Source: Pyruvatibacter sp. HU-CL02332 (GTDB lineage Bacteria > Pseudomonadota > Alphaproteobacteria > CGMCC-115125). Taken from it: a stretch of 64,000 bases of DNA. The DNA lies in assembly GCF_040362765.1 (NCBI RefSeq), contig NZ_BAABWK010000002.1, forward strand, positions 806,001 to 870,000. The letters are read 5' to 3'. The position numbers and the translations under genes are program-made. Below are positions 1-64,000 of the stretch, in pieces; the first letter of the stretch is position 1; every line of letters starts with the position of its first letter. Below the pieces are notes generated by a model, which was given only the letters and a program-made list of their open reading frames with translations, did no database searches and was not told the origin of the DNA.

Positions 1-1472
1 GTTCTGTATTGTGCCAGTTCCGGGAGCGGCCGATTGAACAACAACTGATCGAGCGTCAGCTCTCCGTGGAAAATGTTTCCCTGTGTCAGACCAATCTCGC
101 CCTCGAGTTCAGCTGGCGTTCTGGTTTCCACATGCCGCACTTTTTGCCTGAAGCCAGGGGCTGCCGCTTCGATCTTGTCGAGCACTACGTCCTCGAGTGT
201 CTTGCGCTTAGCCTGTGTCCAAGTGCCATCAATCAATGTGTCTGGAACATATTGGACGAACACGGATGCCACGTGCTTGCCGGGCGGCGCCAGGGTTGGA
301 TCAAGGCGAGATGGCAGCACCATCTCGATGTATGGATTGCGCGGCATGACCCGTTCTTTCCAGTCATCATATGCGCGCTCCATGTCCTCAATCGTTCCGC
401 ACAGTCGGATGTCTCCATCGAGCGACGGGCAGTCATCTGGAACGGCACTGAACTGCGGGAGACCATCCAGAGCGATATTCAGTTTAGCTGACGAGCCACG
501 CGTCTTGAATTTCGATACGCGTTCCACAAAGCCCTTTGGCAAGCCTTTCCAGTCGAGCAGCGATAAGACGGACCTTTTGAGTTCGAGCCCTGACATCACG
601 ATACTGGCATCGATTTGCGTCCCGTCCTCCAGAACGACTCCAGATGCCCGTCCCTTGCTGACCTTGACCTCCTCAACCCCGCTTGAGGCACGAACCTCAC
701 CACCAAAGGCGTGGACTGAGGCCGCCAGCGCTTTAGACACAGTGCCCATGCCGCCGCGCACATAACCCCACGCACCACCGGCACCATCAATGCCGCCGAT
801 CCTATGATGCAGCATCACGTAGGCACTGCCCGGCGACATGGGTCCCAGCCCTGTGCCTATGGTTGCTGAGGCGGCCAGATGCGCCTTCACGACATCTGTT
901 TCAAAATACCGATCAAGCAAATCCGCGGCGGACATCGTCCAGAACCGGACTGCATCGGCAACGCCCTCGGCTCCCATGGCGCCGGCGTCCGAAAGCAAAG
1001 AGAGTGTTCGACGGAGTTTTGACGGAGAGAGTGAGGCTGGGTCGGGAGGCGCCTGCATCAGCAATGGGGCCACCAGATCGGCCTGTCGCCGCATGTCTCG
1101 ATTGTATTGCTGATAGGCGTCTGCATCGCGTTTTGAAAAGCGAGAGATTTCGCGTCGCATTACATCCGCATGAGAAGAGGCCGCCAGATAACGGCCATCT
1201 CCCATGAGCGTGAGTGAGCCATGATACGGCATGACCCTCAGGCCGTGCTGGACTAGATCAAGATCGCGAATAATTTCCGGACGCAAAAGACTGAGAGCGT
1301 ATGAGCAGCTTGAGTAGATGAAGCCGGGTTCAATTTCCCGGCTAACAGCCGCACCGCCAATATATTCGTTCTTCTCTACGACAAGCACACTGAGGCCAGC
1401 ACGCGCCAGATAGGCCGCTGCTGTGAGGCCGTTGTGGCCCGCACCAATGACAATGACGTCGAAGCGCTCCAT
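1..1472 (-). CDS. PYROXD2/phytoene dehydrogenase-like FAD-dependent oxidoreductase (3' end cut by window)
   Basis: The minus frame is open from an ATG at 1472 to the window edge (490 codons, no stop), so the C-terminus lies outside. Residues 4-25 form a Rossmann FAD site with VIVIGAGHNGLTAAAYLARAG, followed by an acidic strand end VVEK and the GG of IGGAAVSRE. Near the edge comes the pattern ELTLDQLLFNRP with an AQYR, typical of the PYROXD2/CrtI-like NAD(P)/FAD oxidoreductase family. These flavoproteins use FAD to oxidise or isomerise hydrophobic substrates; no substrate can be assigned here, and no carotenoid genes are nearby. It follows glnE on the same strand after 121 bp and may be read from its own promoter. 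Family assignment is firm, function is not. Confidence 0.85.
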   Translation of the reverse strand, partial: MERFDVIVIGAGHNGLTAAAYLARAGLSVLVVEKNEYIGGAAVSREIEPGFIYSSCSYALSLLRPEIIRDLDLVQHGLRVMPYHGSLTLMGDGRYLAASSHADVMRREISRFSKRDADAYQQYNRDMRRQADLVAPLLMQAPPDPASLSPSKLRRTLSLLSDAGAMGAEGVADAVRFWTMSAADLLDRYFETDVVKAHLAASATIGTGLGPMSPGSAYVMLHHRIGGIDGAGGAWGYVRGGMGTVSKALAASVHAFGGEVRASSGVEEVKVSKGRASGVVLEDGTQIDASIVMSGLELKRSVLSLLDWKGLPKGFVERVSKFKTRGSSAKLNIALDGLPQFSAVPDDCPSLDGDIRLCGTIEDMERAYDDWKERVMPRNPYIEMVLPSRLDPTLAPPGKHVASVFVQYVPDTLIDGTWTQAKRKTLEDVVLDKIEAAAPGFRQKVRHVETRTPAELEGEIGLTQGNIFHGELTLDQLLFNRPLPELAQYR

Positions 1473-1593
1473 GTGGATCAGGCTATGAGTGACCTGCGCC
1501 ACCCATCCTCCATAAACAGTCTATTGGGAGTAAACACAGTCAATGCGGCCTTCAAGCGGCGGCGCGCGTTAAGGATAACAGCGTTGGGATGCC

Positions 1594-4554
1594 CTAGATG
1601 GCTACTTTCGTCAGGAGCGCATCAAACGCCGCATCAACAACAGCTTTCGCCTCCGTAAGCTCCCGTTCCACGGCTGTGAAGCTTGGCACATCAATGGCCC
1701 GCGCCAGGCGGCTTTTTAAGGCTTCTGCCGCAGTCTCCGGCACGAATTTATCCTGCACCGCTATGCGCAGTATCTGCGTCAGATTGTTGAACTTGTCTGC
1801 GGCCGTCATCAGCTCTTCCCCTACCGATGAACCAAGGACATCCGCCTGGACCAGTTTTTCGAGTGCAGCCCTTGTTCCCGTATCCAGCACCTCAGGTTTG
1901 TCCTGGCAGTGCATGAGCTGCAGTCCCTGAGCGATGAACTCAAGGTCAACCAGTCCACCCCTTCCATGTTTGATGTCCCAGAGGTCTTCGCTACCCAGCT
2001 CTTTGTAAATTCGCGCCCTCATATCCACGACATCACGCGCGACTGCGCCCGGCTCGCGTTCCTCGCATAGTGCCTGCGCAATTGCGGTCGAAACTTTTTC
2101 CCGCATTTCTGGCGAGCCGGAAATGACGCGTGCGCGTGTCAGTGCCATCTTCTCCCACGTCCAAGCACTTTCATGGTGATACGTCTGAAAACTACGCAAC
2201 CTTGTTGCCAAAGGACCGGCGTGACCCGAAGGGCGCAATCGCATGTCGACCTCATAGAGAGGGCCCTCAGCGGTTGGCGCTGTCAAAGCACTGATCAATC
2301 GCTGGCAAACGCGTGTGTAGTATCTGACACCGTCAATTGGACGTTTCCCATCTGACTCTGAAGTTTCGCCTTCGAAATCATAAATGACGATCAAGTCAAG
2401 GTCAGACGTTGCGGTCATCTCTGAGCCGCCGAGCTTGCCCATGGCAACAACGGCCATGTCTCCGCCGGGCAAGCTGCCATGATTGATCTCAATCTCCCGA
2501 GTCGCGACCGGCACCATGCCCTGAACAAGGGCAGTTGCAAGGTCTGCATAGGCCTGACCAGCCTCACGAGCAGGTGCTGTTCCCGTCAAGACCTGAACCC
2601 CAATCTGGAACATCTGCTCGCGTGCATAGATGCGTGTGAGATCAAGTGTCTGCTCAAACCCATCTGCTTCCAGAACGACTTCTGCAACCTCGATCGAGCG
2701 CTGCCCTTCATCAGGAAGAGGCCCGTAGAAGTCCGCTGCAATGACAGCCTCCAGAACATTGGGATGTTCCGAGAGATATCTGGCAAGCATGGGAGCGGAT
2801 CCCATAATGGCTGCCAGGAGGTCCATCAGTGCGGGATTTTGATACAGCAGGGAAAAAAACTGTACGCCTGCGGGCTGGCCGGAAAGAAAAGTGTCGAACC
2901 TGGAAATTGCCTGATCCGGATTGTCCACTGTTGCCAAGGCACGCAGTAGTGAGGGCGTCAGCTTTGTCAGAAGTTCCCGCGACCGCGCGGCCCGCGTTGC
3001 TGGAATACGACCAAAGTGCCAACCACGAACAATGTCTATAACTGCCGCCGGGCCTGAAAAACCCATCTCGTTAAGTGCACGTAACGTGGCCGGGTCGTTG
3101 TCTGTGCCGCTAAAGACGAATGCCTCATCTTCCTGGGCAGCAGACGGCTCATGCTCAAACAGCTGTGCATAGTGCTGCTGTACTGTTTCGAGCACACTTC
3201 GAAGTCTCACCCGAAAGGCTTCCTCATCCGCAAACCCCATAAAGGCGGCGATGCACGCAACGCCTTCCTTGTTGCGCGGCATGCGATGGGTCTGCTCGTC
3301 ATTCACCATCTGCAATCGGTGCTCAAGGGTGCGTAGGAACACATATGCATCGGTCAGCTCTTCGCGTGCCTGGTCAGAGACCCACCCTTCAGCGACCAAC
3401 GCCTGAAGCATTTCAATAGTGGCTCGGCCTCTAAGGGCTGGTAACTTTCCACCGCCGATCAACTGTTGAATCTGAACGAAGAATTCGATCTCACGGATCC
3501 CACCGCGGCCGAGCTTTACGTCGTGCCCCTCGATCGCAATTGCACCGTGGCCGCCATGGGCGTGAATCTGGCGCTTGAGGGAATGAATATCGTCGATTGC
3601 CGCAAAATCCAGATATCGTCGCCATACGAAAGGCTCCAGCATGTTGAGTAGACGTCTGCCGGCCGCCAGATCACCTGCGCATTCGCGTGCCTTGATCATG
3701 GCGGCACGTTCCCAGTTTTGCCCCATGGTCTCATAGTAGGTTTCAGCGGCCTGTGCGGAGATGGCAATATTTGTTGACCCGGCGTCAGGTCGAAGACGCA
3801 GATCGGTTCGGAACACATATCCACCGCCGGTTGGTTCCTGGAGCACTTTGACAAGGTCTCGGGTAAGGCGGACGAAGAATGATCCGGGATCTATGCCTTG
3901 TGCGAATTCAAGACCGTCGGGCTCGTAAAACACGATGATGTCGATATCGCTGGAGTAGTTGAGTTCGAATGCTCCGTGCTTTCCCATCGCGATGACAATG
4001 AGGCCAGAGCCTGTGGTCGGCACTTGCTCATCTGCAAGTTTGATGTCGCCTGCCGCAGCTGAGCGACGCAGTAACCAGCAGCACGTCGACTCGATCACCG
4101 TATCTGCAAGGATCGTGAGAGCATGCGTGACGCTTGCCAGTGGCCAGGCAGTGGAGACGTCCGCTGCTGCAGTCAGCAACGCAACACGACGTTTTGCGGT
4201 TCGTGCCACTTCCATTAGGGCAGCTTGGTCCTGTGCCGCTTCCATTTCAGCTCGGCATGCCTGCAGCAGCGTGTCCAGGCTTTGGGAGGCTTGTTCCGTC
4301 AGCAGGGATGGCAAGACATCTGCCTCTCGCACAAGCAGGCGGGCGAGGAAGGGAGAGTTGCCAGCCAGAGCGGCTAGGAGCGCTTTTGCGCGATCGTCCT
4401 TGAGCAACTTACTCAAGGCTGGATTGGCGCCATTGGTGGAATGGGAGGCGGCTTCAAGTTCCTCAATGGTCCATTCAGCGCGGGTTTGATCTGACGGCAT
4501 CAATGATGCCGTGCTGAGCGATTCCAGAGGCGACGTGCTAACAGGTGGAGCCAT
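1594..4554 (-). CDS. glnE: Bifunctional glutamine synthetase adenylyltransferase/adenylyl-removing enzyme
   Basis: 986 residues, the usual GlnE size. It adenylylates and deadenylylates glutamine synthetase in response to PII, tuning nitrogen assimilation in the cytoplasm. Both catalytic halves are visible: the N-terminal adenylyl-removing half has AMGKHGAFELNYSSDIDII, and the C-terminal adenylyltransferase half has AMGKLGGSEMTATSDLDLIV. Each carries the paired-aspartate nucleotidyltransferase motif. The frame remains open 22 codons further upstream, but that stretch contains the intrinsic terminator of the HU gene, so the ATG at 4554 is the sensible start. Downstream on the same strand is the FAD oxidoreductase. 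Confidence 0.96.
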   Translation of the reverse strand: MAPPVSTSPLESLSTASLMPSDQTRAEWTIEELEAASHSTNGANPALSKLLKDDRAKALLAALAGNSPFLARLLVREADVLPSLLTEQASQSLDTLLQACRAEMEAAQDQAALMEVARTAKRRVALLTAAADVSTAWPLASVTHALTILADTVIESTCCWLLRRSAAAGDIKLADEQVPTTGSGLIVIAMGKHGAFELNYSSDIDIIVFYEPDGLEFAQGIDPGSFFVRLTRDLVKVLQEPTGGGYVFRTDLRLRPDAGSTNIAISAQAAETYYETMGQNWERAAMIKARECAGDLAAGRRLLNMLEPFVWRRYLDFAAIDDIHSLKRQIHAHGGHGAIAIEGHDVKLGRGGIREIEFFVQIQQLIGGGKLPALRGRATIEMLQALVAEGWVSDQAREELTDAYVFLRTLEHRLQMVNDEQTHRMPRNKEGVACIAAFMGFADEEAFRVRLRSVLETVQQHYAQLFEHEPSAAQEDEAFVFSGTDNDPATLRALNEMGFSGPAAVIDIVRGWHFGRIPATRAARSRELLTKLTPSLLRALATVDNPDQAISRFDTFLSGQPAGVQFFSLLYQNPALMDLLAAIMGSAPMLARYLSEHPNVLEAVIAADFYGPLPDEGQRSIEVAEVVLEADGFEQTLDLTRIYAREQMFQIGVQVLTGTAPAREAGQAYADLATALVQGMVPVATREIEINHGSLPGGDMAVVAMGKLGGSEMTATSDLDLIVIYDFEGETSESDGKRPIDGVRYYTRVCQRLISALTAPTAEGPLYEVDMRLRPSGHAGPLATRLRSFQTYHHESAWTWEKMALTRARVISGSPEMREKVSTAIAQALCEEREPGAVARDVVDMRARIYKELGSEDLWDIKHGRGGLVDLEFIAQGLQLMHCQDKPEVLDTGTRAALEKLVQADVLGSSVGEELMTAADKFNNLTQILRIAVQDKFVPETAAEALKSRLARAIDVPSFTAVERELTEAKAVVDAAFDALLTKVAI

Positions 4555-4567
4555 GGTGCCAACTCTC

Positions 4568-4604
4568 AAACGAAAAACCCGCCGACGCAATACGCCGGCG
4601 GGTT
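4568..4604 (-). terminator. Rho-independent terminator after the HU gene
   Basis: Inverted repeat AACCCGCCG (4576-4584) / CGGCGGGTT (4596-4604) with an 11-nt loop. On the minus strand the second arm runs into TTTTTCGTTT, a typical U-rich tract. It lies 58 nt past the HU stop and just before the chosen glnE start, which separates the two transcription units. Confidence 0.85.
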
Positions 4605-4661
4605 GATCATATTCATGCAAAGGCCGGACAGCTTATGTCGCCATCCAGATTCTTGGCCAGC

Positions 4662-4946
4662 TTAGCAGCCGGCTGCGTCTTTAAGCTGAGCGGCTGGCTT
4701 GAAGCGAAGCACTTTTGATGCCTTGATCTTGATCGCTTCACCCGTTTGCGGGTTACGCCCCATACGCGCTGCGCGCTTGGAGATTGTGAAGGTCCCGAAA
4801 GTACCGATTGTGTACTTGCCTTCCTTCTTCGCGCCCTTCAGGCCTTTTTCGATTTCGCCGAACACGAGCTCAACTGCGCGCTTGGCTTCTGCCTTGGACA
4901 TGTCGCCTGCAGCTGCAACATTCTCGATAAATTCTGCCTTGCTCAT
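4662..4946 (-). CDS. hupB: HU-family histone-like DNA-binding protein
   Basis: 94 residues, the canonical HU length. It forms dimers that bend and compact DNA in the nucleoid. The sequence shows the helical N-terminal dimerisation half (MSKAEFIENVAA...), the GTFGTF turn, and the DNA-embracing arm with MGRNPQTGE followed by IKASKVLRFKPA. The start is preceded by a GAGG Shine-Dalgarno (GAGGCAATTAAG-ATG). It stands alone, with 336 bp upstream and its own terminator downstream, as expected for a highly expressed single gene. HU rather than IHF is favoured by the neighbourhood and the PQTGE/IKASKVLRF arm; the exact symbol is by homology. Confidence 0.95.
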   Translation of the reverse strand: MSKAEFIENVAAAGDMSKAEAKRAVELVFGEIEKGLKGAKKEGKYTIGTFGTFTISKRAARMGRNPQTGEAIKIKASKVLRFKPAAQLKDAAGC

Positions 4947-5282
4947 CTTAATTGCCTCTTCACTGACCTATTGGCAGCGCGCGTTCGCGCGCCTGATGTT
5001 GTGCATTGGTGCCCTTAAGACACCGGATACTTCGTCTCCGGGCCTTGCGACCACAGCTTGTCCATTGAGCGCCGCCCAAAGCAATTTGCTTCCGACTCAC
5101 ATTCAAGAACTGTGTCATCTGTCGATATGTGTGTTTTGCCATTGGCGCAAGCGGTTTTGGGACAGGTGCCCTCACCAAACCCATATAGGGCAAGGGTTTG
5201 GTGGAGCCGTTACTCTAAAACCCACTTGACTACTGGCAATGAAGAGTTCGACGCATAGAAAATATGATTCGGAGCATGGCAT
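4947..5282. other. Intergenic region upstream of hupB, no gene seen
   Basis: 336 bp between hupB and the DUF3137 gene. No reading frame here has a convincing start or protein-like composition. It must hold the hupB promoter; on the minus strand TTGCGC-N17-TATCGA is a possible weak match. It also holds an 8-bp inverted repeat, CCAAACCC (5175-5182) / GGGTTTGG (5194-5201), with an 11-nt loop and no T tract, about 80 bp after the DUF3137 stop. The hairpin could end DUF3137 transcription or lie in the hup leader. Confidence 0.5.
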
Positions 5283-6284
5283 TCAGGTGCGCGTAGACGC
5301 GTTTAGTCTCAGCACATGAATGATCTCAAATACGAGACCAATCTCGCTGGCGATCTTTGCAATCTGACCAGGGTCGTCTGCTCGCTTGAACATGCCGCCA
5401 CCCTCAAAACGGTCGCCACCACCGTTGATGGTTATCAAAAGACGGTCGCCATCGAACGCCAACTGAAGCTGTCCGCCTACGGTATCGGCCAACTGCGTCA
5501 CCCGTTCCATGAAGGTCGGCGTCAGCAAATATCGCGCTTCAACTTGATCATCAGAAAAGACTTCAAACAGCTTTTCAAAGCGAGGGTCTTCCAACCGCAC
5601 CCGCTCATTGCTTTTTCCGAAACCACCAAAGAAGTTACCAATCACACCGCCGTCGCTGGTGAGAATGGTCCGTGCAGCAAAAGGCTTGGGAAATGTAAAG
5701 CGTGCCAACAGGCCATTGAACACGGTGACGTAGTACGTCTCCGTTCGGCCATCGCTGTCTGTGCGTGTCCGCCGGTCTTCGAGATGCGCTTCACACAGGG
5801 TGAAGCTCACTCCTTCATGGCTACCTTCAATTTCATCTTCAAGTGATCGTCGGTCGTAGCTGGGGATTATTCGGACATCTCGGAACCAATCCAGCTGGGC
5901 GGAGATGGGATCTGCGTTGTAGGTGAACCCAAGGAAGGTGCTCAACCGGTGCAGCACCTCGCCCTTCACACGGCTTGTCACCTCAGACACGCTGGAGGTG
6001 TAGTAGGCCATCACACCAATAACCGCGATCACTACGACAGCAGCAAGAACGAAACCAATCCAACCCGATGAGAACCCGCCCAAAAACCATATGGTCAGGA
6101 GCGCAGCGGCACCGGCTGACAAAGCAATTGCCGAGTATTTTTTGAGCTTCCCGTGGGCAGCTTCGCGCAGTTGTTCTTGCTCAATCAGATAAGGCTCAAG
6201 CTCACGCTGATAGAACGCCGATAGACCCTCAAATGCCGGGTATGAGGCTTCAACTTCCTCAAGTGATTTTGCTGCGTTGGCCAT
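5283..6284 (-). CDS. DUF3137 domain membrane protein
   Basis: 333 residues. A cytoplasmic helical N-terminus (about 1-48) is followed by two adjacent membrane segments (about 49-72 and 75-95: ALSAGAAALLTIWFLGG, then WIGFVLAAVVVIAVIGVMAYY) and a soluble alpha/beta domain to the end with DGRTETYYVTVFNGLLARF. This is the architecture of DUF3137, a family of unknown biochemical role that often accompanies LemA. It follows lemA after 14 bp, so the two are almost certainly one operon and may form a membrane complex. The ATG start at 6284 leaves no overlap. Family call is from memory of the pattern. Confidence 0.82.
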   Translation of the reverse strand: MANAAKSLEEVEASYPAFEGLSAFYQRELEPYLIEQEQLREAAHGKLKKYSAIALSAGAAALLTIWFLGGFSSGWIGFVLAAVVVIAVIGVMAYYTSSVSEVTSRVKGEVLHRLSTFLGFTYNADPISAQLDWFRDVRIIPSYDRRSLEDEIEGSHEGVSFTLCEAHLEDRRTRTDSDGRTETYYVTVFNGLLARFTFPKPFAARTILTSDGGVIGNFFGGFGKSNERVRLEDPRFEKLFEVFSDDQVEARYLLTPTFMERVTQLADTVGGQLQLAFDGDRLLITINGGGDRFEGGGMFKRADDPGQIAKIASEIGLVFEIIHVLRLNASTRT

Positions 6285-6298
6285 CAGACCGCCTGCCG

Positions 6299-6868
6299 CT
6301 ATTTGAGAAAGTCAGACGCGTCAACCGGAGCCCGCGCGGCTTCCTCAATTTCATAGAATGGCATTGGGTGTACACCCGCCATATTGGCAATGAGACTACC
6401 TGGAAAAATCTGCACTGAATTGTTCAAATCGGTTACTGCTGCGTTGTAGAAACGCCGGGATGCGGAGATATGTCCTTCCACCTCGGAATAGGTTTCCTGC
6501 GCATTGACCATGGTCTCCGCTGAACGTAGCTCGGGATAAGCTTCAGCCGTTGCAAAAAACCGCATCATGCCGGATTGGAGCCGTTGCTCCGATTCAATAT
6601 GATTCTTGACAGCTGCGGGATCAGATTTGTCGTAGTCGGACATTGCGTTGGCACGCAGCTCAGTCAATTCAGTGAGCAATTCCTTTTCGTGCTCCATGAA
6701 CCGCTGAGCGATCTTGAGCACATTGGGGATAAGGTCATGGCGCTTACGCAGCTGCACATCGATAGATGACAAAGCTTCCAATGCCCGATTGCGCCGTCCA
6801 ATGAGTGTGACGTACCAAACGTAGCCGCCTATCAGCACGACAGCGATCAGGCCAAGCAGGATTTCCAT
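6299..6868 (-). CDS. lemA: LemA family protein
   Basis: 189 residues from the ATG at 6868, which has a good AAGGAAA ribosome site. The frame is open further upstream but only across the divergent promoter region, so that extension is rejected. One N-terminal membrane anchor (EILLGLIAVVLIGGYVWYV) is followed by the hallmark LemA segment with LSSIDVQLRKRHDLIPNVL, then long amphipathic helices and FYNAAVTDLNN. LemA proteins form helical bundles at the inner membrane with no known enzymatic activity. It is the first gene of a two-gene operon with DUF3137 and is divergent from the FAH-family gene. Confidence 0.92.
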   Translation of the reverse strand: MEILLGLIAVVLIGGYVWYVTLIGRRNRALEALSSIDVQLRKRHDLIPNVLKIAQRFMEHEKELLTELTELRANAMSDYDKSDPAAVKNHIESEQRLQSGMMRFFATAEAYPELRSAETMVNAQETYSEVEGHISASRRFYNAAVTDLNNSVQIFPGSLIANMAGVHPMPFYEIEEAARAPVDASDFLK

Positions 6869-6953
6869 CAAGATTTCCTTATGAACAAACGAATGCGGAA
6901 ATAGCCGACCCATAGTATGCACAAGCAATGGTCGGATTTGAAAGGACATAACA

Positions 6954-7823
6954 ATGCGGATTGCGTCGCTGATACACAATGGGCGCCAAAGCCTTGGAGT
7001 TGTTGATGATAGGGGTGTGCGTCCGGTTCCAGATTTTGCAGACATTCCCAAGAGCCTGATTGATGTCCTGCCTGAATCTGAGGTTCTACTGGAGCGGATT
7101 TCCAAGTCTGTCGCAGATGTTCCGCCGCTCCTGCTCGATGATGTTTCCCTTCTGGCACCCATTCCGATGCCGGGGAAAATTCTGGCCATTGGACTCAACT
7201 ACCGGGCTCATGTTGAAGAGACCGGTCGTGAGGTGTCACCGCATCAAATCTGGTTCAACAAGCAGCGCACCTGTATTGCGGGGCCTCATGACCTTATCGA
7301 CAAGCCCGTCGCATCCGACATGGTGGACTACGAAGGTGAGTTGGTGGTGGTAATCGGCAAGCGATGTCGGCATGTTCCGGCGGACCGGGCTCACGAAGTC
7401 ATCGCTGGGTACATGGTCGGAAACGACGTGTCTGTGCGTGACTGGCAACGCCGCACGCCGACAATGCAGATGGGCAAAAGCTTCGATACCCACGGGCCGA
7501 CCGGACCATGGATGGTCACCGTCGATGAAATTAAGGACCCCCAGAACCTGACCATTAAGACATCGGTCAATGGAGAAGAGCGTCAAAGCTCCAACACATC
7601 GTCGATGATCCACTCCATTCGGGATCAGATTGAGCACCTGACGACCGCCTTTACTCTGGAGCCGGGTGACCTGATTTTTACTGGCACGCCTGAAGGCGTG
7701 GGAGCGGCAATGGACCCGCCGCAGTTTCTGAAAGATGGCGATGTTGTTCGGATTGAAATCGGCGATGTGGGCGCAATCGAGAACCGCGTGGCAGATGAAG
7801 TAGCGAAGACGATTGTCGGCTAG
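6954..7823 (+). CDS. Fumarylacetoacetate hydrolase-family protein
   Basis: 289 residues. The C-terminal FAH domain (about 70-285) includes ILAIGLNYRAHVEETGRE, the metal ligands in MVDYEGELVVVIGK, and VGNDVSVRDWQRR. It ends with FTGTPEGVGAAMDPP, the family signature around the active site. FAH-fold enzymes are divalent-metal-dependent C-C hydrolases, decarboxylases or hydratases in aromatic and sugar catabolism, or act as oxaloacetate decarboxylases or acylpyruvases. The short N-terminal domain fits the bacterial 2-keto-acid type rather than tyrosine-pathway FAH. No catabolic partner is adjacent, so the substrate is open. It diverges from lemA and converges on the histidine kinase gene with 12 bp between the stops. 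Confidence 0.9.
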   Translation: MRIASLIHNGRQSLGVVDDRGVRPVPDFADIPKSLIDVLPESEVLLERISKSVADVPPLLLDDVSLLAPIPMPGKILAIGLNYRAHVEETGREVSPHQIWFNKQRTCIAGPHDLIDKPVASDMVDYEGELVVVIGKRCRHVPADRAHEVIAGYMVGNDVSVRDWQRRTPTMQMGKSFDTHGPTGPWMVTVDEIKDPQNLTIKTSVNGEERQSSNTSSMIHSIRDQIEHLTTAFTLEPGDLIFTGTPEGVGAAMDPPQFLKDGDVVRIEIGDVGAIENRVADEVAKTIVG

Positions 7824-7835
7824 TAGCACCGGCCG

Positions 7836-9251
7836 CTATTCAGCTGCAATTTCGCTGGGGCGACGGCGTGCTCGTCGGGCGAGCGAGATCACTACCCGCA
7901 GGCCAGGCTGATTATCCTCAAGCCGGAGGTCACCGCCATGCAGACGCGTCACGGCGCTCACAAGGCTCAGTCCAAGACCACTCCCGGGCGTATTGCGGCT
8001 CTGCTCAAGGCGCACAAACCTTCCAAGCACACGCTCTCGGTCATCAACCCCCACACCTGGACCATTGTCAGCAACGGTAACCTCAGCTCCCAGCATGCCG
8101 CGACTCTTGACTGACAGCTGGACAGCTGACCCGCCTGCTTTTCCACCGGCGTGTTTGATTGCATTGTCGAGGAGATTGGCAATCGCCTGAGCCAACAACT
8201 CCCGGTGGCCGCGATATTCTAGATCTGGCTCGATATCCAAGGTCAGGGAGAGGCCAGCTTCGTCGGCTACCGGCTCATAGAGCTCAGCTGCATCCTGAGC
8301 CAGTGCGCTCAAATCGACCCAAGCCATGCCGTCTCGCGCAGCGCCTGCTTCGGCGCGTGCGATCAACAAGAGTGCGTTGAACGTTCCCAGAAGTTCGTCT
8401 GCTTCAAAAATGGATCGTTCTAGTGCCTCGGCGTATTCTTCCTGGGTTGCCGGTTTCATCAAGGTCACTTCCAGGCGGTTCCGCAGACGATTGAGCGGAC
8501 TTCTCAGGTCATGGGCAATGTTGTCAGTCACCTGCCGCATTCCGGACATCAAACGCTCGATTTGGTCGAGCATGTCGTTGAGGTTTTCCGCAAGCTGATC
8601 AATCTCGTCGCCGGCACCCGAGACTGGAATGCGCCGTGAAAGCTCACCACCCATAATGTCCTTGGCGGTGCGGTTGATATCGTCAATACGCGCCACCACG
8701 TTGCGGCTGATGATTGCACCGCCGACAATGCCAAGTACGATCATGGCGGCCACTGCCCATGCAAGAGCATTGGTTATCTGTGCTTCAAGGCGGCGACGTT
8801 CTTCAATGTCCTGGCCGACCAGCAGACGCATATCATCTGGAAGCCGGGTCGCGATTGCTTGCGCTTCGTGGGTTTCAATTTCGCCTTCGACCGTGCGGCG
8901 ACCATAGTCAAAGCTGATCCAACCGCCATCACCTGGTTGGGCATCCGGCCATACATCCAGGTTGCCACCCAGCTTTTCACCATTCGTGTCCTCCAGCAGA
9001 TAGAGGTTCTGCCGTGGATCACGTGCCTTGGTAATCACGGCAAGGACCAGACCAGCACGGCCGCTTTCGTCAAGCTGAGTGACAAGTGCAATTGTTTCCG
9101 CCTGCACAGTTGCCTCGGTCTGGCGGGCAAGGAAGCCAGCTGTGTTCCAGTACAGGTATCCGAGCAGGGCACTGGAGGACGCCAGAAACAGGGCGAGATA
9201 AACCAGCGCCAGCCGGAAAGTTGTCGTGGAAAGGAGCTTACTCTGGGGCAC
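7836..9251 (-). CDS. Two-component sensor histidine kinase
   Basis: 471 residues if translation starts at the GTG at 9251, which overlaps the regulator stop by 14 nt; a TTG at 9299 is an alternative. A first membrane segment (about 12-33), a periplasmic sensor region to about 160, a second membrane segment (about 163-184), HAMP, and a HisKA domain with the phospho-acceptor His247 in NIAHDLRSPLNRLRNRLE are followed by the ATPase domain. Its N, G1 and G2 boxes read LLDNAIKHAG, VADNGPGVG and GSGLGLSLV. It autophosphorylates and passes phosphate to the regulator encoded just upstream. The ligand is unknown. Its place between ccm and glnE matches a conserved rhizobial neighbourhood. Confidence 0.92.
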   Translation of the reverse strand: MPQSKLLSTTTFRLALVYLALFLASSSALLGYLYWNTAGFLARQTEATVQAETIALVTQLDESGRAGLVLAVITKARDPRQNLYLLEDTNGEKLGGNLDVWPDAQPGDGGWISFDYGRRTVEGEIETHEAQAIATRLPDDMRLLVGQDIEERRRLEAQITNALAWAVAAMIVLGIVGGAIISRNVVARIDDINRTAKDIMGGELSRRIPVSGAGDEIDQLAENLNDMLDQIERLMSGMRQVTDNIAHDLRSPLNRLRNRLEVTLMKPATQEEYAEALERSIFEADELLGTFNALLLIARAEAGAARDGMAWVDLSALAQDAAELYEPVADEAGLSLTLDIEPDLEYRGHRELLAQAIANLLDNAIKHAGGKAGGSAVQLSVKSRGMLGAEVTVADNGPGVGVDDRERVLGRFVRLEQSRNTPGSGLGLSLVSAVTRLHGGDLRLEDNQPGLRVVISLARRARRRPSEIAAE

Positions 9252-9954
9252 GCAACGTATAACCCGCGCCACGCACCGTATGGAGCAGGGGCGTCTCAAA
9301 GTTCTTGTCGATCTTAGCTCGCAAGCGCGACACGTGAACGTCGATTACGTTGGTCTGCGGATCGAAATGGTACTCCCAGACATTTTCGAGCAACATCGTT
9401 CGCGTAACGACCTGCCCCGCGTGCTTCATGAGATACTCCAGCAGGCGGAACTCTCGCGGCTGCAGATCAATGTCAGTGCCGTCGCGTGTCACCTTGCGCG
9501 ACAGAAGGTCCATTTCAAGACCTCCAACCCGCATGCGGGTTTGCTGTGCCTCACCCGGGCTGGCACGCCGAACAAGCACTTCGATGCGAGCAAGAAGTTC
9601 AGCGAAGGCAAACGGCTTTGTCAGATAGTCGTCGCCGCCAGCGCGCAGGCCGCTGACCCGATCTTCTACCTCACCAAGCGCGCTGAGAAACAAGACCGGC
9701 GTCGTGCGGCCTTCGTCGCGCAGAGAAGAAACCACCGACAATCCATCCTGCTTGGGCAGCATGCGGTCTATGACCAGCACATCGAACTGGCCGGACATGG
9801 CGAGGTTCAACCCATCGTCTCCGTCTGCTGCGTGATCGACCACATGGCCGCTTTCGCGCAGACCCTTGACGATGTAGGCGGCTGCCTCGACGTCATCTTC
9901 CACAACAAGGACGCGCACGTCTTCTCCTACGGTTTGAAGTGTTTGCTGCTGCAT
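9238..9954 (-). CDS. OmpR-family response regulator
   Basis: 238 residues. The receiver domain (about 13-125) has the acidic pair ED at 19-20, phospho-acceptor Asp63 in DVLVIDRMLP, and Lys113 in DDYLTKPF. The C-terminal winged helix (about 140-235) shows LQPREFRLLEYLMKHAGQVV and ends HTVRGAGYTLRAPE. It is a DNA-binding transcription factor acting with the kinase whose gene overlaps its stop. A GGAGG ribosome site lies 8 nt before the ATG. Regulon unknown; the 309-bp upstream region is the natural place for its own promoter. Confidence 0.94.
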   Translation of the reverse strand: MQQQTLQTVGEDVRVLVVEDDVEAAAYIVKGLRESGHVVDHAADGDDGLNLAMSGQFDVLVIDRMLPKQDGLSVVSSLRDEGRTTPVLFLSALGEVEDRVSGLRAGGDDYLTKPFAFAELLARIEVLVRRASPGEAQQTRMRVGGLEMDLLSRKVTRDGTDIDLQPREFRLLEYLMKHAGQVVTRTMLLENVWEYHFDPQTNVIDVHVSRLRAKIDKNFETPLLHTVRGAGYTLRAPE

Positions 9955-10263
9955 TGCTTCGGCCTCCAGCTTACGCCGGGCAGCGGCATGCCGCTACCAG
10001 CGGTTACCGGGGATGTGCTGCTGTCTAAGCAGCGCGATTTGGAGAGAAAAAGGCCGCACCGGCGCACTCGTGGGGGAACACGAAACAACGTGGCGCCGGT
10101 GCGGCGACTTGAACGACCCTGTGTGATGGAATTTGAAAAGGGCCGCCTCCAATTTGCTACGCCGAATCAAATGACCCGACACAGCATCCCGGAATACTTA
10201 AGAGTTTCGGCTCCCCAGCCTTACAGCCCGCTTGCGGCCACATGACATTTTGGTAATGAAGCG
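9955..10263. other. Intergenic region between the response regulator and the OsmC fusion gene
   Basis: 309 bp with no supportable gene. It holds the large terminator of the upstream OsmC fusion gene (10047-10104) and, nearer 9955, the presumed promoter and leader of the two-component pair. Small repeats GCTGC-N7-GCAGC and CGGCATGCCG are present in the leader but are not distinctive. Confidence 0.5.
10047..10104 (-). terminator. Strong hairpin terminator after the hydrolase–OsmC gene
   Basis: A perfect 12-bp stem, CCGCACCGGCGC (10054-10065) / GCGCCGGTGCGG (10093-10104), encloses a 27-nt loop that can form an inner TCGTG/CACGA hairpin. On the minus strand the stem is followed by CCTTTTTCTC. 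It sits about 160 bp after the stop of the gene at 10264, so it ends that transcript before the two-component operon begins. Confidence 0.8.
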
Positions 10264-11508
10264 TCACGTTTGGGTTTGGGTGGTGCGGACCACTAGCTTG
10301 TTTTCCAAGGTGCGATGGACAGGGCACTTGTCCGCTATCTCCATCAGCTTGCGGCGCTGCTCATCATCCAGATTTCCGGATACTTCGATTTCCCGGTTCA
10401 TGACATCAACCTGACCTTGCGTATTGCCATCTGTGGCAGTGCATTCCTCACAGTCATCTACATGAATGCGGTCATGCCCCACACGGACAACTACGCGTTC
10501 CATGGGAATTGATTTTCGGTCCGCATAAAGTCGCATGGTCATAGCGGTGCAGGCACCAAGTGCAGCGTTCAAATACTGATACGGCGTTGGTCCGGTATCC
10601 AACCCACCATAGCTTTCCGGCTCATCGGCAAGCTGAACATGCTCGCCAGCTAGGACCTGCGACTGAAACTTGCCCTTGCGCGTTTCTACAACGGTGACGC
10701 GTTCTGGATCAGGTTTTACGAGGGCCTTCTCTTCCACAGCCTCTTCGCCGAGGTAACGAGTGGCCCATGAGGACAGCACATCAGCGACGTAGGTGGCATC
10801 GGCCCGACGGGAGAGAAGATGATCCGCATCATCAAGGGACACAAAGCTCTTCGGGTGCTTCGCTGCCAGAAAAATCTTCTCGGCATTTTCAATTCCAACG
10901 GTCGCATCCCGCGGACCGTGAAATACGATGAGTGCTTTCTTCAGGCTGGCGATACGCGGTGAGATTTCCTGGCTGCGAATATCGTCCAGAAAGGCTTTTC
11001 GAATGCGGAACGGCCGACCGGCGAGCTCCACTTCTGCTTCACCATCCGCCTCGATATCACCGATTTTGGTGCCAAAGTTTTCCGCAACGTGGGCCGCGTC
11101 AGCCGGGGCGCCAATGGTGGCAACGGCCTTTGCCTCCGGCACATCTCCAGCGGCGGCAAGTACGGCGGCACCGCCAAGGCTATGGCCGATCAGAATGGAC
11201 GGCGCCTCGTGGGTATCGCGCAGATAATTTGCGGCGTGAACCAAGTCAGCCACGTTGGATGAAAAATCCGTGTTGGCAAAGTCGCCGTCAGAGTGGCCCA
11301 GGCCGGTAAAATCAAAGCGTAGGACTGCGATACCATGATCACACAGCCGTGACGCAATGCGGGTCGCGGCAAAAATGTCCTTGGAGCAGGTAAAGCAATG
11401 GGCAAAAAGCGCATATGCGCGGGGTTGCCCCTTGGGCATTTCAAGCCGGCCAGCCAACTTTTCGCCAAGGCTGCCTGTAAATTCGATGCGTTGTATCTGC
11501 TTGGCCAT
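10264..11508 (-). CDS. Bifunctional alpha/beta hydrolase–OsmC family protein
   Basis: 414 residues with two fused domains. Residues about 1-250 are an alpha/beta hydrolase with the nucleophile elbow GHSLGG and late DDADHLLS containing the catalytic histidine. Residues about 265-414 are OsmC/Ohr-like, with redox cysteines in LGACTAMTMRLYADRK and DKCPVHRTLENK. OsmC proteins reduce organic hydroperoxides through the cysteine pair; the role of the hydrolase half is unknown. The fusion is recurrent in proteobacteria. It lies 41 bp after ccmH on the same strand, so it may be cotranscribed with the ccm operon, and it ends in a strong terminator. Confidence 0.92.
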   Translation of the reverse strand: MAKQIQRIEFTGSLGEKLAGRLEMPKGQPRAYALFAHCFTCSKDIFAATRIASRLCDHGIAVLRFDFTGLGHSDGDFANTDFSSNVADLVHAANYLRDTHEAPSILIGHSLGGAAVLAAAGDVPEAKAVATIGAPADAAHVAENFGTKIGDIEADGEAEVELAGRPFRIRKAFLDDIRSQEISPRIASLKKALIVFHGPRDATVGIENAEKIFLAAKHPKSFVSLDDADHLLSRRADATYVADVLSSWATRYLGEEAVEEKALVKPDPERVTVVETRKGKFQSQVLAGEHVQLADEPESYGGLDTGPTPYQYLNAALGACTAMTMRLYADRKSIPMERVVVRVGHDRIHVDDCEECTATDGNTQGQVDVMNREIEVSGNLDDEQRRKLMEIADKCPVHRTLENKLVVRTTQTQT

Positions 11509-11549
11509 GGTGCCCCATCTTTGATTTGTTGGGGCACTGAAGGTTGCTG

Positions 11550-12056
11550 TCAGTCGGATTTGCCCAAAATCTGACCAACCCGCAGGCGTTCTTCATCGCT
11601 CAACGGAGTGCCCTCTTCCGCCAAGCTGTCAACGCTCCGGTTCATAAAGTAACGAACCGCAAGCCCCCCGGCCAATAACAACACGATGAACGGCCCAAAC
11701 CAGAGCAAATAGGTGTGTGGAGCCACTCGCGGCCGCAGCAGCACATATTCACCGTATCGATCCACCACGTAGTCCATGACCTCTTCGTCGGTGTCCCCCT
11801 GGACCAGACGGTCACGCACCAAAATTCGCAGGTCTTTTGCCAAAGGGGCATTCGAGTCGTCGATCGACTGGTTCTGGCACACCATGCAACGTAGGTCTGC
11901 GCTCAGTGCGCGAGCCCTTGTTTCCAAAGCCGGGTCGCTGAGAACTTCGCTTGGCTCATAAGCTTTCGCTGGCGCAGTCGCGACGGCTATGACCACCGCA
12001 AGGCTGAGAACACCAGCCTTGAGCATCCCGACCAGCCACGAGGCGCGCGCAGTCAT
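11550..12056 (-). CDS. ccmH: Cytochrome c maturation protein CcmH
   Basis: 168 residues: signal peptide (about 1-32), periplasmic thioredoxin-like helical domain with the [10 protein letters not shown] motif (Cys57, Cys60), and a C-terminal membrane anchor (about 103-125, [21 protein letters not shown]). CcmH keeps the haem-binding cysteines of apocytochrome c reduced for ligation by the CcmF/H/I complex. The start ATG overlaps the ccmF stop as ATGA, giving translational coupling. It is the short CcmH form; the TPR part is a separate gene, ccmI. Confidence 0.95.
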
Positions 12057-14059
12057 GCGGCAGCCTCACCGGCCGCAGATGGCGTATTCGCCTTTTTGCG
12101 CGCTGGAGCCCCGACGCGCAGCCGCCGGTCAGAGAGAGAGACAACACTGCCCAGTACCATGATGATGCAGCCTACCCATACGAGCGGCTGAAGCGGATTG
12201 TGATAGGCGCGAACAATCCACTGGGTTTGGCCTGGCGCAGTGCCGGGTTGTGGATCGCCAAGCACGACATACACATCGTCGAGAATGGTCGTTCGGATGG
12301 CAGCTTCGGTCGTCGGCATTTTTGCGACCGGGTAGAATCGTTTTTCCGGTGTGAGCTGACCAACAACGGTGCCGTTACGATTGACCGTGAAGATGCCGCG
12401 ATCTGCTTCGTAGTTAGGCCCGGGTGCAGGAGTGACGCCATCAAAGGTCAACTCATATGGACCGATCTCAAGCGTCTGGCCTGCTTGCATCAACACCACA
12501 CGTTCCTGCGCGCCCGCTGTGACACCAACCACGCCAAAGACGAGCACGCCCACACCTGCATGGGCGATTGCCGTGCCCCATGCAGAGCGCGGCAAACCTT
12601 TGAGACGATTCATGCTTTGGCCAAAGGGTATTTTGCCAAGCTTCACGCGCTCCGCGATTTCAACGCCTGCACCGACCACCAGCCACGTTGCAATGGCCAA
12701 GCCGACAGCGGCCAAAATCGGTGCCCCCTCAACAACGAAGAGGGCGATGAGGCCCACAACAAGTGCCGCAACGGCAGCTGCATAGAGCCGTTGTGCTGTT
12801 GCAAGGGCATCAGCTCGTTTCCACGCCAGCATTGGTCCGAACGGCACCAACAGCAGCAAGGGAAGAATGATAGGAATGAATGTGCCGTTGAAGAACGGCG
12901 GCCCAACCGAGATTTTTTCGCCGGTCACGCCTTCAAGGACGAGTGGATACAACGTGCCGATAAGCACAGCCGCTGTAGATGCTGTGAGCAGCAAGTTATT
13001 GATCACCAGCGCGGACTCGCGGCTCACAGGCGCAAAAAGTCCGCCAAGTTTGAGACTTGGCGCTCGCCAGGCATAGAGCGCCAATGCGCCGCCAATGAAG
13101 AAGATCAGAATGCCCAGTATGAAAAGGCCGCGTTCCGGATCAACGGCAAAAGCATGCACGGAGGTGAGTACGCCAGAGCGCACGAGGAATGTCCCCAACA
13201 AGGACAGCGAGAATGCCAGAATGGCCAACAACACGGTCCATGATTTCAACGCGCCGCGTCGCTCAACAACGATTGCGGAATGGAGCAAGGCTGTTGCCGC
13301 TAGCCACGGCATGAGTGATGCGTTTTCAACCGGATCCCAGAACCAGTATCCGCCCCAACCCAGTTCGTAGTAAGCCCACCAACTTCCAAGTGCGATGCCA
13401 ACCGTCAGCGATGCCCATGCAGCCAGCGCCCATGGGCGGACCCAGCGGGCCCATGCTGCATCAACGCGACCTTCGATGAGTGCAGCAGCCGCAAATGAGA
13501 AGGCTACTGACAGCCCCACATAGCCGCCGTAGAGGAACGGCGGATGAAAGGCGAGGCCCGGGTCTTGAAGAAGCGGGTTTAGATCTGTGCCGTTTATCGG
13601 CGTGGGTGACAGGCGCACGAAGGGGTTGGATGCCAGCACCACGAACAGGCTGAATACCGCGCCAATGAGTCCCTGCACGCCCAGAACACGCGCCTTCAAT
13701 GAGTCCGGGAGATTAGCGCCGAAATTGGCCACGCTGGCACCGAAGATTGCCAGGATCAGGACCCACAGGAGCATCGACCCTTCATGGTTCCCCCAAACAC
13801 CGGTGACCTTGTAGAGCATCGGTTTGGCGGAATGGCTGTTCTCATAGACATTGATGACGGAAAAATCTGACGTCACGAATGCATAAGTCAGCGCGGCGAA
13901 AGAAACGATCAGCAGGATCACCTGAAGGCTTGCCGCCCGAGATGCCATCACCATCAACCGCGCGTCTGCCAGCGCCGGCCCATATAGACCAAGGCCGGTT
14001 TGGACAACCGCGACAGCCAGGGCGAGCACGAGTGCAAAATGCCCGATTTCAGGAATCAT
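12053..14059 (-). CDS. ccmF: Haem lyase CcmF
   Basis: 668 residues, a polytopic inner-membrane protein. It contains the haem-handling WWD-type domain [19 protein letters not shown] at about 234-252 and the histidine-bearing HEGSMLLW near 92-99. CcmF takes haem from CcmE and attaches it to the CXXCH of apocytochrome c on the periplasmic face. The ATG at 14059 overlaps the ccmE stop (ATGA), deciding the start over an in-frame codon 18 bp upstream. It is cotranscribed with ccmE and ccmH. Confidence 0.97.
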
Positions 14060-14514
14060 TCGGTTGTTTCCTTCCACTGGCCTGATGCCTTCAATGCATC
14101 AGCGACCTCAGGAGGCATGTAGTTTTCATCGTGCTTGGCAAGGACCCGGGACGCCTCAAAACGGCCGGTAACCTCGAACTCCCCCTCAGCCACAATACCC
14201 TGCCCTTCTCTAAAGAGATCCGGCAGTATGCCGCCATATGCGACCTGTATGCTGTTTTGGGTGTCCGTCACCGAAAAGATGGTTGAGGCGCCTTCTTTAC
14301 TGACGCTTCCCTCGACTACGAGTCCGCCGATGCGGGCATATTCGCCTACCGGCATGCCTTTTTCCGCCACGTCAGTGGGGCTGTAAAAGAAGACCACCGT
14401 GTCCTCAAGCGCGCTAAGCGCTAGAATCACAGCGGCGCCGAGTACAAGTACCGATACGCCAATAAAGGCAGCGCGGTAGGACTTGCGGGTGCGTGGTTTT
14501 CTGGTGCGGGTCAT
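14056..14514 (-). CDS. ccmE: Haem chaperone CcmE
   Basis: 152 residues. One N-terminal membrane anchor (about 14-37) precedes an OB-fold periplasmic domain. The covalent haem-binding histidine is in LAKHDENYMPPEV (His128, with Tyr132 as axial ligand). CcmE receives haem from CcmC and hands it to CcmF. The ATG at 14514 was chosen because residues upstream in the open frame are not CcmE-like and the MTRTRKPRTRKS start is the usual basic N-terminus. It overlaps ccmF by 4 nt. No ccmABCD genes are in this window, so they must lie elsewhere. Confidence 0.96.
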   Translation of the reverse strand: MTRTRKPRTRKSYRAAFIGVSVLVLGAAVILALSALEDTVVFFYSPTDVAEKGMPVGEYARIGGLVVEGSVSKEGASTIFSVTDTQNSIQVAYGGILPDLFREGQGIVAEGEFEVTGRFEASRVLAKHDENYMPPEVADALKASGQWKETTE

Positions 14515-14615
14515 TTGACGATCAATATACCGCCCCGCCGTCCATCCGCCCAACGGTCAAAAGATCGCATAGTCAAATTGGGGAATTGAGTGCTCAGGGC
14601 CAGGGGTGCGCGCGA

Positions 14616-15551
14616 TTAAGCCAGATCCAGAGCTGACAGTGTCGCAGGACCGGCAATGCCGTCAGCAACAAGGCCAACTTCATCCTGGAACTGAGTGACA
14701 CAACGCTTGGTCCCGTCATCGAACACACCATCAATGTTGATGGCCCAGCCACGCTCTGCGAGCGCGCGTTCGAGGGCCTCCACATCCGGGCCGGTCATTG
14801 CCGGCGTGGTCAGACGTAGTGTCCTCTGCTGTGTATCTTCAGCTGTGACGCGCACAGGTGGCACGCCGAGGACGTGCTGGTTGATCTGCTGCCCACGCAC
14901 TGAAAACGGTAAGGCGAGGGACCAATTGTTGTTGTCCATCAGGGACGAAAACGCATCCATCCGGTAGACGGTACGTCGCAGCAGATGGTTGGAATGTCCG
15001 GCCAGCCACGCGCGCCGTTCGGCAACATAACGATGCACCCAACCACGCTGACCGATAATGGCAGGCCGCCCGTGCCGCTCGTTGACACGGTCTCGAATGC
15101 GTATCCATGACCCATGCACCTTTCCGTCATAGACCACGGCAAGTGCCAAGGGATCACCGATGCCGAGGCTGCCTGCAGCAACCTCGGCTGGTGTCCAATA
15201 TAGACGATCAAAGAACGCATCCTGGACTTCCTGCATGACAGGGTCGGCACCCGCTTGGGTCAGGAGCGAGCGAAACTCGAAGTCGTGATCCAATGCCAGG
15301 TCAATGTCTTCAAGCCGCCTCAAGTATCGCGATAGCTGACTGGACAGGGCCGCATTTGCGGCCTCGCAATAGGCCTTTATGAGCAGATGCAGATTTCCAG
15401 AACCAAGTGTCGTCTGTGCCCGACCATAGGTGAGATGGCCACTGTCACCTGGCAGCAATGTGACCATGGCGTAGTCACCGCCGGGTGTTCCGGTCTCAAA
15501 AACATTGATGATGGCCTGTGCGGCGCGTTTTTGAAGGAATGTGAGGGGCAT
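14616..15551 (-). CDS. GH46 chitosanase-like protein with C-terminal peptidoglycan-binding domain
   Basis: 311 residues from the ATG at 15551. Residues about 1-210 look like glycoside hydrolase family 46: an acidic residue in NVFETGTPGGDY is followed about 20 residues later by GDSGHLTYGRAQTTLGSGNL, the spacing of the catalytic Glu/Asp pair, and later RDRVNERHGRP. Residues about 245-311 form a peptidoglycan_binding_1 domain (DVEALERALAERGW..DGVFDDGTKRCVTQFQ). No signal peptide is evident, which is odd for a wall- or polysaccharide-acting enzyme. It sits inside the ccm operon between ccmI and ccmE, an unusual location. GH46 is assigned by motif memory; substrate unproven. Confidence 0.72.
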   Translation of the reverse strand: MPLTFLQKRAAQAIINVFETGTPGGDYAMVTLLPGDSGHLTYGRAQTTLGSGNLHLLIKAYCEAANAALSSQLSRYLRRLEDIDLALDHDFEFRSLLTQAGADPVMQEVQDAFFDRLYWTPAEVAAGSLGIGDPLALAVVYDGKVHGSWIRIRDRVNERHGRPAIIGQRGWVHRYVAERRAWLAGHSNHLLRRTVYRMDAFSSLMDNNNWSLALPFSVRGQQINQHVLGVPPVRVTAEDTQQRTLRLTTPAMTGPDVEALERALAERGWAINIDGVFDDGTKRCVTQFQDEVGLVADGIAGPATLSALDLA

Positions 15552-15657
15552 GGGGGATCCTGTTGGCTCGTTGCGCGGAAACAAACGCGATCTTCGACAC
15601 ACAACTCAGGATATCACGGCACGCAGCGAGCGGGGATAAACGACTTTTTCTGGAGTG

Positions 15658-16791
15658 TTATTCCGCCGACGCGTCGTCCGCACCTGGCGACTCAATCCCC
15701 AGCTCACGCGCCACTGAAATGAGCCGCGCGGCGGCAGCTGTGTCCGGTGCCAGGTTTTCCAATGCCCGTTTCAGCACATCCTGGGCGGCATCTGTTTCAC
15801 CCAGCACCATGCGAGCGCGCATGAGCTGACGCCATTCAGCTTCACTTCCCCCATTGGCGGCAAGTCGTTCATCAAGCCCATCAACCATACCTTTTATAGC
15901 TGCAGCTCTATCTTCGTCGGGAAGTGCCGCTATGGATTCTTCTGCGGAAGGTTCGCTTTGCTCCGCATCCAAGGCTGCAAGACTCTGGGTGACCATTCGG
16001 GCCCAAGGCAAATCCGGGTCGGCGTTTTCCTTAAGCTCCTGCCAGATAGCGCGTGCAGTGTCTCTGTCACCTTCCTGCAGGGCGGCAAGGCCCAGGAAGT
16101 AATTTGATTGAGCGTGGGCAGCATCCAAGGACACCGCGCGCGCAAAGACGGCTGCAGCTCGATCACCGACCAAGCCTTCGTCAGCAAAGACCAGAGACTC
16201 ACCCAGATCCGCCAACCGCTCAGCCGTGGCGCCATCAAGATCGATCAACCGACCATAGGCGGTCGCCGCATCTTCGAATCGACCCATGCGTCCGTAAATT
16301 GGCGCAACCACGCGCCAGCCGTCAGCATCGCCAGGGTTGGCGCGCAGATGTTCTTCAACACGCGCGACCAGTTCATCAAGGCTCTGCTCTTCGGGCGCCT
16401 TGGAAATCCGTTCAGCGAAGGGTTGCGAGGGCAATCCTGGAGCACCGGAATAAAGATAAAGAGGGACCGCAAGGAATGGCATCGCCACGACCAGGATCAC
16501 AGCAAACTGCGACCCAGCTCTGGTTTGAGAATTGCTTTCCGCGGTGCGTGCAGCATCCGCAATGAGCAAGCGGCGGGAAATTTCCGTCCGGGCCGCCTTC
16601 GCCTCAGCTTCACCAATCATGCCGCGTTCCAGATCGCGGTCGATCTCTTCGAGCTGGTCACGATAGACCGCAACGTCACTGTCAGCGCGGCCGCGCAAAG
16701 CCCTGCTGCGACGCAGTGGTGTGAGAACGAGATAAACACAGACCAAAACCAGAATGGCTGCGAATATCCAGAAAATGACGGGTCCGGTCAT
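15658..16791 (-). CDS. ccmI: c-type cytochrome biogenesis protein CcmI
   Basis: 377 residues from the ATG at 16791; the frame could also open at a TTG three codons earlier. There are two membrane segments (about 4-24 and 93-115), joined by a cytoplasmic coiled-coil-like loop with YRDQLEEIDRDLERGMIGEAEA, the CcmI hallmark. A periplasmic TPR domain follows (about 130-370, e.g. DGWRVVAPIYGRMGRFEDA). CcmI holds apocytochrome c C-termini for the CcmF/H ligation complex. It is the first gene of the ccm operon here, followed by the GH46-like gene. Confidence 0.93.
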   Translation of the reverse strand: MTGPVIFWIFAAILVLVCVYLVLTPLRRSRALRGRADSDVAVYRDQLEEIDRDLERGMIGEAEAKAARTEISRRLLIADAARTAESNSQTRAGSQFAVILVVAMPFLAVPLYLYSGAPGLPSQPFAERISKAPEEQSLDELVARVEEHLRANPGDADGWRVVAPIYGRMGRFEDAATAYGRLIDLDGATAERLADLGESLVFADEGLVGDRAAAVFARAVSLDAAHAQSNYFLGLAALQEGDRDTARAIWQELKENADPDLPWARMVTQSLAALDAEQSEPSAEESIAALPDEDRAAAIKGMVDGLDERLAANGGSEAEWRQLMRARMVLGETDAAQDVLKRALENLAPDTAAAARLISVARELGIESPGADDASAE

Positions 16792-16904
16792 AGGGTCCAA
16801 GACACTGATTGGGGCAGGCGACGAGGATGGTCGCCAATCACTGAGGAAATACTCTAAGGTGATGTATCACCCATCAGACGCTATCGCCACGGGCGCTAAC
16901 GTCG

Positions 16905-16930
16905 CGGCCTGCACGAGACTACGCAGGCCG
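16905..16930 (+). other. Hairpin in the leader of the acylase gene
   Basis: Inverted repeat CGGCCTGC (16905-16912) / GCAGGCCG (16923-16930) with a 10-nt loop, 41 bp before the acylase ATG. No clear T tract follows, so a terminator is not favoured; an operator or leader structure is possible. The ccmI promoter also lies in this divergent 180-bp gap. Confidence 0.35.
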
Positions 16931-16971
16931 TTCTCATCCGCGCCCTTATCTCAACAAAGAGAAATCCTGCC

Positions 16972-19128
16972 ATGTCCCGCTTGCGCCTTGCCGGTCTTGT
17001 AATTGTCCTTTTGCTTGTTGTGGGTATCGCGGCACTTTTTGTCTTTGGCCTACGTGTCAATTTCGGGACCGCTGAGCCGGACTATGAGGCGCTGGCAGCT
17101 CCGGCAAGCAATTATGACGTCGAGATCATTCGCGATAAATTTGGCGTTCCTCATCTCTATGGCCAGCGTGACGCGGATGTTGTTTTTGGTCTCGCTTATG
17201 CTCAAGCGGAAGATGACTGGGCGACGATGCAGGAAATTGTGGTTGCCGCGCGCGGCAACCTGGCCCAGCAACGCGGCGCTGACGCGGCCGTGACAGACTA
17301 TCTGGTTCACCTGCTTCGCGTGTGGCCAACAACCAATGCAGGATACCCCGACCTCCCACAGAACATCCGTGAGATCGCGGAAGCCTATGCCCACGGCACC
17401 AACCTTTGGGCTTCCGAAAACCCCGATGAAGTGTGGGACGGTGTCCTACCGGTTACGGGAGAGGATGTGATTGCAGGCTTCGTTTTCAAAACACCGTTCT
17501 TTTACGGGCTTGATGGCGTGTTCAAGGAGCTGTTCGAGGAGACGCGCTCAAAGGAAATTTCACTTGGTCCGGACAACGCCTTTTTGTGGACGGAAACACC
17601 AAAATACCCGATCGGCTCCAATGCCTTTGCCGTGGCTCCATCGCGCTCAACCGACGGACATACCCGCCTGTTGGTCAACTCGCACCAGCCTTTCGCGGGT
17701 CCCGTCGCCTGGTATGAAGCGCGCCTCAAATCTGAGGAAGGCCTGGACATAGCCGGCGGTGTATTCCCCGGAGCGCCAGTCATTCTACACGGGCATAACC
17801 GCAATCTAGGCTGGGCCAACACCGTCAACAAGCCCGACCTTGCGGACGTGTACGTGCTGGACGTGAACCCGGACAACCCCAATCAGTATCGGCTTGATGG
17901 CGCATGGCGCGACATGGACGTGTCCGTTGCCACAATCAAAGTGAAACTGTTTGGGCCGCTTGAGTGGCACGCACAGCGTGACGTGAAATACTCAGAACAC
18001 GGACCGGTTCTGGAAACAGAGCATGGGGTTTATGCAGTTCGCTATGCGGGCATGGGAGAAACCCGGCAGCTGGTCCAGTACCATTCGCTGAATCGGGCAA
18101 ACAATCTGGAGGAATGGATGGATGCCATGCGCCTACAGGCTCTCCCCAGCATCAACTATGTATATGGCGATAAGGATGGGAACATCGCCTACATTTACAA
18201 TGCACAGATGCCCAAGCGGATTGATGGTTGGGATTGGCAAAAGTACCTGCCCGGTGACCGATCAGAGCTTATCTGGAGCGAGTACCACGATTTCGACAAC
18301 TTGCCGCAGTTGATCAATCCGCCAAGCGGCTTTGTGTTCAATGCGAATAACACACCATTTGAAGCTACAGACGAAGCCGACGACCTGCGACCGGAGAACT
18401 TTCCGGTCACCATGGGTATCGAGACACAAATGACCAACCGTGGGTATCGAGGTCTGGAACTGCTGCGGCCTGATACAAAGATTTCTGCAGACGAGTTCAA
18501 AGAATACAAATTCGACAAGACATATTCGAAGGACAGCGAACTCGCGAAGCTCATTGAGATGTGGCTAGCGGAGGACTTTTCCGGTGAGCCCGATATGGAA
18601 GTTGCTCAAAGGCTGCTCGCGGACTTCGATATGAGTGCGGATATGGACGACACGAATGCAGCTGTTGCCGTGCTCGCTGGTGAACCTGTGGTTTGGGCTC
18701 AAATTCAAGGCACGCCCATGCCTGACACCATCCAATCCCTTCGCGATACTGTGGCCCATCTGATGGAGCACTGGGGTCGTCTCGACGTCCCATGGGGTGA
18801 GGTCAACCGCATCCGGCGCGGAGACGTTGATTTGCCGCTTGGCGGGGGTCCGGATCTCCTGCGCGCTGTGTATGCACGCTTGCCTCAGGAAGACGGGCGG
18901 CTGGTTGCGCAGGGCGGTGACACGATGATTTACATCGCAGACTGGGCACCTGACGGATCGCTCAAGAGTGAGAGCATTCACCAGTTCGGGTCAGCAACGC
19001 TTGACGAAACAAGCCCGCACTATGCCGATCAGTCGCCGCTCTATGCGACGGAGCAATTCCGCGAAATACCCTGGGGTCGGGATGCTTTGGAAGCTGAGGC
19101 CACTCGGACCTACAAGCCCGGGCAGTAG
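16972..19128 (+). CDS. Penicillin acylase-family (Ntn hydrolase) amidase
   Basis: 718 residues with an N-terminal membrane or signal segment (about 4-26, LAGLVIVLLLVVGIAALFVFGL), so export to the periplasm is likely. The alpha-chain part begins VEIIRDKFGVPHLYGQRDADVVFGLAYAQAEDD, a family signature. The precursor cleavage site and N-terminal nucleophile are in YPIGSNAFAVAPSRS, with Ser216 as catalytic serine, followed by beta-chain motifs HGHNRNLGWANTVN and GPVLETEHG. Members hydrolyse amides such as penicillins or acyl-homoserine lactones (PvdQ, aculeacin acylase type); the substrate here is unknown. Stands alone, divergent from ccmI, convergent with the CoA transferase gene. Confidence 0.92.
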   Translation: MSRLRLAGLVIVLLLVVGIAALFVFGLRVNFGTAEPDYEALAAPASNYDVEIIRDKFGVPHLYGQRDADVVFGLAYAQAEDDWATMQEIVVAARGNLAQQRGADAAVTDYLVHLLRVWPTTNAGYPDLPQNIREIAEAYAHGTNLWASENPDEVWDGVLPVTGEDVIAGFVFKTPFFYGLDGVFKELFEETRSKEISLGPDNAFLWTETPKYPIGSNAFAVAPSRSTDGHTRLLVNSHQPFAGPVAWYEARLKSEEGLDIAGGVFPGAPVILHGHNRNLGWANTVNKPDLADVYVLDVNPDNPNQYRLDGAWRDMDVSVATIKVKLFGPLEWHAQRDVKYSEHGPVLETEHGVYAVRYAGMGETRQLVQYHSLNRANNLEEWMDAMRLQALPSINYVYGDKDGNIAYIYNAQMPKRIDGWDWQKYLPGDRSELIWSEYHDFDNLPQLINPPSGFVFNANNTPFEATDEADDLRPENFPVTMGIETQMTNRGYRGLELLRPDTKISADEFKEYKFDKTYSKDSELAKLIEMWLAEDFSGEPDMEVAQRLLADFDMSADMDDTNAAVAVLAGEPVVWAQIQGTPMPDTIQSLRDTVAHLMEHWGRLDVPWGEVNRIRRGDVDLPLGGGPDLLRAVYARLPQEDGRLVAQGGDTMIYIADWAPDGSLKSESIHQFGSATLDETSPHYADQSPLYATEQFREIPWGRDALEAEATRTYKPGQ

Positions 19129-19148
19129 CCGCTCGGAATAAGGCTTGC

Positions 19149-20543
19149 CTACCGCCAGGTCGGGTTGCTGCTGCCCATCGGTGATGGAGGCAGCTCCCAG
19201 AAGGGTGGCGTGTGACTGAGCATGTCTGCTGGCCGCAAGAATTGCATATTGCCGAAGGGCGTATCACGGGCATCCATCAGATCGCCGAGCTCTTCGTCGG
19301 CAACCGGCACAGCCTTGCGATGGTCAACCGCGCCCAAATCCATCATCCACATCGCCGTACGCGATAGTGACACGCGGACATGCCAACTGCCGCCTTCTCG
19401 CTGCTGGCGGCGCAAGGCGGCCAGTGTGCCAAACGCCGCCAGATATCCGGTTGTGTAGTCCGTTGCGGCCGCAGGAAAGAGTGTTGGATCCTCACCAGGC
19501 GCAACAGTCTCATCAGAATGCAGGCGTGCCATGCCGGATGCACTTTGAGCCAGTTGTTCCCAGCCTGCGCGGGACGACATCGGGCCGTCATGGCCGTAGC
19601 AATTGACCGACACATAGATGATGCCAGGACGTAGTTCAGCAAGATGCGCAGGGCCAAGGCCATGTCGCTCAAGCGAACCGGGGCGGTATCCCTGCACGAA
19701 GATGTTTGCTTTCCCCGCAAGGTCTTTGAGCGTCTCGGCGTCTTCCTTAATGCCAAAATCCAGTGTCGCAAACCGTTTGCCGTGACCCGTGTCCATAACG
19801 AACGGTTCGATCGTTGGGAGATGAGCAGCACCGAGTCTGAGAACATCGGCTCCATGGGAAGCCAGGGTTCGACCACAGGTGGGGCCAGCCAACACACGCG
19901 TCATGTCCAGGACGCGTAGCTTTTCCAATGGGCGTTGCGTCGAGGGAGGCAGCTCTTGAGCTGCTGCATCCCCGATGCGGACCAATTCAACCAATGGTGC
20001 GGCGGCAAGGTGTTGGCCTTGCTGATGATCTGCCCATTCAGCGCGTGTACGGACGACTGCGCCACACAAATTCATATATGCAAGCGCGTCCTCTAACGCC
20101 ACAGCGTCCCACTTGCTGACTGCGTCAGCCACTGACGTCTCATCATTCTCGCAATCAAGTAGTCGCAGAATGCCATCGCGCAGATGCGGGAAACCGCCAT
20201 GAAGATGAATGTGTCGACCACATCCAGCGCGATAGATGCCGATGGTCGGATTGGCCATTGACGGTGGCAAAACCATGTTTCCATCAACACGCATGTGCAT
20301 GAAACTCAGAAGAGAAGCAGCAGCCGCCCTCGTGCTCACTGTCACGGACTGCCGCGGCAAGCCCCGGTCTACACCGATTTCCTGCGCCATCGCGGATACT
20401 GCGCCGAGCGCTCCCGCAGCGCCATCTGCGGCTCGTATGCATGATGGGTATATCGGGTCTTCGCCGCCAAAATTTACAGACAAGGGCTGACCAGCCACTT
20501 CACCTGCATGGCGCATCACCTGTCGAAATGCATCACCTGCCAC
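19149..20543 (-). CDS. Family III (CaiB/BaiF) CoA transferase, long form
   Basis: 464 residues from a GTG at 20543 with AGGAG nine nt upstream; a TTG at 20573 lacks a ribosome site. The middle and C-terminal part carries the family core: LRVLDMTRVLAGPTCGRTLA, GADVLRLGA, FVQGYRPGSLERHGLG and ATDYTTGYLAAFGTLAAL with the conserved aspartate. An extra N-terminal part of about 200 residues precedes the Rossmann-like start, as in the long CaiB-like proteins. These enzymes move CoA between acyl groups through a ping-pong mechanism on that aspartate. It is divergent from a second CoA transferase gene (20700-21914), suggesting a shared acyl-CoA pathway. Substrates unknown. Confidence 0.88.
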   Translation of the reverse strand: MAGDAFRQVMRHAGEVAGQPLSVNFGGEDPIYPSCIRAADGAAGALGAVSAMAQEIGVDRGLPRQSVTVSTRAAAASLLSFMHMRVDGNMVLPPSMANPTIGIYRAGCGRHIHLHGGFPHLRDGILRLLDCENDETSVADAVSKWDAVALEDALAYMNLCGAVVRTRAEWADHQQGQHLAAAPLVELVRIGDAAAQELPPSTQRPLEKLRVLDMTRVLAGPTCGRTLASHGADVLRLGAAHLPTIEPFVMDTGHGKRFATLDFGIKEDAETLKDLAGKANIFVQGYRPGSLERHGLGPAHLAELRPGIIYVSVNCYGHDGPMSSRAGWEQLAQSASGMARLHSDETVAPGEDPTLFPAAATDYTTGYLAAFGTLAALRRQQREGGSWHVRVSLSRTAMWMMDLGAVDHRKAVPVADEELGDLMDARDTPFGNMQFLRPADMLSHTPPFWELPPSPMGSSNPTWR

Positions 20544-20699
20544 TGATGGTCTCTCCTGGTAAACAAAGCCCAACGTGAAGCAGATGCGTCTGCCCGACTC
20601 GCCCGCTATGTTACCTTGATATGGGCCATAGCAAACAACATCGACTCGGGGATTTGCTAGGTCAGAAAGAATACGGCTCCAATCAGGGATTTGGAAACC

Positions 20700-21914
20700 A
20701 TGGCGAACTCACCTAAAGGGCCGCTGGACGGCGTGCGTGTTCTCGATTTTGGGCGCTATATTGCCGGACCTTTCTGCGCAACGCTCCTCGCAGACCTTGG
20801 CGCGGATGTTATTCGCGTTGAACGTCGTGACGGAAGCGAAGACAGATATGTGCAGCCCATCGTTCCTGGTGCCGCCCCAGGCGAAGGTGGCGAAGGGTCG
20901 ATGTTCCTGCAGATGAACCGCAACAAGAAGAGCATGACGCTCGACCCCATGCATGCGGATGGGCGGGATATTGTCGCGCGGCTGGTGAAGACTGCAGATG
21001 TCGTGGTCGCCAATCTACCTCCGGCCACGCTCCACAAAATGGGGCTGGATCTCCCGTCACTGAAGGCACACCGCGAGGATATTATCCTGACTACTGTGTC
21101 TGGTTTTGGCCGCGGCGGCCCGGACAGTGAAAAGACCGGCTTTGATGGTGTGTTTCAGGCCATGTCCGGCGCTGCGCATCTTTCGGGCTTTGGTGACGCG
21201 CCGGTCAAAAGCTACGCGGCGTGGGTCGATTTCGGCACCGCCTCATTTGCCGCATTGGGCACCATGGCCGCCTTGATGGACCGAGGAAAGACCGGACGCG
21301 GGCAGATGGTGGAAGGGGCTTTGCTTGGCACCGCCCTCACCTACTTTAACTTTCATCTCATTGAGCAAAAGCTGGGCGGCACGGACCGTGTCGCAAGTGG
21401 TAATCGCAGTCAGTATGCAGGCCCTGCTGACGCCGTCGAAACCAATGACGGGTGGATTTTCGTGCAGGTTATCGGTGACCCGCTTTTCAAGCGATGGGCG
21501 AAGCTGATGGGCGAAGATACCTGGCTGACCGACCCGCGCTTCAAGGACGACATATCCCGCGGCAATAACGGCACGGTGCTGAGTGAGCGCACTGCGGCGT
21601 GGGCCAAAGATCTGTCAACGCAGGAAGCATTGGCAGCGCTAGAAGCAGCCCGCATTCCGGCTGGGCCTGTGCTGAAACCGGCAGACGTTTTGGAAAACGA
21701 ACATGTCAATGAAGTCGGTTTCTTTGAAGACGTCGATTTCCCCGGCATGCCGGGCACCGCGCCGGTTGTCGGGTTTCCGGTACGAATGTCCGACAGCACA
21801 GTTGGCATTCGCAATCGCCCGCCCCTGCTGGGGGAGCATACCGAGGAAGTTCTGCTGTCCCTTGGCTATAGTTCCGGAGACATTGAAACGCTCCGTACCG
21901 CAGGTGCGATCTAG
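20700..21914 (+). CDS. Family III (CaiB/BaiF) CoA transferase
   Basis: 404 residues, standard length for the family. It begins GPLDGVRVLDFGRYIAGPFCATLLADLGADVIRVE, followed by FLQMNRNKKSMTLD, VVANLPPATL, and the catalytic aspartate in AAWVDFGTASFAALGTMAAL. It ends with RPPLLGEHTEEVLLSLGY. Cytoplasmic CoA transfer between acyl substrates, probably in fatty or aromatic acid degradation. The ATG at 20700 replaces a TTG three codons upstream. It is followed after 15 bp by the D-cysteine desulfhydrase-like gene, likely cotranscribed. Confidence 0.93.
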   Translation: MANSPKGPLDGVRVLDFGRYIAGPFCATLLADLGADVIRVERRDGSEDRYVQPIVPGAAPGEGGEGSMFLQMNRNKKSMTLDPMHADGRDIVARLVKTADVVVANLPPATLHKMGLDLPSLKAHREDIILTTVSGFGRGGPDSEKTGFDGVFQAMSGAAHLSGFGDAPVKSYAAWVDFGTASFAALGTMAALMDRGKTGRGQMVEGALLGTALTYFNFHLIEQKLGGTDRVASGNRSQYAGPADAVETNDGWIFVQVIGDPLFKRWAKLMGEDTWLTDPRFKDDISRGNNGTVLSERTAAWAKDLSTQEALAALEAARIPAGPVLKPADVLENEHVNEVGFFEDVDFPGMPGTAPVVGFPVRMSDSTVGIRNRPPLLGEHTEEVLLSLGYSSGDIETLRTAGAI

Positions 21915-21929
21915 GATGGACATGTAACA

Positions 21930-22985
21930 ATGACTGATCATTTCAATACCATTGATCGCCTGGATCTGGTGGGCCCGCCAACGGCCCTGCAGGAAATGCC
22001 ACGCCTCAAAGCCGCACTTGAGTCCATGGGTGTCGATTGCCCGCGCTTGCTGGTGAAGCGCGAGGACCTCACGCAAACCGCGGGTGGCGGCAATAAGGTC
22101 CGAAAGCTTGAATATCTCCTGGCAGATGCAAAGGCCAAGGGTGCGGACACAATCATTACAGCCGGGGCCCTGCAATCAAACCATGTGCGGCAAACGGCCG
22201 GTGCCTGCGCCAGACTGGGGCTGGAGTGTGTAGGACTCTTGTTCAAAACCGTGCCCAATGAAGCGCCTGCATATGAACAGTCCGGCAATGTGCTTCTTGA
22301 CGGCATCTTCGGGGCGCAAATACGGACCTACCCGGCAACGGCAAATGGGCGTCAGGTCCTTGATGACGTGCTCACCGAAATGAAAGCTGCAGGACGGACG
22401 CCGTATATTGTGCCGGTTGGCGGCTCAAATGAAATCGGTTGCCTCGCATATGTGCGTGTTGTTCGCGAGATGCTGGAACAAGCCGGCCCCGATACGTCTA
22501 TCGACCACATCGTGGTTGCCAATGGCTCTGCCGGCACACATGCAGGATTGGCAGCGGGCGCTGCGCTGTTTGCACCAGGCACACAGGTTCGAGGAATTTC
22601 TGTTCTCAATTCGGACGCTGCCAAGGTACGTGAAACCACCGCATCTCTGGCAAGTGCAACCGTCGCGCTGGCGGCTCCCGACAAAGAGATGTCCATCTCA
22701 TCTTCCGACATTGTGCTGCATGATGGATTTATCGGTGAAGGCTATGGCATGCCTACTCCCGAGATGGCTGCAGCGGTGCGGCTCGTTGCGCGCACAGAAG
22801 GCCTGCTGCTTGACCCGGTCTATAGTGGCAAAGCAATGGCTGGACTGATTGGTTTGATTCAGACGGGCGCGTTTTCACCGGATGAGACAGTTATCTTCAT
22901 CGCGACCGGCGGGTCACCGGGACTCTTTGCCTACATTGATAGTTTCAATGGGCCTTTAGCTGAGGTTGAGACCATATCAGGCTAG
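21930..22985 (+). CDS. D-cysteine desulfhydrase / ACC deaminase-family PLP enzyme
   Basis: 351 residues of fold-type II PLP enzyme. The PLP lysine is in TAGGGNKVRKLEYLLADAKA, the substrate loop in TAGALQSNHVRQTAGAC, and phosphate binding in GSAGTHAG; the C-terminal FIATGGSPGLFAY is typical. The family includes DcyD (D-cysteine to pyruvate, sulfide and ammonia), ACC deaminase and L-cysteate sulfo-lyase. The pattern fits DcyD or sulfo-lyase better than true ACC deaminase, but the residues that distinguish them cannot be settled by eye. It follows a CoA transferase gene and converges with an unrecognised gene. Confidence 0.88.
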   Translation: MTDHFNTIDRLDLVGPPTALQEMPRLKAALESMGVDCPRLLVKREDLTQTAGGGNKVRKLEYLLADAKAKGADTIITAGALQSNHVRQTAGACARLGLECVGLLFKTVPNEAPAYEQSGNVLLDGIFGAQIRTYPATANGRQVLDDVLTEMKAAGRTPYIVPVGGSNEIGCLAYVRVVREMLEQAGPDTSIDHIVVANGSAGTHAGLAAGAALFAPGTQVRGISVLNSDAAKVRETTASLASATVALAAPDKEMSISSSDIVLHDGFIGEGYGMPTPEMAAAVRLVARTEGLLLDPVYSGKAMAGLIGLIQTGAFSPDETVIFIATGGSPGLFAYIDSFNGPLAEVETISG

Positions 22986-23000
22986 AGGAGGCTCGAGGCC

Positions 23001-24425
23001 TTACGCGATGGCTGAATCCTTTGCCAACATGCCGCGTTTGCGCAGCAGTGACGCTTCTTCCGCTGAACGGAAAATCTCAACAAGGCTAGCAACGGCATCC
23101 AGATAGGTTTCGCCGCGATCTCGAAGAGCAGCGTCTTCACTGCGCAATTCGTCCAGGATCGTGCGTTCATAGTCGTCCAGATATTTGTCTATCTCCGTCA
23201 CAGCCGAGTTTAGGGCTCCAACAAAAGATCCAGCCTGCGCATAGCGGCGGGCGCCTTCGAGGAACTTGACCGTCCTGACGCCCCGCTCAAGTGCCAGCGG
23301 ATCAACTTCTTTCGACAAGTCAGGCCGGCTTGGACCACCGCGCCCAAAGCGCCCCGTAGATCGCATGGGCAAAGCCTTGAACACACGCGACGGTGCCCGG
23401 TCAATGCGCTCCCGGATGATCTCAGAGACAGCTCCACGCGCGCTCATGAGGCGCGTAGCCCATGCACCGTCACGCCGCACACCTATTTCCTCTGTAATGC
23501 CGCGCGATATCTGGGTGAAGAGCTTCAGCTTCTCAAGAACACCTTTGGGGTCTTCAGCCGGATCGACATTCTCCAGGCAGTCCACGGCCTCTTCCATATC
23601 AAGAAGCAGCAATTCGCCAACAATTGAGATGTCTGTACGGCTGATGAGCACGTCTGTGTTGGTATGAGCAACACCTTTCACGATGCGGAACATCTGCCAG
23701 GGCTTTGCGATATGACGCATGGCAATGAGAGCCGCATAAGGTGCTGCATCCGGCTGTGCTGCTGCCAGTTCGTCGAACAGGTCACGGACCTGATGTGTCA
23801 GCTCCGGCGTCAATTCCGAAATGTTCTTTGGCATCCCACGTTTGAACTCAGACAAGCGTGGGGCAACCGCAAGAAGAAGAGCCATCTCTCGGGCATCTTC
23901 CAAAACCTCTTCACCGCCGAGCCGCTCAATCAGGAGACGCTTTTTCTTGCTGCCGGGACTGGCCTCGTCCAGGCCTTCGCGAATGGTCTGAGCGCATGTC
24001 GCGTGAAGGACTTCGGTCGCCGCTGCCAGGCCATCAGCATCCTTTGCAAGGGTGTGATCAACGATGCTTTGGGAAATGTCCTCAAGAACATCTGGTACCC
24101 GGTCTTCTGCCAGCCAATTCCAAACCGGCATAATAGACGTACGAGCCACCCGACCACGGTGCTTGGGGCCGGAGCGACGATTGACCAGCAGTTCTTCAAA
24201 CGGCCAGCAGAGATGGCGAACAGGCGTCGGCGCGCCGCCACGTTTCTTCTTCTCGTCATCCTCCGCCTGAAGGCGTGGGCGCAAGGCGCCAAGGATCAAG
24301 TCGTGGGGCAGATTGCCACCAGCGAGTTTGTCGCGTTCCAGGGCAACAATAAGCTTTTCCGTATCGGCGCTGTTGAGCGTCGATAGAACCTGCTTTAGCT
24401 GCCTAATGGTGCGGCTTTCAGCCAA
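23001..24425 (-). CDS. Conserved hypothetical protein of 474 residues, helical
   Basis: I do not recognise the family. The product is soluble with no signal peptide or membrane segment, rich in Ala/Leu/Glu/Arg helices throughout. A basic stretch near 60-65 (DDEKKKRGG) precedes a conserved-looking HLCWPFEELLVN, and a second flexible basic patch near 360-370 reads RSTGRFGRGGP. The start must be the TTG at 24425: an in-frame TAG lies three codons upstream and the next ATG is more than 90 codons downstream. GAGGA precedes the TTG. It diverges from the YihY gene and converges on the PLP-enzyme gene. Codon use resembles its neighbours, so it is probably native. Confidence 0.8.
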   Translation of the reverse strand: MAESRTIRQLKQVLSTLNSADTEKLIVALERDKLAGGNLPHDLILGALRPRLQAEDDEKKKRGGAPTPVRHLCWPFEELLVNRRSGPKHRGRVARTSIMPVWNWLAEDRVPDVLEDISQSIVDHTLAKDADGLAAATEVLHATCAQTIREGLDEASPGSKKKRLLIERLGGEEVLEDAREMALLLAVAPRLSEFKRGMPKNISELTPELTHQVRDLFDELAAAQPDAAPYAALIAMRHIAKPWQMFRIVKGVAHTNTDVLISRTDISIVGELLLLDMEEAVDCLENVDPAEDPKGVLEKLKLFTQISRGITEEIGVRRDGAWATRLMSARGAVSEIIRERIDRAPSRVFKALPMRSTGRFGRGGPSRPDLSKEVDPLALERGVRTVKFLEGARRYAQAGSFVGALNSAVTEIDKYLDDYERTILDELRSEDAALRDRGETYLDAVASLVEIFRSAEEASLLRKRGMLAKDSAIA

Positions 24426-24666
24426 GCTGCGCTATTCCTCAAAGCCCTTGCGAAGGGTTTGGTTAAATGGGTTTTGCTCCACGGAGCGTTCTTACGATCT
24501 CGTAGTACACGCCTATGCTTAACAACCGCTTTCCGTTCGACAGGCGTTTACCAACTGTTAACCTCCCGACGAATGCCCCCACAGTTGAGATACGTGTTAT
24601 CTTTGCCCCCAGTTTGACGGTCACGTTCTTCAGCCGTCGCACAGATGAAGAGCCAGAGGCGAGACA

Positions 24667-26043
24667 ATGACGCCAGGACAAGTTTTTGATCGATGTCGTC
24701 ATTTTGTGTGGGACGCACAATTGGATGCCGCCCCGTGGTGGCAACGCCAGGCGCAGCACACGCTCCGGATTGCCGGTGTCCTGATCCGTGACTTCTCTGT
24801 CGGGACCCTCAATCTCCATGCAATGAGTCTGGTCTACACGACGCTTCTGGCGCTTATTCCAGCTCTGGCGATTGTTTTTTCTGTGCTCAAGGGATTTGGT
24901 GTCGACCGTGAGCTCGAGGTCTTTCTGACTGATTTTCTTGCTCCCCTTGGGGCACAGGGAGTGGAAATTCGCGACACAATCCTGGAGTTTGTGGCGCAGG
25001 TTAACATTGGGCTACTGGGGTCCGTCGGTATCGCAGTACTGATCTACACAGGCGTGTCTTTGCTTCAGAAAGTTGAAGCGGCGCTCAATGAGATATGGCA
25101 GGTACGCAGACTACGCCCCCTTGCCCGACGGTTTTCTGACCTGATCAGCATGCTGTTGGTGGGACCCATTTTGCTCGTGGTCGCAATGGGCCTCATGGCC
25201 AGCGTGGCAGGCACAGCAGCCATCAATGAGATTGGCGGAGACCCTCTGAGGCTGCTGCTGGCAGAAGTCTCGCGAATTGTTCCCTATGTGCTGGTCGTGT
25301 TCGTTTTCATGATCATTTACATGGTCCTGCCCAATACAAAGGTGCATCTCACAGCCGCCTTTATTGGTGCACTTGTGGCAGGTCTTGCCTGGAACATTGC
25401 GGGCTGGGCGTTTGCATCCTTTGTCGTCACGTCAGCGCGCTACGCGGTCATCTATTCAGCGTTCGCGTCACTGATCGTCTTCATGTTCTGGATGTATGTG
25501 GGATGGCTGATCCTGCTGGCAGGTGCGGGCATCGCTTTCTACCAGCAGAACCCGGCTTACCTGACGCGCAGCGCCATTTACCGGTTGTCCATTGATGCAC
25601 GCGAGCGCCTGGCTTTGGATGTCGGCTACCTTGTCGCGTCTTCATTCGAGCGCGGAGACAAGCCGTGGACGGCACAGCGTATTGCTCGGACGATGCGCTT
25701 GCCGCTCCCTCCGGTAGAGCGTGTGATTGCGTTCTTGATGAATGATGGATTGCTCATCGAGACTGGCGGCGAAACACCTGGACTTGTGCCCGGTCGCCCT
25801 ATCGACAGGATTACCGTTGACGAGTGGCTGTCCGTTGTGCGCCGGGGCGCAGAGGGTCATGCACAGCTCGAATTCCGACAGAGTTCCGACATCATAGAAG
25901 ATGATGACAAGCTGACGCCGCTCATCCAGCGTCTGGATGATGTACGCAAGCAGGCGCTTGAGGGCATTACACTCCGCGACCTGATTTCGACACGGAAATT
26001 GGGAAAAACGGTTGAGGCCGACAAGATTGCGTCGGTAGGCTAG
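24667..26043 (+). CDS. YihY/BrkB-family inner membrane protein
   Basis: 458 residues. The N-terminal 300 residues hold six membrane segments. Family signatures include FSVGTLNLHAMSLVYTTLLALIPALAIVFS near the start, GVSLLQKVEAALNEIWQVRR in the middle, and ASLIVFMFWMYVGWLILLAGAGIA at the sixth helix. The C-terminal 150 residues are cytoplasmic and resemble a winged-helix-like extension (AQRIARTMRLPLPPVERVIAFLMNDGLL). YihY proteins were once misnamed ribonuclease BN; their role is uncertain, possibly transport or envelope homeostasis. Its stop is followed by a long perfect hairpin shared with the convergent lipoprotein gene. Confidence 0.93.
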   Translation: MTPGQVFDRCRHFVWDAQLDAAPWWQRQAQHTLRIAGVLIRDFSVGTLNLHAMSLVYTTLLALIPALAIVFSVLKGFGVDRELEVFLTDFLAPLGAQGVEIRDTILEFVAQVNIGLLGSVGIAVLIYTGVSLLQKVEAALNEIWQVRRLRPLARRFSDLISMLLVGPILLVVAMGLMASVAGTAAINEIGGDPLRLLLAEVSRIVPYVLVVFVFMIIYMVLPNTKVHLTAAFIGALVAGLAWNIAGWAFASFVVTSARYAVIYSAFASLIVFMFWMYVGWLILLAGAGIAFYQQNPAYLTRSAIYRLSIDARERLALDVGYLVASSFERGDKPWTAQRIARTMRLPLPPVERVIAFLMNDGLLIETGGETPGLVPGRPIDRITVDEWLSVVRRGAEGHAQLEFRQSSDIIEDDDKLTPLIQRLDDVRKQALEGITLRDLISTRKLGKTVEADKIASVG

Positions 26044-26063
26044 TTCAAAAGATTTGCCAAAAG

Positions 26064-26094
26064 AAAACGGGGAAGATGTTTCCATCTTCCCCGT
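26064..26094 (-). terminator. Terminator between convergent YihY and lipoprotein genes
   Basis: Perfect 12-bp stem, ACGGGGAAGATG (26067-26078) / CATCTTCCCCGT (26083-26094), with loop TTTC. Read on the minus strand the stem is followed by TTTCTTTTG, so it terminates the lipoprotein transcript. On the plus strand the hairpin is followed only by CTAACTT, so it may also stop YihY transcription, but weakly. Confidence 0.88.
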
Positions 26095-26143
26095 CTAACT
26101 TGCCGATTGCCTGTACGCGGTAACTGACGCGCGCGTGGGTGCC

Positions 26144-26614
26144 CTAAATGGTGCGCCAGCTTCCATCAGGCATTCGGCAGGCCGTTGCTACATCACGGTA
26201 CGGCCCTTGCGGTCCGTAGAATGTGCTTTCAATCTGTTTGCATTGTCGGCCGCCATTGTAGTGAGCGGGGCCGGACTGAAATTGGCCATGGTGGCCGGAA
26301 CGTGGGTTACGCCACTGAACGGGACCCTGGCTGTAGATCGAGTCTGAGTAGGCACGCTCTGCATAAAGTGAGTCTGCACGATCGAGGCTCTGACCAGCCG
26401 AGCCACCAACCGCTGCGCCCAAAAGCGTGCCGACGCCTGTAGCGATCAACTGACCATCGCCGGAGCCGAACTGGGACCCGAGCAAACCGCCAGCCACACC
26501 ACCAATCACGGCTCCACCAACTGTCTTGGGACCATATCCATAGCCACCACCGGTCTGGCAGGCGCCAAGCGCCAACGCCGCTGCACAAACTGCTGCAATC
26601 TTGAAACTTCGCAT
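26144..26614 (-). CDS. Glycine-zipper outer membrane lipoprotein (17 kDa antigen-like)
   Basis: 156 residues from the ATG at 26614. A lipoprotein signal ends in LALGAC-QT, with the lipidated cysteine at about residue 19. A glycine-zipper region follows (about 32-75: VGGAVIGGVAGGLLGSQFG and GVGTLLGAAVGGSAG), then a C-terminal domain with CKQIESTFYGPQGPYRDVATACRMPDGSW. This matches the Rickettsia 17 kDa surface-antigen/RT0821-like group of envelope lipoproteins, which sit in the outer membrane with a structural role. The open frame continues 61 codons upstream over a hairpin-rich leader and is rejected as coding. Regulated region: see the inverted repeat at 26672-26749. Confidence 0.9.
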   Translation of the reverse strand: MRSFKIAAVCAAALALGACQTGGGYGYGPKTVGGAVIGGVAGGLLGSQFGSGDGQLIATGVGTLLGAAVGGSAGQSLDRADSLYAERAYSDSIYSQGPVQWRNPRSGHHGQFQSGPAHYNGGRQCKQIESTFYGPQGPYRDVATACRMPDGSWRTI

Positions 26615-26671
26615 GTCGTATCGCCTTCCCGTCTGGTTCGGCGCCCTTTTTTGCTGCGCCATTGATGTTTT

Positions 26672-26749
26672 TCGGATGACGCAGGCTGCCAATGACTTTG
26701 GGGAGTCTTTGGGCATGAGGGGCATAGAGGAGGAGCCCGCGTCATCCGA
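26672..26749 (-). promoter_or_regulatory. Long inverted repeat in the leader of the lipoprotein gene
   Basis: An 11-bp perfect inverted repeat, TCGGATGACGC (26672-26682) / GCGTCATCCGA (26739-26749), is extended inward by one mismatch and GGCT/AGCC, giving 15 of 16 pairs. It lies 58 bp before the lipoprotein ATG. Neither side has a T tract, so it is not an ordinary terminator. It could be a leader RNA structure or a pair of inverted binding sites. Confidence 0.5.
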
Positions 26750-26785
26750 TGAACAAACATTAGGGAAGATGAATTGAGGCTGGGG

Positions 26786-26811
26786 TGAACCGCACATTCA
26801 TATGCGGTTCA
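26786..26811 (-). other. Hairpin after the histidine kinase gene
   Basis: Inverted repeat TGAACCGCA (26786-26794) / TGCGGTTCA (26803-26811) with an 8-nt loop, 11 bp past the kinase stop. On the minus strand it is followed by CCCCAGCC, not T-rich, so it is a hairpin at the 3' end of the operon rather than a classical terminator. It may stabilise the message. Confidence 0.5.
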
Positions 26812-26821
26812 TATTGAGGGG

Positions 26822-28186
26822 TCAGGCTGCCAAAGGCAGGGAAAGCCTGGCTTTTACGCCCCCCATGGAAGACGCATCCAGCTCAAATGAGCCTTGATAA
26901 AGCCCTGCAATATCCTCGACGATGGACAATCCAAGGCCTGATCCCGGCACCGACTCGTCAAGCCGTGCTCCACGTTTAAGGACCCGCGCCCGCTCTTCTT
27001 CGGATAGCCCGGGACCATCATCCTCAACAGTAATGACCACCTGCTCAGCAACACGCTCGGCATGAACAGATATGCGTCCGTCGGCCCATTTGAATGCGTT
27101 ATCAAGAAGGTTGCCGAGCAACTCTTCAAGGTCCTGGCGCTCACCACGGAAATCGAGGTCCTCTGGACACTCCACGGTCACTTGGTAGTCCCGATCCCGA
27201 TGAATACGCTTGAGCGTTCGCACAAGGTCATCACTAACTGACGCCACTGAAGCGCGGGCGCCGAGCACACTGCCCGATGCCGCAGCACGCGCACGGACAA
27301 GATAGTGATCGACTTGCCGCCGCATCAAATCAGTCTGTCTGCGGACGGTATCGCTCAGCACCTTTACATCGACCGGTTGTGTCGAGTGCGGTGAACCGGC
27401 TTCATTGGTGAGAACACTCAAGGGGGTCTTTAGAGCGTGAGCCAGATTGCCCACATGTGTGCGGGCACGCTCAACTATCTGAGCGTTGTGGTCCAGCAAC
27501 TTGTTCATCTCATCCGCAAGAGGAGCAATCTCGGATGGAAGTTCGCCGGTCAAACGTTCAGCGCGCCCGGAGCGAATATCAGTCAAACCCTCTTCGACAG
27601 ACCGCAAAGGGCGCAGACCATACCGCACCTGGATCAGCAGCGCTCCAATGAGGCCAACCAGGAGAATGCCGACCGCGAATGCAATTGTGCCATTGAACGC
27701 TTCTGTTTCGCGCTCAATGTCATCCACGGCACCTGCAACTATGAACGTGAATTCTCTTGAGGCACCTGGCAGAGTCACATCTCGGGCAACCAGCCGCAAC
27801 ATCTGGCCTTCCGGGCCCGTTGCTTGTCCGCGACGCGGCCCGGGTTCATTCGTTGCTTCTGGAATCGGTAGTTCCTGATCCCAGATGCTGCGGGACCTGA
27901 GCAGCACCTGCCCGTCAGAGGCATTGGTCACCTGCCAGTACAGACCGGAGAAGGGACGTTCAAAACGGGCTTGTGTAAAGCGCCTGCGCAGGACCAGACG
28001 GCCTTCCGGGCCGATTTCAGCGTCTGCTATCAACCCGCCAAGAAGGACGTCGGTGCGGGCGTCAAAGCTGCTTTCCACACTTTCGCGGAAAGCGGATGCC
28101 AGGAGCAGACCGCCGCCAACCAGAATGACAAGGCTCCAGATGGCGGCACCTGCCACCAGCCGGAAGGCGAGTGAATTAGGCCGCAT
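26822..28186 (-). CDS. PhoQ/FeuQ-type sensor histidine kinase
   Basis: 454 residues from the ATG at 28186, which overlaps the regulator stop by 11 nt. Membrane segments at about 11-33 and 167-188 flank a periplasmic sensor domain. HAMP follows, then His250 in LAHALKTPLSVLTNEAG, a HALKTPL motif typical of the PhoQ/FeuQ group. The ATPase domain has NLLDNAFKWADG, VEDDGPGL and GSGLGLSIVEDIAGLY. It likely senses an envelope or osmotic signal and phosphorylates the cotranscribed regulator. The gene order PepSY–regulator–kinase suggests the small periplasmic PepSY protein takes part in sensing. Confidence 0.92.
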   Translation of the reverse strand: MRPNSLAFRLVAGAAIWSLVILVGGGLLLASAFRESVESSFDARTDVLLGGLIADAEIGPEGRLVLRRRFTQARFERPFSGLYWQVTNASDGQVLLRSRSIWDQELPIPEATNEPGPRRGQATGPEGQMLRLVARDVTLPGASREFTFIVAGAVDDIERETEAFNGTIAFAVGILLVGLIGALLIQVRYGLRPLRSVEEGLTDIRSGRAERLTGELPSEIAPLADEMNKLLDHNAQIVERARTHVGNLAHALKTPLSVLTNEAGSPHSTQPVDVKVLSDTVRRQTDLMRRQVDHYLVRARAAASGSVLGARASVASVSDDLVRTLKRIHRDRDYQVTVECPEDLDFRGERQDLEELLGNLLDNAFKWADGRISVHAERVAEQVVITVEDDGPGLSEEERARVLKRGARLDESVPGSGLGLSIVEDIAGLYQGSFELDASSMGGVKARLSLPLAA

Positions 28187-28847
28187 CTTCCGGCTGAGCG
28201 AGGCAATAGCCAAGGCCTCTGACAGTCTGGATGAGATTGACGCCAAGCTTTTTCCGAACACGGCCTACGAATACCTCAATCGTATTGGAATCACGATCGA
28301 AGTCCTGATCATAGAGATGCTCCACCAGCTCGGTGCGAGACACAACCCGTCCCTTGTGCATCATCAAATAGGCCAGCAGGCGGTACTCAAGAGCTGTCAG
28401 CTTAATGGGATTGCCATCGATGGATACGCGCGCTGCCCGCGTATCAAGACGCAGCGGTCCACACTCAAGGTCAGACGTCGCATGTCCGGCAGCTCGGCGC
28501 ACCAGCGCGCGGAGGCGGGCGAGAACTTCTTCGACGTAAAAAGGCTTGGCGACATAGTCATCAGCCCCCGCGTCAAAGCCTGCAACCTTGTCGCTCCAGC
28601 GATCACGCGCTGTGAGAATAAGGACCGGTGTTTTGATGCCGGCACGGCGCCAGCGCTCGAGAACGGTCACGCCATCAAGGGCCGGCAGGCCAAGATCGAG
28701 CAAAATTGCATCGTATGGTTCTGTCTCACCGAGAAAGTGGCCCTCTTCGCCATCGGCAGCAGAGTCCACTGCATATCCGGCATCGGTCAGTACAGTGACC
28801 AACTGGCGGGAGATATCCACATCGTCTTCAACCACTAGAACGCGCAT
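28176..28847 (-). CDS. PhoP/FeuP-type response regulator
   Basis: 223 residues. Receiver domain with acidic pair ED at 7-8, phospho-acceptor Asp51 in DAILLDLGLPALDG, and a lysine in DDYVAKPFYVEE. The winged helix shows IKLTALEYRLLAYLMMHKGRVVSRTELVEHLYDQDFDRDSNTIEVFVGRVRKKLG-type spacing and ends IQTVRGLGYCLA. It binds direct-repeat DNA as a phosphorylated dimer. Located 15 bp after the PepSY gene and overlapping the kinase gene, giving a three-gene operon. Named FeuP-like by class, not proven orthology. Confidence 0.93.
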   Translation of the reverse strand: MRVLVVEDDVDISRQLVTVLTDAGYAVDSAADGEEGHFLGETEPYDAILLDLGLPALDGVTVLERWRRAGIKTPVLILTARDRWSDKVAGFDAGADDYVAKPFYVEEVLARLRALVRRAAGHATSDLECGPLRLDTRAARVSIDGNPIKLTALEYRLLAYLMMHKGRVVSRTELVEHLYDQDFDRDSNTIEVFVGRVRKKLGVNLIQTVRGLGYCLAQPEDAA

Positions 28848-28862
28848 AACGTGCCTCGTCTC

Positions 28863-29249
28863 TTATCTGCCGTGTACGCGAAGCACACGACCGGATTTTC
28901 CATCAACGATCACATCAACAACGGAGTCGTTCGCACGGATAAGTTTGAGGCGATAAACACCGGTGCGATCGTTGAGATCGACCTCCAGCAATTCACCGCC
29001 ACCAATTTCCCGGCGAGCAATACCCAGCACTGTCTCAAGCGGCAGAACGTCACCATTCTGCACAACGCGCCACGAACTGTTCGTGCGCTCCTGAGACTGC
29101 ACATTGTCATTGAGGGGAAGAAAGCCATTGCGGCTGTCGGCGTGCGCGGGAAGTGCCGCGAACAAAAACAGCGCGAGCAGGGCGGGAAGCCCTGACCGGA
29201 GGAGCGCAATGGCTGACTTATGTTTGATCGTTGTCCACATGAGATGCAT
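28863..29249 (-). CDS. Periplasmic PepSY-domain protein
   Basis: 128 residues. The N-terminus holds a signal sequence (about 18-37, GLPALLALFLFAALPAHA with an AHA cleavage site). The mature part ends in a single PepSY domain, VLGIARREIGGGELLEVDLND followed by YRLKLIRANDSVVDVIVDGKSG. PepSY modules are small periplasmic inhibitory or sensory domains. Being first in an operon with a PhoPQ/FeuPQ-type pair, it probably modulates the kinase from the periplasm. ATGs at 29249 and 29240 are both possible; neither has a strong ribosome site. Confidence 0.88.
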   Translation of the reverse strand: MHLMWTTIKHKSAIALLRSGLPALLALFLFAALPAHADSRNGFLPLNDNVQSQERTNSSWRVVQNGDVLPLETVLGIARREIGGGELLEVDLNDRTGVYRLKLIRANDSVVDVIVDGKSGRVLRVHGR

Positions 29250-29302
29250 TTCTAAGGAAGGCCGCGTGAACCCTACATGAACATGAACGAAAGACAGTCT
29301 TC

Positions 29303-29317
29303 ACCGCAAAAACCGCA
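29303..29317 (-). promoter_or_regulatory. Direct repeat TGCGGT-N3-TGCGGT upstream of the PepSY operon
   Basis: On the minus strand two copies of TGCGGT are spaced 9 nt apart, 54-68 bp before the PepSY ATG. OmpR-family regulators bind tandem direct repeats with roughly 10-11 nt periodicity, so this is a possible autoregulation site, though the period is a little short. Confidence 0.35.
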
Positions 29318-29346
29318 GCAAATGAGCCATTTTTTCTGAACGACGG

Positions 29347-30018
29347 CTAAATTCCCTTGAAACTCACAAACTCTTCAAGGGGCGCCCGTTCCGTTCTGAG
29401 CGTGTTTATCGGCTCATCTTCGTCGCGATAGCCGATTCCCAACCCACAAAAGAGCATCTGCTCATCTGGAATGCCGACAAACTCGCTGACTGTCTTGTAC
29501 CAGATCGCCCATGCCTCCTGGGCACATGTATCCAGTCCATGTTCGCGCGCGAGCAGCATGACCGATTGGATGAACATGCCAAGATCAGACCACTGACCTT
29601 CCTGCATGGTGCGATCAATAGAGAAGAACAGAGCTACCGGTGCATCAAAGAACTGGAAGTTCTTGGCAAACTGAACCAGCCGCCCGGCCTTGTCTTCGCG
29701 GGTGACATTGATGCTCGCGTACATATCCTCACCGACCTTGTAGCGGCGGGACTTGTACGGCTCCTTGAGCGATTTGGGGTAGATTTCGTACTCGGTCCCC
29801 TCTCCAAAGGGATTGTCCGGGAGCTTGTCTGCGATGATCTGCTTGAACTTTTTCAGTTCGTCGCCGCCGACAACATAAACATGCCAAGGCTGCAGATTGC
29901 CTCCAGATGGCGCACGCTTTGCTGTCTCAAGCAGTTGGACAATGGTCTCACGAGGGACCGGCGTATCCTTGAAGGCGCGGCATGTGAAGCGGCTGTCGAG
30001 GGCTTCTGAAACTTTCAT
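29347..30018 (-). CDS. Nitroreductase family FMN protein
   Basis: 223 residues from the ATG at 30018. The N-terminal DSRFTCRAFKDTPVPRETIVQLLETAKRAPSGGNLQPWHVYVV pattern, in two stretches, is the FMN-binding signature. The middle has FFDAPVALFFSIDR and the C-terminus GIPDEQMLFCGLGIGYRDEDEPIN. Dimeric flavoenzymes of this family reduce nitro groups, quinones or enones with NAD(P)H. Its place after two acyl-CoA dehydrogenase genes on the same strand (40-bp gap) suggests the same transcript, but no pathway is defined. Upstream in-frame sequence overlaps the acyl-CoA dehydrogenase gene and is not nitroreductase-like. Confidence 0.9.
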   Translation of the reverse strand: MKVSEALDSRFTCRAFKDTPVPRETIVQLLETAKRAPSGGNLQPWHVYVVGGDELKKFKQIIADKLPDNPFGEGTEYEIYPKSLKEPYKSRRYKVGEDMYASINVTREDKAGRLVQFAKNFQFFDAPVALFFSIDRTMQEGQWSDLGMFIQSVMLLAREHGLDTCAQEAWAIWYKTVSEFVGIPDEQMLFCGLGIGYRDEDEPINTLRTERAPLEEFVSFKGI

Positions 30019-30058
30019 GGGACGGATCCTCAAATGTGGAAATATGTTTGTCTTGGTT

Positions 30059-31102
30059 TTAGCGCGCCGTGACGGTTGCCCAAAGGCTATGTCCACCACC
30101 CTCAATTGCATTTTTGCCAAGCAACTGGGCCCAGTGCGCCGCCCCGCCATATTCCGGCCCCCAGGACCATAGCCTTCGTGTCCAAAAATGCAGGCCGTGC
30201 TCGTAGGTAAATCCGATGGCGCCGTGGGTCTGATGGGCAATGGAAGCGCCTATTTGCGCTGCGTCCGACGCGCGGACTTTGGCAGCGGCAATATCGAACT
30301 CCGCGGCATTTGGGTCTGCCAGCACGGCGCGGGCAGCCGCATCGACAGCTACGCCGACAGATGCCGCGTGGGTGGCGAGTTCGGCCAGTTGATGTTGCAC
30401 AGCCTGGAACTTGGAAATCGGGCGACCAAACTGGACACGCTCGCCTGCATATTGCACGGCCTGAAGAAGGACAGACTGCAGTGCTCCCGCAATGGCAGCA
30501 GATCGCGCAAGGGCGCCGAAAAGCATCGCAGAATTAAGTGGCAGACTTGCAAGGCCCGACGCGATTGCAGCGCCAGATACTGACACCTGGGCCACGCTTT
30601 CACGCGCGATCGTTGAATTGGCCTGCCCGACTTGAGGGCTGGCAAACAACGCAACCTGAATGCCACCATCCGTCCCATCTGATGGCGACAGCGCAACTAC
30701 ATGGGTGCAATTCGCCGCAAAAGGAACGTCCTGCATTGGCCCCGCGAGTGCCATACCGTCAGGCCCGGACGTGAGCTGAGCGGAAGCAAAAGTGATCGGT
30801 CCATCTGGGACGTCGACACCTGCCTGATCCAAAAACCAGTTTGCAAGAATTGTTTCTGCAAGCGGCAAAGGCACTGCATGGGTTCCGCAGGCTTTAAGAA
30901 GCACAAGCGCATCCGGCCATTGCGCTCCTGCGCCGCCACGTGCCTCGCTGACCAGAACTCTTGGAAAGCCATTCTCTTCAACAGCGTTCCACAAGTCCTG
31001 GGGCCACTCACCCTCTTCCGCTGCAATACGCACCTGCTTCGTCAGCTTGTCCGTGAACAGGCGGTTTGCGGTGTCCGCCAGCATTGTCTGAAGTTCGTTC
31101 AT
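30059..31102 (-). CDS. Acyl-CoA dehydrogenase-family protein (short partner)
   Basis: 347 residues, somewhat shorter than the usual 380. The C-terminal helical domain is well conserved: RVQFGRPISKFQAVQHQLAE, then KVRASDAAQIGASIAHQTHGAIGFTYEHGLHFWTRRLW. The N-terminal and beta domains are weaker, with low similarity at the FAD contact strand. That is typical of the divergent subunit of heteromeric acyl-CoA dehydrogenases used for steroid or branched side chains. It follows a full-length partner gene by 6 bp, supporting a heterotetramer. Substrate unknown. Confidence 0.9.
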   Translation of the reverse strand: MNELQTMLADTANRLFTDKLTKQVRIAAEEGEWPQDLWNAVEENGFPRVLVSEARGGAGAQWPDALVLLKACGTHAVPLPLAETILANWFLDQAGVDVPDGPITFASAQLTSGPDGMALAGPMQDVPFAANCTHVVALSPSDGTDGGIQVALFASPQVGQANSTIARESVAQVSVSGAAIASGLASLPLNSAMLFGALARSAAIAGALQSVLLQAVQYAGERVQFGRPISKFQAVQHQLAELATHAASVGVAVDAAARAVLADPNAAEFDIAAAKVRASDAAQIGASIAHQTHGAIGFTYEHGLHFWTRRLWSWGPEYGGAAHWAQLLGKNAIEGGGHSLWATVTAR

Positions 31103-31108
31103 GATCGG

Positions 31109-32260
31109 CTACCTCAACCCCAGACCGCGGGCAATGATGCCGCGCAAGATTTCGCGTGTGCCACCGCGCAAAGAGAACGACGGTGCATTCTGGACAAGGT
31201 AAGCAGCGGCTTCATCAAGCCCCCCCGTTCCCAGATGAAAAGGACGCTCGAGCAAGTCTGTTGCAAGGCCCGGCATGCGCTGTTCCAGGACAGCGCCCAA
31301 ATCCTTGACCACGGATGCTTCGAGGGCCGGGTTCTGACCCGCTTCGAGCATGCCAGCGACCGAGACAGACATCTGACGCAGGGTCGAGAGCTCCGCAACA
31401 ACGCGACCGATTTCGATCTCGTCGCGCTCGCTTGCGGTTCCCTTGTCGCCAAGTTCCTGCACAAGTTCAGCCATCAAAGGGTAACAGGACAAGTAACGTT
31501 CCGGGCCGGAGCGCTCATACGCGAGTTCAGCGGTTACCTGCTTCCAGGCGCCGTGGGTTTCGCCCACGCGCTGGCTATCGGGCACCAACACGTCTTCAAA
31601 AATCACTTCGTTGAAATGCGCGTTGCCCGACAGGTCCTTGATGGGGCGGATGGTGATGCCAGGGGTGTCCAGATCTACAAGAAACTGTGTCAGCCCTCCG
31701 TGGCGATTGCCTTCTTCAGTTGCCGTTCTGAAAAGGGCAATCATCACGTGGGCGCGATGAGCGCCGGACGTCCAAAGCTTGGTGCCGTTGACGCGCCAGC
31801 CTTCGTCGGTCAGCTCGGCTTTTGTACGCACAGATGCAAGATCAGACCCTGAGTCCGGTTCGCTCATCCCAATGCAAAAGAAGCTCTCGCCGCTTGCGAT
31901 CTTGGGCAGATATTTCTGACGCTGTTCTTCTGTTCCGTAATTCAGGAGCAGCGGCCCTGACTGACGGTCGCCAATCCAATGGGCTGCGACCGGCGCGCCA
32001 GCAGACAACATCTCCTCCAGCATGACGTATCTATCAAGAGCTGAGCGCTCATGGCCGCCATATTGCTTGGGCCATGTCATGCCGATCCAACCCTTCTGGC
32101 CGATCTTGCGGCTAAACTCGGCATCCCAACCCATCCAGGTTTCAGCCCGTTTGCGGGCGGGGAATCCATCCAGTTCGGTTGCGAGGAAAGCGCGAATTTC
32201 ATCCCGCAGCGCTAGGGCGCTGTCGGGCAAGTCGCACGGGTCAAATCGGAATGTCTGCAT
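31109..32260 (-). CDS. Acyl-CoA dehydrogenase (long partner)
   Basis: 383 residues, full length. N-terminal helical domain with WIGMTWPKQYGGHERSALDRYVMLEEM, the FAD-contacting beta domain SFFCIGMSEPDSGSDLASVRT and WRVNGTKLWTSGAHRAH, and a C-terminal domain ending PSFSLRGGTREILRGIIARGLGL. Cytoplasmic flavoenzyme introducing an alpha-beta double bond in acyl-CoA, with electrons going to ETF. First gene of a likely operon acd–acd–nitroreductase. The pairing of a canonical and a divergent subunit is seen in cholesterol or terpene side-chain pathways, which is only a hint here. Confidence 0.94.
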   Translation of the reverse strand: MQTFRFDPCDLPDSALALRDEIRAFLATELDGFPARKRAETWMGWDAEFSRKIGQKGWIGMTWPKQYGGHERSALDRYVMLEEMLSAGAPVAAHWIGDRQSGPLLLNYGTEEQRQKYLPKIASGESFFCIGMSEPDSGSDLASVRTKAELTDEGWRVNGTKLWTSGAHRAHVMIALFRTATEEGNRHGGLTQFLVDLDTPGITIRPIKDLSGNAHFNEVIFEDVLVPDSQRVGETHGAWKQVTAELAYERSGPERYLSCYPLMAELVQELGDKGTASERDEIEIGRVVAELSTLRQMSVSVAGMLEAGQNPALEASVVKDLGAVLEQRMPGLATDLLERPFHLGTGGLDEAAAYLVQNAPSFSLRGGTREILRGIIARGLGLR

Positions 32261-32336
32261 GATGAAGTAATGCCAAGGGTTGGGGTTTGCTCACGATCGC
32301 CAAGGACTCTGCCCCGGCACTCCCTGACAGAGCAAG

Positions 32337-33143
32337 CTAGAGCGAAAGCCCCCCAGCGCCACCATCCACGCGGAGATTGACGCCCGAGATATGGCTTGCA
32401 GGTTTGCTGGCCAAAAACAGGACGCCCGCCGCAACCTCTTCGCGTGTCGACATGCGACCGGATGGGTTGCCACCGCCCATTTCTTCCATGGCGCGTTTTT
32501 CGATCTCCGGCCAGTCGGAGCCCCAGCCTTTTCTCTCCGCGCGTGCTCTAAAATGCGCCTCGACTTCATCGGTTTTGATCAGGCCGGGACTCACCAGGTT
32601 CACCGTAACCCCATGAGGCCCAAGCTCGCGCGCGAGACTTGCGGACGCTGCGGCAAGTGCGCTTTTTGCAGCATAGTAATGCGGGGTACGCGCTGCCGGC
32701 TGCACTGTGCCTAGGGTACCTAGATTGACGATGCGACCAAAATGCTGCGCCTTCATGTGTTCGGATGCCAAAGCCGACAGACGGACCATTGAAAGCACAT
32801 TGCGCTCATAGTCAGCGTGCCAGGTTTCAGCCTTCGTATCGGTCCACCGGCCGGGTGCGACGCCGCCCCAGTTGTTGATGAGAATGGAGGGTGCGGTGGC
32901 ATTCTCAATTGTGCCGCCCATGGCCTGATGGGCACCTTCATCGGTCGTCAGGTCGCCCCAGACTGCAAGTGCCGCATGCCCCGCATTCTGGATTTGGTGC
33001 ACGATGGCATCCGAATCACCCTGAGCGGGACCATGGACCGCAACCTGGGCGCCTTCTGCCGCAAGCATGGACGCGATGATGGAGCCGGTGCCGCGATGGG
33101 CTCCGGAAACCAATGCGACTTTCCCAGTCAAACCAAGATCCAC
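32337..33143 (-). CDS. Short-chain dehydrogenase/reductase
   Basis: 268 residues from a GTG at 33143 with GGAGG eight nt upstream; the open frame further up starts at a TTG without a ribosome site. Cofactor motif VALVSGAHRGTGSIIA (a TGxxxGxG variant), NWGG in place of NNAG, and the catalytic tetrad members in NLGTLGTVQPAARTPHYYAAKSAL (Tyr-X3-Lys). It ends SGVNLRVDGGAGGLSL. NAD(P)H-dependent oxidoreduction of an alcohol or keto group. It lies 76 bp upstream of the acyl-CoA dehydrogenase genes on the same strand, so it could belong to the same degradation route. Confidence 0.92.
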   Translation of the reverse strand: MDLGLTGKVALVSGAHRGTGSIIASMLAAEGAQVAVHGPAQGDSDAIVHQIQNAGHAALAVWGDLTTDEGAHQAMGGTIENATAPSILINNWGGVAPGRWTDTKAETWHADYERNVLSMVRLSALASEHMKAQHFGRIVNLGTLGTVQPAARTPHYYAAKSALAAASASLARELGPHGVTVNLVSPGLIKTDEVEAHFRARAERKGWGSDWPEIEKRAMEEMGGGNPSGRMSTREEVAAGVLFLASKPASHISGVNLRVDGGAGGLSL

Positions 33144-33176
33144 GTCAGCCCCTCCCAAACGAAGGAGCGTGGATGG

Positions 33177-33344
33177 CTACTCCTGAGCTTGCGGCATGCC
33201 GTAACTGCGCTCGCGGCGAATGCGTGCGCGACGACGGTGAGACAAAATTGCCCGCACAGCGAAGCCCGCAGCGAACCCGACCACAAAAACGGCAACCAGA
33301 ACAAACAGACCCTGCATCATGTGACACACGCCATCTGGTGGCAT
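33177..33344 (-). CDS. Small single-pass membrane protein, hypothetical
   Basis: 55 residues if begun at the ATG at 33344; a tandem ATG at 33320 would give 47. One membrane helix (MMQGLFVLVAVFVVGFAAGF) is followed by a strongly basic cytoplasmic tail, SHRRRARIRRE. This layout is common among tiny alphaproteobacterial membrane proteins of unknown role. No clear ribosome site is seen at either start, which lowers confidence. It lies between two short-chain dehydrogenase genes on the same strand. Confidence 0.5.
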   Translation of the reverse strand: MPPDGVCHMMQGLFVLVAVFVVGFAAGFAVRAILSHRRRARIRRERSYGMPQAQE

Positions 33345-33533
33345 TGAGCACTGCAGCAATGCGCGTTCTTTCCGACAGGCGGGAATATCCGCTCGCCTGC
33401 GCAACGCTTTTTGCCACCTGTGATCGAGCCACGGTGAATTTGCCCTGGGGTTTCCTATCCACCTGAAAGTCTATCGCGATTTTGTTGACTGACAAGCGTT
33501 GATACGTCCCAACCGGTCCGCTCAAGCCAAATG

Positions 33534-34334
33534 TCATCGTGCTGTCAAACCACCATCAACGACAACTTCGGCCCCTGTCATGAACGCAGAGTCCTCGCTT
33601 GCGAGGAAGACAACGGCGTTCGCAACATCTTCGGGCAGCCCAAGGCGTCCGAGAGGATGCAGCATGGTGACGAGTTCCGTCGCTTCGTTGTCGGAGACAC
33701 CCATGTTGCTGGAGAACTGACCAACGAGATCTCGCCCCATATTGGTGTCGATAACGGCGGGGTGGATTGAGTTGGCGCGGACCTTGGCTTCGCCATCTGC
33801 GCCTTCAAGGGCCAGTGATTTGGTGAGGAGACGGACTGCACCTTTGGACGCGTGATAAGCGGTACCACCAGACGCACCAATGAGGCCCGCAACAGATGAG
33901 AGGTTTATAATAGATCCACCGCCGCGCCACTTGCCTGCGCGTTCGCGAATAGCTGGCAAGGCAGCCTTGCAGCCAAGGAACACGCCATCGACATTGATCG
34001 ACATCATCTGTCGCCAATCGTCGAGACTGATCTCAGCGATCGGGCGGTTGTAGTAGATGCCTGCGTTGTTCACGAGGACATCAAGACCTCCAAAGCGCGA
34101 CACTGCTTCTTCAACCGCTGCGGTCCAATCGTCTTCCGATGTAACATCATGGTGGATGTAGTGCGCCTGACCACCGTTTGCGGCAATAGCATCCGCGGTC
34201 TCGCGACCCTGGTCGTCCAGAATGTCTGTCAGCAATACACTCGCGCCGGCCGCTGAGAGTCTTTTGGCGGCTTCAGCGCCAAGACCACGGGCAGCACCTG
34301 TTATGAGCGCAACTTTTCCATCGCAGCGGTTCAT
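33534..34334 (-). CDS. Short-chain dehydrogenase/reductase
   Basis: 266 residues from the ATG at 34334 (GGAGG eight nt upstream). Classical SDR: cofactor motif VALITGAARGLGAEAAKRL, DILDD after beta-2 (NAD-preferring Asp), VNNAGIYYNRPI, catalytic Ser in NLSSVAGLIGASGGTAYHASKGAV with YHASK, and a C-terminal ADVVVDGGL-like end (AEVVVDGGLTAR). It oxidises or reduces a hydroxy/keto group of unknown substrate. It is a separate paralogue of the gene at 32337 and probably independently transcribed. Confidence 0.94.
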   Translation of the reverse strand: MNRCDGKVALITGAARGLGAEAAKRLSAAGASVLLTDILDDQGRETADAIAANGGQAHYIHHDVTSEDDWTAAVEEAVSRFGGLDVLVNNAGIYYNRPIAEISLDDWRQMMSINVDGVFLGCKAALPAIRERAGKWRGGGSIINLSSVAGLIGASGGTAYHASKGAVRLLTKSLALEGADGEAKVRANSIHPAVIDTNMGRDLVGQFSSNMGVSDNEATELVTMLHPLGRLGLPEDVANAVVFLASEDSAFMTGAEVVVDGGLTAR

Positions 34335-34437
34335 CCGCTTTCCTCCTGTTTTGTTTTTCAGGAGCAATGGTGGGCGGGCAGGCGCGCGCGGTCAACCGCA
34401 GTGCATGGGTCGTGCGGGGGTTTTTGGTGGGGAGTTT

Positions 34438-34629
34438 TTAGTCTGACGCGAGCGAGGCAGCAGAAACGATGACACGAGGTGTGTCATGGGCCACGCCGTA
34501 GGTGACGCCGATATGGAGACCGGCTGCAAAGGCACCACCGGTCATAGAGGCAAGCATCAACCCCGCAAGGAGCGTCGATGCGCGCGGTCCGCGGCGCTTT
34601 GACGGAAAGAACATCATACGTTTCGACAT
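34438..34629 (-). CDS. Small hypothetical membrane or secreted protein
   Basis: 63 residues from the ATG at 34629. A basic start MSKRMMFFPSKRRGPRA precedes a hydrophobic stretch, STLLAGLMLASMTGGAFAAG, resembling a signal peptide or anchor with AFA-A as possible cleavage site. A short tail follows. No family recognised. The frame is open further upstream but without protein-like composition. Low-to-moderate support. Confidence 0.42.
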   Translation of the reverse strand: MSKRMMFFPSKRRGPRASTLLAGLMLASMTGGAFAAGLHIGVTYGVAHDTPRVIVSAASLASD

Positions 34630-34795
34630 TGCATTTACCCAGCAAGTACTCTCAGGACCAAGCACTACCAAGCTCATGCCCTTACTGGGACTGACTATGC
34701 ATGAATGCCTATTAAGAAAACGCAAATTGGCCGAATGAAATTTGGCATAAAATTGGACATCGAATGACCAACGAGATCCTGTGCTGCCAAGGGTT

Positions 34796-35245
34796 CTAAG
34801 GCCGGTAGAACATGAGATTGAAAGCTGAAGAGGTTGGCCTTGCTGTAGCCGCCCATTCAGGTTCGATCCAATGCTTGTGAAACAGAGTTGCGCCGAATGT
34901 TGGATCTGACCCCCTACCCGTCAAAATATGACAGAAAGCCGCAATCGTCTGAGCGTGCACATTTGTGAATGCCTGGTCGAAGTCAATTTGCTCAGGACAG
35001 CACTCAACACAGACTTCCAGCCACCCACCTGATCCGTAAATCGGGTGCGGAGATTTGTATCTTGTGATGTGTTCAATGGCTTCGATCGCACGGTTCAAAA
35101 GGATGTGGCATAGACCGCATATGTCCGACTCATCGTCACCGCCAGACATCATGGCAATCCAATATCCAAGAACCATCATCTGCCTGACGGTTGGGCGTTT
35201 GATCGATACTTCGGTCAGCATATTCACCGGTTCACGATCCTTCAT
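34796..35245 (-). CDS. Degenerate SleB-type cell wall hydrolase homologue at the end of the GTA cluster
   Basis: 149 residues without a signal peptide. It aligns in order with SleB/CwlJ-type hydrolases (Hydrolase_2): ICGLCHILLNR fits the VAAVILNR motif, EVCVECCPEQIDF fits VC..P.QFS, and FCHILTGRGSDPTFGATLFH with IEPEWA fits the DPTGGATHFH...P.WA signature. At the position of the catalytic Glu (18 residues before the Asn of LNR, normally GEARGE) it has Met33, so peptidoglycan cleavage is doubtful. It lies beyond the GTA holin on the same strand, in a locally AT-richer stretch with a palindrome upstream. It could be a lysis accessory, inhibitor or decaying endolysin. Homology is by eye. Confidence 0.62.
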   Translation of the reverse strand: MKDREPVNMLTEVSIKRPTVRQMMVLGYWIAMMSGGDDESDICGLCHILLNRAIEAIEHITRYKSPHPIYGSGGWLEVCVECCPEQIDFDQAFTNVHAQTIAAFCHILTGRGSDPTFGATLFHKHWIEPEWAATARPTSSAFNLMFYRP

Positions 35246-35271
35246 TAGTGGTTGGTGAGTGGCATCAGACG

Positions 35272-35293
35272 ATATAGGAATAATATCCTATAT
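35272..35293 (-). promoter_or_regulatory. Operator-like palindrome upstream of the SleB-like gene
   Basis: Inverted repeat ATATAGGA (35272-35279) / TCCTATAT (35286-35293), six-nt centre, lying 27 bp before the SleB-like ATG in an AT-rich gap of about 130 bp. The layout suits a dimeric repressor overlapping a promoter. The gap also separates this gene from the holin. Confidence 0.45.
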
Positions 35294-35374
35294 ACAACTG
35301 GAACTCCTCTTTAAAGCGATCTCCAATATCGTACAATTCTATCATAGGTTGTAAATAGTGGTGATTTTGGTTGG

Positions 35375-35770
35375 TTAATTTTTCCAGTTACGTACAGCCT
35401 TCTCTGCGGACCGACCCATCACATAGCCTCCAACGCCAACAGTCAGCAGAGTCCAAAGTGGGTCGGGAAGCTCGAGGGTTACCGAGGCCCCAAAGATGGC
35501 CTGGGCATAAGGCGCGAACAGATAGTTGTTCAGCAGGATCGCTGTAATCGAAAGCATCAAGATCGGCCGCCATTGGGCGGCAAGCGGGTGATCGCTTCTC
35601 GCTTCAGCAGCAATTATCTCGCCGGCGGATTTGGCCAGGGCCGATTCCTGGCTGATAGCCGCTACTTGCAGCTCATGCTTGAGCCGCGTGGCCAGTTCAC
35701 GATCAGGCACTGCCTTGTCGATGATGCTTGCAACAGGACCGCCAAGGAAAGACAGAACGGCAGAGAGCAT
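35375..35770 (-). CDS. GTA-type holin (3 TM)
   Basis: 131 residues. It matches the GTA_holin_3TM family: an N-terminal segment MLSAVLSFLGGPVASIIDKAVPD, amphipathic helix with LATRLKHELQ, then WRPILMLSITAILLNNYLFAPYAQAIFG and LWTLLTVGVGGYVMGRSAEK. Holins permeabilise the inner membrane to time lysis and particle release. In Rhodobacter capsulatus the lysis genes lie away from the structural cluster; here the holin gene follows the DUF2793 gene by 11 bp on the same strand. AAGGAG ribosome site precedes the ATG. Confidence 0.88.
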   Translation of the reverse strand: MLSAVLSFLGGPVASIIDKAVPDRELATRLKHELQVAAISQESALAKSAGEIIAAEARSDHPLAAQWRPILMLSITAILLNNYLFAPYAQAIFGASVTLELPDPLWTLLTVGVGGYVMGRSAEKAVRNWKN

Positions 35771-35781
35771 GGGGTGACTCC

Positions 35782-36486
35782 TTAAACGAAATCCGGAATT
35801 TGCAATTTGAGAATGTGAGCGGCGATCTGAATGACGCCGCCGGTGAAATCACCGCCGGTGGCAGTGATGCGGATCGGCGTGTCCGTCGGGTAGGCAGTGG
35901 GTGTTAGGGCGGCATTAAGCTGGCTGTTGATGCCTGTGCCAATTCCATTGCCAAAGCGCTGCAAATCTCCATCCACACCTACGGAGAATGATGTGGGACC
36001 GGTGACTTCCTGGGTTACGAGGCAGGTAACACCCAGCAAAATCGAGCGCTCAGGAATAGCGATTGAGGTGTCAGAAAATGCTGCGGCTGGAATCACATGG
36101 TGTTCCGGCAGCACCTCAGCAATGGTAGCGGCCCCAGAGGGCGCCATTGCGATCCCGGGACGCCAGCGGCCCGACGCAAAGGTGAAGGATTGCTCTTCCG
36201 CTTCGACAAATGCCCTCCAGCCCTGTTTGGGTGAGTGAAACCTCCAGGCACCGTCCTGCCACACAGCCAGCTTGCCGTCATGCCCTGCCCATGCGTCAAT
36301 TGCGGCCTCACCAATGATGTAGCGAGCACCGTCTGCCGGGCTGACAGGCGGTGTGTTTTCGGTTCGGCTCACAACAGATGGCTGGACGAGCACATCCAGC
36401 GCCTGAATGGTTTCATTCACTGTGACGTGCTTTTGCGCCTGAGCGGCGACAAGCATTGGCAAAGAAAGATTGGTCGTTTCAGACAT
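35782..36486 (-). CDS. DUF2793 GTA-associated tail protein
   Basis: 234 residues. N-terminal DUF2793 pattern: TNLSLPMLVAAQAQKHVTVN, ALDVLVQPSV, and GARYIIGEAAIDAWAGHDGKLAVWQDGAWRF in two motifs. The C-terminal half is beta-rich (IPERSILLGVTCLVTQEV, TSFSVGVDGDLQRFGNG). DUF2793 proteins occur at the end of alphaproteobacterial GTA clusters and are thought to be tail-tip or fibre components touching the recipient. Its start overlaps the stop of the large tip protein gene by 8 nt. Confidence 0.87.
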   Translation of the reverse strand: MSETTNLSLPMLVAAQAQKHVTVNETIQALDVLVQPSVVSRTENTPPVSPADGARYIIGEAAIDAWAGHDGKLAVWQDGAWRFHSPKQGWRAFVEAEEQSFTFASGRWRPGIAMAPSGAATIAEVLPEHHVIPAAAFSDTSIAIPERSILLGVTCLVTQEVTGPTSFSVGVDGDLQRFGNGIGTGINSQLNAALTPTAYPTDTPIRITATGGDFTGGVIQIAAHILKLQIPDFV

Positions 36487-39400
36487 TCACGTTGGTCCTT
36501 TTGGGCGTACCGCGGCCAAATGCAATGCTGATCTGGAAGACGTCGCATTCCAGGGCTTGCGGCAATAAGCCGAAATCCTCCAGCTGCTGAGCGGCCGTGT
36601 AGATGAGATTTGGCTGGGACGTCGAAAGCGTCCGGACTGCAACGCCGGCAGATATCACATCCACCTCATATGCCTCGGCGTCCTCGCCGAGCGGTACATC
36701 TGACTGCTCCCAGCTGTCGGCGTTTATGCGCGTACGGCGGATCCAACGAAGCTGGATGTCGCCTGAAGACAGTCGAGCGGCTTTGACGTGCGCAGGAGCA
36801 AACGGTCTTAGTCCGACGCCTGCAAATGCCAGCGTCTGTGTCCGGTATGCCAGGTTCGAGTTGTCCAGCGGAGTGGGACCATATCGCCAGTTGAACGGGA
36901 GGCCGCGCTCAGTGAGGGACAGGCCCGCCTGCCGCAAGGCGCCGGACAGAAGCACAAAGCGACTTCCGACCGGATGGGGATTTTGCATCTGCCCCTCGGA
37001 GCCTGCCTGTCCTCTCAAAAACCCTGACAGCTGATAGGTGTGGGGAGCAACAAGCTCTGCAGATTGAAACTGGATAATCTCGAAACCAGCTTCTTGTGAA
37101 CCAACAGCTGCTATGTTGGCTCCACCAAGCACCGCCAATTGTGTGGCGCTTGACAGGTCGCCGGACACCATCGTGACCTGAACCGAATTGCCACGATCCC
37201 ATCGTGATGTAGGTCCGGGGTAGAAGTCCCAATCGGTCACACCCATGGTGGCAGGAGACGATAGGGCGCTATCAAGCGCAAAACCATTTTCATCCGCCGA
37301 GCGATAAACAGAAACGCTGCCCGGCCAAGGCGACGCGGTGGCGGCTATATGCGGCGCATGGGGGACTTCGTCTCCCCTCAACAATGGCAAATCCAGAAAT
37401 ACGATATCCGGTGTGCCAAACACCGGCGGCGTGGCTGGCAGGCTTTCGCGCACCGGAGCGGCAAGAGCTCCAAAGATGCCCTGTTGTGTTGCAACAGCGT
37501 CAACTTCACGAAAAGGGCCGTCAGCGATGCGGGCGACACGCATGGCGTGGGTGCGACCGGATGCTTCGATGGCGATGACATCGCCTGGATCAAGGGCGAT
37601 CTGCGACGGCGGCAACGCGAATGACGCTTTTTCGCGAGCAATCCAAGCGTCCTGCAATCCTGTCTCGGCTATGCGAATAGCCTCATCCTGACGCAGAACA
37701 AGAGGCAGCGCCGCACCGGCCACTCTGTCTGACAGGGCGGTTTGCCGACGCGCATCAATGGCAGCCTGGCGATAGTCAGCCTCCGCTTCGATGTAAGACA
37801 GCTTGCTTATGGCTGGCAGGTCCGTTTCCTGCGCCCGGACAAATTCAAATGGTGAAGCAGCGCTGCCCTGCGGGACGGCCATGTCTTCATCGGTAGTCAC
37901 CGCACTCGTGGAAGCGCCGCGGTGGCGGAACCGGATTACGCCTTCGCTCTCAACCGCTTCAAAGAAATAGGCCTGCATGAGCGGTGACAGCGCTGCACGG
38001 GCACCCATGGTGCGGTCGATGACGAAACCATCAACGATGCCGGACAGCCCGCTTACGTCAAAAGCAGTGAAGCCCTGTTCCGTCATGATCTGTGCCACCA
38101 GCCGTCCCAGGGGCACCGCGCCGAGACGCCCGGTCAGCCAATGACCAAGCCGCCAGTTGGCACCATCTGACCAGAGATTGGTGGCCTGCGGGAAGGCAGG
38201 ATAAGGGCGTGCGTCCCAAGTCCAGACATGGATGGCATCCGGGGCGACCATGCGGTCTCCGTAGACCGGAGAAACCGGGTTGTTGGCTTCATTGAAATTT
38301 TCGCCGCCGGGAGACCAGTAGTCATGGTGGGCAATCAGAAACTGCCGCTGAATAACGTCATCGCGCAATCCACGAGACGCATAAGGCAGCTGGCTCTCCG
38401 ATGACTTCGGATCGAAAAACACATTGGGCTGGTTGGTGCCACGGTCAACGGCGGGACAGCCAAGCTCGGTAAACCAGATCGGTTTTGACCTGGGCGACCA
38501 CGCCGTCGGTGCGGCGACTTCGTCTCCCCCTACTCTGTTGTAATGGGGATTGGACCACCAGTTGACGAGGTCCTTGTAGCGAAAGACCCATGGCTTGTTT
38601 GCGCTGCCATCGGAAATCGGCGTTCGGTCTTGAGCCACACGATCAGCGGCATTCGCGTAGAACCAGTCGAACCCTTCACCGCCTGCGATATTGGATTTGA
38701 GATAATCGATGTCGGTAATTGATGGCGCACCGGCAAGCGCGTCGAGATGCGACTGGCCGTCACGCCAGTCTGACACCGGCATGTAGTTGTCTATGCCGAT
38801 GGCATCGATGTTTGGGGACGCCCACAAGGGATCAAGATGAAAAGTGACATCGCCCGTCCCGTCCGTCGGCTGATGACCGAAATACTCGGACCAGTCTGCC
38901 GCGTAGGTCACTTTGGTGCCTGAGCCGAGCACCGACTTTACGTCTGCGGCGAGTTGCACCAGGGCATCAACGGCGGGGTGACCGACGTCGGAACGGACCC
39001 AGGTGAGGCCGCGTAACTCTGTTCCAATTAGAAATGCAGCGACACCTCCGGCTGCCTTGCACAGATGCGCATAGTGGAGAACCTGACGGCGGTAGGACCA
39101 TTCGTCAGGGCCGGTGTAAATCACCTTGGTGCCATCGAGCGTGAAGTCAGAAGCAGAAGCTGTTCCAAAGAAGGCATCTACCTGGACGGCTGCTGTTGCA
39201 GTGCGGTCGGGAGATCCCACCTCGCCCGGCGCTGGTGTCACGGTGATCCGGCCGCGCCATGGATGGGCCGGCTGCCCGGCAATTCCCGTGTAGGGGTCCA
39301 GCAGCGTGTTGTCTGCCGGTATGTCCATCATGATGAAGGGGAAGAAGGTGGTAGCGACGCCCCGTGCCGTCAGATCCTTGATGGCCGCAATGACACTGGC

Positions 39401-40492
39401 GTCTGACGGTGTGCCGCCATATGCGGGGCGGCTGTCTATCTGACTGACCGCGTCTGCGGTTGCGCGTGTGAGTTCAGCAACTGACCAGTCTGAGGGGGTC
39501 GTTAGTGTGTCGTCCCGTTCCACTTTTGGGCGAACCGTGCACTCGCCAGCTCTCAAGTCGTCGCCAAACCATGAGACGATCAAACCTGCCCGCACCAGGT
39601 TTGGACAGGTCTCCTGCAACTGATCTATGGCGATCTTCCAGTCAGTGCCGCCAAGGGCGTTGTTCGTGTTGACCGGCTGCGACACACCGCCTGCGAAAAT
39701 CTTTGTAACCGGCGACGGCTCATACCCAAATTCGGTTGAGCCGGGAACGATGGTGACTGCCTTGATGGCGTTTTCAACATCATTCAGCGACCGGAATACC
39801 TCGACCTGGAGCTGCGGCAATCTGTTGCCGAACTGCGCGAGCGGCAGACGCTCAAAAACGATGTACGCCAGTCCGCGAAAGGCAGGAACATTCCCGGATC
39901 CTTCGACCGCCTCAATGAGGGCATCCGGCATCTGGTCTTCCGCGCCCGTATGGACACGGTAAGTGATCTGACTGAGATCAAGAATTTTGCCGTCGGCCCA
40001 TATGCGGCCAACGCGGGTGATGGGACCTTCACACAGGCCCAGCGCAAAATTGCCGAAGTATTGGTATTCGGTTGTGGTGGTGCGGGTGGTTGTTGAGCTG
40101 GACCCTCCGCCGCCTCCGCCTTTGCCCCCTCCGCCACCCGAAGCTGATGACGTTGCTTCTACAATCGTCTCGACGATCTTCTCCTCAAAGTCGGTCGCCC
40201 ATATGAGTTGACCGGCAAGGCGGGCGCGACCATAGGCGCGAGGGATTGATGCCCCCTCACTTGATGCCATGACCTGCAGATCAGACAGCCGGGGCCCCTC
40301 GTCGGCAAACTCAAAGAGCTGGTTCTGACTGGCTGGCGCGAAAAGCTGCTGATCAATCAGCGACCCCACACCAGATCCAATAGCGCTCCCCAGCGCGGAA
40401 CCCGATATGGAGCTTCCCAAAAAGGAAATGCCATTGGGCAGCAGCGCGCCACCAAGGGCGGACCCGGCGGAGGACAGGACAAGCGATGCCAT
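36479..40492 (-). CDS. GTA g15-type tail tip protein with glycoside hydrolase/TIM-barrel domain
   Basis: 1337 residues, close to the R. capsulatus g15 'megatron' size. It starts with a hydrophobic Gly/Ala-rich segment. A very glycine- and threonine-rich linker (about 118-143) separates it from the baseplate-like part. The central part holds the GTA TIM-barrel region (e.g. DWSEYFGHQPTDGTGDVTFH, GIDNYMPVSDWRDG, WFTELGCPAVDRG); the C-terminal part is the phage tail tip region with beta-sandwich repeats. It closes the distal tail and probably engages the recipient envelope. The gene is translated 10 bp after g14. Confidence 0.95.
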   Translation of the reverse strand: MASLVLSSAGSALGGALLPNGISFLGSSISGSALGSAIGSGVGSLIDQQLFAPASQNQLFEFADEGPRLSDLQVMASSEGASIPRAYGRARLAGQLIWATDFEEKIVETIVEATSSASGGGGGKGGGGGGSSSTTTRTTTTEYQYFGNFALGLCEGPITRVGRIWADGKILDLSQITYRVHTGAEDQMPDALIEAVEGSGNVPAFRGLAYIVFERLPLAQFGNRLPQLQVEVFRSLNDVENAIKAVTIVPGSTEFGYEPSPVTKIFAGGVSQPVNTNNALGGTDWKIAIDQLQETCPNLVRAGLIVSWFGDDLRAGECTVRPKVERDDTLTTPSDWSVAELTRATADAVSQIDSRPAYGGTPSDASVIAAIKDLTARGVATTFFPFIMMDIPADNTLLDPYTGIAGQPAHPWRGRITVTPAPGEVGSPDRTATAAVQVDAFFGTASASDFTLDGTKVIYTGPDEWSYRRQVLHYAHLCKAAGGVAAFLIGTELRGLTWVRSDVGHPAVDALVQLAADVKSVLGSGTKVTYAADWSEYFGHQPTDGTGDVTFHLDPLWASPNIDAIGIDNYMPVSDWRDGQSHLDALAGAPSITDIDYLKSNIAGGEGFDWFYANAADRVAQDRTPISDGSANKPWVFRYKDLVNWWSNPHYNRVGGDEVAAPTAWSPRSKPIWFTELGCPAVDRGTNQPNVFFDPKSSESQLPYASRGLRDDVIQRQFLIAHHDYWSPGGENFNEANNPVSPVYGDRMVAPDAIHVWTWDARPYPAFPQATNLWSDGANWRLGHWLTGRLGAVPLGRLVAQIMTEQGFTAFDVSGLSGIVDGFVIDRTMGARAALSPLMQAYFFEAVESEGVIRFRHRGASTSAVTTDEDMAVPQGSAASPFEFVRAQETDLPAISKLSYIEAEADYRQAAIDARRQTALSDRVAGAALPLVLRQDEAIRIAETGLQDAWIAREKASFALPPSQIALDPGDVIAIEASGRTHAMRVARIADGPFREVDAVATQQGIFGALAAPVRESLPATPPVFGTPDIVFLDLPLLRGDEVPHAPHIAATASPWPGSVSVYRSADENGFALDSALSSPATMGVTDWDFYPGPTSRWDRGNSVQVTMVSGDLSSATQLAVLGGANIAAVGSQEAGFEIIQFQSAELVAPHTYQLSGFLRGQAGSEGQMQNPHPVGSRFVLLSGALRQAGLSLTERGLPFNWRYGPTPLDNSNLAYRTQTLAFAGVGLRPFAPAHVKAARLSSGDIQLRWIRRTRINADSWEQSDVPLGEDAEAYEVDVISAGVAVRTLSTSQPNLIYTAAQQLEDFGLLPQALECDVFQISIAFGRGTPKRTNVNV

Positions 40493-40502
40493 AGCTCAGC
40501 TT

Positions 40503-40973
40503 CTATTGCGAAATGGGACGTGGTGACGGCTCGAGCGGCCAGCGGAACGCAAATGCGAGCCGAGCATGCCACCAGCGACCCAGCTGGGTTTCACATACGG
40601 CGCGGTCTGCATAGGCATGGATCATTCGATCATTGTCGACATGAATCCCTGCGTGTTTTGCGGGTCCTGAAGGAACCATGCGGAACAACAGGACATCACC
40701 GGGCCGCACATCCATCACGTCGATGGCGATGAGATGGCGGGCGGCAGCATCATGCAACGTCTCAACGCCGGATACGTCTGCCCAATCCGCTGTATAGGCT
40801 GGCGTGTGTTCCGGTTCATGCCCGTACAGCTCGCGATAGATGCCCCGGATCAGACCAAGACAATCCGTGCCGGCACCCTGGCAACTGGCCTGGTGGACAT
40901 AGGGTGTGCCGAGCCAGCGTTGCGCACAGCCGACAACCAGGCCGGGGTCCATGTATGAGATTGCTGTGGGCAT
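40503..40973 (-). CDS. GTA g14 NlpC/P60 cell-wall peptidase
   Basis: 156 residues. NlpC/P60 fold with catalytic Cys38 in GTDCLGLIRG, and a histidine in SGPAKHAGIHVDND (about 107), followed by the third polar residue region MIHAY. R. capsulatus g14 is a tail-tip peptidase that opens the recipient peptidoglycan during DNA injection. It lies between g13 (3-bp gap) and g15, the conserved GTA order. Confidence 0.94.
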   Translation of the reverse strand: MPTAISYMDPGLVVGCAQRWLGTPYVHQASCQGAGTDCLGLIRGIYRELYGHEPEHTPAYTADWADVSGVETLHDAAARHLIAIDVMDVRPGDVLLFRMVPSGPAKHAGIHVDNDRMIHAYADRAVCETQLGRWWHARLAFAFRWPLEPSPRPISQ

Positions 40974-40976
40974 GAG

Positions 40977-41864
40977 CTACTGAAGTGAACCGCCGGAGTG
41001 ACCATCACCGCGCCTTGGATAGCTGGTGACAAAGTCATTTCCGGGCATCAATGGAAATCCACGGAAGTTGAGATCGTTGGAAAATTTGCTTCGGCAGGTC
41101 CCGAAACTCTTGTCGCATCCAGCCGTGACGCTTAGCTGATCACCGACTTCAAATTTGTTGGGTGCCGGTTGCCAGAACTCAAGAATTGCATGTGCGCCAT
41201 CGTTGACGTGGCCCCGCAACTCAAATGTCAGGTCCTGGTTGGCACCGGTAGTGGTCAGAGCAAGACCGCGCGCGAACCAATCGCTTGTGAACTGCTCAAG
41301 TCCGGCGACCTCAATCAGTCGGTTGTCCGTCACATTGGAGACTGTCGCAATGGCCGTGTAAGCCGCATTGGACAGATCAACATTGCAACGACCATCCCCC
41401 AAGGCTGCGTCACAGGTAAACTGATAGATGCGACCGATAGGCTGGTTGAGCTTGTGAGCCAGACCACGAATTTCGGCCCGGAAAGCGCTGCGGCCACGTG
41501 CAACTTCGCCAAGATTGCCCTTGCGCATCAAGACACGCTGCGACACGTCGGACCAGTTCACCCGCCAAATCTCGACGTCAGCGTCGTCGAACCTGCCGGA
41601 TATCAGATCGTCTTCCGTCAGACTGTCAGATGTAAGCGCGCCGGCGACATCGAGATTGTCTACCGACAAACCCACCGAACTCTCGATGGCGCTGGCATTC
41701 ATGCCAGCCACCCCTTCGAATGTGACACTGTCAAACGTCAGATCTTCATCGTGGTCGGTGAAGCCGAACACCACACCATCGCGGCGTGTCAACTTCCAGC
41801 AGCTGCACAGGGTGGTTGTGCCGCTATCAAGATGCGCCTGAAACTCTGGAGAGAGTGACTTCAC
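40977..41864 (-). CDS. GTA g13 tail hub protein (DUF2163/BR0599 family)
   Basis: 295 residues. DUF2163 pattern: TTLCSCWKLTRRDGVVFGFTDHDEDL near the start and the C-terminal cysteine-rich part with CDAALGDGRCNV and AGCDKSFGTCRSKF. Those cysteines are the ones proposed to bind an iron-sulfur cluster in the R. capsulatus hub. It sits at the tail tip between distal tail protein and tip protein. The ATG overlaps the g12 stop as ATGA. Confidence 0.94.
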   Translation of the reverse strand: MKSLSPEFQAHLDSGTTTLCSCWKLTRRDGVVFGFTDHDEDLTFDSVTFEGVAGMNASAIESSVGLSVDNLDVAGALTSDSLTEDDLISGRFDDADVEIWRVNWSDVSQRVLMRKGNLGEVARGRSAFRAEIRGLAHKLNQPIGRIYQFTCDAALGDGRCNVDLSNAAYTAIATVSNVTDNRLIEVAGLEQFTSDWFARGLALTTTGANQDLTFELRGHVNDGAHAILEFWQPAPNKFEVGDQLSVTAGCDKSFGTCRSKFSNDLNFRGFPLMPGNDFVTSYPRRGDGHSGGSLQ

Positions 41865-42499
41865 AGCCGTATCTCCAAAATGGGAATGGCAGGAATATCA
41901 CCTGCAGCAAAATCACTGAGACGTACGTCCAGAAAGTCAGTGTCGAACCGGACGGGTACGTCGAATTCAAAGCCGGCGGTAATGACGGCATCCATTGGCG
42001 GAATGCTGAGGAAGGAAAACGTGACCGTTCCGGACTGTGTGTCCACTGTGAAGTCGGTTAGTGAGGTTTTCTCCACCCCATCGACAGCAACCCGGACGGT
42101 CCCTTCAACAGGCTTGAGAATTTTGCGGCTGTAAGTCTGATCCCCGCTTTGATAGGTGCGCACCAGCTGAAACGTTTCGGTTGCACCATCACCGATGGCG
42201 ATCTGCTGGTCTGTTGCAACGGCGTGCTGCTGGGGTGCACAGGATTTGAAGTCGCTGTGATCCTTGTAACGAAAACCGTGAAGGCGACCGCGGCGCGCCT
42301 CAAAGAATGCAATCACGCGATGCAGGTCGTCTCGGGTCTGAATGCCGTATCCAGCGTTGAACCGTCGCCGAGAATGCGCCCAGGGCGTATTGCGCTCCTC
42401 GTGACCACTTGCGAGTTCCACAATTTCCGTGCGGCGCTCAGGGCCACCAGATGACCCAAAGGATATATCGGTGGGGAACCGGACTTCATGAAATGCCAT
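41861..42499 (-). CDS. GTA g12 distal tail protein (DUF2460)
   Basis: 212 residues. DUF2460 starts with FHEVRFPTDISFGSSGGPERRTEIVELASGHEERN and has RRRFNAGYGIQTRDDLHRVIAFFEARRGRLHGFRYKDHSD, split between two motifs. It forms the ring closing the tail tube in GTA particles. Located between tape measure and hub genes, coupled to g13. Confidence 0.95.
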   Translation of the reverse strand: MAFHEVRFPTDISFGSSGGPERRTEIVELASGHEERNTPWAHSRRRFNAGYGIQTRDDLHRVIAFFEARRGRLHGFRYKDHSDFKSCAPQQHAVATDQQIAIGDGATETFQLVRTYQSGDQTYSRKILKPVEGTVRVAVDGVEKTSLTDFTVDTQSGTVTFSFLSIPPMDAVITAGFEFDVPVRFDTDFLDVRLSDFAAGDIPAIPILEIRL

Positions 42500-42510
42500 G
42501 ATCTACCGCC

Positions 42511-43101
42511 CTACTGAGTACGCCGGGCGCGCGACAAAGCACGACTCATGACCGCAGCGATTTGCGATTCAGATCGTTGAAAGGACTGCGGGTCGGGAGA
42601 CGCGACATTGACGACGATGGAAACCGGTTGCGCACCCCCCTGTGTGCGTACACCCAGACGGCCGTCTGTCCCCCTCGACAATGGCATGATGGCTTCCGGT
42701 CCTGCTTCACCCATCAGGCCGGTGCCCGAGCGAAGGGGAAATGTGGTTGGGCCGGCCACGATGCCACCGCGTGCAAAAGGTGTGATATTGCCTCCGGACA
42801 CCACGGCGCCATTGGCGGCGCCCAGCAGACTTCCCAACACGTTGCTCGCAGCCGACGATGCAAAATCCTGCACCGGGTTGAGTGCCGCCCGGAGGACAGA
42901 GCTCGACATCTGCAGTGCCAGGTTTCTGAAGACCTCAGACAATGACTGACCGCCTGAAATGGCCTGTTCAAAAGCGCCGGTCAGAGACGCCCCAATCGAC
43001 TGGCCGATCTCGTCAGCAAAATGGCTCACATCATCGAGGCTGGCTTCAAGGTCTGTCAGGTCCGCCCCAACGGATACGACAAGTCCATCATTTTCGTTCA
43101 T
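42511..43101 (-). CDS. GTA g11 tail tape measure protein (short)
   Basis: 196 residues, similar to the short GTA tape measure and fitting a short tail. The N-terminal part is helical (LEASLDDVSHFADEIGQSIG). The middle carries the lambda-type tape measure motif FARGGIVAGPTTFPLRSGTGLMGEAGPEAIMPLSR, in two pieces. It sets tail length and is threaded by the tail chaperone proteins encoded immediately upstream. Its ATG overlaps the g10.1 stop as ATGA. Confidence 0.92.
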   Translation of the reverse strand: MNENDGLVVSVGADLTDLEASLDDVSHFADEIGQSIGASLTGAFEQAISGGQSLSEVFRNLALQMSSSVLRAALNPVQDFASSAASNVLGSLLGAANGAVVSGGNITPFARGGIVAGPTTFPLRSGTGLMGEAGPEAIMPLSRGTDGRLGVRTQGGAQPVSIVVNVASPDPQSFQRSESQIAAVMSRALSRARRTQ

Positions 43102-43313
43102 GCGTCTGGAAAAGCCTCCATGAGGGCGTGAAGGTCCCGCCGCGCCAGGGGGGCGGGCGCGGCGGGCTGGGCCATGCCGAGTGCCGTCGCGCCATACAAT
43201 GCGCGCACGAGTTCACTTGGTGTCATGGCCCAAAACGAGTGGGGTGAGAGAGCGAGAATTCCGAAACCCAGTTCCATCAGGCGCTGCCAGGGGAAGCAGA
43301 CAGCGCGCGCTAC
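43098..43313 (-). CDS. GTA g10.1 tail assembly chaperone, probably made by -1 frameshift from g10
   Basis: A 71-residue stretch in the -1 frame relative to g10, running from the codon after the slippery site to a TGA overlapping the tape measure start. The peptide contains CFPWQRLMELGFGILALSPH, SFWAMTPSELVRALYGA and ends HALMEAFPDA, the pattern of GTA g10.1 (Phage_TAC_6/DUF2376). No ATG, GTG or TTG exists in this frame between an in-frame TAG inside g10 and the ATG at 43277. That ATG would cut off the conserved FPW motif and lacks a Shine-Dalgarno. With the signals described at 43281-43319, the likely product is a 195-residue g10–g10.1 fusion, as in lambda gpG-T. Confidence 0.8.
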   Translation of the reverse strand, partial: VARAVCFPWQRLMELGFGILALSPHSFWAMTPSELVRALYGATALGMAQPAAPAPLARRDLHALMEAFPDA

Positions 43314-43319
43314 TTTCCC
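43281..43319 (-). promoter_or_regulatory. Predicted programmed -1 ribosomal frameshift site
   Basis: Slippery heptamer G-GGA-AAG (43313-43319) in the g10 reading phase, followed at once by the g10 stop TAG (43310-43312). A 6-nt spacer leads to a hairpin, GCGCTGTC (43299-43306) pairing with GGCAGCGC (43281-43288): 8 pairs with one G-U, 10-nt loop. GGGAAAG is the heptamer used in the lambda G/T tail chaperone frameshift. Slippage joins g10 to the g10.1 frame exactly. Confidence 0.8.
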
Positions 43320-43684
43320 GGCAGGTCCGCCGGTGATTGCGAGGCGGTTTGCGGATCTTCGGTCGCACGGTCTGTCAGGGGTCTAAATGTGGCTGCCATC
43401 AGATCTGCAACGATGCGGACAAAGCCCGCCGCGCCGCCATCGGTTGTCATCATGGCTACGTCAGCGTCAGAGACTGGTTGTCCGGCGCCGCGCAGTCCCG
43501 CTGCAATGATCCTGGTGCAATCGCGTGCGCTCAACCGTCCGGACTGAAGGCGCTCGGCGACAGCAAGAATATCCTTGCCGTCAAAGGCATCTTCTAACTC
43601 CGCCAGTGCGCCTAAAGTGAGAACCAAGGTCTCCGCCTTGCCATTCAGGTGAGCGGTGATTTCTCCACGGTGCCGATTTGCCAT
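43310..43684 (-). CDS. GTA g10 tail assembly chaperone (TAC)
   Basis: 124 residues. Pattern of the GTA TAC family: MANRHRGEITAHLNGKAETLVLTLGALAELEDAFDGKDI in two parts, then LSARDCTRIIAAGLRGAGQPV. It coats the tape measure during tail assembly in the donor cytoplasm and is absent from the mature particle. The last two sense codons GGA AAG and the preceding G form the slippery site, so a fraction of ribosomes should add the g10.1 domain. It lies 5 bp after the tail tube gene. Confidence 0.93.
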   Translation of the reverse strand: MANRHRGEITAHLNGKAETLVLTLGALAELEDAFDGKDILAVAERLQSGRLSARDCTRIIAAGLRGAGQPVSDADVAMMTTDGGAAGFVRIVADLMAATFRPLTDRATEDPQTASQSPADLPGK

Positions 43685-43689
43685 GATTT

Positions 43690-44106
43690 CTAGGCGGCAG
43701 CTGTGAAGGAGAGTGCACTGGCCGACGCGAGAGACAGGTCATAGGTCATTTCACCGTCATGCTCGCCGGAATAGTCCAGGCTGGTTATCTGGAAGGCCCC
43801 TTCGACCGTTCCGAAGTCCGGAACGATCACCTGCCAGTTTCGGATCGTCCCGGCAAAAAACAGTTCGCGGACAGAGGCGTCGGTTGCGGCGTCCTTGAAG
43901 ACGCCAGCGCCACTGAGGGAGGCTGATTTGGCGCCTGCCTCGCCCAGGAGTTCCCGCCATGCACCGGTCGAATCCGTGTTGGTGACGTCAACTGTCTGGG
44001 CGTTAAAGGACAGCGAGCGGGACCGCAGGCCAGCCACTGTCTCAAAGGCCCCCACACCATTTGTGTCCAGTTTGAGCAGCAGGTCCTTGCCCTTTTGCGC
44101 AGTCAT
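43690..44106 (-). CDS. GTA g9 major tail tube protein (TP901-1 family)
   Basis: 138 residues. It begins MTAQKGKDLLLKLDTNG with VAGLRSRSLSFNAQTVDVTN, the TP901-1 family signature, continues through SGAGVFKDAATDASVRELFF, and ends EGAFQITSLDYSGEHDGEMTYDLSLASA. Hexameric rings stack to form the tail tube. Position between tail terminator and chaperone genes is as in all GTAs. Confidence 0.95.
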   Translation of the reverse strand: MTAQKGKDLLLKLDTNGVGAFETVAGLRSRSLSFNAQTVDVTNTDSTGAWRELLGEAGAKSASLSGAGVFKDAATDASVRELFFAGTIRNWQVIVPDFGTVEGAFQITSLDYSGEHDGEMTYDLSLASASALSFTAAA

Positions 44107-44130
44107 TGTGTGTCTCCTTTATTGATGATG

Positions 44131-44541
44131 TCAGCCCGCATCCGTCACGGCGCGATAACTCAGGACACCGTGCCAGGTCTCCCCGTCGGGATCGGTGAGA
44201 ATGCGCGCGTCCTGAAAACGAAGGTTGATGAGAACGCCCAGCTCAAGGGGCAGCGCCTGATCGTTGAGGCACGCATGGACCGCATCGGCGATATCGCGCA
44301 CAACCCGGCGGCCACCATCGCGCACCCAAACATGCAAGCGCAGATCGTGAACCGCGCCCACTTCAGTTCCGGTGCTCCAGTCGCTCCATGCGCCGTCACC
44401 CAATGTGATGTATGGCAACTGGGCATCGGCAGGCACACGGTCATGGACGTGTGGGCCGCCAAGCTGGGAGAGGAGAGCCGCATTGGTTGTGAGCGCTGCA
44501 AAGATTGCCTTTTGCAGGGACCAGCTTTGGGTTCCTGTCAT
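44131..44541 (-). CDS. GTA g8 tail terminator (DUF3168)
   Basis: 136 residues. DUF3168 features: SLQKAIFAALTTNAALLSQLGG, VHDRVPADAQLPYITLGD, LRLHVWVRDGGRRVVRDIADAVHACL. It caps the tail tube at the head-proximal end. Start codon overlaps the stop of the HK97-gp10-like gene as ATGA; 24 bp separate it from the tail tube gene. Confidence 0.93.
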   Translation of the reverse strand: MTGTQSWSLQKAIFAALTTNAALLSQLGGPHVHDRVPADAQLPYITLGDGAWSDWSTGTEVGAVHDLRLHVWVRDGGRRVVRDIADAVHACLNDQALPLELGVLINLRFQDARILTDPDGETWHGVLSYRAVTDAG

Positions 44542-44930
44542 CTTGAATGCCCTTGAAGCGAGTGCCGGATAGCCAAGCGAATACGAGCCTTGAAACCTGC
44601 AAGGTGCTTGCGCGCAGCGGGGCCCAGCCAGGGATAGGCAGGCATTTTGCGCGTGCCGAACTCCAGATACGCGCCGTAGTCGAGAAGTGTTCGAACATTG
44701 GCGAGCAAGCCGTCGGCAGAGCGAACCACATGCAATGACGACGCCAATTCGCCAGTGCGAGACACGGGCAGACGTGACGCGTTATCGAGATGTTCGCGCG
44801 CCTCACTTACAATCGCGTGGGCCGTCAACTGCACTTGGGTGACCGCTGCGGCCGTCGCGGCCGCCTTGCGGCGCTTCATTGTATGGCGGTTTTCATCCTT
44901 GCCTTTTACGGAGACCGATACCGGCTTCAT
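44538..44930 (-). CDS. HK97 gp10-like putative head–tail completion protein
   Basis: 130 residues from the ATG at 44930, which overlaps the upstream stop as ATGA; an in-frame ATG 24 nt earlier is less likely. Signature of HK97-gp10_like: TAHAIVSEAREHLDNASRLPVSRTGELASSLHV, followed by the conserved YGAYLEFGTRKMPAYPWLGPA region. These proteins act at the neck during head–tail joining. The classic R. capsulatus order has no separate gene of this kind between g7 and g8, so this is an additional or more phage-like component. Confidence 0.88.
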   Translation of the reverse strand: MKPVSVSVKGKDENRHTMKRRKAAATAAAVTQVQLTAHAIVSEAREHLDNASRLPVSRTGELASSLHVVRSADGLLANVRTLLDYGAYLEFGTRKMPAYPWLGPAARKHLAGFKARIRLAIRHSLQGHSR

Positions 44931-45265
44931 GACTGATGTTCCCGGCATCGGCATTCAATCCAGCGTCTGCGCCCATCAGGATCGACCACCGCATAGATCT
45001 CCAAGGTCTGTTGCGTGGTGCGAAACCGCTGTCCCGGCCTTATGTCGGTTCGAAAACGGCAGGTCACGCGGTAACTGATGCGGCCGCCTGGCTGCTCGGC
45101 CTCAACGCCGCGCGCCGGAGACAATGGTGTGATTGCGCCCCAAAGCGTGGCCGCAAGTTGCCAGCTGCGCGCTGTACCGCCGCCGCCATCGCTTACGAAC
45201 ACAGGTTGCTCCAAAATCAGGCGATGACGCATGTCGCCCGGGCGGGTGACCTGATGAGAGGTCAT
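44927..45265 (-). CDS. GTA g7 head closure protein (head–tail adaptor)
   Basis: 112 residues. Pattern of the phage head closure/SPP1 gp16-like family: GDMRHRLILEQPVFVSDGGGG, WQLAATLWGAITPLS and YRVTCRFRTDIRPGQRFRT ending IYAVVDPDGRRRWIECRC. It forms the stopper ring below the connector. It follows g6 by two nt and is coupled to the next gene by ATGA. Confidence 0.93.
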   Translation of the reverse strand: MTSHQVTRPGDMRHRLILEQPVFVSDGGGGTARSWQLAATLWGAITPLSPARGVEAEQPGGRISYRVTCRFRTDIRPGQRFRTTQQTLEIYAVVDPDGRRRWIECRCREHQS

Positions 45266-45267
45266 GA

Positions 45268-45846
45268 TCAGAGCCGCCTTAGCCGATAGTTGGCGATCAG
45301 GGCATCGACCGTTCCCGGGATTCGCGAAGCTGCTCCATTTATGACCACGGGGACGCGGTTTTCATACCAGTGGGCTACCAGAAGCAGGACAGCGTGGGCC
45401 AGTGGCGGTGGAACGTCGGTTGCAGCATCGCCGTATCCTGCAATGTAGCGAATACGGATCGAGGCATTGGCGTGCGGCGCTGATGGCCACGCAACGCCCG
45501 GCTTTAATGCCAGGTATGGCGCCAGACCGGTGGCTTCAACTTGATACATGCCTTGGTCCCAGACCGTTTGCCCCCCTTCGGGACTTAGGAGAGTGACAGA
45601 CTGAACCGTCTGCAAGGGTGGCATCGGCAGAGTGATGCGACGTCCATTTGGCCATCGGTCCAGCACGGCCTCGAATTCGCGGGTTAGCAGCGCACGCCCC
45701 GTTGAGTTTTCAATGGTGATGCGAGCCGTGGCAATGAGAGAGGCAAGCAACGCATCTTCGTCTGGTGCTTCGATGCGCAGCAGTGTTTTGGCCTCGGCGA
45801 GCGTTACCGGCTCAACCAAAGGGTCGGTGATTTGTGTGATGTGCAT
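45268..45846 (-). CDS. GTA g6 head–tail connector (adaptor)
   Basis: 192 residues. Pattern of phage gp6-like connectors: DPLVEPVTLAEAKTLLRIEAPDEDALLASLI, with EVLDRWP-like region (EAVLDRWPNGRRITLPMPPLQ) and the C-terminal helical part HAVLLLVAHWYENRVPV. It docks on the portal. Located right after the three extra genes that separate it from the capsid gene. Confidence 0.94.
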   Translation of the reverse strand: MHITQITDPLVEPVTLAEAKTLLRIEAPDEDALLASLIATARITIENSTGRALLTREFEAVLDRWPNGRRITLPMPPLQTVQSVTLLSPEGGQTVWDQGMYQVEATGLAPYLALKPGVAWPSAPHANASIRIRYIAGYGDAATDVPPPLAHAVLLLVAHWYENRVPVVINGAASRIPGTVDALIANYRLRRL

Positions 45847-45848
45847 GA

Positions 45849-46772
45849 TTACCCGACGATTGACCGGTAGGCTTTGGTGGAAACAGGGATAGTCAGATCA
45901 CCTGCAACGGCAGCCAGCGTTGTCGTGCTGCCGTCCTCATAGGTGACGTCGAATTCGTGGTTGGGTGGCAGCCCGAAATTGGTATTGATGTCCGTGACGG
46001 CAATAGATGCCTCCGCACGCATTGCTGTTTGTCCAGGCGTGAGGATGGGCGAAGAAAGCGGCCCCTGTTGTACGTCGGGCCAGACAACAAGCACGTCAGT
46101 GGCAAAAGTATCGAAACGATTGTTGATGGTTGCTGCAAACCCACCGGCCGATTGCTCAAGTTGGAAAAGTTGCCAGTCTTGAGTAGATGTGCGCTCGACA
46201 GGCAACGCGCCGACGCCGAGGCCAAATTTTGCTTCAGCCACAACGCCCGCCTGCTTTATCCACGCCTGAATGCTATGGGCACCTGAGGCAAAAGCATCGG
46301 ACAGATTCAAGAAAGTGGATCCCGCCGCGGGCATCACCAGACGGTACGCCGTGCCTGACGTACCGTCGGGCAGAGTGGTTTGTACTGCTGAGACGCTGGT
46401 GTTTGCCCCTGTTCCAAAAGTAGTGGTTGTGACGTCGAGGGGGTTGAGGCGTGTTCTTGCGACCTCTGAGACCAAACCGCGTTGCGGAACAATGAGTGCC
46501 TGATCTACGCCAGCAGCGATTGGCAAGTTCTGCGGCGTGAGTGCCCAGGCGCTGGTGGTGCGGGTGACATTTACCCCTGGGACGTTGGAAAACGCGGCAA
46601 TGCTGTTCTCGTCGGCCATGTATCGATCATTGCCAAAGTCCAAAGCAAGGGTGGTCCCGGCAGGCCACCATCCCCCGTTCCCTATTGCCAGTCTGGATGA
46701 CAGCGAATGGGAAAGGGGGCCGGTCGCCTGAGTGGCAGGCGGCGGTGTGGGACTGTTCATCATGTGATGCAT
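45849..46772 (-). CDS. Putative GTA surface/fibre protein, beta-rich, between capsid and connector
   Basis: 307 residues if started at the ATG at 46772; ATGs at 46763 and 46760 are also possible. I do not recognise the family. A Pro/Thr-rich N-terminus (SPTPPPATQATG) is followed by a region with LALDFGNDRYMADEN, and a lectin- or jelly-roll-like middle with SIQAWIKQAGVVAEAKFGLG and WQLFQLEQSAGGFAATINNR. It ends VTYEDGSTTTLAAVAGDLTIPVSTK. No cysteines or membrane segments. Composition (Thr, Ser, Ala, Gly) resembles virion decoration or fibre proteins. It sits 5 bp after another small structural-like gene and 2 bp before g6. Head-fibre role is inference. Confidence 0.75.
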   Translation of the reverse strand: MHHMMNSPTPPPATQATGPLSHSLSSRLAIGNGGWWPAGTTLALDFGNDRYMADENSIAAFSNVPGVNVTRTTSAWALTPQNLPIAAGVDQALIVPQRGLVSEVARTRLNPLDVTTTTFGTGANTSVSAVQTTLPDGTSGTAYRLVMPAAGSTFLNLSDAFASGAHSIQAWIKQAGVVAEAKFGLGVGALPVERTSTQDWQLFQLEQSAGGFAATINNRFDTFATDVLVVWPDVQQGPLSSPILTPGQTAMRAEASIAVTDINTNFGLPPNHEFDVTYEDGSTTTLAAVAGDLTIPVSTKAYRSIVG

Positions 46773-46777
46773 CAGGC

Positions 46778-47047
46778 CTAGATGCCTGCGGTCAGGCTGG
46801 GAGACGCAGCACCTGTCACAACGGCTCGCAGTTTGCATCGACCGATGCGGAAATTGCCGGCACCTGGCGCTGAAAACGTTGCGTCTGGTCCCACATCAAT
46901 CCAGTTGGCCGCGCCATCAAAACTTGCCTGAAGCGTTATGGTGCCGCCGTCGAACACGCCGTGCGCATAGAACGTGCCGTCGCCGCCGAACCAGTCGATT
47001 GCCGCACTGGTATCGTTGGTGGTCTGGTTTGAGAAAAACAGCGCCAT
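46778..47047 (-). CDS. Small phage-like structural protein (89 aa), unknown
   Basis: 89 residues from the ATG at 47047 with GGGAGG shortly upstream; the open frame above that is not protein-like. The sequence is beta-rich: MALFFSNQTTNDTSAAIDWF, then GTITLQASFDGAANWIDVG and GNFRIGRCKLRAVVTGA. The arrangement (source-of-noise plus W-I-D-V) is typical of small immunoglobulin-like virion proteins. It may be a decoration or fibre-attachment protein working with its two neighbours. No family name claimed. Confidence 0.72.
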   Translation of the reverse strand: MALFFSNQTTNDTSAAIDWFGGDGTFYAHGVFDGGTITLQASFDGAANWIDVGPDATFSAPGAGNFRIGRCKLRAVVTGAASPSLTAGI

Positions 47048-47081
47048 ATGCGCCTCCCTTGGTGAATTAATCGGACGTGCG

Positions 47082-47507
47082 CTAGACAGGCTTGGCGTGG
47101 GCGTGACCGAGCAGGGCAAGAGCAGCCATTGGGGTGCCGTTGGTGTGGGTGCCTGTGAAATCCGCCACCACGCGGGAGTACCGACGGCCACCGATGTAAC
47201 CGATGCGGTAGACTGCCTCGTCCTCAGCAGCGTCGTCGATCGTGGCGAAAAATCCAGCGGCGTCGACGTCAGCGCCGATCACATCGGGCGTGGTGACAGC
47301 CTCCCAGACTGACGCGTCGTGGGAATGCTCCAGCCTGATGTCGATCTTGAGGGAACCCGACAGTGTGTCGCCGGACTGACCGGCGATGACAGCGTGTTCA
47401 ACGCTTTCAAAGCCGCGCCGATCCACAGTGGTTGAAGTTGTGTCAGCAGAGACGACGGCGGGCACAAGTGTGTGCCGCACCGCCACCTGATTATGCAGGT
47501 CGCGCAT
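47082..47507 (-). CDS. Phage-type protein following the capsid gene (141 aa), possible decoration protein
   Basis: 141 residues. The pattern RHTLVPAVVSADTTSTTVDRRGFESVEHAVIAGQSGDTLSG in two stretches, later YRIGYIGGRRYSRVVADF and the end LLGHAHAKPV, resembles a protein found right after major capsid genes in many alphaproteobacterial prophages. Its function is undetermined; a head decoration role is plausible. It is 35 bp after the capsid stop. It is not part of the classic RcGTA gene list. Confidence 0.78.
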   Translation of the reverse strand: MRDLHNQVAVRHTLVPAVVSADTTSTTVDRRGFESVEHAVIAGQSGDTLSGSLKIDIRLEHSHDASVWEAVTTPDVIGADVDAAGFFATIDDAAEDEAVYRIGYIGGRRYSRVVADFTGTHTNGTPMAALALLGHAHAKPV

Positions 47508-47542
47508 GTAGGATTGTCCTGAATTGTCAGTAGGGGGATGGA

Positions 47543-48859
47543 TTAGGAAGCGGCAAACTTCATGAGTTTGATGGCTTCGAAGTTCTGCACACCGCCGCCT
47601 ACGCGCTTTGTTGTGTAGAAGAGCACGTAGGGTTTGCGGGTATAGGGGTCGCGCAAGGTCCGCACGCCGAGACGGTCCACCACCAGATACCCACGGCGGA
47701 AATCGCCAAATGCCAATGCGTTGGCATCCGTTGCGATGTCCGGCATGTCTTCGGCTTCGGTGATGGCGAAATTCAGCAATGTGGCTGGCTGACCGGCAAC
47801 CAGGCCCGGCTGCCAGAGATAATTGCCGTCTGCATCCTTGAACTTGCGGATCTCGCTCTGGGTTGACCGGTTCATCACCCAGTTGGCGTTGGATCGGTAA
47901 CCAGACTTGAGGCTGTAGACGAGGTCAACCAGGGCATCTTCCGGGTTTGACGTCGCAAACGCACCGTTGGAGCCCGATGGGACGTAGCCCAGCTTGCCCC
48001 AACTCCACGTGTCGTCGTCGACAATATTATATGACAGGAAACCGCGCGGTTTGCGGACGCCGTCACCGTGGACGAAAGCTGTGCCTTCCTGTTCGGCGAA
48101 GGCGATCTGCACTTCCGATGCCAGCCACTCTTCGATGTTGACCGCACTGTCATCCAGCAATGACTGGGTGGCCGCTGGCATGGCGTAGAGCTCCATGGTG
48201 GGGAACTCCATCTCGGACAGAACCGGCGCAGCCGTCTCGGGGCGGGTTTCTTCCTCGCCTACCCAGCCGGACATGGCGCCTGCGGTCGCGATGGGCTTCT
48301 TCAGGGATGAGCCGGACACCTGACGTACATCAGAGATGGCACGGATGGGCGAGGCTTCGGACAGCACGCGCCCAATCTCACTTTCGGTTTCGCTGGGGAC
48401 GAGATAGCCGCCGTCCGGGTCTGTCTGCGTGGACAGGGCCTTGACCTCAAGCGCTCGAAGATCGAACGCGTCGCCCTTGCGCATGTAGCCGTCCCAGGCG
48501 CGTTTATGCTCAAGCGCGGAATGAGAAAGCATGCCGGTGCTGACACCACTACGGCCGGGTCGGCTGGATTTCAGCAGCAGCTCGTCCATGCGATGCTTCT
48601 GTTCATCCATGGCGGCATTGATGCGGTCCACCTTGTCGGAGGTCACAACGTCGGACGACATGCGCTTTTCGATCTGCGACAGACGCGTGTCGTTGGCATC
48701 CTTGAAATGTTCAAAGGCCGACAGGAACTCGCCGAAGGCATCGCGCAATTCTGCGGACTGCGGGTCCCAGGCATTCGCGGAGGCAGCTGTGGTCGCCTCA
48801 GCCTTGTGTTCAAAGGGGGGTATGGCAGCGGGGTGGGCTGCCTTGGTTTCAAGCGTCAT
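47543..48859 (-). CDS. GTA g5 major capsid protein (HK97 family)
   Basis: 438 residues from the ATG at 48859, overlapping the protease stop by 11 nt. An N-terminal helical delta domain (about 25-105, with FGEFLSAFEHFKDANDTRL) is expected to be removed by the prohead protease near KALSTQTDPDGGYLVPSET. The mature HK97 fold follows, with SPIRAISDVRQVSG, WVGEEETRPETAAP, NIEEWLASEVQIAFAEQEG and ending YTTKRVGGGVQNFEAIKLMKF. It assembles the small GTA head that packages host DNA. Confidence 0.97.
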   Translation of the reverse strand: MTLETKAAHPAAIPPFEHKAEATTAASANAWDPQSAELRDAFGEFLSAFEHFKDANDTRLSQIEKRMSSDVVTSDKVDRINAAMDEQKHRMDELLLKSSRPGRSGVSTGMLSHSALEHKRAWDGYMRKGDAFDLRALEVKALSTQTDPDGGYLVPSETESEIGRVLSEASPIRAISDVRQVSGSSLKKPIATAGAMSGWVGEEETRPETAAPVLSEMEFPTMELYAMPAATQSLLDDSAVNIEEWLASEVQIAFAEQEGTAFVHGDGVRKPRGFLSYNIVDDDTWSWGKLGYVPSGSNGAFATSNPEDALVDLVYSLKSGYRSNANWVMNRSTQSEIRKFKDADGNYLWQPGLVAGQPATLLNFAITEAEDMPDIATDANALAFGDFRRGYLVVDRLGVRTLRDPYTRKPYVLFYTTKRVGGGVQNFEAIKLMKFAAS

Positions 48860-49484
48860 GCGGATGGGGCTCCTTTGCCTGTTGCATGCTGCGGGGAGTT
48901 TTGGAGGGCGCAATGGCTTTGCCGGCGCGGCGCATGACGCGCGCCAGAGCGTGCGACTGCGCTGCTGAAAAAGGGTTCAACGGATGTGTGTCCTGTTTGA
49001 CCTGCGAGATGCGCGCAGCATCGAGCATGGGAAAGGTCACAAGTGAGATTTCCCACAGGTCGATTTCATGAAGCAGACGACCTCCGCCCTGACGACGCTC
49101 TGCGGTGACGGCGTGGAAGCCGATGGACAGACCGGTCAGCGCGCCTGCCTTAAGAAGCGCATGGGCGTTGCGTCCATCCTGAGCATCAAGGGCCAACCGC
49201 CCTTCGACCCACAGGCCGCGCGCGTCCTCACGCAATGACGTCCAAACGCCTACGGGCCGTGACGGCTCATGTTGATAGAGCATTGCGATGCGCGACGTAC
49301 CGCGACGGTGCAAGGCAGATGCGAACGCGCCTGGCGATACCACGTCCTTTTGGTCGTCAGCCTGCCCAAAGAGGGAGGCGTAACCTGCAAACGTGCCGTC
49401 ACCTGTGTCCTGCACACGTGCTGTGGCGATAACGCCGGCGCGCGCAGGCGCGTCGGCGCGCTTCAATGACAGCGGTCGGGTCAT
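48849..49484 (-). CDS. GTA g4 HK97-type prohead protease
   Basis: 211 residues. Serine protease of the HK97 prohead family: FAGYASLFGQADDQKDVVSPGAF, catalytic His72 in MLYQHEPSRPVGVW and Ser120 in GALTGLSIGFHAV, followed by EIDLWEISLVTFPML. It trims the capsid delta domain during head maturation. Located between the small coiled-coil protein and the capsid gene, as in other GTAs. Confidence 0.95.
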   Translation of the reverse strand: MTRPLSLKRADAPARAGVIATARVQDTGDGTFAGYASLFGQADDQKDVVSPGAFASALHRRGTSRIAMLYQHEPSRPVGVWTSLREDARGLWVEGRLALDAQDGRNAHALLKAGALTGLSIGFHAVTAERRQGGGRLLHEIDLWEISLVTFPMLDAARISQVKQDTHPLNPFSAAQSHALARVMRRAGKAIAPSKTPRSMQQAKEPHPHDA

Positions 49485-49513
49485 TCAGATCTCATTTGTG
49501 TTGAGGGGGCGGT

Positions 49514-49765
49514 CTACTTGTCGCCCAGCCGGTCCAGCTTGGTCTCGATGCGGTCCACGGACTGGCGCAGATAACGCATCTGTTCTTCCACCCGCGCCGT
49601 CCGTTCACCGATCATCGAGCTGGCAGAAACCTCGCGCTCGAGATAGTCGATGCGCTGCATGGCCGCCCCGGCCCACAGAAGCGCCCCGGCGGTCTGCAGC
49701 GACATGGCGGCGATCAAAGCAATCGGCACGCGTTTGTCGAGGTGCCAGCCTGTCGTGTCAGTCAT
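49514..49765 (-). CDS. GTA g3.5-type small membrane/coiled-coil protein
   Basis: 83 residues. A basic start, one membrane helix (VPIALIAAMSLQTAGALLWAG) and a charged coiled coil (RTARVEEQMRYLRQSVDRIE). Matches in size, location and layout the g3.5 gene between portal and protease in alphaproteobacterial GTAs; function unknown. Its ATG overlaps the stop of the zinc-ribbon gene (ATGA). Confidence 0.8.
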   Translation of the reverse strand: MTDTTGWHLDKRVPIALIAAMSLQTAGALLWAGAAMQRIDYLEREVSASSMIGERTARVEEQMRYLRQSVDRIETKLDRLGDK

Positions 49766-50571
49766 TTATCAAGTGATGTCTTTGCTGCAGGTTCGAGGTC
49801 CCAGGCATTGCCACATCGGGGGCATGAATCCGGTGACTTGCTTCTGGCGATTGGCATTTTGCCAGGCCTCTCGTTCTCTATGCCAGCACGCGATACCGAT
49901 AGCCCGCATCTCGGACACCGAACCGACATCTGCCATTTGATGTTTGCGAAAAACAGGGCGGCAACAATCAGAAGTGCGGGGCCTACATAAATCCAGCTTG
50001 TCCCAGTGGATTGGAAAATCAACAAAACGACGACGGCCAACGGAAAAGCCAAGGTTGGGGCGCTCGACCTGCGGACGCGCCTTGTCTGTTCCTCCTGCAC
50101 TGATACTCCGTACGGTGAAGGAATGTCGGGCACAATGGGGCGTGCCTGTGCAACCTTCACAGTTGCACCCGGACTGCTGGTCGAACACTCCGAATTTCGG
50201 GCTCGAGTCCCACCATCGCTTGCCTTACGCATTTGCGTGAGCGATGCACCGCACTTCACACATGCGGTTGGAAATTGCGTTGGACCAATCATTGAATGAA
50301 ACCCGTAGACGCGCTCACCGCAACCCGGACAAGTGTAGTTGCGCGCGAGACGCACCGCTCCCAGCCTTGCGCCAATCGCAACCACCAACAACACAACAGC
50401 AGAGTAAAAGACGTAGGTGAATCCAAGGAAGTAGGCGACCACAAAAACCACCGCAGACGGTGTCCCGATCACGACCGCAAAGAGGCTCAGCAATGAAACC
50501 GCGTTTCTTCTCGTCTCCGACCGCATGTGTATGGTCCACAGAGTTCCTGCATTTAGGCCGACATGGCTCAC
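49762..50571 (-). CDS. Membrane protein with two zinc ribbons embedded in the GTA operon
   Basis: 269 residues from a GTG at 50571 that overlaps the portal stop (GTGA); an ATG at 50526 is an alternative. Two hydrophobic regions (about 25-72 and 170-212) each carry two probable membrane helices. Each is followed by a cysteine cluster: CPGCGERVYG...CVKCGASL after the first, CPRCGLSVS...SCPRCGNAW after the second, so the protein looks internally duplicated. No family recognised, and no counterpart in the standard GTA gene order. Coupled by overlapping start/stop codons to portal and g3.5, so it is expressed with the particle genes. It may be an acquired cargo or control gene. Confidence 0.82.
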   Translation of the reverse strand: MSHVGLNAGTLWTIHMRSETRRNAVSLLSLFAVVIGTPSAVVFVVAYFLGFTYVFYSAVVLLVVAIGARLGAVRLARNYTCPGCGERVYGFHSMIGPTQFPTACVKCGASLTQMRKASDGGTRARNSECSTSSPGATVKVAQARPIVPDIPSPYGVSVQEEQTRRVRRSSAPTLAFPLAVVVLLIFQSTGTSWIYVGPALLIVAALFFANIKWQMSVRCPRCGLSVSRAGIENERPGKMPIARSKSPDSCPRCGNAWDLEPAAKTSLDK

Positions 50572-51755
50572 TTCTCACCATACCCCACGGCCCGGCGTTT
50601 TTCATCTGCGCCCAGGAAGTCCGCAGCGCCAATGCGCTCCCACAGGGCTTCTCGATCAGCATTCAGGGCTTCCAGAGCATCCGGGTCGTACCAGATACGC
50701 AGGTTGTCGCCGTATCGGGGGGCGAGCCAGTTGGTGATGGCGTGGCAGTAGCGGCCGACCAGAGGCAGGACCGTTTCGCGCCAGAAGGCACGGTTGGCTT
50801 CGGCGTAGTTGGCGTAGGTATTGTCGCCGGGGATGCCGAGCAGCATGGGCGGGATGCCGAAGGCCAGGGCGATTTCGCGGGAGGCGACGTTTTTGGCTTC
50901 GATGAAATCCATGTCCTTGGGGCTCAGGGACATGGCCTTCCAGTCTAAGCCGCCTTCCAGCAACAGGGGACGGCCTGCATTGTCAGAACCCTGATAGTTT
51001 TGCTCCAGCTCTTCCTTCAATCGTGTGAACTGTTCGTCGGTCAGATGCTCTGCGCCCTCGGCACCGGCATAGACCAGTGCGCCGGAGGGGCGGGCTGCGT
51101 TGTCCAGCAGGGCCTTGTTCCAGGCTCCGGCAGCATTGTGGATGTCGATGGCGAAGGCGGCGGCTTCCAGCGGGCTCATGCCGTAATGATCATCGGTCGG
51201 GTGAAATAGTTTGAGATGCAGGATGGGGCCTGTCATGGGGCCGGTATCGGGCAACGCAAACGCGACGGTCTCGCCGCCGGACGCATATTCATAGGCTTCG
51301 GGCCAGCCTTGGGGGCCGGGAACGACTTTCATACGGTCCGGGCGCAGGGCGTAGAGTTCGCGCGGTGTGCCATCCACCTCGACGGCTTCCATATAGGCAT
51401 TGCCTGCGGTTTGCAGGTGGGCAAAGAAGGCGCAGCGGACGTCACTGCCCTCCTCCATAGGATTGGGGCGGGCCAGCAGGTCAAGCAGCGGGTGGCTCTC
51501 TAGCTCCGCATTGCCCTGATACATGAGCAGCGGCACCGAGGCGGCGCTTTCTGCGATACGGCGCACGGCGCGATAGACAATCGGATTTTTCTCCAGGCCT
51601 TCACGGGCAAGAGCTGCATAGTCGCGCGGCGTCCAGCGCGGGCGGCCCTGCAGGTGCAATGCGACGACGGGACCGGTGCGCGATGCCTTTGTTTCAGGCA
51701 TGCGGGCGGGTGTCTTGCTGAACGTCCGGCGAGAGAGCCAGGGAAAAAGAGGCAT
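50568..51755 (-). CDS. GTA g3 portal protein (HK97 family)
   Basis: 395 residues from the ATG at 51755 (MPLFPWLSRR); the upstream in-frame extension is proline/glycine-rich and not portal-like. HK97 portal motifs: RDYAALAREGLEKNPIVYRAVRRIAESAASVPL, YGMSPLEAAAFAIDIHNAAGAWNKALLDNAARPSGAL split in two, IEAKNVASREIALAFGIPPMLLGIPGDNTYANYAEANRAFWRETV in pieces. Twelve copies form the DNA portal of the head. It lies 73 bp after the terminase gene. Confidence 0.96.
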   Translation of the reverse strand: MPLFPWLSRRTFSKTPARMPETKASRTGPVVALHLQGRPRWTPRDYAALAREGLEKNPIVYRAVRRIAESAASVPLLMYQGNAELESHPLLDLLARPNPMEEGSDVRCAFFAHLQTAGNAYMEAVEVDGTPRELYALRPDRMKVVPGPQGWPEAYEYASGGETVAFALPDTGPMTGPILHLKLFHPTDDHYGMSPLEAAAFAIDIHNAAGAWNKALLDNAARPSGALVYAGAEGAEHLTDEQFTRLKEELEQNYQGSDNAGRPLLLEGGLDWKAMSLSPKDMDFIEAKNVASREIALAFGIPPMLLGIPGDNTYANYAEANRAFWRETVLPLVGRYCHAITNWLAPRYGDNLRIWYDPDALEALNADREALWERIGAADFLGADEKRRAVGYGEK

Positions 51756-51828
51756 GTTTGCTTTCGGGTTGGCGCCGCCCATGGGCCCTCCGGTCAAGCC
51801 GGAGGGAGAGCGGTGTGTTGGCATGAGG

Positions 51829-53148
51829 CTACAGGCTGCGCAGGCGGGGTTCGCCGGCGTTGGGGCCAAGCATCAGATCGGTCAGTGCCCAGACGAGGGC
51901 GTCCAGTCGGTCCGGCGAGCCGGAGTGTCCGGGGGCGGATGGGTCGAACTCGCACAATTGGTCTTCAAGGCGCGGGTGCGCGCCTATGTGATGAATGCGG
52001 CCTTGTTCATAGAGAGCTGCAACGGGTTCTGCGCGGACGGCTTTGCCGCGGGAGGCGCGGACATGGCGAACAGGCAGGCTCTGGTCCACCTGGCGCAACA
52101 CGGCTTCCACCATTTCGCCGCCCTGATTGACTTCGGCCACCACGCGGTCTGCCTCATAAGCGTGAAACGCATCCGCAACGCGGCGCGCCCAGCGGGCGGG
52201 GCTGAGGCCGCCGGCTGACCGGTCGGCCAGAATGTATCCGTGGCCTTTGTCGTCAGCACCCGCAACAATGATGCCGCATTCGTCCGCCCGCGGAGAGGAT
52301 GTTGCGGGAGGATCAACCGCCACGACAATGCGGCGCAATTGGGGTGCGCTTGCAAGGCGGGCACGGTCAATCAGGTCGCGTTGCCACAGGGCGTTGGGAT
52401 TGTCCTCAAGCAGTTCAGCATTCAGTTCCTGTCGTCCAAGGCGCGTGCCGCCATACAGGCGCGCGACGGTGCGCAGAAAGCCCGGCGCAAGGTTTGCTGC
52501 ATTGGCGATTGTCGCTGCACGGCTGACCCGCGTGGCCGGGTCCGCCAGCAGGCGCTTGAGCGCAGGTGCGGGGCGCGGCGTTGTTGTCACGACCTGACGG
52601 GGCATGTCGCCCAGGCGCAGGCCGAATTGCAGCATGTCCCACGTCTCCTGCATGTGGCGCCATTTGGCGAACTCGTCCCCCCAGGCGATATGGGCCTGAT
52701 GGCCACGCAGGGCTTCAGGGTCTTCAGACGAGAAGGCCAGAGCCTGTGCGCCGGACGGCCACTCCACGCGGCGCTTGGAAGCAATCCACTTCGGGCGCTC
52801 ATGGGGCGGCGCAATATCAATCAGGCCGGACGGGCCCTCCACCATCACGTCGCGCACATCTGCCAGCGTTTCGCCAATGAGGGCAATGCGGATGGGCTCG
52901 TGGGTGTGTGCGCGTATCCATTCCGCACCGGCGCGGGTCTTTCCGGCGCCACGTCCGCCCAGAAGCAGCCATGTGGTCCAGGTGTCATCCGGGTCCGGAG
53001 GCAGCTGGTCATCCCTCGCCCACACATCCCACGCATAAAAGAGCGCCTCAGCTTCCTGGGGTGTCAGCCCCTGCAAGAAGCGCGTCTGCTGTTCGGTCGT
53101 TGCCGAGGCGAGCGACGCGCTCAGCAAGCGCCGAGACGATGCGGTCAT
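51829..53148 (-). CDS. GTA g2 terminase large subunit
   Basis: 439 residues. The ATPase domain has Walker A LLLGGRGAGKTRAGAEW (GGRGAGKT at 64-71) and Walker B IAWGDEFAKWRH. The C-terminal nuclease domain shows the metal-binding acids in IVVAVDPPAT, VVAEVNQGGEM and SPDRLDALVWALTDL. It packages roughly random host DNA into GTA heads. It overlaps the small terminase gene by 101 nt. Confidence 0.97.
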   Translation of the reverse strand: MTASSRRLLSASLASATTEQQTRFLQGLTPQEAEALFYAWDVWARDDQLPPDPDDTWTTWLLLGGRGAGKTRAGAEWIRAHTHEPIRIALIGETLADVRDVMVEGPSGLIDIAPPHERPKWIASKRRVEWPSGAQALAFSSEDPEALRGHQAHIAWGDEFAKWRHMQETWDMLQFGLRLGDMPRQVVTTTPRPAPALKRLLADPATRVSRAATIANAANLAPGFLRTVARLYGGTRLGRQELNAELLEDNPNALWQRDLIDRARLASAPQLRRIVVAVDPPATSSPRADECGIIVAGADDKGHGYILADRSAGGLSPARWARRVADAFHAYEADRVVAEVNQGGEMVEAVLRQVDQSLPVRHVRASRGKAVRAEPVAALYEQGRIHHIGAHPRLEDQLCEFDPSAPGHSGSPDRLDALVWALTDLMLGPNAGEPRLRSL

Positions 53149-53563
53149 GATGTGCCTTGGTGTCGTGGATGTCCGCGTCGGTGTTCGGTTTGTCGTAGCG
53201 GGCGGCCAGGGCCATCAGCTTCTCAAGCACCTGCGTGAGCGAGCCAAGCAGCCTGGTCTCGTGCTCGCTGTCGCGGGCCGCACGGTCTTTCTGGCCAACT
53301 GATTTTTCCAGCTCATTGATGAGAGTGCCGAGGCTGGCACTCAGGCGTGACAGCATTGCCAGCGATACATCGTCAGGTCGCGCCACCGTGTCCAGAATGA
53401 CGCCGCGTACCGGAAGCGGCTTGCGGCGGCGTGGCCAGCCATGGGAACGGGCGTGTTTGTAGAGCTGCGATTGAGTAATGCCGTATCGCGCCATGATCTG
53501 CACGACCGTGCAGTCACCGTCGCGATAGGCTGCCTCGATGGCAGGCCAGTCGGGGTGTGTCAT
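53048..53563 (-). CDS. GTA g1 small terminase
   Basis: 171 residues. N-terminal helix-turn-helix of terminase small subunits: DWPAIEAAYRDGDCTVVQIMARYGITQSQLYKHARSHGWPRR in pieces, with VVQIMARYGITQSQLYKHA as the recognition part. A central coiled-coil region follows (LSASLGTLINELEKSV..LLGSLTQVLEKLMALAARYD). Its last 34 codons overlap the large subunit gene in another frame. First gene of the cluster and preceded by a strong promoter. Longer than the R. capsulatus g1, but same position and fold type. Confidence 0.88.
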   Translation of the reverse strand: MTHPDWPAIEAAYRDGDCTVVQIMARYGITQSQLYKHARSHGWPRRRKPLPVRGVILDTVARPDDVSLAMLSRLSASLGTLINELEKSVGQKDRAARDSEHETRLLGSLTQVLEKLMALAARYDKPNTDADIHDTKAHHDRIVSALAERVARLGNDRTADALLAGADTPGS

Positions 53564-53632
53564 TTGATCTGTGATTTGTGGGATCAGCTTGGGTGGGCCT
53601 GATTGTCAGACCCAATTCTTGAGCGTGAAGAG

Positions 53633-53661
53633 ATACTACCTGAGGACCGTTCTGGGGTCAA
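53633..53661 (-). promoter_or_regulatory. Predicted sigma-70 promoter of the GTA cluster
   Basis: On the minus strand TTGACC (53656-53661), a 17-nt spacer and TAGTAT (53633-53638), 70 bp before the g1 ATG. Close to consensus at both boxes with ideal spacing. An A-rich stretch (GAAGAAAAAAGTACG) lies just upstream and could act as an UP-like element. It can explain transcription of the whole minus-strand cluster; regulator sites are not identifiable by eye. Confidence 0.78.
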
Positions 53662-53702
53662 TAGGAAAATTACTCATTTCGTACTTTTTTCTTCTATCAC
53701 GC

Positions 53703-54200
53703 CTATTCGTCGCCGTCTTCCCAAATCGCCAGATAGTCTTCCAGCTCATCTTCGGGGATGCCTTCTTCGCTGATGACCTTGCCCTGGACGGATATTCCTG
53801 ACAAGTGGATGCTCTCCGGATCGCCGGAAACCAAGGGATGCCAGCTAGCAAGACCCCTGCCCTCGGCCAGTCGGCGGTAGGCACAGGAGGTTGGCATCCA
53901 TTTTATCGCAGCCACGTTGCCCGGGGTCAGCTTGATGCAGGTGGGGACGCGTTTTGTACGATTTGCGTAATCTGTGCAGCGGCACAGATTCTGGTCCAGC
54001 AGGTGGCAGACGATGTTGGTGGTTTCGATGTCACCGGTGTCTTCGTCTTCCAGCTTGATGAGGCAGCAGCGGGCGCAACCGTCACACAGGCTTTCCCACT
54101 CTGACGTTGTCATGTCAGCCAGTTTCTTGGTCTCCCAGAACGGCTGATCGGGGCCGCCGTTAGCGCCCGAGATGGGGGTGGATGGTGAACGGGTGTTCAT
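53703..54200 (-). CDS. YcgN-family cysteine cluster protein (UPF0260)
   Basis: 165 residues. Zinc- or iron-chelating cysteine motif CDGCARCCLIKLEDED at about 39-54, further cysteines in VCHLLDQNLCRCTDYANR and the end CAYRRLAEGRGLASWHPL, then SGDPESIHLSGISVQGK. The layout defines UPF0260/YcgN; biochemical role unknown. It lies upstream of the GTA promoter on the same strand, divergent from the PBP gene. Ordinary host gene, marking the GTA cluster boundary. Confidence 0.93.
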   Translation of the reverse strand: MNTRSPSTPISGANGGPDQPFWETKKLADMTTSEWESLCDGCARCCLIKLEDEDTGDIETTNIVCHLLDQNLCRCTDYANRTKRVPTCIKLTPGNVAAIKWMPTSCAYRRLAEGRGLASWHPLVSGDPESIHLSGISVQGKVISEEGIPEDELEDYLAIWEDGDE

Positions 54201-54393
54201 CGTTTACCTCAAATTGCCGAAATTCTTTGTTTGCCGCCGCACTGCCACTAGTTTCGGCCGACTGGTTTTGCCTGATGTTTTTGGGGGTCGCGGTGCGATC
54301 CCGATAGCCTTTAAGCTGACCAATACCGTCCTGTGATCATGCGGGACAGACCTAAAATTGAGTGCGGGGCCTCAACAAGGCTTTTTGGGGACG

Positions 54394-56718
54394 ATGGGGA
54401 CGTATAACGGTAATCGCGACAGCGGGCTGCATGGCTCGTGGCCGCCCGCGGGATCATCACATCCCGCGGATGCCCGATCGCGCGTTGATTTCGTCAGCAG
54501 TGACCGGTTTGACGACACGCCGGACCTGGCCCTGGGCTATGCCCCGCTGGCCACATCGGGTGTGCGTCCAAACAAAGATCAAAAACTCGATGATGACGCC
54601 AAAGCCATTCGGCGCGGACGCATGGGGGGCGGGTTTCGGCTGATGCTGTTTTCGTCGTTCGCGACGCTGCTGCTCATTTTCATGTTGCCGCTGGCGCTTG
54701 GGCTGCCGGGCAAGGTGGACCCCTGGTCCATCGGCAGCATTGCGAACGGCGATGTGAACGTCACGTTTCTGGACGCCAATGGTGACCTGCTGGCCCATCG
54801 CGGCTACCGGCAGGAAGAAACCGTGCCGCTGTCAGAGATGCCGCCCTATCTGGTGCAGGCGGTGCTTGCGATGGAAGACCGGCGTTTCTACCGGCACTGG
54901 GGCGTGGATATTCTGGGTGTTCTGCGTGCGGCACAGGCCAACTTTGCAGCCGGCGGCATTGTCGAAGGCGGCAGCACCATTACCCAGCAGCTGGCGCGCA
55001 ATCTGTATCTCGACGGGTCACGCACCTTTGGCCGCAAGGCGCAGGAGGCAGCCCTTGCCTTCTGGCTCGAACAGCAACTGACCAAGGATGAAATTCTGGA
55101 GCTTTATCTCAACCGGATTTATCTGGGCGCCGGGGCGTATGGCGTTGAGGCGGCATCCAAAGTCTATTTCAGCAAGAGCGTGCGTGATCTGACCGTGAGC
55201 GAAGCAGCGCTGATTGCCGGCTTGCCCAAGGCACCTGCACAGCTTTCGCCCGCCAAAGACCTTTCCCGGGCCCAGGATCGCGCGGCGCTGGTTCTTGAGA
55301 AGCTGGAAGAGACCGGCTGGATGACTGCAGCGGAGATTGAAGCGGCACGCGCAGCCCCCGCGGTCGTTGATCTGGAGGAACGGTCGCCGGATATGCGGGC
55401 GTCCTATTTTGTGGACTGGGTGTATTCGCGGATGCCGCTCTTCGTGGACGGTCCACCGCGCGAGCTGGTGGTGGAGACGACCTTCGACCCGGACCTGCAA
55501 CGCATGGGCGAAGAGGCACTGGCAGCAACGTTTGATGGATTGCGGAGCAATGCCAACGTCGATCAGGGTGCCCTTGTTGCGCTGGACCACAATGGTGCTG
55601 TGAAAGCCATGGTCGGCGGACGGGACTATCTTGAAAGCCAGTTCAACCGCGCGACCCAGGCCATTCGTCAGCCGGGCTCCGCGTTCAAACCGCTTGTCTA
55701 TATGGCGGCGCTTCAAAACGGCTACACGCCCTATAGCGGCATTGTAGACAGGCCGGTGCGGATCAACGGGTGGATGCCGCTCAATGCCAACAAGCGCTAT
55801 AGCGGCTGGATGGAGATGCGCAATGCCATTGCCTATTCGGTCAACACCATCGCGGTTCGTGTCGGATACAAGGTGGGGCTGGACAAGGTGGCGGACTATG
55901 CGCGGGCGTCGGGCATTACAACGCCCCTGCCGGCACACCCCTCACTGGCTCTGGGTGCCATGGGGACAAAGCTACATGAACTGACCGGCTCCTATGTGCC
56001 CCTGGCGAACGGTGGCTTTGAAGCACCTGCGCACGGCATTGCCCGCATCTCTAATGTGGATGGTGAGGTGCTCTATGAGCGGGCGCGCACCTTTGTTGGG
56101 GCCATGCCGCCACCGTATCGGGAAAACAATTTCGGTGAGGAGCAAGTGGATGAAGATGCCACAATCACGCCGATCCTGAACAAGGTTGCGACTTCGGGCG
56201 ATGTTCAGACAATGACGAAGATGCTCAAGCGTGTGATCTCCATCGGCACAGGCCGCAAAGCCGCTTTGGGCACCCGCGAAGCTGCAGGCAAGACTGGCAC
56301 CACCAATGACAATCGCGATGCCTTGTTTGTCGGCTATACGGCGGATCTCGTGGCCGGGGTGTGGATGGGCAATGATGACAACACGGAGATGGATCGCGTT
56401 TATGGCGGTACGCTTCCGGCGGAGACCTGGGCCAACTTCATGACGGCGGCCCATGAAGGCAAGCCCGAGCGCCCCATCTACAAGCGCATCTGGGTGAGGC
56501 CGCATCCATCGCAATACCAGGAGCCTGAACCAGAGACAGATGAGCTTCCCGTCGTGGAAGCCCCCGTCGTTCCCACCTATTCAGCCCTACGCGGAAAGCT
56601 GAACGGGCTGTCGAATTCGTTGGCGGCGGCTCCGACACTTCAAGCTACTGCGCCTGAATCAACTCAGACACGATCGCGCAGGATGGATCGCAGTGTGTTT
56701 CGCAGCCGCGATGACTAA
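54394..56718 (+). CDS. Class A penicillin-binding protein (PBP1A family)
   Basis: 774 residues from the ATG at 54394; a TTG 12 codons earlier is the only other option. A cytoplasmic tail of about 80 residues, unusually long, precedes a membrane anchor (MLFSSFATLLLIFMLPLAL). The glycosyltransferase domain has AMEDRRFYRHWGVD, the GGSTITQQLARNL motif and LNRIYLGAGAYGVEAAS. The transpeptidase domain has SxxK in RQPGSAFKPLVY, SVN in AIAYSVNT and KTGTT in AAGKTGTTNDNRD. It polymerises and cross-links peptidoglycan in the periplasm. Stands alone, divergent from the ycgN-type gene. Confidence 0.95.
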   Translation: MGTYNGNRDSGLHGSWPPAGSSHPADARSRVDFVSSDRFDDTPDLALGYAPLATSGVRPNKDQKLDDDAKAIRRGRMGGGFRLMLFSSFATLLLIFMLPLALGLPGKVDPWSIGSIANGDVNVTFLDANGDLLAHRGYRQEETVPLSEMPPYLVQAVLAMEDRRFYRHWGVDILGVLRAAQANFAAGGIVEGGSTITQQLARNLYLDGSRTFGRKAQEAALAFWLEQQLTKDEILELYLNRIYLGAGAYGVEAASKVYFSKSVRDLTVSEAALIAGLPKAPAQLSPAKDLSRAQDRAALVLEKLEETGWMTAAEIEAARAAPAVVDLEERSPDMRASYFVDWVYSRMPLFVDGPPRELVVETTFDPDLQRMGEEALAATFDGLRSNANVDQGALVALDHNGAVKAMVGGRDYLESQFNRATQAIRQPGSAFKPLVYMAALQNGYTPYSGIVDRPVRINGWMPLNANKRYSGWMEMRNAIAYSVNTIAVRVGYKVGLDKVADYARASGITTPLPAHPSLALGAMGTKLHELTGSYVPLANGGFEAPAHGIARISNVDGEVLYERARTFVGAMPPPYRENNFGEEQVDEDATITPILNKVATSGDVQTMTKMLKRVISIGTGRKAALGTREAAGKTGTTNDNRDALFVGYTADLVAGVWMGNDDNTEMDRVYGGTLPAETWANFMTAAHEGKPERPIYKRIWVRPHPSQYQEPEPETDELPVVEAPVVPTYSALRGKLNGLSNSLAAAPTLQATAPESTQTRSRRMDRSVFRSRDD

Positions 56719-56838
56719 AGTGCGTACGGGTTAACCGTGGCGTAATCCAACGCTGGAACCCGGTGGCTTTGCGCGCATAAACTCAGTTGACGAATTTGCC
56801 CCCACTCTATCTCTCGCCTAGAAGGCTCATTGCTGCCC

Positions 56839-57447
56839 ATGTTCCGTCTCGCATCCATTTTAAAGCTGACCGGCATTGTGTTGTTTGCCGTCGTCGTCGG
56901 CGCGGGCTCAGCCTGGTGGGCCATCATGGGAGCTGTGGCAGCATCCGGGATTCAAAACGGCCCCTGGTACACATCGACCGCGATCGGGTCTGCGGCGTCT
57001 GACCCTTACACGCGGGCGCAGATCGCATTGACGGGTCTGCTGGCTCTCAACAAGTCGGAAGCTGTTTACTTCACCGCGACGCAGGACGATGACGGCCGGC
57101 CTTTAAGCGGTGCGTGCACCTATGAAGTGACAGGGCGCAATCTGGCGGCACGCTGGTGGAGCATCACTGCTTATGGCAGCGACCACTATTTGATGCACAA
57201 CGAGCAGGAACGGTTTTCCTATAATGTGGCGTCGCTTGGTCTGCGTTTTGCGCCCATCGCCAAGTGGCGCATCAATGTTTCTGCCAGCGAGCAGCAAAGC
57301 AACTGGCTGCCGGTGAAGAAGAACGACTTCTTCTCGCTGACACTGCGGCTGTACAACCCGTCAGCGCAGATCATTGGCAATCTGGAGAATGTCGGCCTGC
57401 CGGAAATCAAGCGCATGTCGTGCACAGATGCGGGAGCGGCCTCATGA
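56839..57447 (+). CDS. DUF1214 domain membrane-anchored protein
   Basis: 202 residues from the ATG at 56839. One N-terminal membrane helix (LTGIVLFAVVVGAGSAWWAIMGAVAA) precedes a beta-rich periplasmic domain with AQIALTGLLALNKSEAVYF, CTYEVTGRNLAARWWSITAYGSDHYLM and QSNWLPVKKNDFFSLTLRLY, the DUF1214 pattern. Coupled by ATGA to a DUF1254 gene; such pairs are common in Rhizobiales, with unknown function. Confidence 0.9.
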   Translation: MFRLASILKLTGIVLFAVVVGAGSAWWAIMGAVAASGIQNGPWYTSTAIGSAASDPYTRAQIALTGLLALNKSEAVYFTATQDDDGRPLSGACTYEVTGRNLAARWWSITAYGSDHYLMHNEQERFSYNVASLGLRFAPIAKWRINVSASEQQSNWLPVKKNDFFSLTLRLYNPSAQIIGNLENVGLPEIKRMSCTDAGAAS

Positions 57448-57971
57448 GAACCTGGCCGCTTTGGATTGGTGCTGCCATCGTGCTGACGCTGATCGTGCAC
57501 ATCCTGACGGTGCTGCTGGTGCCGCCAAGTGTGATGACCCTTGCGATGATGCGCATGGCGGATGCGGATGCAGACAAACGCGTGTTGCACACACCGCCGC
57601 CGGACGCCTCGGCACGCACGGTTGTGCGCCCGAGCCCGGACCTTGCCTACTCCATCTGCCTGTTCGACATGTCGGAAGGGCCGATGCTGGTGAAAGCAGC
57701 AGTGCCGGAGACCTATTGGTCGGTCTCGGCTTTTGCCCACAACACAGACAACTTCTTCGTGGTCAATGATCAGCAGGTTGCAGGTGACACGCTGGAACTC
57801 CTGATCCGCCGCGAAGAAGACGAGGTGACCGGCTTTGACGGCATCCCCGTATCGTTCGCGCCAACGGACAAAGGCGTGGTGCTGATGCGGATGCTTGTGA
57901 CCGACCGCGAGAACTATCTTGAGCTTGATCCAGTGCGCCGCAACGCGACCTGCGAAACCCTGACGCGCTAG
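57444..57971 (+). CDS. DUF1254 domain membrane-anchored protein
   Basis: 175 residues. The ATG at 57444 overlaps the DUF1214 stop. N-terminal membrane helix (WIGAAIVLTLIVHILTVLLVP) followed by the DUF1254 pattern RPSPDLAYSICLFDMSEGPML and YWSVSAFAHNTDNFFVVND, ending FAPTDKGVVLMRMLVTDREN. Much shorter than full-length DUF1254/DUF1214 fusions, as expected for the split pair. Probably forms an envelope complex with its partner. Confidence 0.9.
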   Translation: MRTWPLWIGAAIVLTLIVHILTVLLVPPSVMTLAMMRMADADADKRVLHTPPPDASARTVVRPSPDLAYSICLFDMSEGPMLVKAAVPETYWSVSAFAHNTDNFFVVNDQQVAGDTLELLIRREEDEVTGFDGIPVSFAPTDKGVVLMRMLVTDRENYLELDPVRRNATCETLTR

Positions 57972-58061
57972 ACCACCTCTCCCCAATCCGTTGACTAGTG
58001 GCAGCCGTCGGTGAGCGTGCTAGTTTCCTGTGAACATCTAGGACCGCAGGGGAGTTCGTGC

Positions 58062-59111
58062 ATGGGCAGGCTAGGGCTAATTGGTGCCGGTATCGCAGCC
58101 GTGGTGTTAATCGCGCTTGGGATGTGGCTGACCGAACCTCAGTCTCTTACGGACGACGGCGGCACCCAGCGCATTACTTTCGCCACCGACTGGAAAGCCC
58201 AGGCCGAACATGGCGGGTTTTATCAGGCCGTGGCCAAAGGCTTTTACGCCAAGCGCGGATTGGAAGTCGAAATCCTGCCCGGCGGGCCCGGTGTGAATGT
58301 GCCTCAGCTCATGGCCGGCGGCGCTGTTGATTTCGGCATGGGGTCCAACAGCTTTATTCCCTTGCGCATTGTTGAGGCCGGCATTCCCGTGCGTGCGGTG
58401 ATGACGGTGTTCCAGAAAGACCCTCAGGTTCTGATTACGCATCCACGTGACGACGTGACGTCGCTGGCGGACATGAAGGGCAAGCCCATCATGATTTCTG
58501 ACGCGACCATCAGCGCGTTCTGGGTGTGGCTGAAGGCCAAGTATGATTTCAGCGACGATCAGATCAGAAAATACACCTACAACCTGGCGCCGTTTCTGGT
58601 GGATGAGACGGCCATCCAGCAGGGCTATGTGACATCCGAGCCTTACACGATTGAAAAAGAGGGCGGCGTCGCGCCGGAGGTCTATCTGCTGGCGGACAAT
58701 GGCTACCCCGGATACGCAACCATGGTGCTGGCGCCCAATGCGTGGATTGAGGAAAGCCCGGAGGTCATTCAGGCCTTTGTCGATGGCACCATCGAGGGGT
58801 GGTACGACTATCTTTATGGCGACCCGGAACCGGCAAACGCGCTGATCCTGCAGGACAACCCGGAAATCACAGCTGACGTTCTGGCACAGGCGCGCGAGAA
58901 GATGCTGAGCTATGAGCTGGCGACAGGGGGTGACGCAAAGACACTTGGTCTTGGTGCCATGACAGAAGATCGCTGGCGCACCTTCTTTGAAGTCATGTCC
59001 GCCAATGGCGTGTACGAGGCTGATCTGGATTGGAAGGCAGCGTTTACCAGCGAGTTCGTCAACAAGGGACCGATGGACATGCCGGGACTGCCCGCAGCCC
59101 AGGGCGACTAG
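58062..59111 (+). CDS. ABC transporter substrate-binding protein (NMT1/THI5-like)
   Basis: 349 residues from the ATG at 58062 (GGGGAG seven nt upstream). It has an N-terminal hydrophobic anchor (LGLIGAGIAAVVLIALGMWL) rather than a clear cleavable lipoprotein signal. The type II binding-protein fold opens ITFATDWKAQAEHGGFYQAVAKGFYAKRGLEVEILPGG in two motifs, then VDFGMGSNSFIPLRIVEAG and LADMKGKPIMIS. The family binds pyrimidines, thiamine precursors, riboflavin or alkylsulfonates; the HGGFY..AKGFY pattern suits a HMP-, riboflavin- or pyrimidine-type ligand, but which one is unresolved. First gene of a three-gene importer operon. Confidence 0.9.
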   Translation: MGRLGLIGAGIAAVVLIALGMWLTEPQSLTDDGGTQRITFATDWKAQAEHGGFYQAVAKGFYAKRGLEVEILPGGPGVNVPQLMAGGAVDFGMGSNSFIPLRIVEAGIPVRAVMTVFQKDPQVLITHPRDDVTSLADMKGKPIMISDATISAFWVWLKAKYDFSDDQIRKYTYNLAPFLVDETAIQQGYVTSEPYTIEKEGGVAPEVYLLADNGYPGYATMVLAPNAWIEESPEVIQAFVDGTIEGWYDYLYGDPEPANALILQDNPEITADVLAQAREKMLSYELATGGDAKTLGLGAMTEDRWRTFFEVMSANGVYEADLDWKAAFTSEFVNKGPMDMPGLPAAQGD

Positions 59112-59133
59112 GCAATTGGGCAACTAGGCAACC

Positions 59134-59907
59134 GTGAGCACCCCCTTCCTTACACTGAACAATATTGGCCGGCGGTTTGCCGATGGCACAGCTGCGCTTG
59201 CCGACATCTCCGCCGATATTGAGGAAGGGAGTTTCGTCTCACTGGTTGGTCCGTCTGGCTGCGGCAAGAGCACGCTGCTGCGTTTGGTCGCCGGGCTGGA
59301 TGAGCCAAGCGCCGGCAGCATCACATGGACCAACGGCCAGCCGGATGATGTGGGGTTCGTGTTTCAGGATTCGACACTGATGCCGTGGGCCACGGTTGCG
59401 GACAATGTGTGGCTGCCGCACCGGCTGCGCGGTATGTCCAGAGAAGACGCACAGCCCCTCATTGATGAAGCATTGGAACGCGTTGGACTGGGCGGGCGGC
59501 AGAGTGCGTATCCACGCGAGCTGTCCGGCGGCATGCGGATGAGGGTTTCCATTGCCCGCGCCCTATCGCTGAAGCCCCGTGTGCTGTTGATGGATGAACC
59601 GTTTGCAGCTCTGGACGAGATAACCCGGGAAAAACTCAACGATGATCTCAACGACCTGTGGGCGGAACATAAGTGGACGGTTATCTACGTCACGCACAGT
59701 GTCTATGAAGCGGCGTATCTTTCAACGCGCATTTTGGTGATGCCGGCCCGGCCCGGCGCGTTTGTGGCGGATGTACCGGTTGAGGCACCGGTTGACCGGG
59801 GCGACGGCTGGCGCGCGAATCCGCGCTTTGCACAGATATCAGCCGATGTGACGGCCCAGCTTCGCGCTGCTGCGGGCGTCGCATCTCAATCCCGGCGCGT
59901 GTCGTGA
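59134..59907 (+). CDS. ABC transporter ATP-binding protein (SsuB/TauB/ThiZ-like)
   Basis: 257 residues from a GTG. Walker A LVGPSGCGKSTLLRLVAGL, Q-loop VFQDSTLMPWATV, signature ELSGGMRMRVSIARAL, Walker B VLLMDEPFAALDEITRE and H-loop VIYVTHSVYEA. Energises import by the adjacent binding protein and permease. Its stop overlaps the permease GTG start. Confidence 0.94.
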   Translation: MSTPFLTLNNIGRRFADGTAALADISADIEEGSFVSLVGPSGCGKSTLLRLVAGLDEPSAGSITWTNGQPDDVGFVFQDSTLMPWATVADNVWLPHRLRGMSREDAQPLIDEALERVGLGGRQSAYPRELSGGMRMRVSIARALSLKPRVLLMDEPFAALDEITREKLNDDLNDLWAEHKWTVIYVTHSVYEAAYLSTRILVMPARPGAFVADVPVEAPVDRGDGWRANPRFAQISADVTAQLRAAAGVASQSRRVS

Positions 59908-60716
59908 CTGCGCACTCACCATTGCGCGCCGACGGGCCGCTGATGCGCTGGGGACTCCCCGTCCTGTTCGGCATTGCCGTTCTGACTGCATGGGAACTAC
60001 TGGTCCACCAGCTGGAGATTCCGGCCTATGTGTTGCCGGGGCCTTTGGCGATTGGTGATGCGCTTGTGAGCGGCTTTGGGTCGCTCATGGGATCGTTGTG
60101 GGTGACGTTGCGCATCACGCTGCTGGCATTCTTCCTGGCGCTTGTTCTGGGGACAGGTTTTGCGGTGCTGTTTACAGAGAGCCGTCTGGCAGCGCGGGCG
60201 CTGTACCCTTACGCAGTTGCCCTGCAAGTGACGCCTATTGTCGCAATTGCACCGCTCATTCTCATCTGGGTCGGGCTGGACAATGCAGAAGCGGCGGTGA
60301 CCATTCTTGCTGTCATTGCCGCCTTCTTTCCTGTTCTCGCCAACATGACGGCGGGTCTTCGCGCGGCGGACCAAAATCTGATTGACCTGTTTCAACTCTA
60401 TGGGGCCAGCCGGTGGCAGATCATTACAGGTGTCCGCTTGCCCTCCGCCCTGCCCTATCTGCTGTCGGCCATGAAGATTTCTGCTGGCCTTGCGCTGATC
60501 GGCACTGTGGTTGCCGAGTTTGTGGCGGGCTCGGGCACATCCACCGGGCTGGCCTGGCGGATCATCGAGGCAGGAAACCGGCTGCAGGTGGCGCGCATGT
60601 TTGCGGCGCTGGTTCTGCTGTCCTCTTTGGGAATTGTCCTGTTTTTTGCGCTATCTGCGCTTGAGCACCATTTGCTGCGGCATTGGCATGACAGCGCAGA
60701 AAAAGGCGCCAAATAG
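59904..60716 (+). CDS. ABC transporter permease
   Basis: 270 residues, six predicted membrane helices. The start is the GTG overlapping the ATPase stop (GTGA), with an ATG 13 codons in as alternative. The EAA-type cytoplasmic loop is LFQLYGASRWQIITGVRLPSALPYLLSAMKISAGLALIG. It pairs with the ATPase and the NMT1-like binding protein. Confidence 0.93.
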   Translation: MTAHSPLRADGPLMRWGLPVLFGIAVLTAWELLVHQLEIPAYVLPGPLAIGDALVSGFGSLMGSLWVTLRITLLAFFLALVLGTGFAVLFTESRLAARALYPYAVALQVTPIVAIAPLILIWVGLDNAEAAVTILAVIAAFFPVLANMTAGLRAADQNLIDLFQLYGASRWQIITGVRLPSALPYLLSAMKISAGLALIGTVVAEFVAGSGTSTGLAWRIIEAGNRLQVARMFAALVLLSSLGIVLFFALSALEHHLLRHWHDSAEKGAK

Positions 60717-60732
60717 CCATTATCACGCAAAT

Positions 60733-60761
60733 TTTGTGTGGTTCCTTTATTTTCACACAAA
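60733..60761 (+). promoter_or_regulatory. Inverted repeat upstream of the sulfite reductase operon
   Basis: TTTGTGTG (60733-60740) / CACACAAA (60754-60761), 21 bp centre to centre, i.e. two helical turns. It lies 130 bp before the DUF2849 start and 17 bp after the permease stop. A -10-like GATAAT (60770-60775) follows. A binding site for a sulfur- or redox-responsive regulator is plausible; a terminator is unlikely for lack of a T tract. Confidence 0.45.
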
Positions 60762-60890
60762 TATTGACGGATAATTGCGTATTCCCCATGTTCCAGATAG
60801 ACGTGGCGCAGCAAATTCACCACTGCGCGATATGCGTCTCCGCATGCGTTGCGACGCGCGACTAATCCACACTGAACGACCTGGAAATTC

Positions 60891-61208
60891 ATGGCCCAAC
60901 ACATCAACAAAAAAGCCCGGTTTCATTCGCTGACAGCCAATCGGCTGCTGGACGGAGAGCCGGTGTATCTGACCGGCGACCATGACTGGTCTGAGGTGCT
61001 TTCTGATGCCGTCATTGCTGACGGTAAGGACGAAGGCGCCAAGCTGATGGATGTGGCGGCGCAGGCGGTGAAAGACCAGCACGTTGTGAACCCCTATCTG
61101 TTTGATGTGGATGTGGACGGTACAACGCCGAAGCCGATTAGCGTGCGCGAGCAGATTCGCGCAACGGGCCCGACAGTGCGCCTTGACCTTGGCAAGCAGG
61201 CCTCCTGA
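60891..61208 (+). CDS. DUF2849 domain protein of the sulfite reductase operon
   Basis: 105 residues, no membrane segment. Pattern VYLTGDHDWSEVLSDAVIAD and NPYLFDVDVDGTTPKPISVREQIRATGPTVRLDLG defines DUF2849, which in alphaproteobacteria nearly always lies directly upstream of cysI-type nitrite/sulfite reductase. Probably an assembly or regulatory partner, but activity is unknown. Fifty-one bp to the next gene. Confidence 0.92.
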   Translation: MAQHINKKARFHSLTANRLLDGEPVYLTGDHDWSEVLSDAVIADGKDEGAKLMDVAAQAVKDQHVVNPYLFDVDVDGTTPKPISVREQIRATGPTVRLDLGKQAS

Positions 61209-61259
61209 GTGACATTCGCCGGTCCGATTTGGGCGCAGGCACAACGTTAGAGACAGACC

Positions 61260-62918
61260 ATGTATCGCTACGATGAATTCGACCACACCATCGTCAAGGA
61301 ACGCGTCACGGAGTTCACCGGACAGGTGAAGCGCCGCCTGGCAGGCGAACTGACGGAAGACGAGTTCAAGCCTTTGCGGCTGATGAATGGTCTTTACCTC
61401 CAGCTGCACGCCTACATGCTGCGGGTGGCTATTCCTTACGGCACGCTGTCAGGGACCCAGATGCGGATGCTGGCCCATGTGGCACGCAAATATGACAAGG
61501 GCTATGGCCACTTCACCACGCGCCAGAACATTCAGTACAACTGGCCAAAGCTGAAAGACGTGCCGGACATTCTGGATGATCTTGCGACCGTCGAAATGCA
61601 CGCGATCCAGACGTCGGGTAACTGCATTCGCAATGTGACGTCGGACCAGTATGCCGGTGTTGCTGCCGGTGAAATTGACGACCCGCGCGTATGGGCTGAA
61701 ATCCTGCGCCAGTGGTCAACGTTCCATCCGGAATACACGTTCCTGCCACGCAAGTTCAAAATTGCGGTGACGGGTCACAGCAATGACCGCGCGGCCATCA
61801 AGATGCACGATGTGGGCATCATCATTGTTGAAGGGGACAACGGCGAACCGGCCTTTGATATCTATGCCGGTGGTGGCCAGGGACGCACGCCGATGGTGGC
61901 GCATCTCGTGGGCCAGAAAATTCCTGCCCGCGACCTGCTGCACTTCATGGATGCGATCATGCGCGTCTACAACATGCATGGACGCCGGGACAATCTCTAC
62001 AAGGCGCGCATCAAGATTCTTGTGCATGCTCTGGGTGCGGAAGAATTTGCACGTCAGGTGAAAGAAGAGTTTGCCAAAGGCGGCGCAGGCGAAGACCTGA
62101 AACTGCCGGATGGCGAAATTGAGCGCATTCGCGCGTATTTCGCGCCTCCTGCCTATGAAACGCTGCCAGACAGCGATGCCGGCTATGAAAAGGCACTGGC
62201 TGAGGACAAGGCGTTTGCCCAATGGGCACGCACCAACCTCGCCGACCACAAAGTGCCGGGCTATGCGATCGTCAATGTGTCGCTCAAGCCGATTGGCGGC
62301 ATTGCCGGTGACGCGTCTGACGCGCAGATGGATGCGGTTGCTGATCTCGCCGAAACATTCAGCTTCGATGAAGTGCGCGTGACGCATGAGCAGAACCTCA
62401 CCCTGCCGGATGTCAAGAAGTCAGACCTTTATGAAGTCTGGAAGCGTCTGGATGCGGCCTTGCTGGCGACCCCGAATATCGGGCTGATCTCCGACATGAT
62501 CGTCTGCCCCGGTCTCGACTATTGCGACCTTGCCAATGCGCGGTCGATCTCCATCGGCCAGATGATTTCAGAGCGCTTTGCGGATCTGGATAAAGAGCAT
62601 GACATTGGCGAGCTGAAGGTCAAGATTTCAGGCTGCATCAATGCCTGCGGTCACCACCATGTGGGCCATATCGGCATTCTCGGCGTCGACAAGAAGGGCG
62701 TTGAATTCTATCAAGTCACTCTTGGCGGGTCTGCGGACGAGAACGCTGCTGTTGGCGACATTGTTGGTCCCGCCTTCACGGAAGACGAGATCGTCGGCGC
62801 CATCGAGACTATCGTTGAGACCTTTGTGGCGAACCGCAAAGACGGTGAAATATTCCTCGATACCTACCGCCGGATTGGCATCGACCCCTTCAAGGAGACT
62901 CTCTATGCCGCTGCTTAA
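61260..62918 (+). CDS. cysI: Assimilatory sulfite (nitrite/sulfite) reductase haemoprotein
   Basis: 552 residues. Repeats of the ferredoxin-like half-domain; MRMLAHVARKYDKGYGHFTTRQNIQYNW binds substrate and sirohaem, and QTSGNCIRNVTSDQYAGVA is the first signature. The [4Fe-4S]-sirohaem cysteines lie in CPGLDYCDLANARS and GCINACGHHHVGHIGILG. Uses six electrons to reduce sulfite to sulfide for cysteine synthesis. With DUF2849 and DUF934 around it the sulfite role is favoured over nitrite. No cysG or cysH in the window. Confidence 0.94.
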   Translation: MYRYDEFDHTIVKERVTEFTGQVKRRLAGELTEDEFKPLRLMNGLYLQLHAYMLRVAIPYGTLSGTQMRMLAHVARKYDKGYGHFTTRQNIQYNWPKLKDVPDILDDLATVEMHAIQTSGNCIRNVTSDQYAGVAAGEIDDPRVWAEILRQWSTFHPEYTFLPRKFKIAVTGHSNDRAAIKMHDVGIIIVEGDNGEPAFDIYAGGGQGRTPMVAHLVGQKIPARDLLHFMDAIMRVYNMHGRRDNLYKARIKILVHALGAEEFARQVKEEFAKGGAGEDLKLPDGEIERIRAYFAPPAYETLPDSDAGYEKALAEDKAFAQWARTNLADHKVPGYAIVNVSLKPIGGIAGDASDAQMDAVADLAETFSFDEVRVTHEQNLTLPDVKKSDLYEVWKRLDAALLATPNIGLISDMIVCPGLDYCDLANARSISIGQMISERFADLDKEHDIGELKVKISGCINACGHHHVGHIGILGVDKKGVEFYQVTLGGSADENAAVGDIVGPAFTEDEIVGAIETIVETFVANRKDGEIFLDTYRRIGIDPFKETLYAAA

Positions 62919-63399
62919 GGATGGGGTTGCTGTCAGTGACGACAAGTGGGTGCGTGTTGAAGACGACGCGGACCTGCCCGAAGACTGCCATGCGCTCATC
63001 AGCATGACGCGCTGGCTGAAAGATCGTGATGCGCTGCTGACGCGCAACAAGCCGATTGGTGTGGCGCTGGAAAGCAGCGACAACCCGGATGAGATCATGG
63101 ATGACCTCGACCGGTTCGGGCTGATTGCCGTGGACTTTCCACAGTTCAAGGACGGGCGCGGCTTCTCATACGGACGCCTCATCCGCCATCGCGGCAAGTT
63201 TGAAGGCGAGCTGCGGGCAACCGGCGGAGTGTTGGTGGACCAACTGCATTACCTCGTGCGCTGCGGCTATGACGCGGTCGATGGTGATGACCGGATTACC
63301 GAAGAAGCCTGGGCGGACGCCAACAGCCGGTTCAGCGTCGTCTATCAGCCGACCGGTGACGGGCAGAAGACGGCACTCCAGAAGCGCCACGGCGGCTAG
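62905..63399 (+). CDS. DUF934 protein of the sulfite reductase operon
   Basis: 164 residues; the ATG at 62905 overlaps the reductase gene by 14 nt. DUF934 pattern: PIGVALESSDNPDEIMDDLDRFGLIAVDFPQFKDGRGFSYGRLIRHR in pieces, then ATGGVLVDQLHYLVRCGYD. The family accompanies sulfite reductase and is suggested to help electron supply or assembly; unproven. Its stop overlaps the TetR stop on the other strand through the shared CTAG. Confidence 0.93.
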   Translation: MPLLKDGVAVSDDKWVRVEDDADLPEDCHALISMTRWLKDRDALLTRNKPIGVALESSDNPDEIMDDLDRFGLIAVDFPQFKDGRGFSYGRLIRHRGKFEGELRATGGVLVDQLHYLVRCGYDAVDGDDRITEEAWADANSRFSVVYQPTGDGQKTALQKRHGG

Positions 63400-64000
63400 G
63401 GCTGCTTGCGGGACGTCTTGGGGCGCGACGTCTTGGATCGCGGTGTCAGGCATTCGGCCATCAATAGTGTGTTGGCTTCAATTTCTGCGTCATCGTCAAA
63501 CGGGTGATCGGGTGCCAGAATGAATCTGGTGAGTACATATCCCAGGTTCACCGAAACGATCAGCCTTGCGGCTGTTTCAGGGGATATGTCGCGCCGAAGC
63601 ATGCCCTCCTCCTGAAACCTCTTTAGCGCCTTGACTGCTGCCTGCCACACCTGATCACGCCAAGCATCAACAAACCAGAGACGCACGTCTTCATCCGTAC
63701 ACAGAGTAGCGATGAGCATGCGAAGTTGCGGCGCGACATTGCGGCTTTGCTCCAGACGTGTGCGGACAAGCGCATTGTGCCAGGTCTCAAAGTCAGGCGA
63801 TGTGGCTGCCCAAAGGTCCCGCGTCTGCTGAAGTCCTTCGTCAACGGTCATGGACACGACAGCAGGCATCAACGCGGCAGCAAACAAATCAGCCTTGCTC
63901 GGAAAATACTTGAACAAGGTGCGTTCAGTGGTTTTGGCCGCTTTGGCAATCTCGGCCGTCCGGGCATCGTGAAACCCCTTCTTGCCGAACACCCGTCCGG
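63396..64000 (-). CDS. TetR-family transcriptional regulator (5' end cut by window)
   Basis: At least 198 residues visible; the frame continues through the window end (GR-VFGKKGFHDARTAEIAKAAKTTERTLFKYFPSKADLF in pieces), so the true start is outside. The helix-turn-helix has IAKAAKTTERTLFKYF. The ligand-binding half is all-helical; the C-terminal tail repeats KTSRPKTSRKQ. Target and ligand unknown. Convergent with DUF934, sharing four bases at the stops. Confidence 0.92.
   Translation of the reverse strand, partial: GRVFGKKGFHDARTAEIAKAAKTTERTLFKYFPSKADLFAAALMPAVVSMTVDEGLQQTRDLWAATSPDFETWHNALVRTRLEQSRNVAPQLRMLIATLCTDEDVRLWFVDAWRDQVWQAAVKALKRFQEEGMLRRDISPETAARLIVSVNLGYVLTRFILAPDHPFDDDAEIEANTLLMAECLTPRSKTSRPKTSRKQP

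Follow-up and report, generated by a model that had tools for sequence, protein, structure and literature searches.

We propose that the RcGTA-type gene transfer agent (GTA) encoded in the window, the whole 64,000-nt stretch of DNA analysed here, makes its tail chaperone g10 together with a 195-residue g10-g10.1 fusion by -1 frameshifting, a reading to which sequence comparison lends a probability of about 0.87. According to this model, g10 and g10.1 would be the two tail-assembly chaperones of the particle. The majority of ribosomes would terminate at the TAG that follows GGA AAG and release g10, while a minority would pause at a hairpin 6 nt downstream of the slip site, slip one base back on G GGA AAG with their tRNAs re-pairing on GGG AAA, and thereby bypass the stop to yield the fusion. 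By analogy with lambda gpG, g10 would be the abundant chaperone that coats the tape measure protein; by analogy with gpG-T, the fusion would form the bridge to g9 and recruit tail-tube subunits. We infer the occurrence of slippage, its rate, and the chaperone function of the products from the arrangement of the locus (Table 1) and, above all, from its relatives, which rather than the single window locus carry the main support for frameshifting.

Viewed across the alphaproteobacterial GTAs, the second tail chaperone is likely to be made interchangeably by start-stop overlap or by -1 frameshifting, the latter with no fewer than four families of slip site, whose stimulators differ (a Shine-Dalgarno (SD)-like element with CCCTTT, a coding-region hairpin with GGGAAA). 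A domesticated element would thus have retained a recoding signal from phage, losing or rebuilding it time and again. The frameshift interpretation is well supported and, as judged from their sequences, extends to about half of the GTA loci in the sample.

Table 1. Features of the g10/g10.1 locus and its surroundings (window coordinates).
Feature	Position	Strand	Remarks
RcGTA-type head-tail cluster g1-g15, contains the feature under study	36479..53563	-	
g11, short tape measure protein, 196 aa	42511..43101	-	NF058675 RcGTA_tape, 1.2e-60, 205 bits, just under the 220 cut-off
g10.1, tail chaperone 2, -1 frame; 71 codons past the heptamer + TGA	43098..43313	-	
Predicted stimulatory hairpin, 8 bp, 10-nt loop, 6 nt 3' of the heptamer	43281..43306	-	3' arm = W-Q-R codons
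FPW motif of the TAC_6 domain, 5' of the first in-frame ATG (43277)	43287..43295	-	invariant in A2
g10, tail chaperone 1, zero frame, 124 aa	43310..43684	-	PF11836 Phage_TAC_11 'GTA-gp10', 4.5e-29, above cut-off
Slippery heptamer G GGA AAG, final two g10 codons	43313..43319	-	TAG 43312-43310 directly 3'
Last -1 frame stop (TAG) 5' of the heptamer	43383..43385	-	

The initial annotation had read the end of g10 as G-GGA-AAG-TAG and joined the two frames at GGGAAAG, which proves exact to the base: g10 finishes as CTG CCG GGA AAG TAG, and the -1 frame reads GGG AAA GTA GCG CGC GCT GTC TGC TTC CCC TGG... until a TGA at 43100-43098. The conserved chaperone domain that it had placed in this frame is indeed there, matching PF09550 Phage_TAC_6 (2.2e-16, above cut-off) and falling just below the cut-off of 56.1 bits for the TIGR02216 rcc01693 family (3.3e-14, 52.9 bits), and its figure of 195 residues for the fusion is confirmed as 124 + 71. 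As in lambda G/T-type systems, this second domain overlaps the end of the first gene just 5' of the tape measure gene, the GGGAAAG heptamer (of the form XXXYYYZ) stands in zero-frame phase within the overlap, and the domain has no independent start. The -1 frame is open from 43382, and the earlier claim that it holds no ATG, GTG or TTG between the in-frame TAG and ATG 43277 was recomputed and holds; its only near-cognate starts before that ATG are ATC 43337 and CTG 43280. Over the 21 window genes (6397 in-phase codon positions), in-phase XXXYYYZ heptamers occur 20 times and GGGAAAG once, at the g10 site; the chance of meeting any in-phase XXXYYYZ in the 23-codon overlap is p ~0.07, and of meeting GGGAAAG p ~0.004. 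Taken alone, these figures do no more than suggest that the heptamer is there beyond chance. Transcriptional slippage at the window site is ruled out by an A run of only three. The host genome encodes tRNA-Lys with both UUU and CUU anticodons, and consequently slippage on AAG should be lower than in E. coli. The spanning peptide LPGK-VAR that had been put forward for detecting the fusion would be cleaved by trypsin exactly at the K/V junction.

Automatic gene calling would presumably settle on ATG 43277, the first ATG, GTG or TTG in its frame, and g10.1 could then be a separate protein initiated internally. This is very improbable. The ATG encodes the conserved Met of FPWQRLM, inside the FPWxxLM motif, and that Met is also present in most loci with a proper upstream start; initiation there would drop FPWQRL, whose FPW is invariant, and would leave the heptamers of the related loci unexplained.

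These relatives comprise 283 loci from IMG/VR, GTDB genomes and whole-genome searches, grouped into 211 clusters at 85% nt identity. The g10 and g10.1 domains were located with HMMs purpose-built for the survey, and each locus was scored for the relative frame, for starts up to 25 codons upstream of FPW, and for in-phase heptamers in the overlap. In 200 of the 211 clusters g10.1 lies in the -1 frame, 84 of these having an ATG or GTG, 14 a TTG only, and 102 no start. The junction alignment across alphaproteobacterial GTAs that the initial annotation had called for thus finds heptamers where the start is missing and few where it is present: an in-phase XXXYYYZ occurs in 94/102 no-start and 21/84 ATG/GTG clusters (Fisher 3e-22, a value inflated by the relatedness of the loci), and heptamers in the two other phases occur in 12/102 and 11/102 no-start clusters. 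In the first set of clusters, the heptamer was present in 57/63 without a start versus 9/59 with one, and the start-bearing clusters overlapped the g10.1 start with the g10 stop as NTGA in 53 of 59 cases. Shuffling the overlap codons of this set gave an expectation of 15.1 +/- 3.2 heptamer clusters for the 57 observed, and equal-length windows in the body of the same g10 genes held a heptamer in 1.8%. When loci whose heptamer overlaps the FPW codons were excluded, 40/48 were still positive. Tree-based independent pairs (n=26) went 9 vs 1 in the expected direction, with a median p of 0.02; the pairs on well-supported branches number only 8, too few for any power.

The conservation of FPW points the same way. 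FPW lies upstream of any -1-frame start in them and is nevertheless conserved, which indicates that this stretch is translated; in one locus (L067) a -1 stop stands immediately 5' of CCCTTTC, so that the heptamer is the sole access to FPW. Counting against frameshifting, the site in the nearest relative (L002; 81% identity across residues 1-103) is GGAAAAG, an incomplete XXXYYYZ. Another relative (L003) has GGGAAAG-TAA at the same site as the window. The no-start loci come largely from uncultured contigs or from genomes without a species name; those with a name include Hyphomicrobium zavarzinii, Filomicrobium insigne, several Ancylobacter, Stappia indica and Bosea sp. 117. Homologues with a separate g10.1 start, which the initial annotation had named as evidence against its proposal, do exist (84/211 clusters), but in lineages other than the window's, including Rhodopseudomonas and Parvibaculum. 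In Phyllobacterium sp. 628, a stop replaces the Trp codon of FPW in g10.1, and this copy is probably broken.

The congeners raise the question of decay, on which reading g10.1 would be lost and the -1 frame would reflect either erroneous sequencing or a mutation that shifted the frame. The cluster is missing wholly or mostly from two of the three congeners, and g10 and g10.1 were found in none of the three. In one (G121), the whole 18.7 kb cluster (window 34952-53646) is cleanly absent and the flanks, about 89% identical, are joined; in another (G225), g1, g2, g15 and DUF2793 are kept at the same place, and a 445-aa histidine-kinase-like ORF replaces g3-g14. The GTA cluster is ancestral in the genus and is being lost, and it is not a freshly integrated prophage. 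However, decay at the g10/g10.1 junction itself is highly doubtful, because the -1 relation is the rule in both forms of the locus, because unrelated lineages would each need to have acquired the indel at 43310-43320, almost invariably on a heptamer, and because the remainder of the GTA cluster in the window is intact.

If frameshifting is the route to g10.1, the no-start loci achieve it with several slip sites: CCCTTTC/G, GGGAAAG/C, AAACCCT and AAAAAAA. CCCTTTC/G is the commonest family (61 clusters). Its heptamer mostly overlaps the FPW codons (CCC TTT CCC TGG), the preceding Pro being CCC, whereas in start-bearing loci the position before FPW is mostly CCG or another residue. Where loci with the same stop position use TTC as the Phe codon, a GGGAAA heptamer is found upstream instead. 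In the 61 CCCTTT loci, pairing with the anti-SD of 16S rRNA peaks for 8-mers that start at -24 to -18, and the resulting SD-like element ends 10-16 nt upstream of the heptamer, with a mean best energy of -9.6 kcal/mol; an element of -8 kcal/mol or better is present in 84% of CCCTTT loci versus 5% of start-bearing loci. Six loci of one Alphaproteobacteria family (L280, L282-L285 and L287) have an A AAA AAA run at the g10/g10.1 junction. For the AAAAAAA loci, transcriptional slippage in place of ribosomal frameshifting is possible.

In the GGGAAA class, the candidate stimulator lies downstream. The 8-bp hairpin that had been predicted six nt past the heptamer does form (43306-43299 pairing with 43288-43281; MFE -14.5 kcal/mol), but against shuffled sequences it does not stand out (z -0.9 to -1.5). 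It is weaker than the others of its class and by itself would not have convinced. In eight close relatives (seven GGGAAA loci and L002), hairpins that begin 2-6 nt past the heptamer in MFE folds reach z -2.7 to -5.2. When GGGAAA loci and L002 are considered together, the linker that follows the heptamer shows specific complementarity to the W-Q-R codons of FPWQR in 9 of the 16 loci open to this test (p <= 0.05 against shuffled linkers), versus 7% of start-bearing controls. A nine-sequence alignment has 90% of its cells paired, against 22-64% once the partner is displaced by 1-3 columns. One pair of the hairpin is UA in five sequences and CG in four. In GGGAAA sites close to the window's, the WQR codons and the 5' arm covary. 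Scanning DNA for GGGAAA combined with the hairpin 3' arm returned six IMG/VR contigs, most of them already in the locus set. The downstream hairpin is absent in the CCCTTT and AAACCC classes and is not a general feature.

These elements also bear on a further alternative, in which translation of g10.1 begins at ATC 43337 or CTG 43280, neither of them a standard start codon, or resumes by re-initiation once g10 has been terminated. Near-cognate codons are present in the -1 frame, and the end of g10 and g10.1 are near each other. Nevertheless, this is the least probable of the readings considered: CTG 43280 would also lose FPW, ATC 43337 sits 9 codons before the g10 stop, and neither a non-standard start nor re-initiation predicts the heptamers, the SD-like elements or the hairpin.

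In phage lambda, gpG and gpG-T are reportedly made by a programmed -1 frameshift (Levin 1993; Xu 2004, 2013, 2014; reviewed in PMC5009743). Lambda's heptamer is G GGA AAG. The window locus has this heptamer too, and further shares with lambda an adjoining tape measure gene, a pair of chaperone domains in -1 relation, and a slip placed close to where the first gene ends. It differs from lambda in its chaperone families (PF11836/PF09550), in belonging to a host-encoded RcGTA-type GTA with a very short tape gene, and in a slip site that directly precedes the zero-frame stop and is followed by a hairpin. The lambda proteins occur at about 30:1 and neither is in the virion; G binds the tape protein and T recruits the tail tube subunit (PMC5009743). 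In families, order and cluster, g10/g10.1 of the Rhodobacter capsulatus RcGTA are all like those of the window, and the RcGTA papers treat them as two separate genes, in agreement with the initial annotation's remark that g10.1 is usually listed on its own; the second chaperone has been named g10.5 (PMC11409702). Two loci, L162 and L163, whose g10.1 in our reading resembles the Rhodobacter form, differ from the window in lacking a slip site and in having a start that overlaps as ATGA. The dnaX-type -1 cassettes combine a heptamer, an SD-like element and a stem-loop (PMC5009743). The CCCTTT class resembles them in its upstream SD-like element and the GGGAAA class in its hairpin about 6 nt downstream, whereas the slip codons differ and the GTA outcome would be a fusion by stop bypass rather than the early termination of dnaX.

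A -1 frameshift has been annotated in the tail assembly proteins of Rhodobacter capsulatus phages (PMC4882933, PMC8601537); unlike the window's element, these are infectious phages, and the same papers report no frameshift for the GTA. In a possible Wolbachia GTA, a +1 frameshift has been proposed in a hydrolase. A full-text literature search, whose scope did not include the likeliest place for an earlier mention (Xu et al. 2004), found no frameshifting at g10/g10.1 described for an alphaproteobacterial GTA, as the initial annotation had supposed, and phage-record searches gave 3 records each, all distant and none with annotated slippage. The mechanism is known already; the kind of element is new, and the family-level pattern appears undescribed.

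At present, g10.1 is either annotated in GTAs as a small gene of its own or overlooked. If about half of GTA lineages make g10.1 solely as a fusion, gene counts, completeness scores, and g10/g10.1 knock-outs need to be re-read, and in such lineages a g10 stop mutant would also remove g10.1. The putative recoding signal would serve only the assembly of a working tail, and its conservation would be independent evidence of selection for particle production. Furthermore, frameshift and start-stop overlap appear to swap within one gene pair, and consequently the question of why phage tails use frameshifting becomes testable in matched lineages.

The assignment to the RcGTA type follows from the surrounding genes. 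The head-tail genes g1-g15 stand in RcGTA order and encode a terminase, an HK97-type portal, protease, capsid, connectors, tail tube, tape, distal tail protein (DUF2460), hub, NlpC/P60 peptidase and a GTA_megatron baseplate protein (1814 bits), and g11 has the short tape (about 200 codons) of this type. Surveyed loci of both classes, no-start and start-bearing, share this synteny and its short tape gene. Among the no-start loci whose flanks are long enough (n=46), g11 and g12 occur in 46/46, g9 in 45/46 and g13 in 45/46, and the g10.1-g12 gap that holds the tape has a median of 630 nt, equal to that of the start-bearing class. In the window, the g11 ATG overlaps the g10.1 stop as ATGA (43101-43098); given this position, the coupling of tape translation to upstream translation in the frameshift form may depend on shifted ribosomes. 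Three ORFs lie between g5 and g6 (45849-47507, minus strand), two of which were searched in Pfam without a match; to our knowledge, RcGTA has no ORFs there. A further ORF of 269 aa (49762-50571, minus strand), between the portal gene g3 and g3.5, has weak zinc-ribbon matches and hydrophobic stretches.
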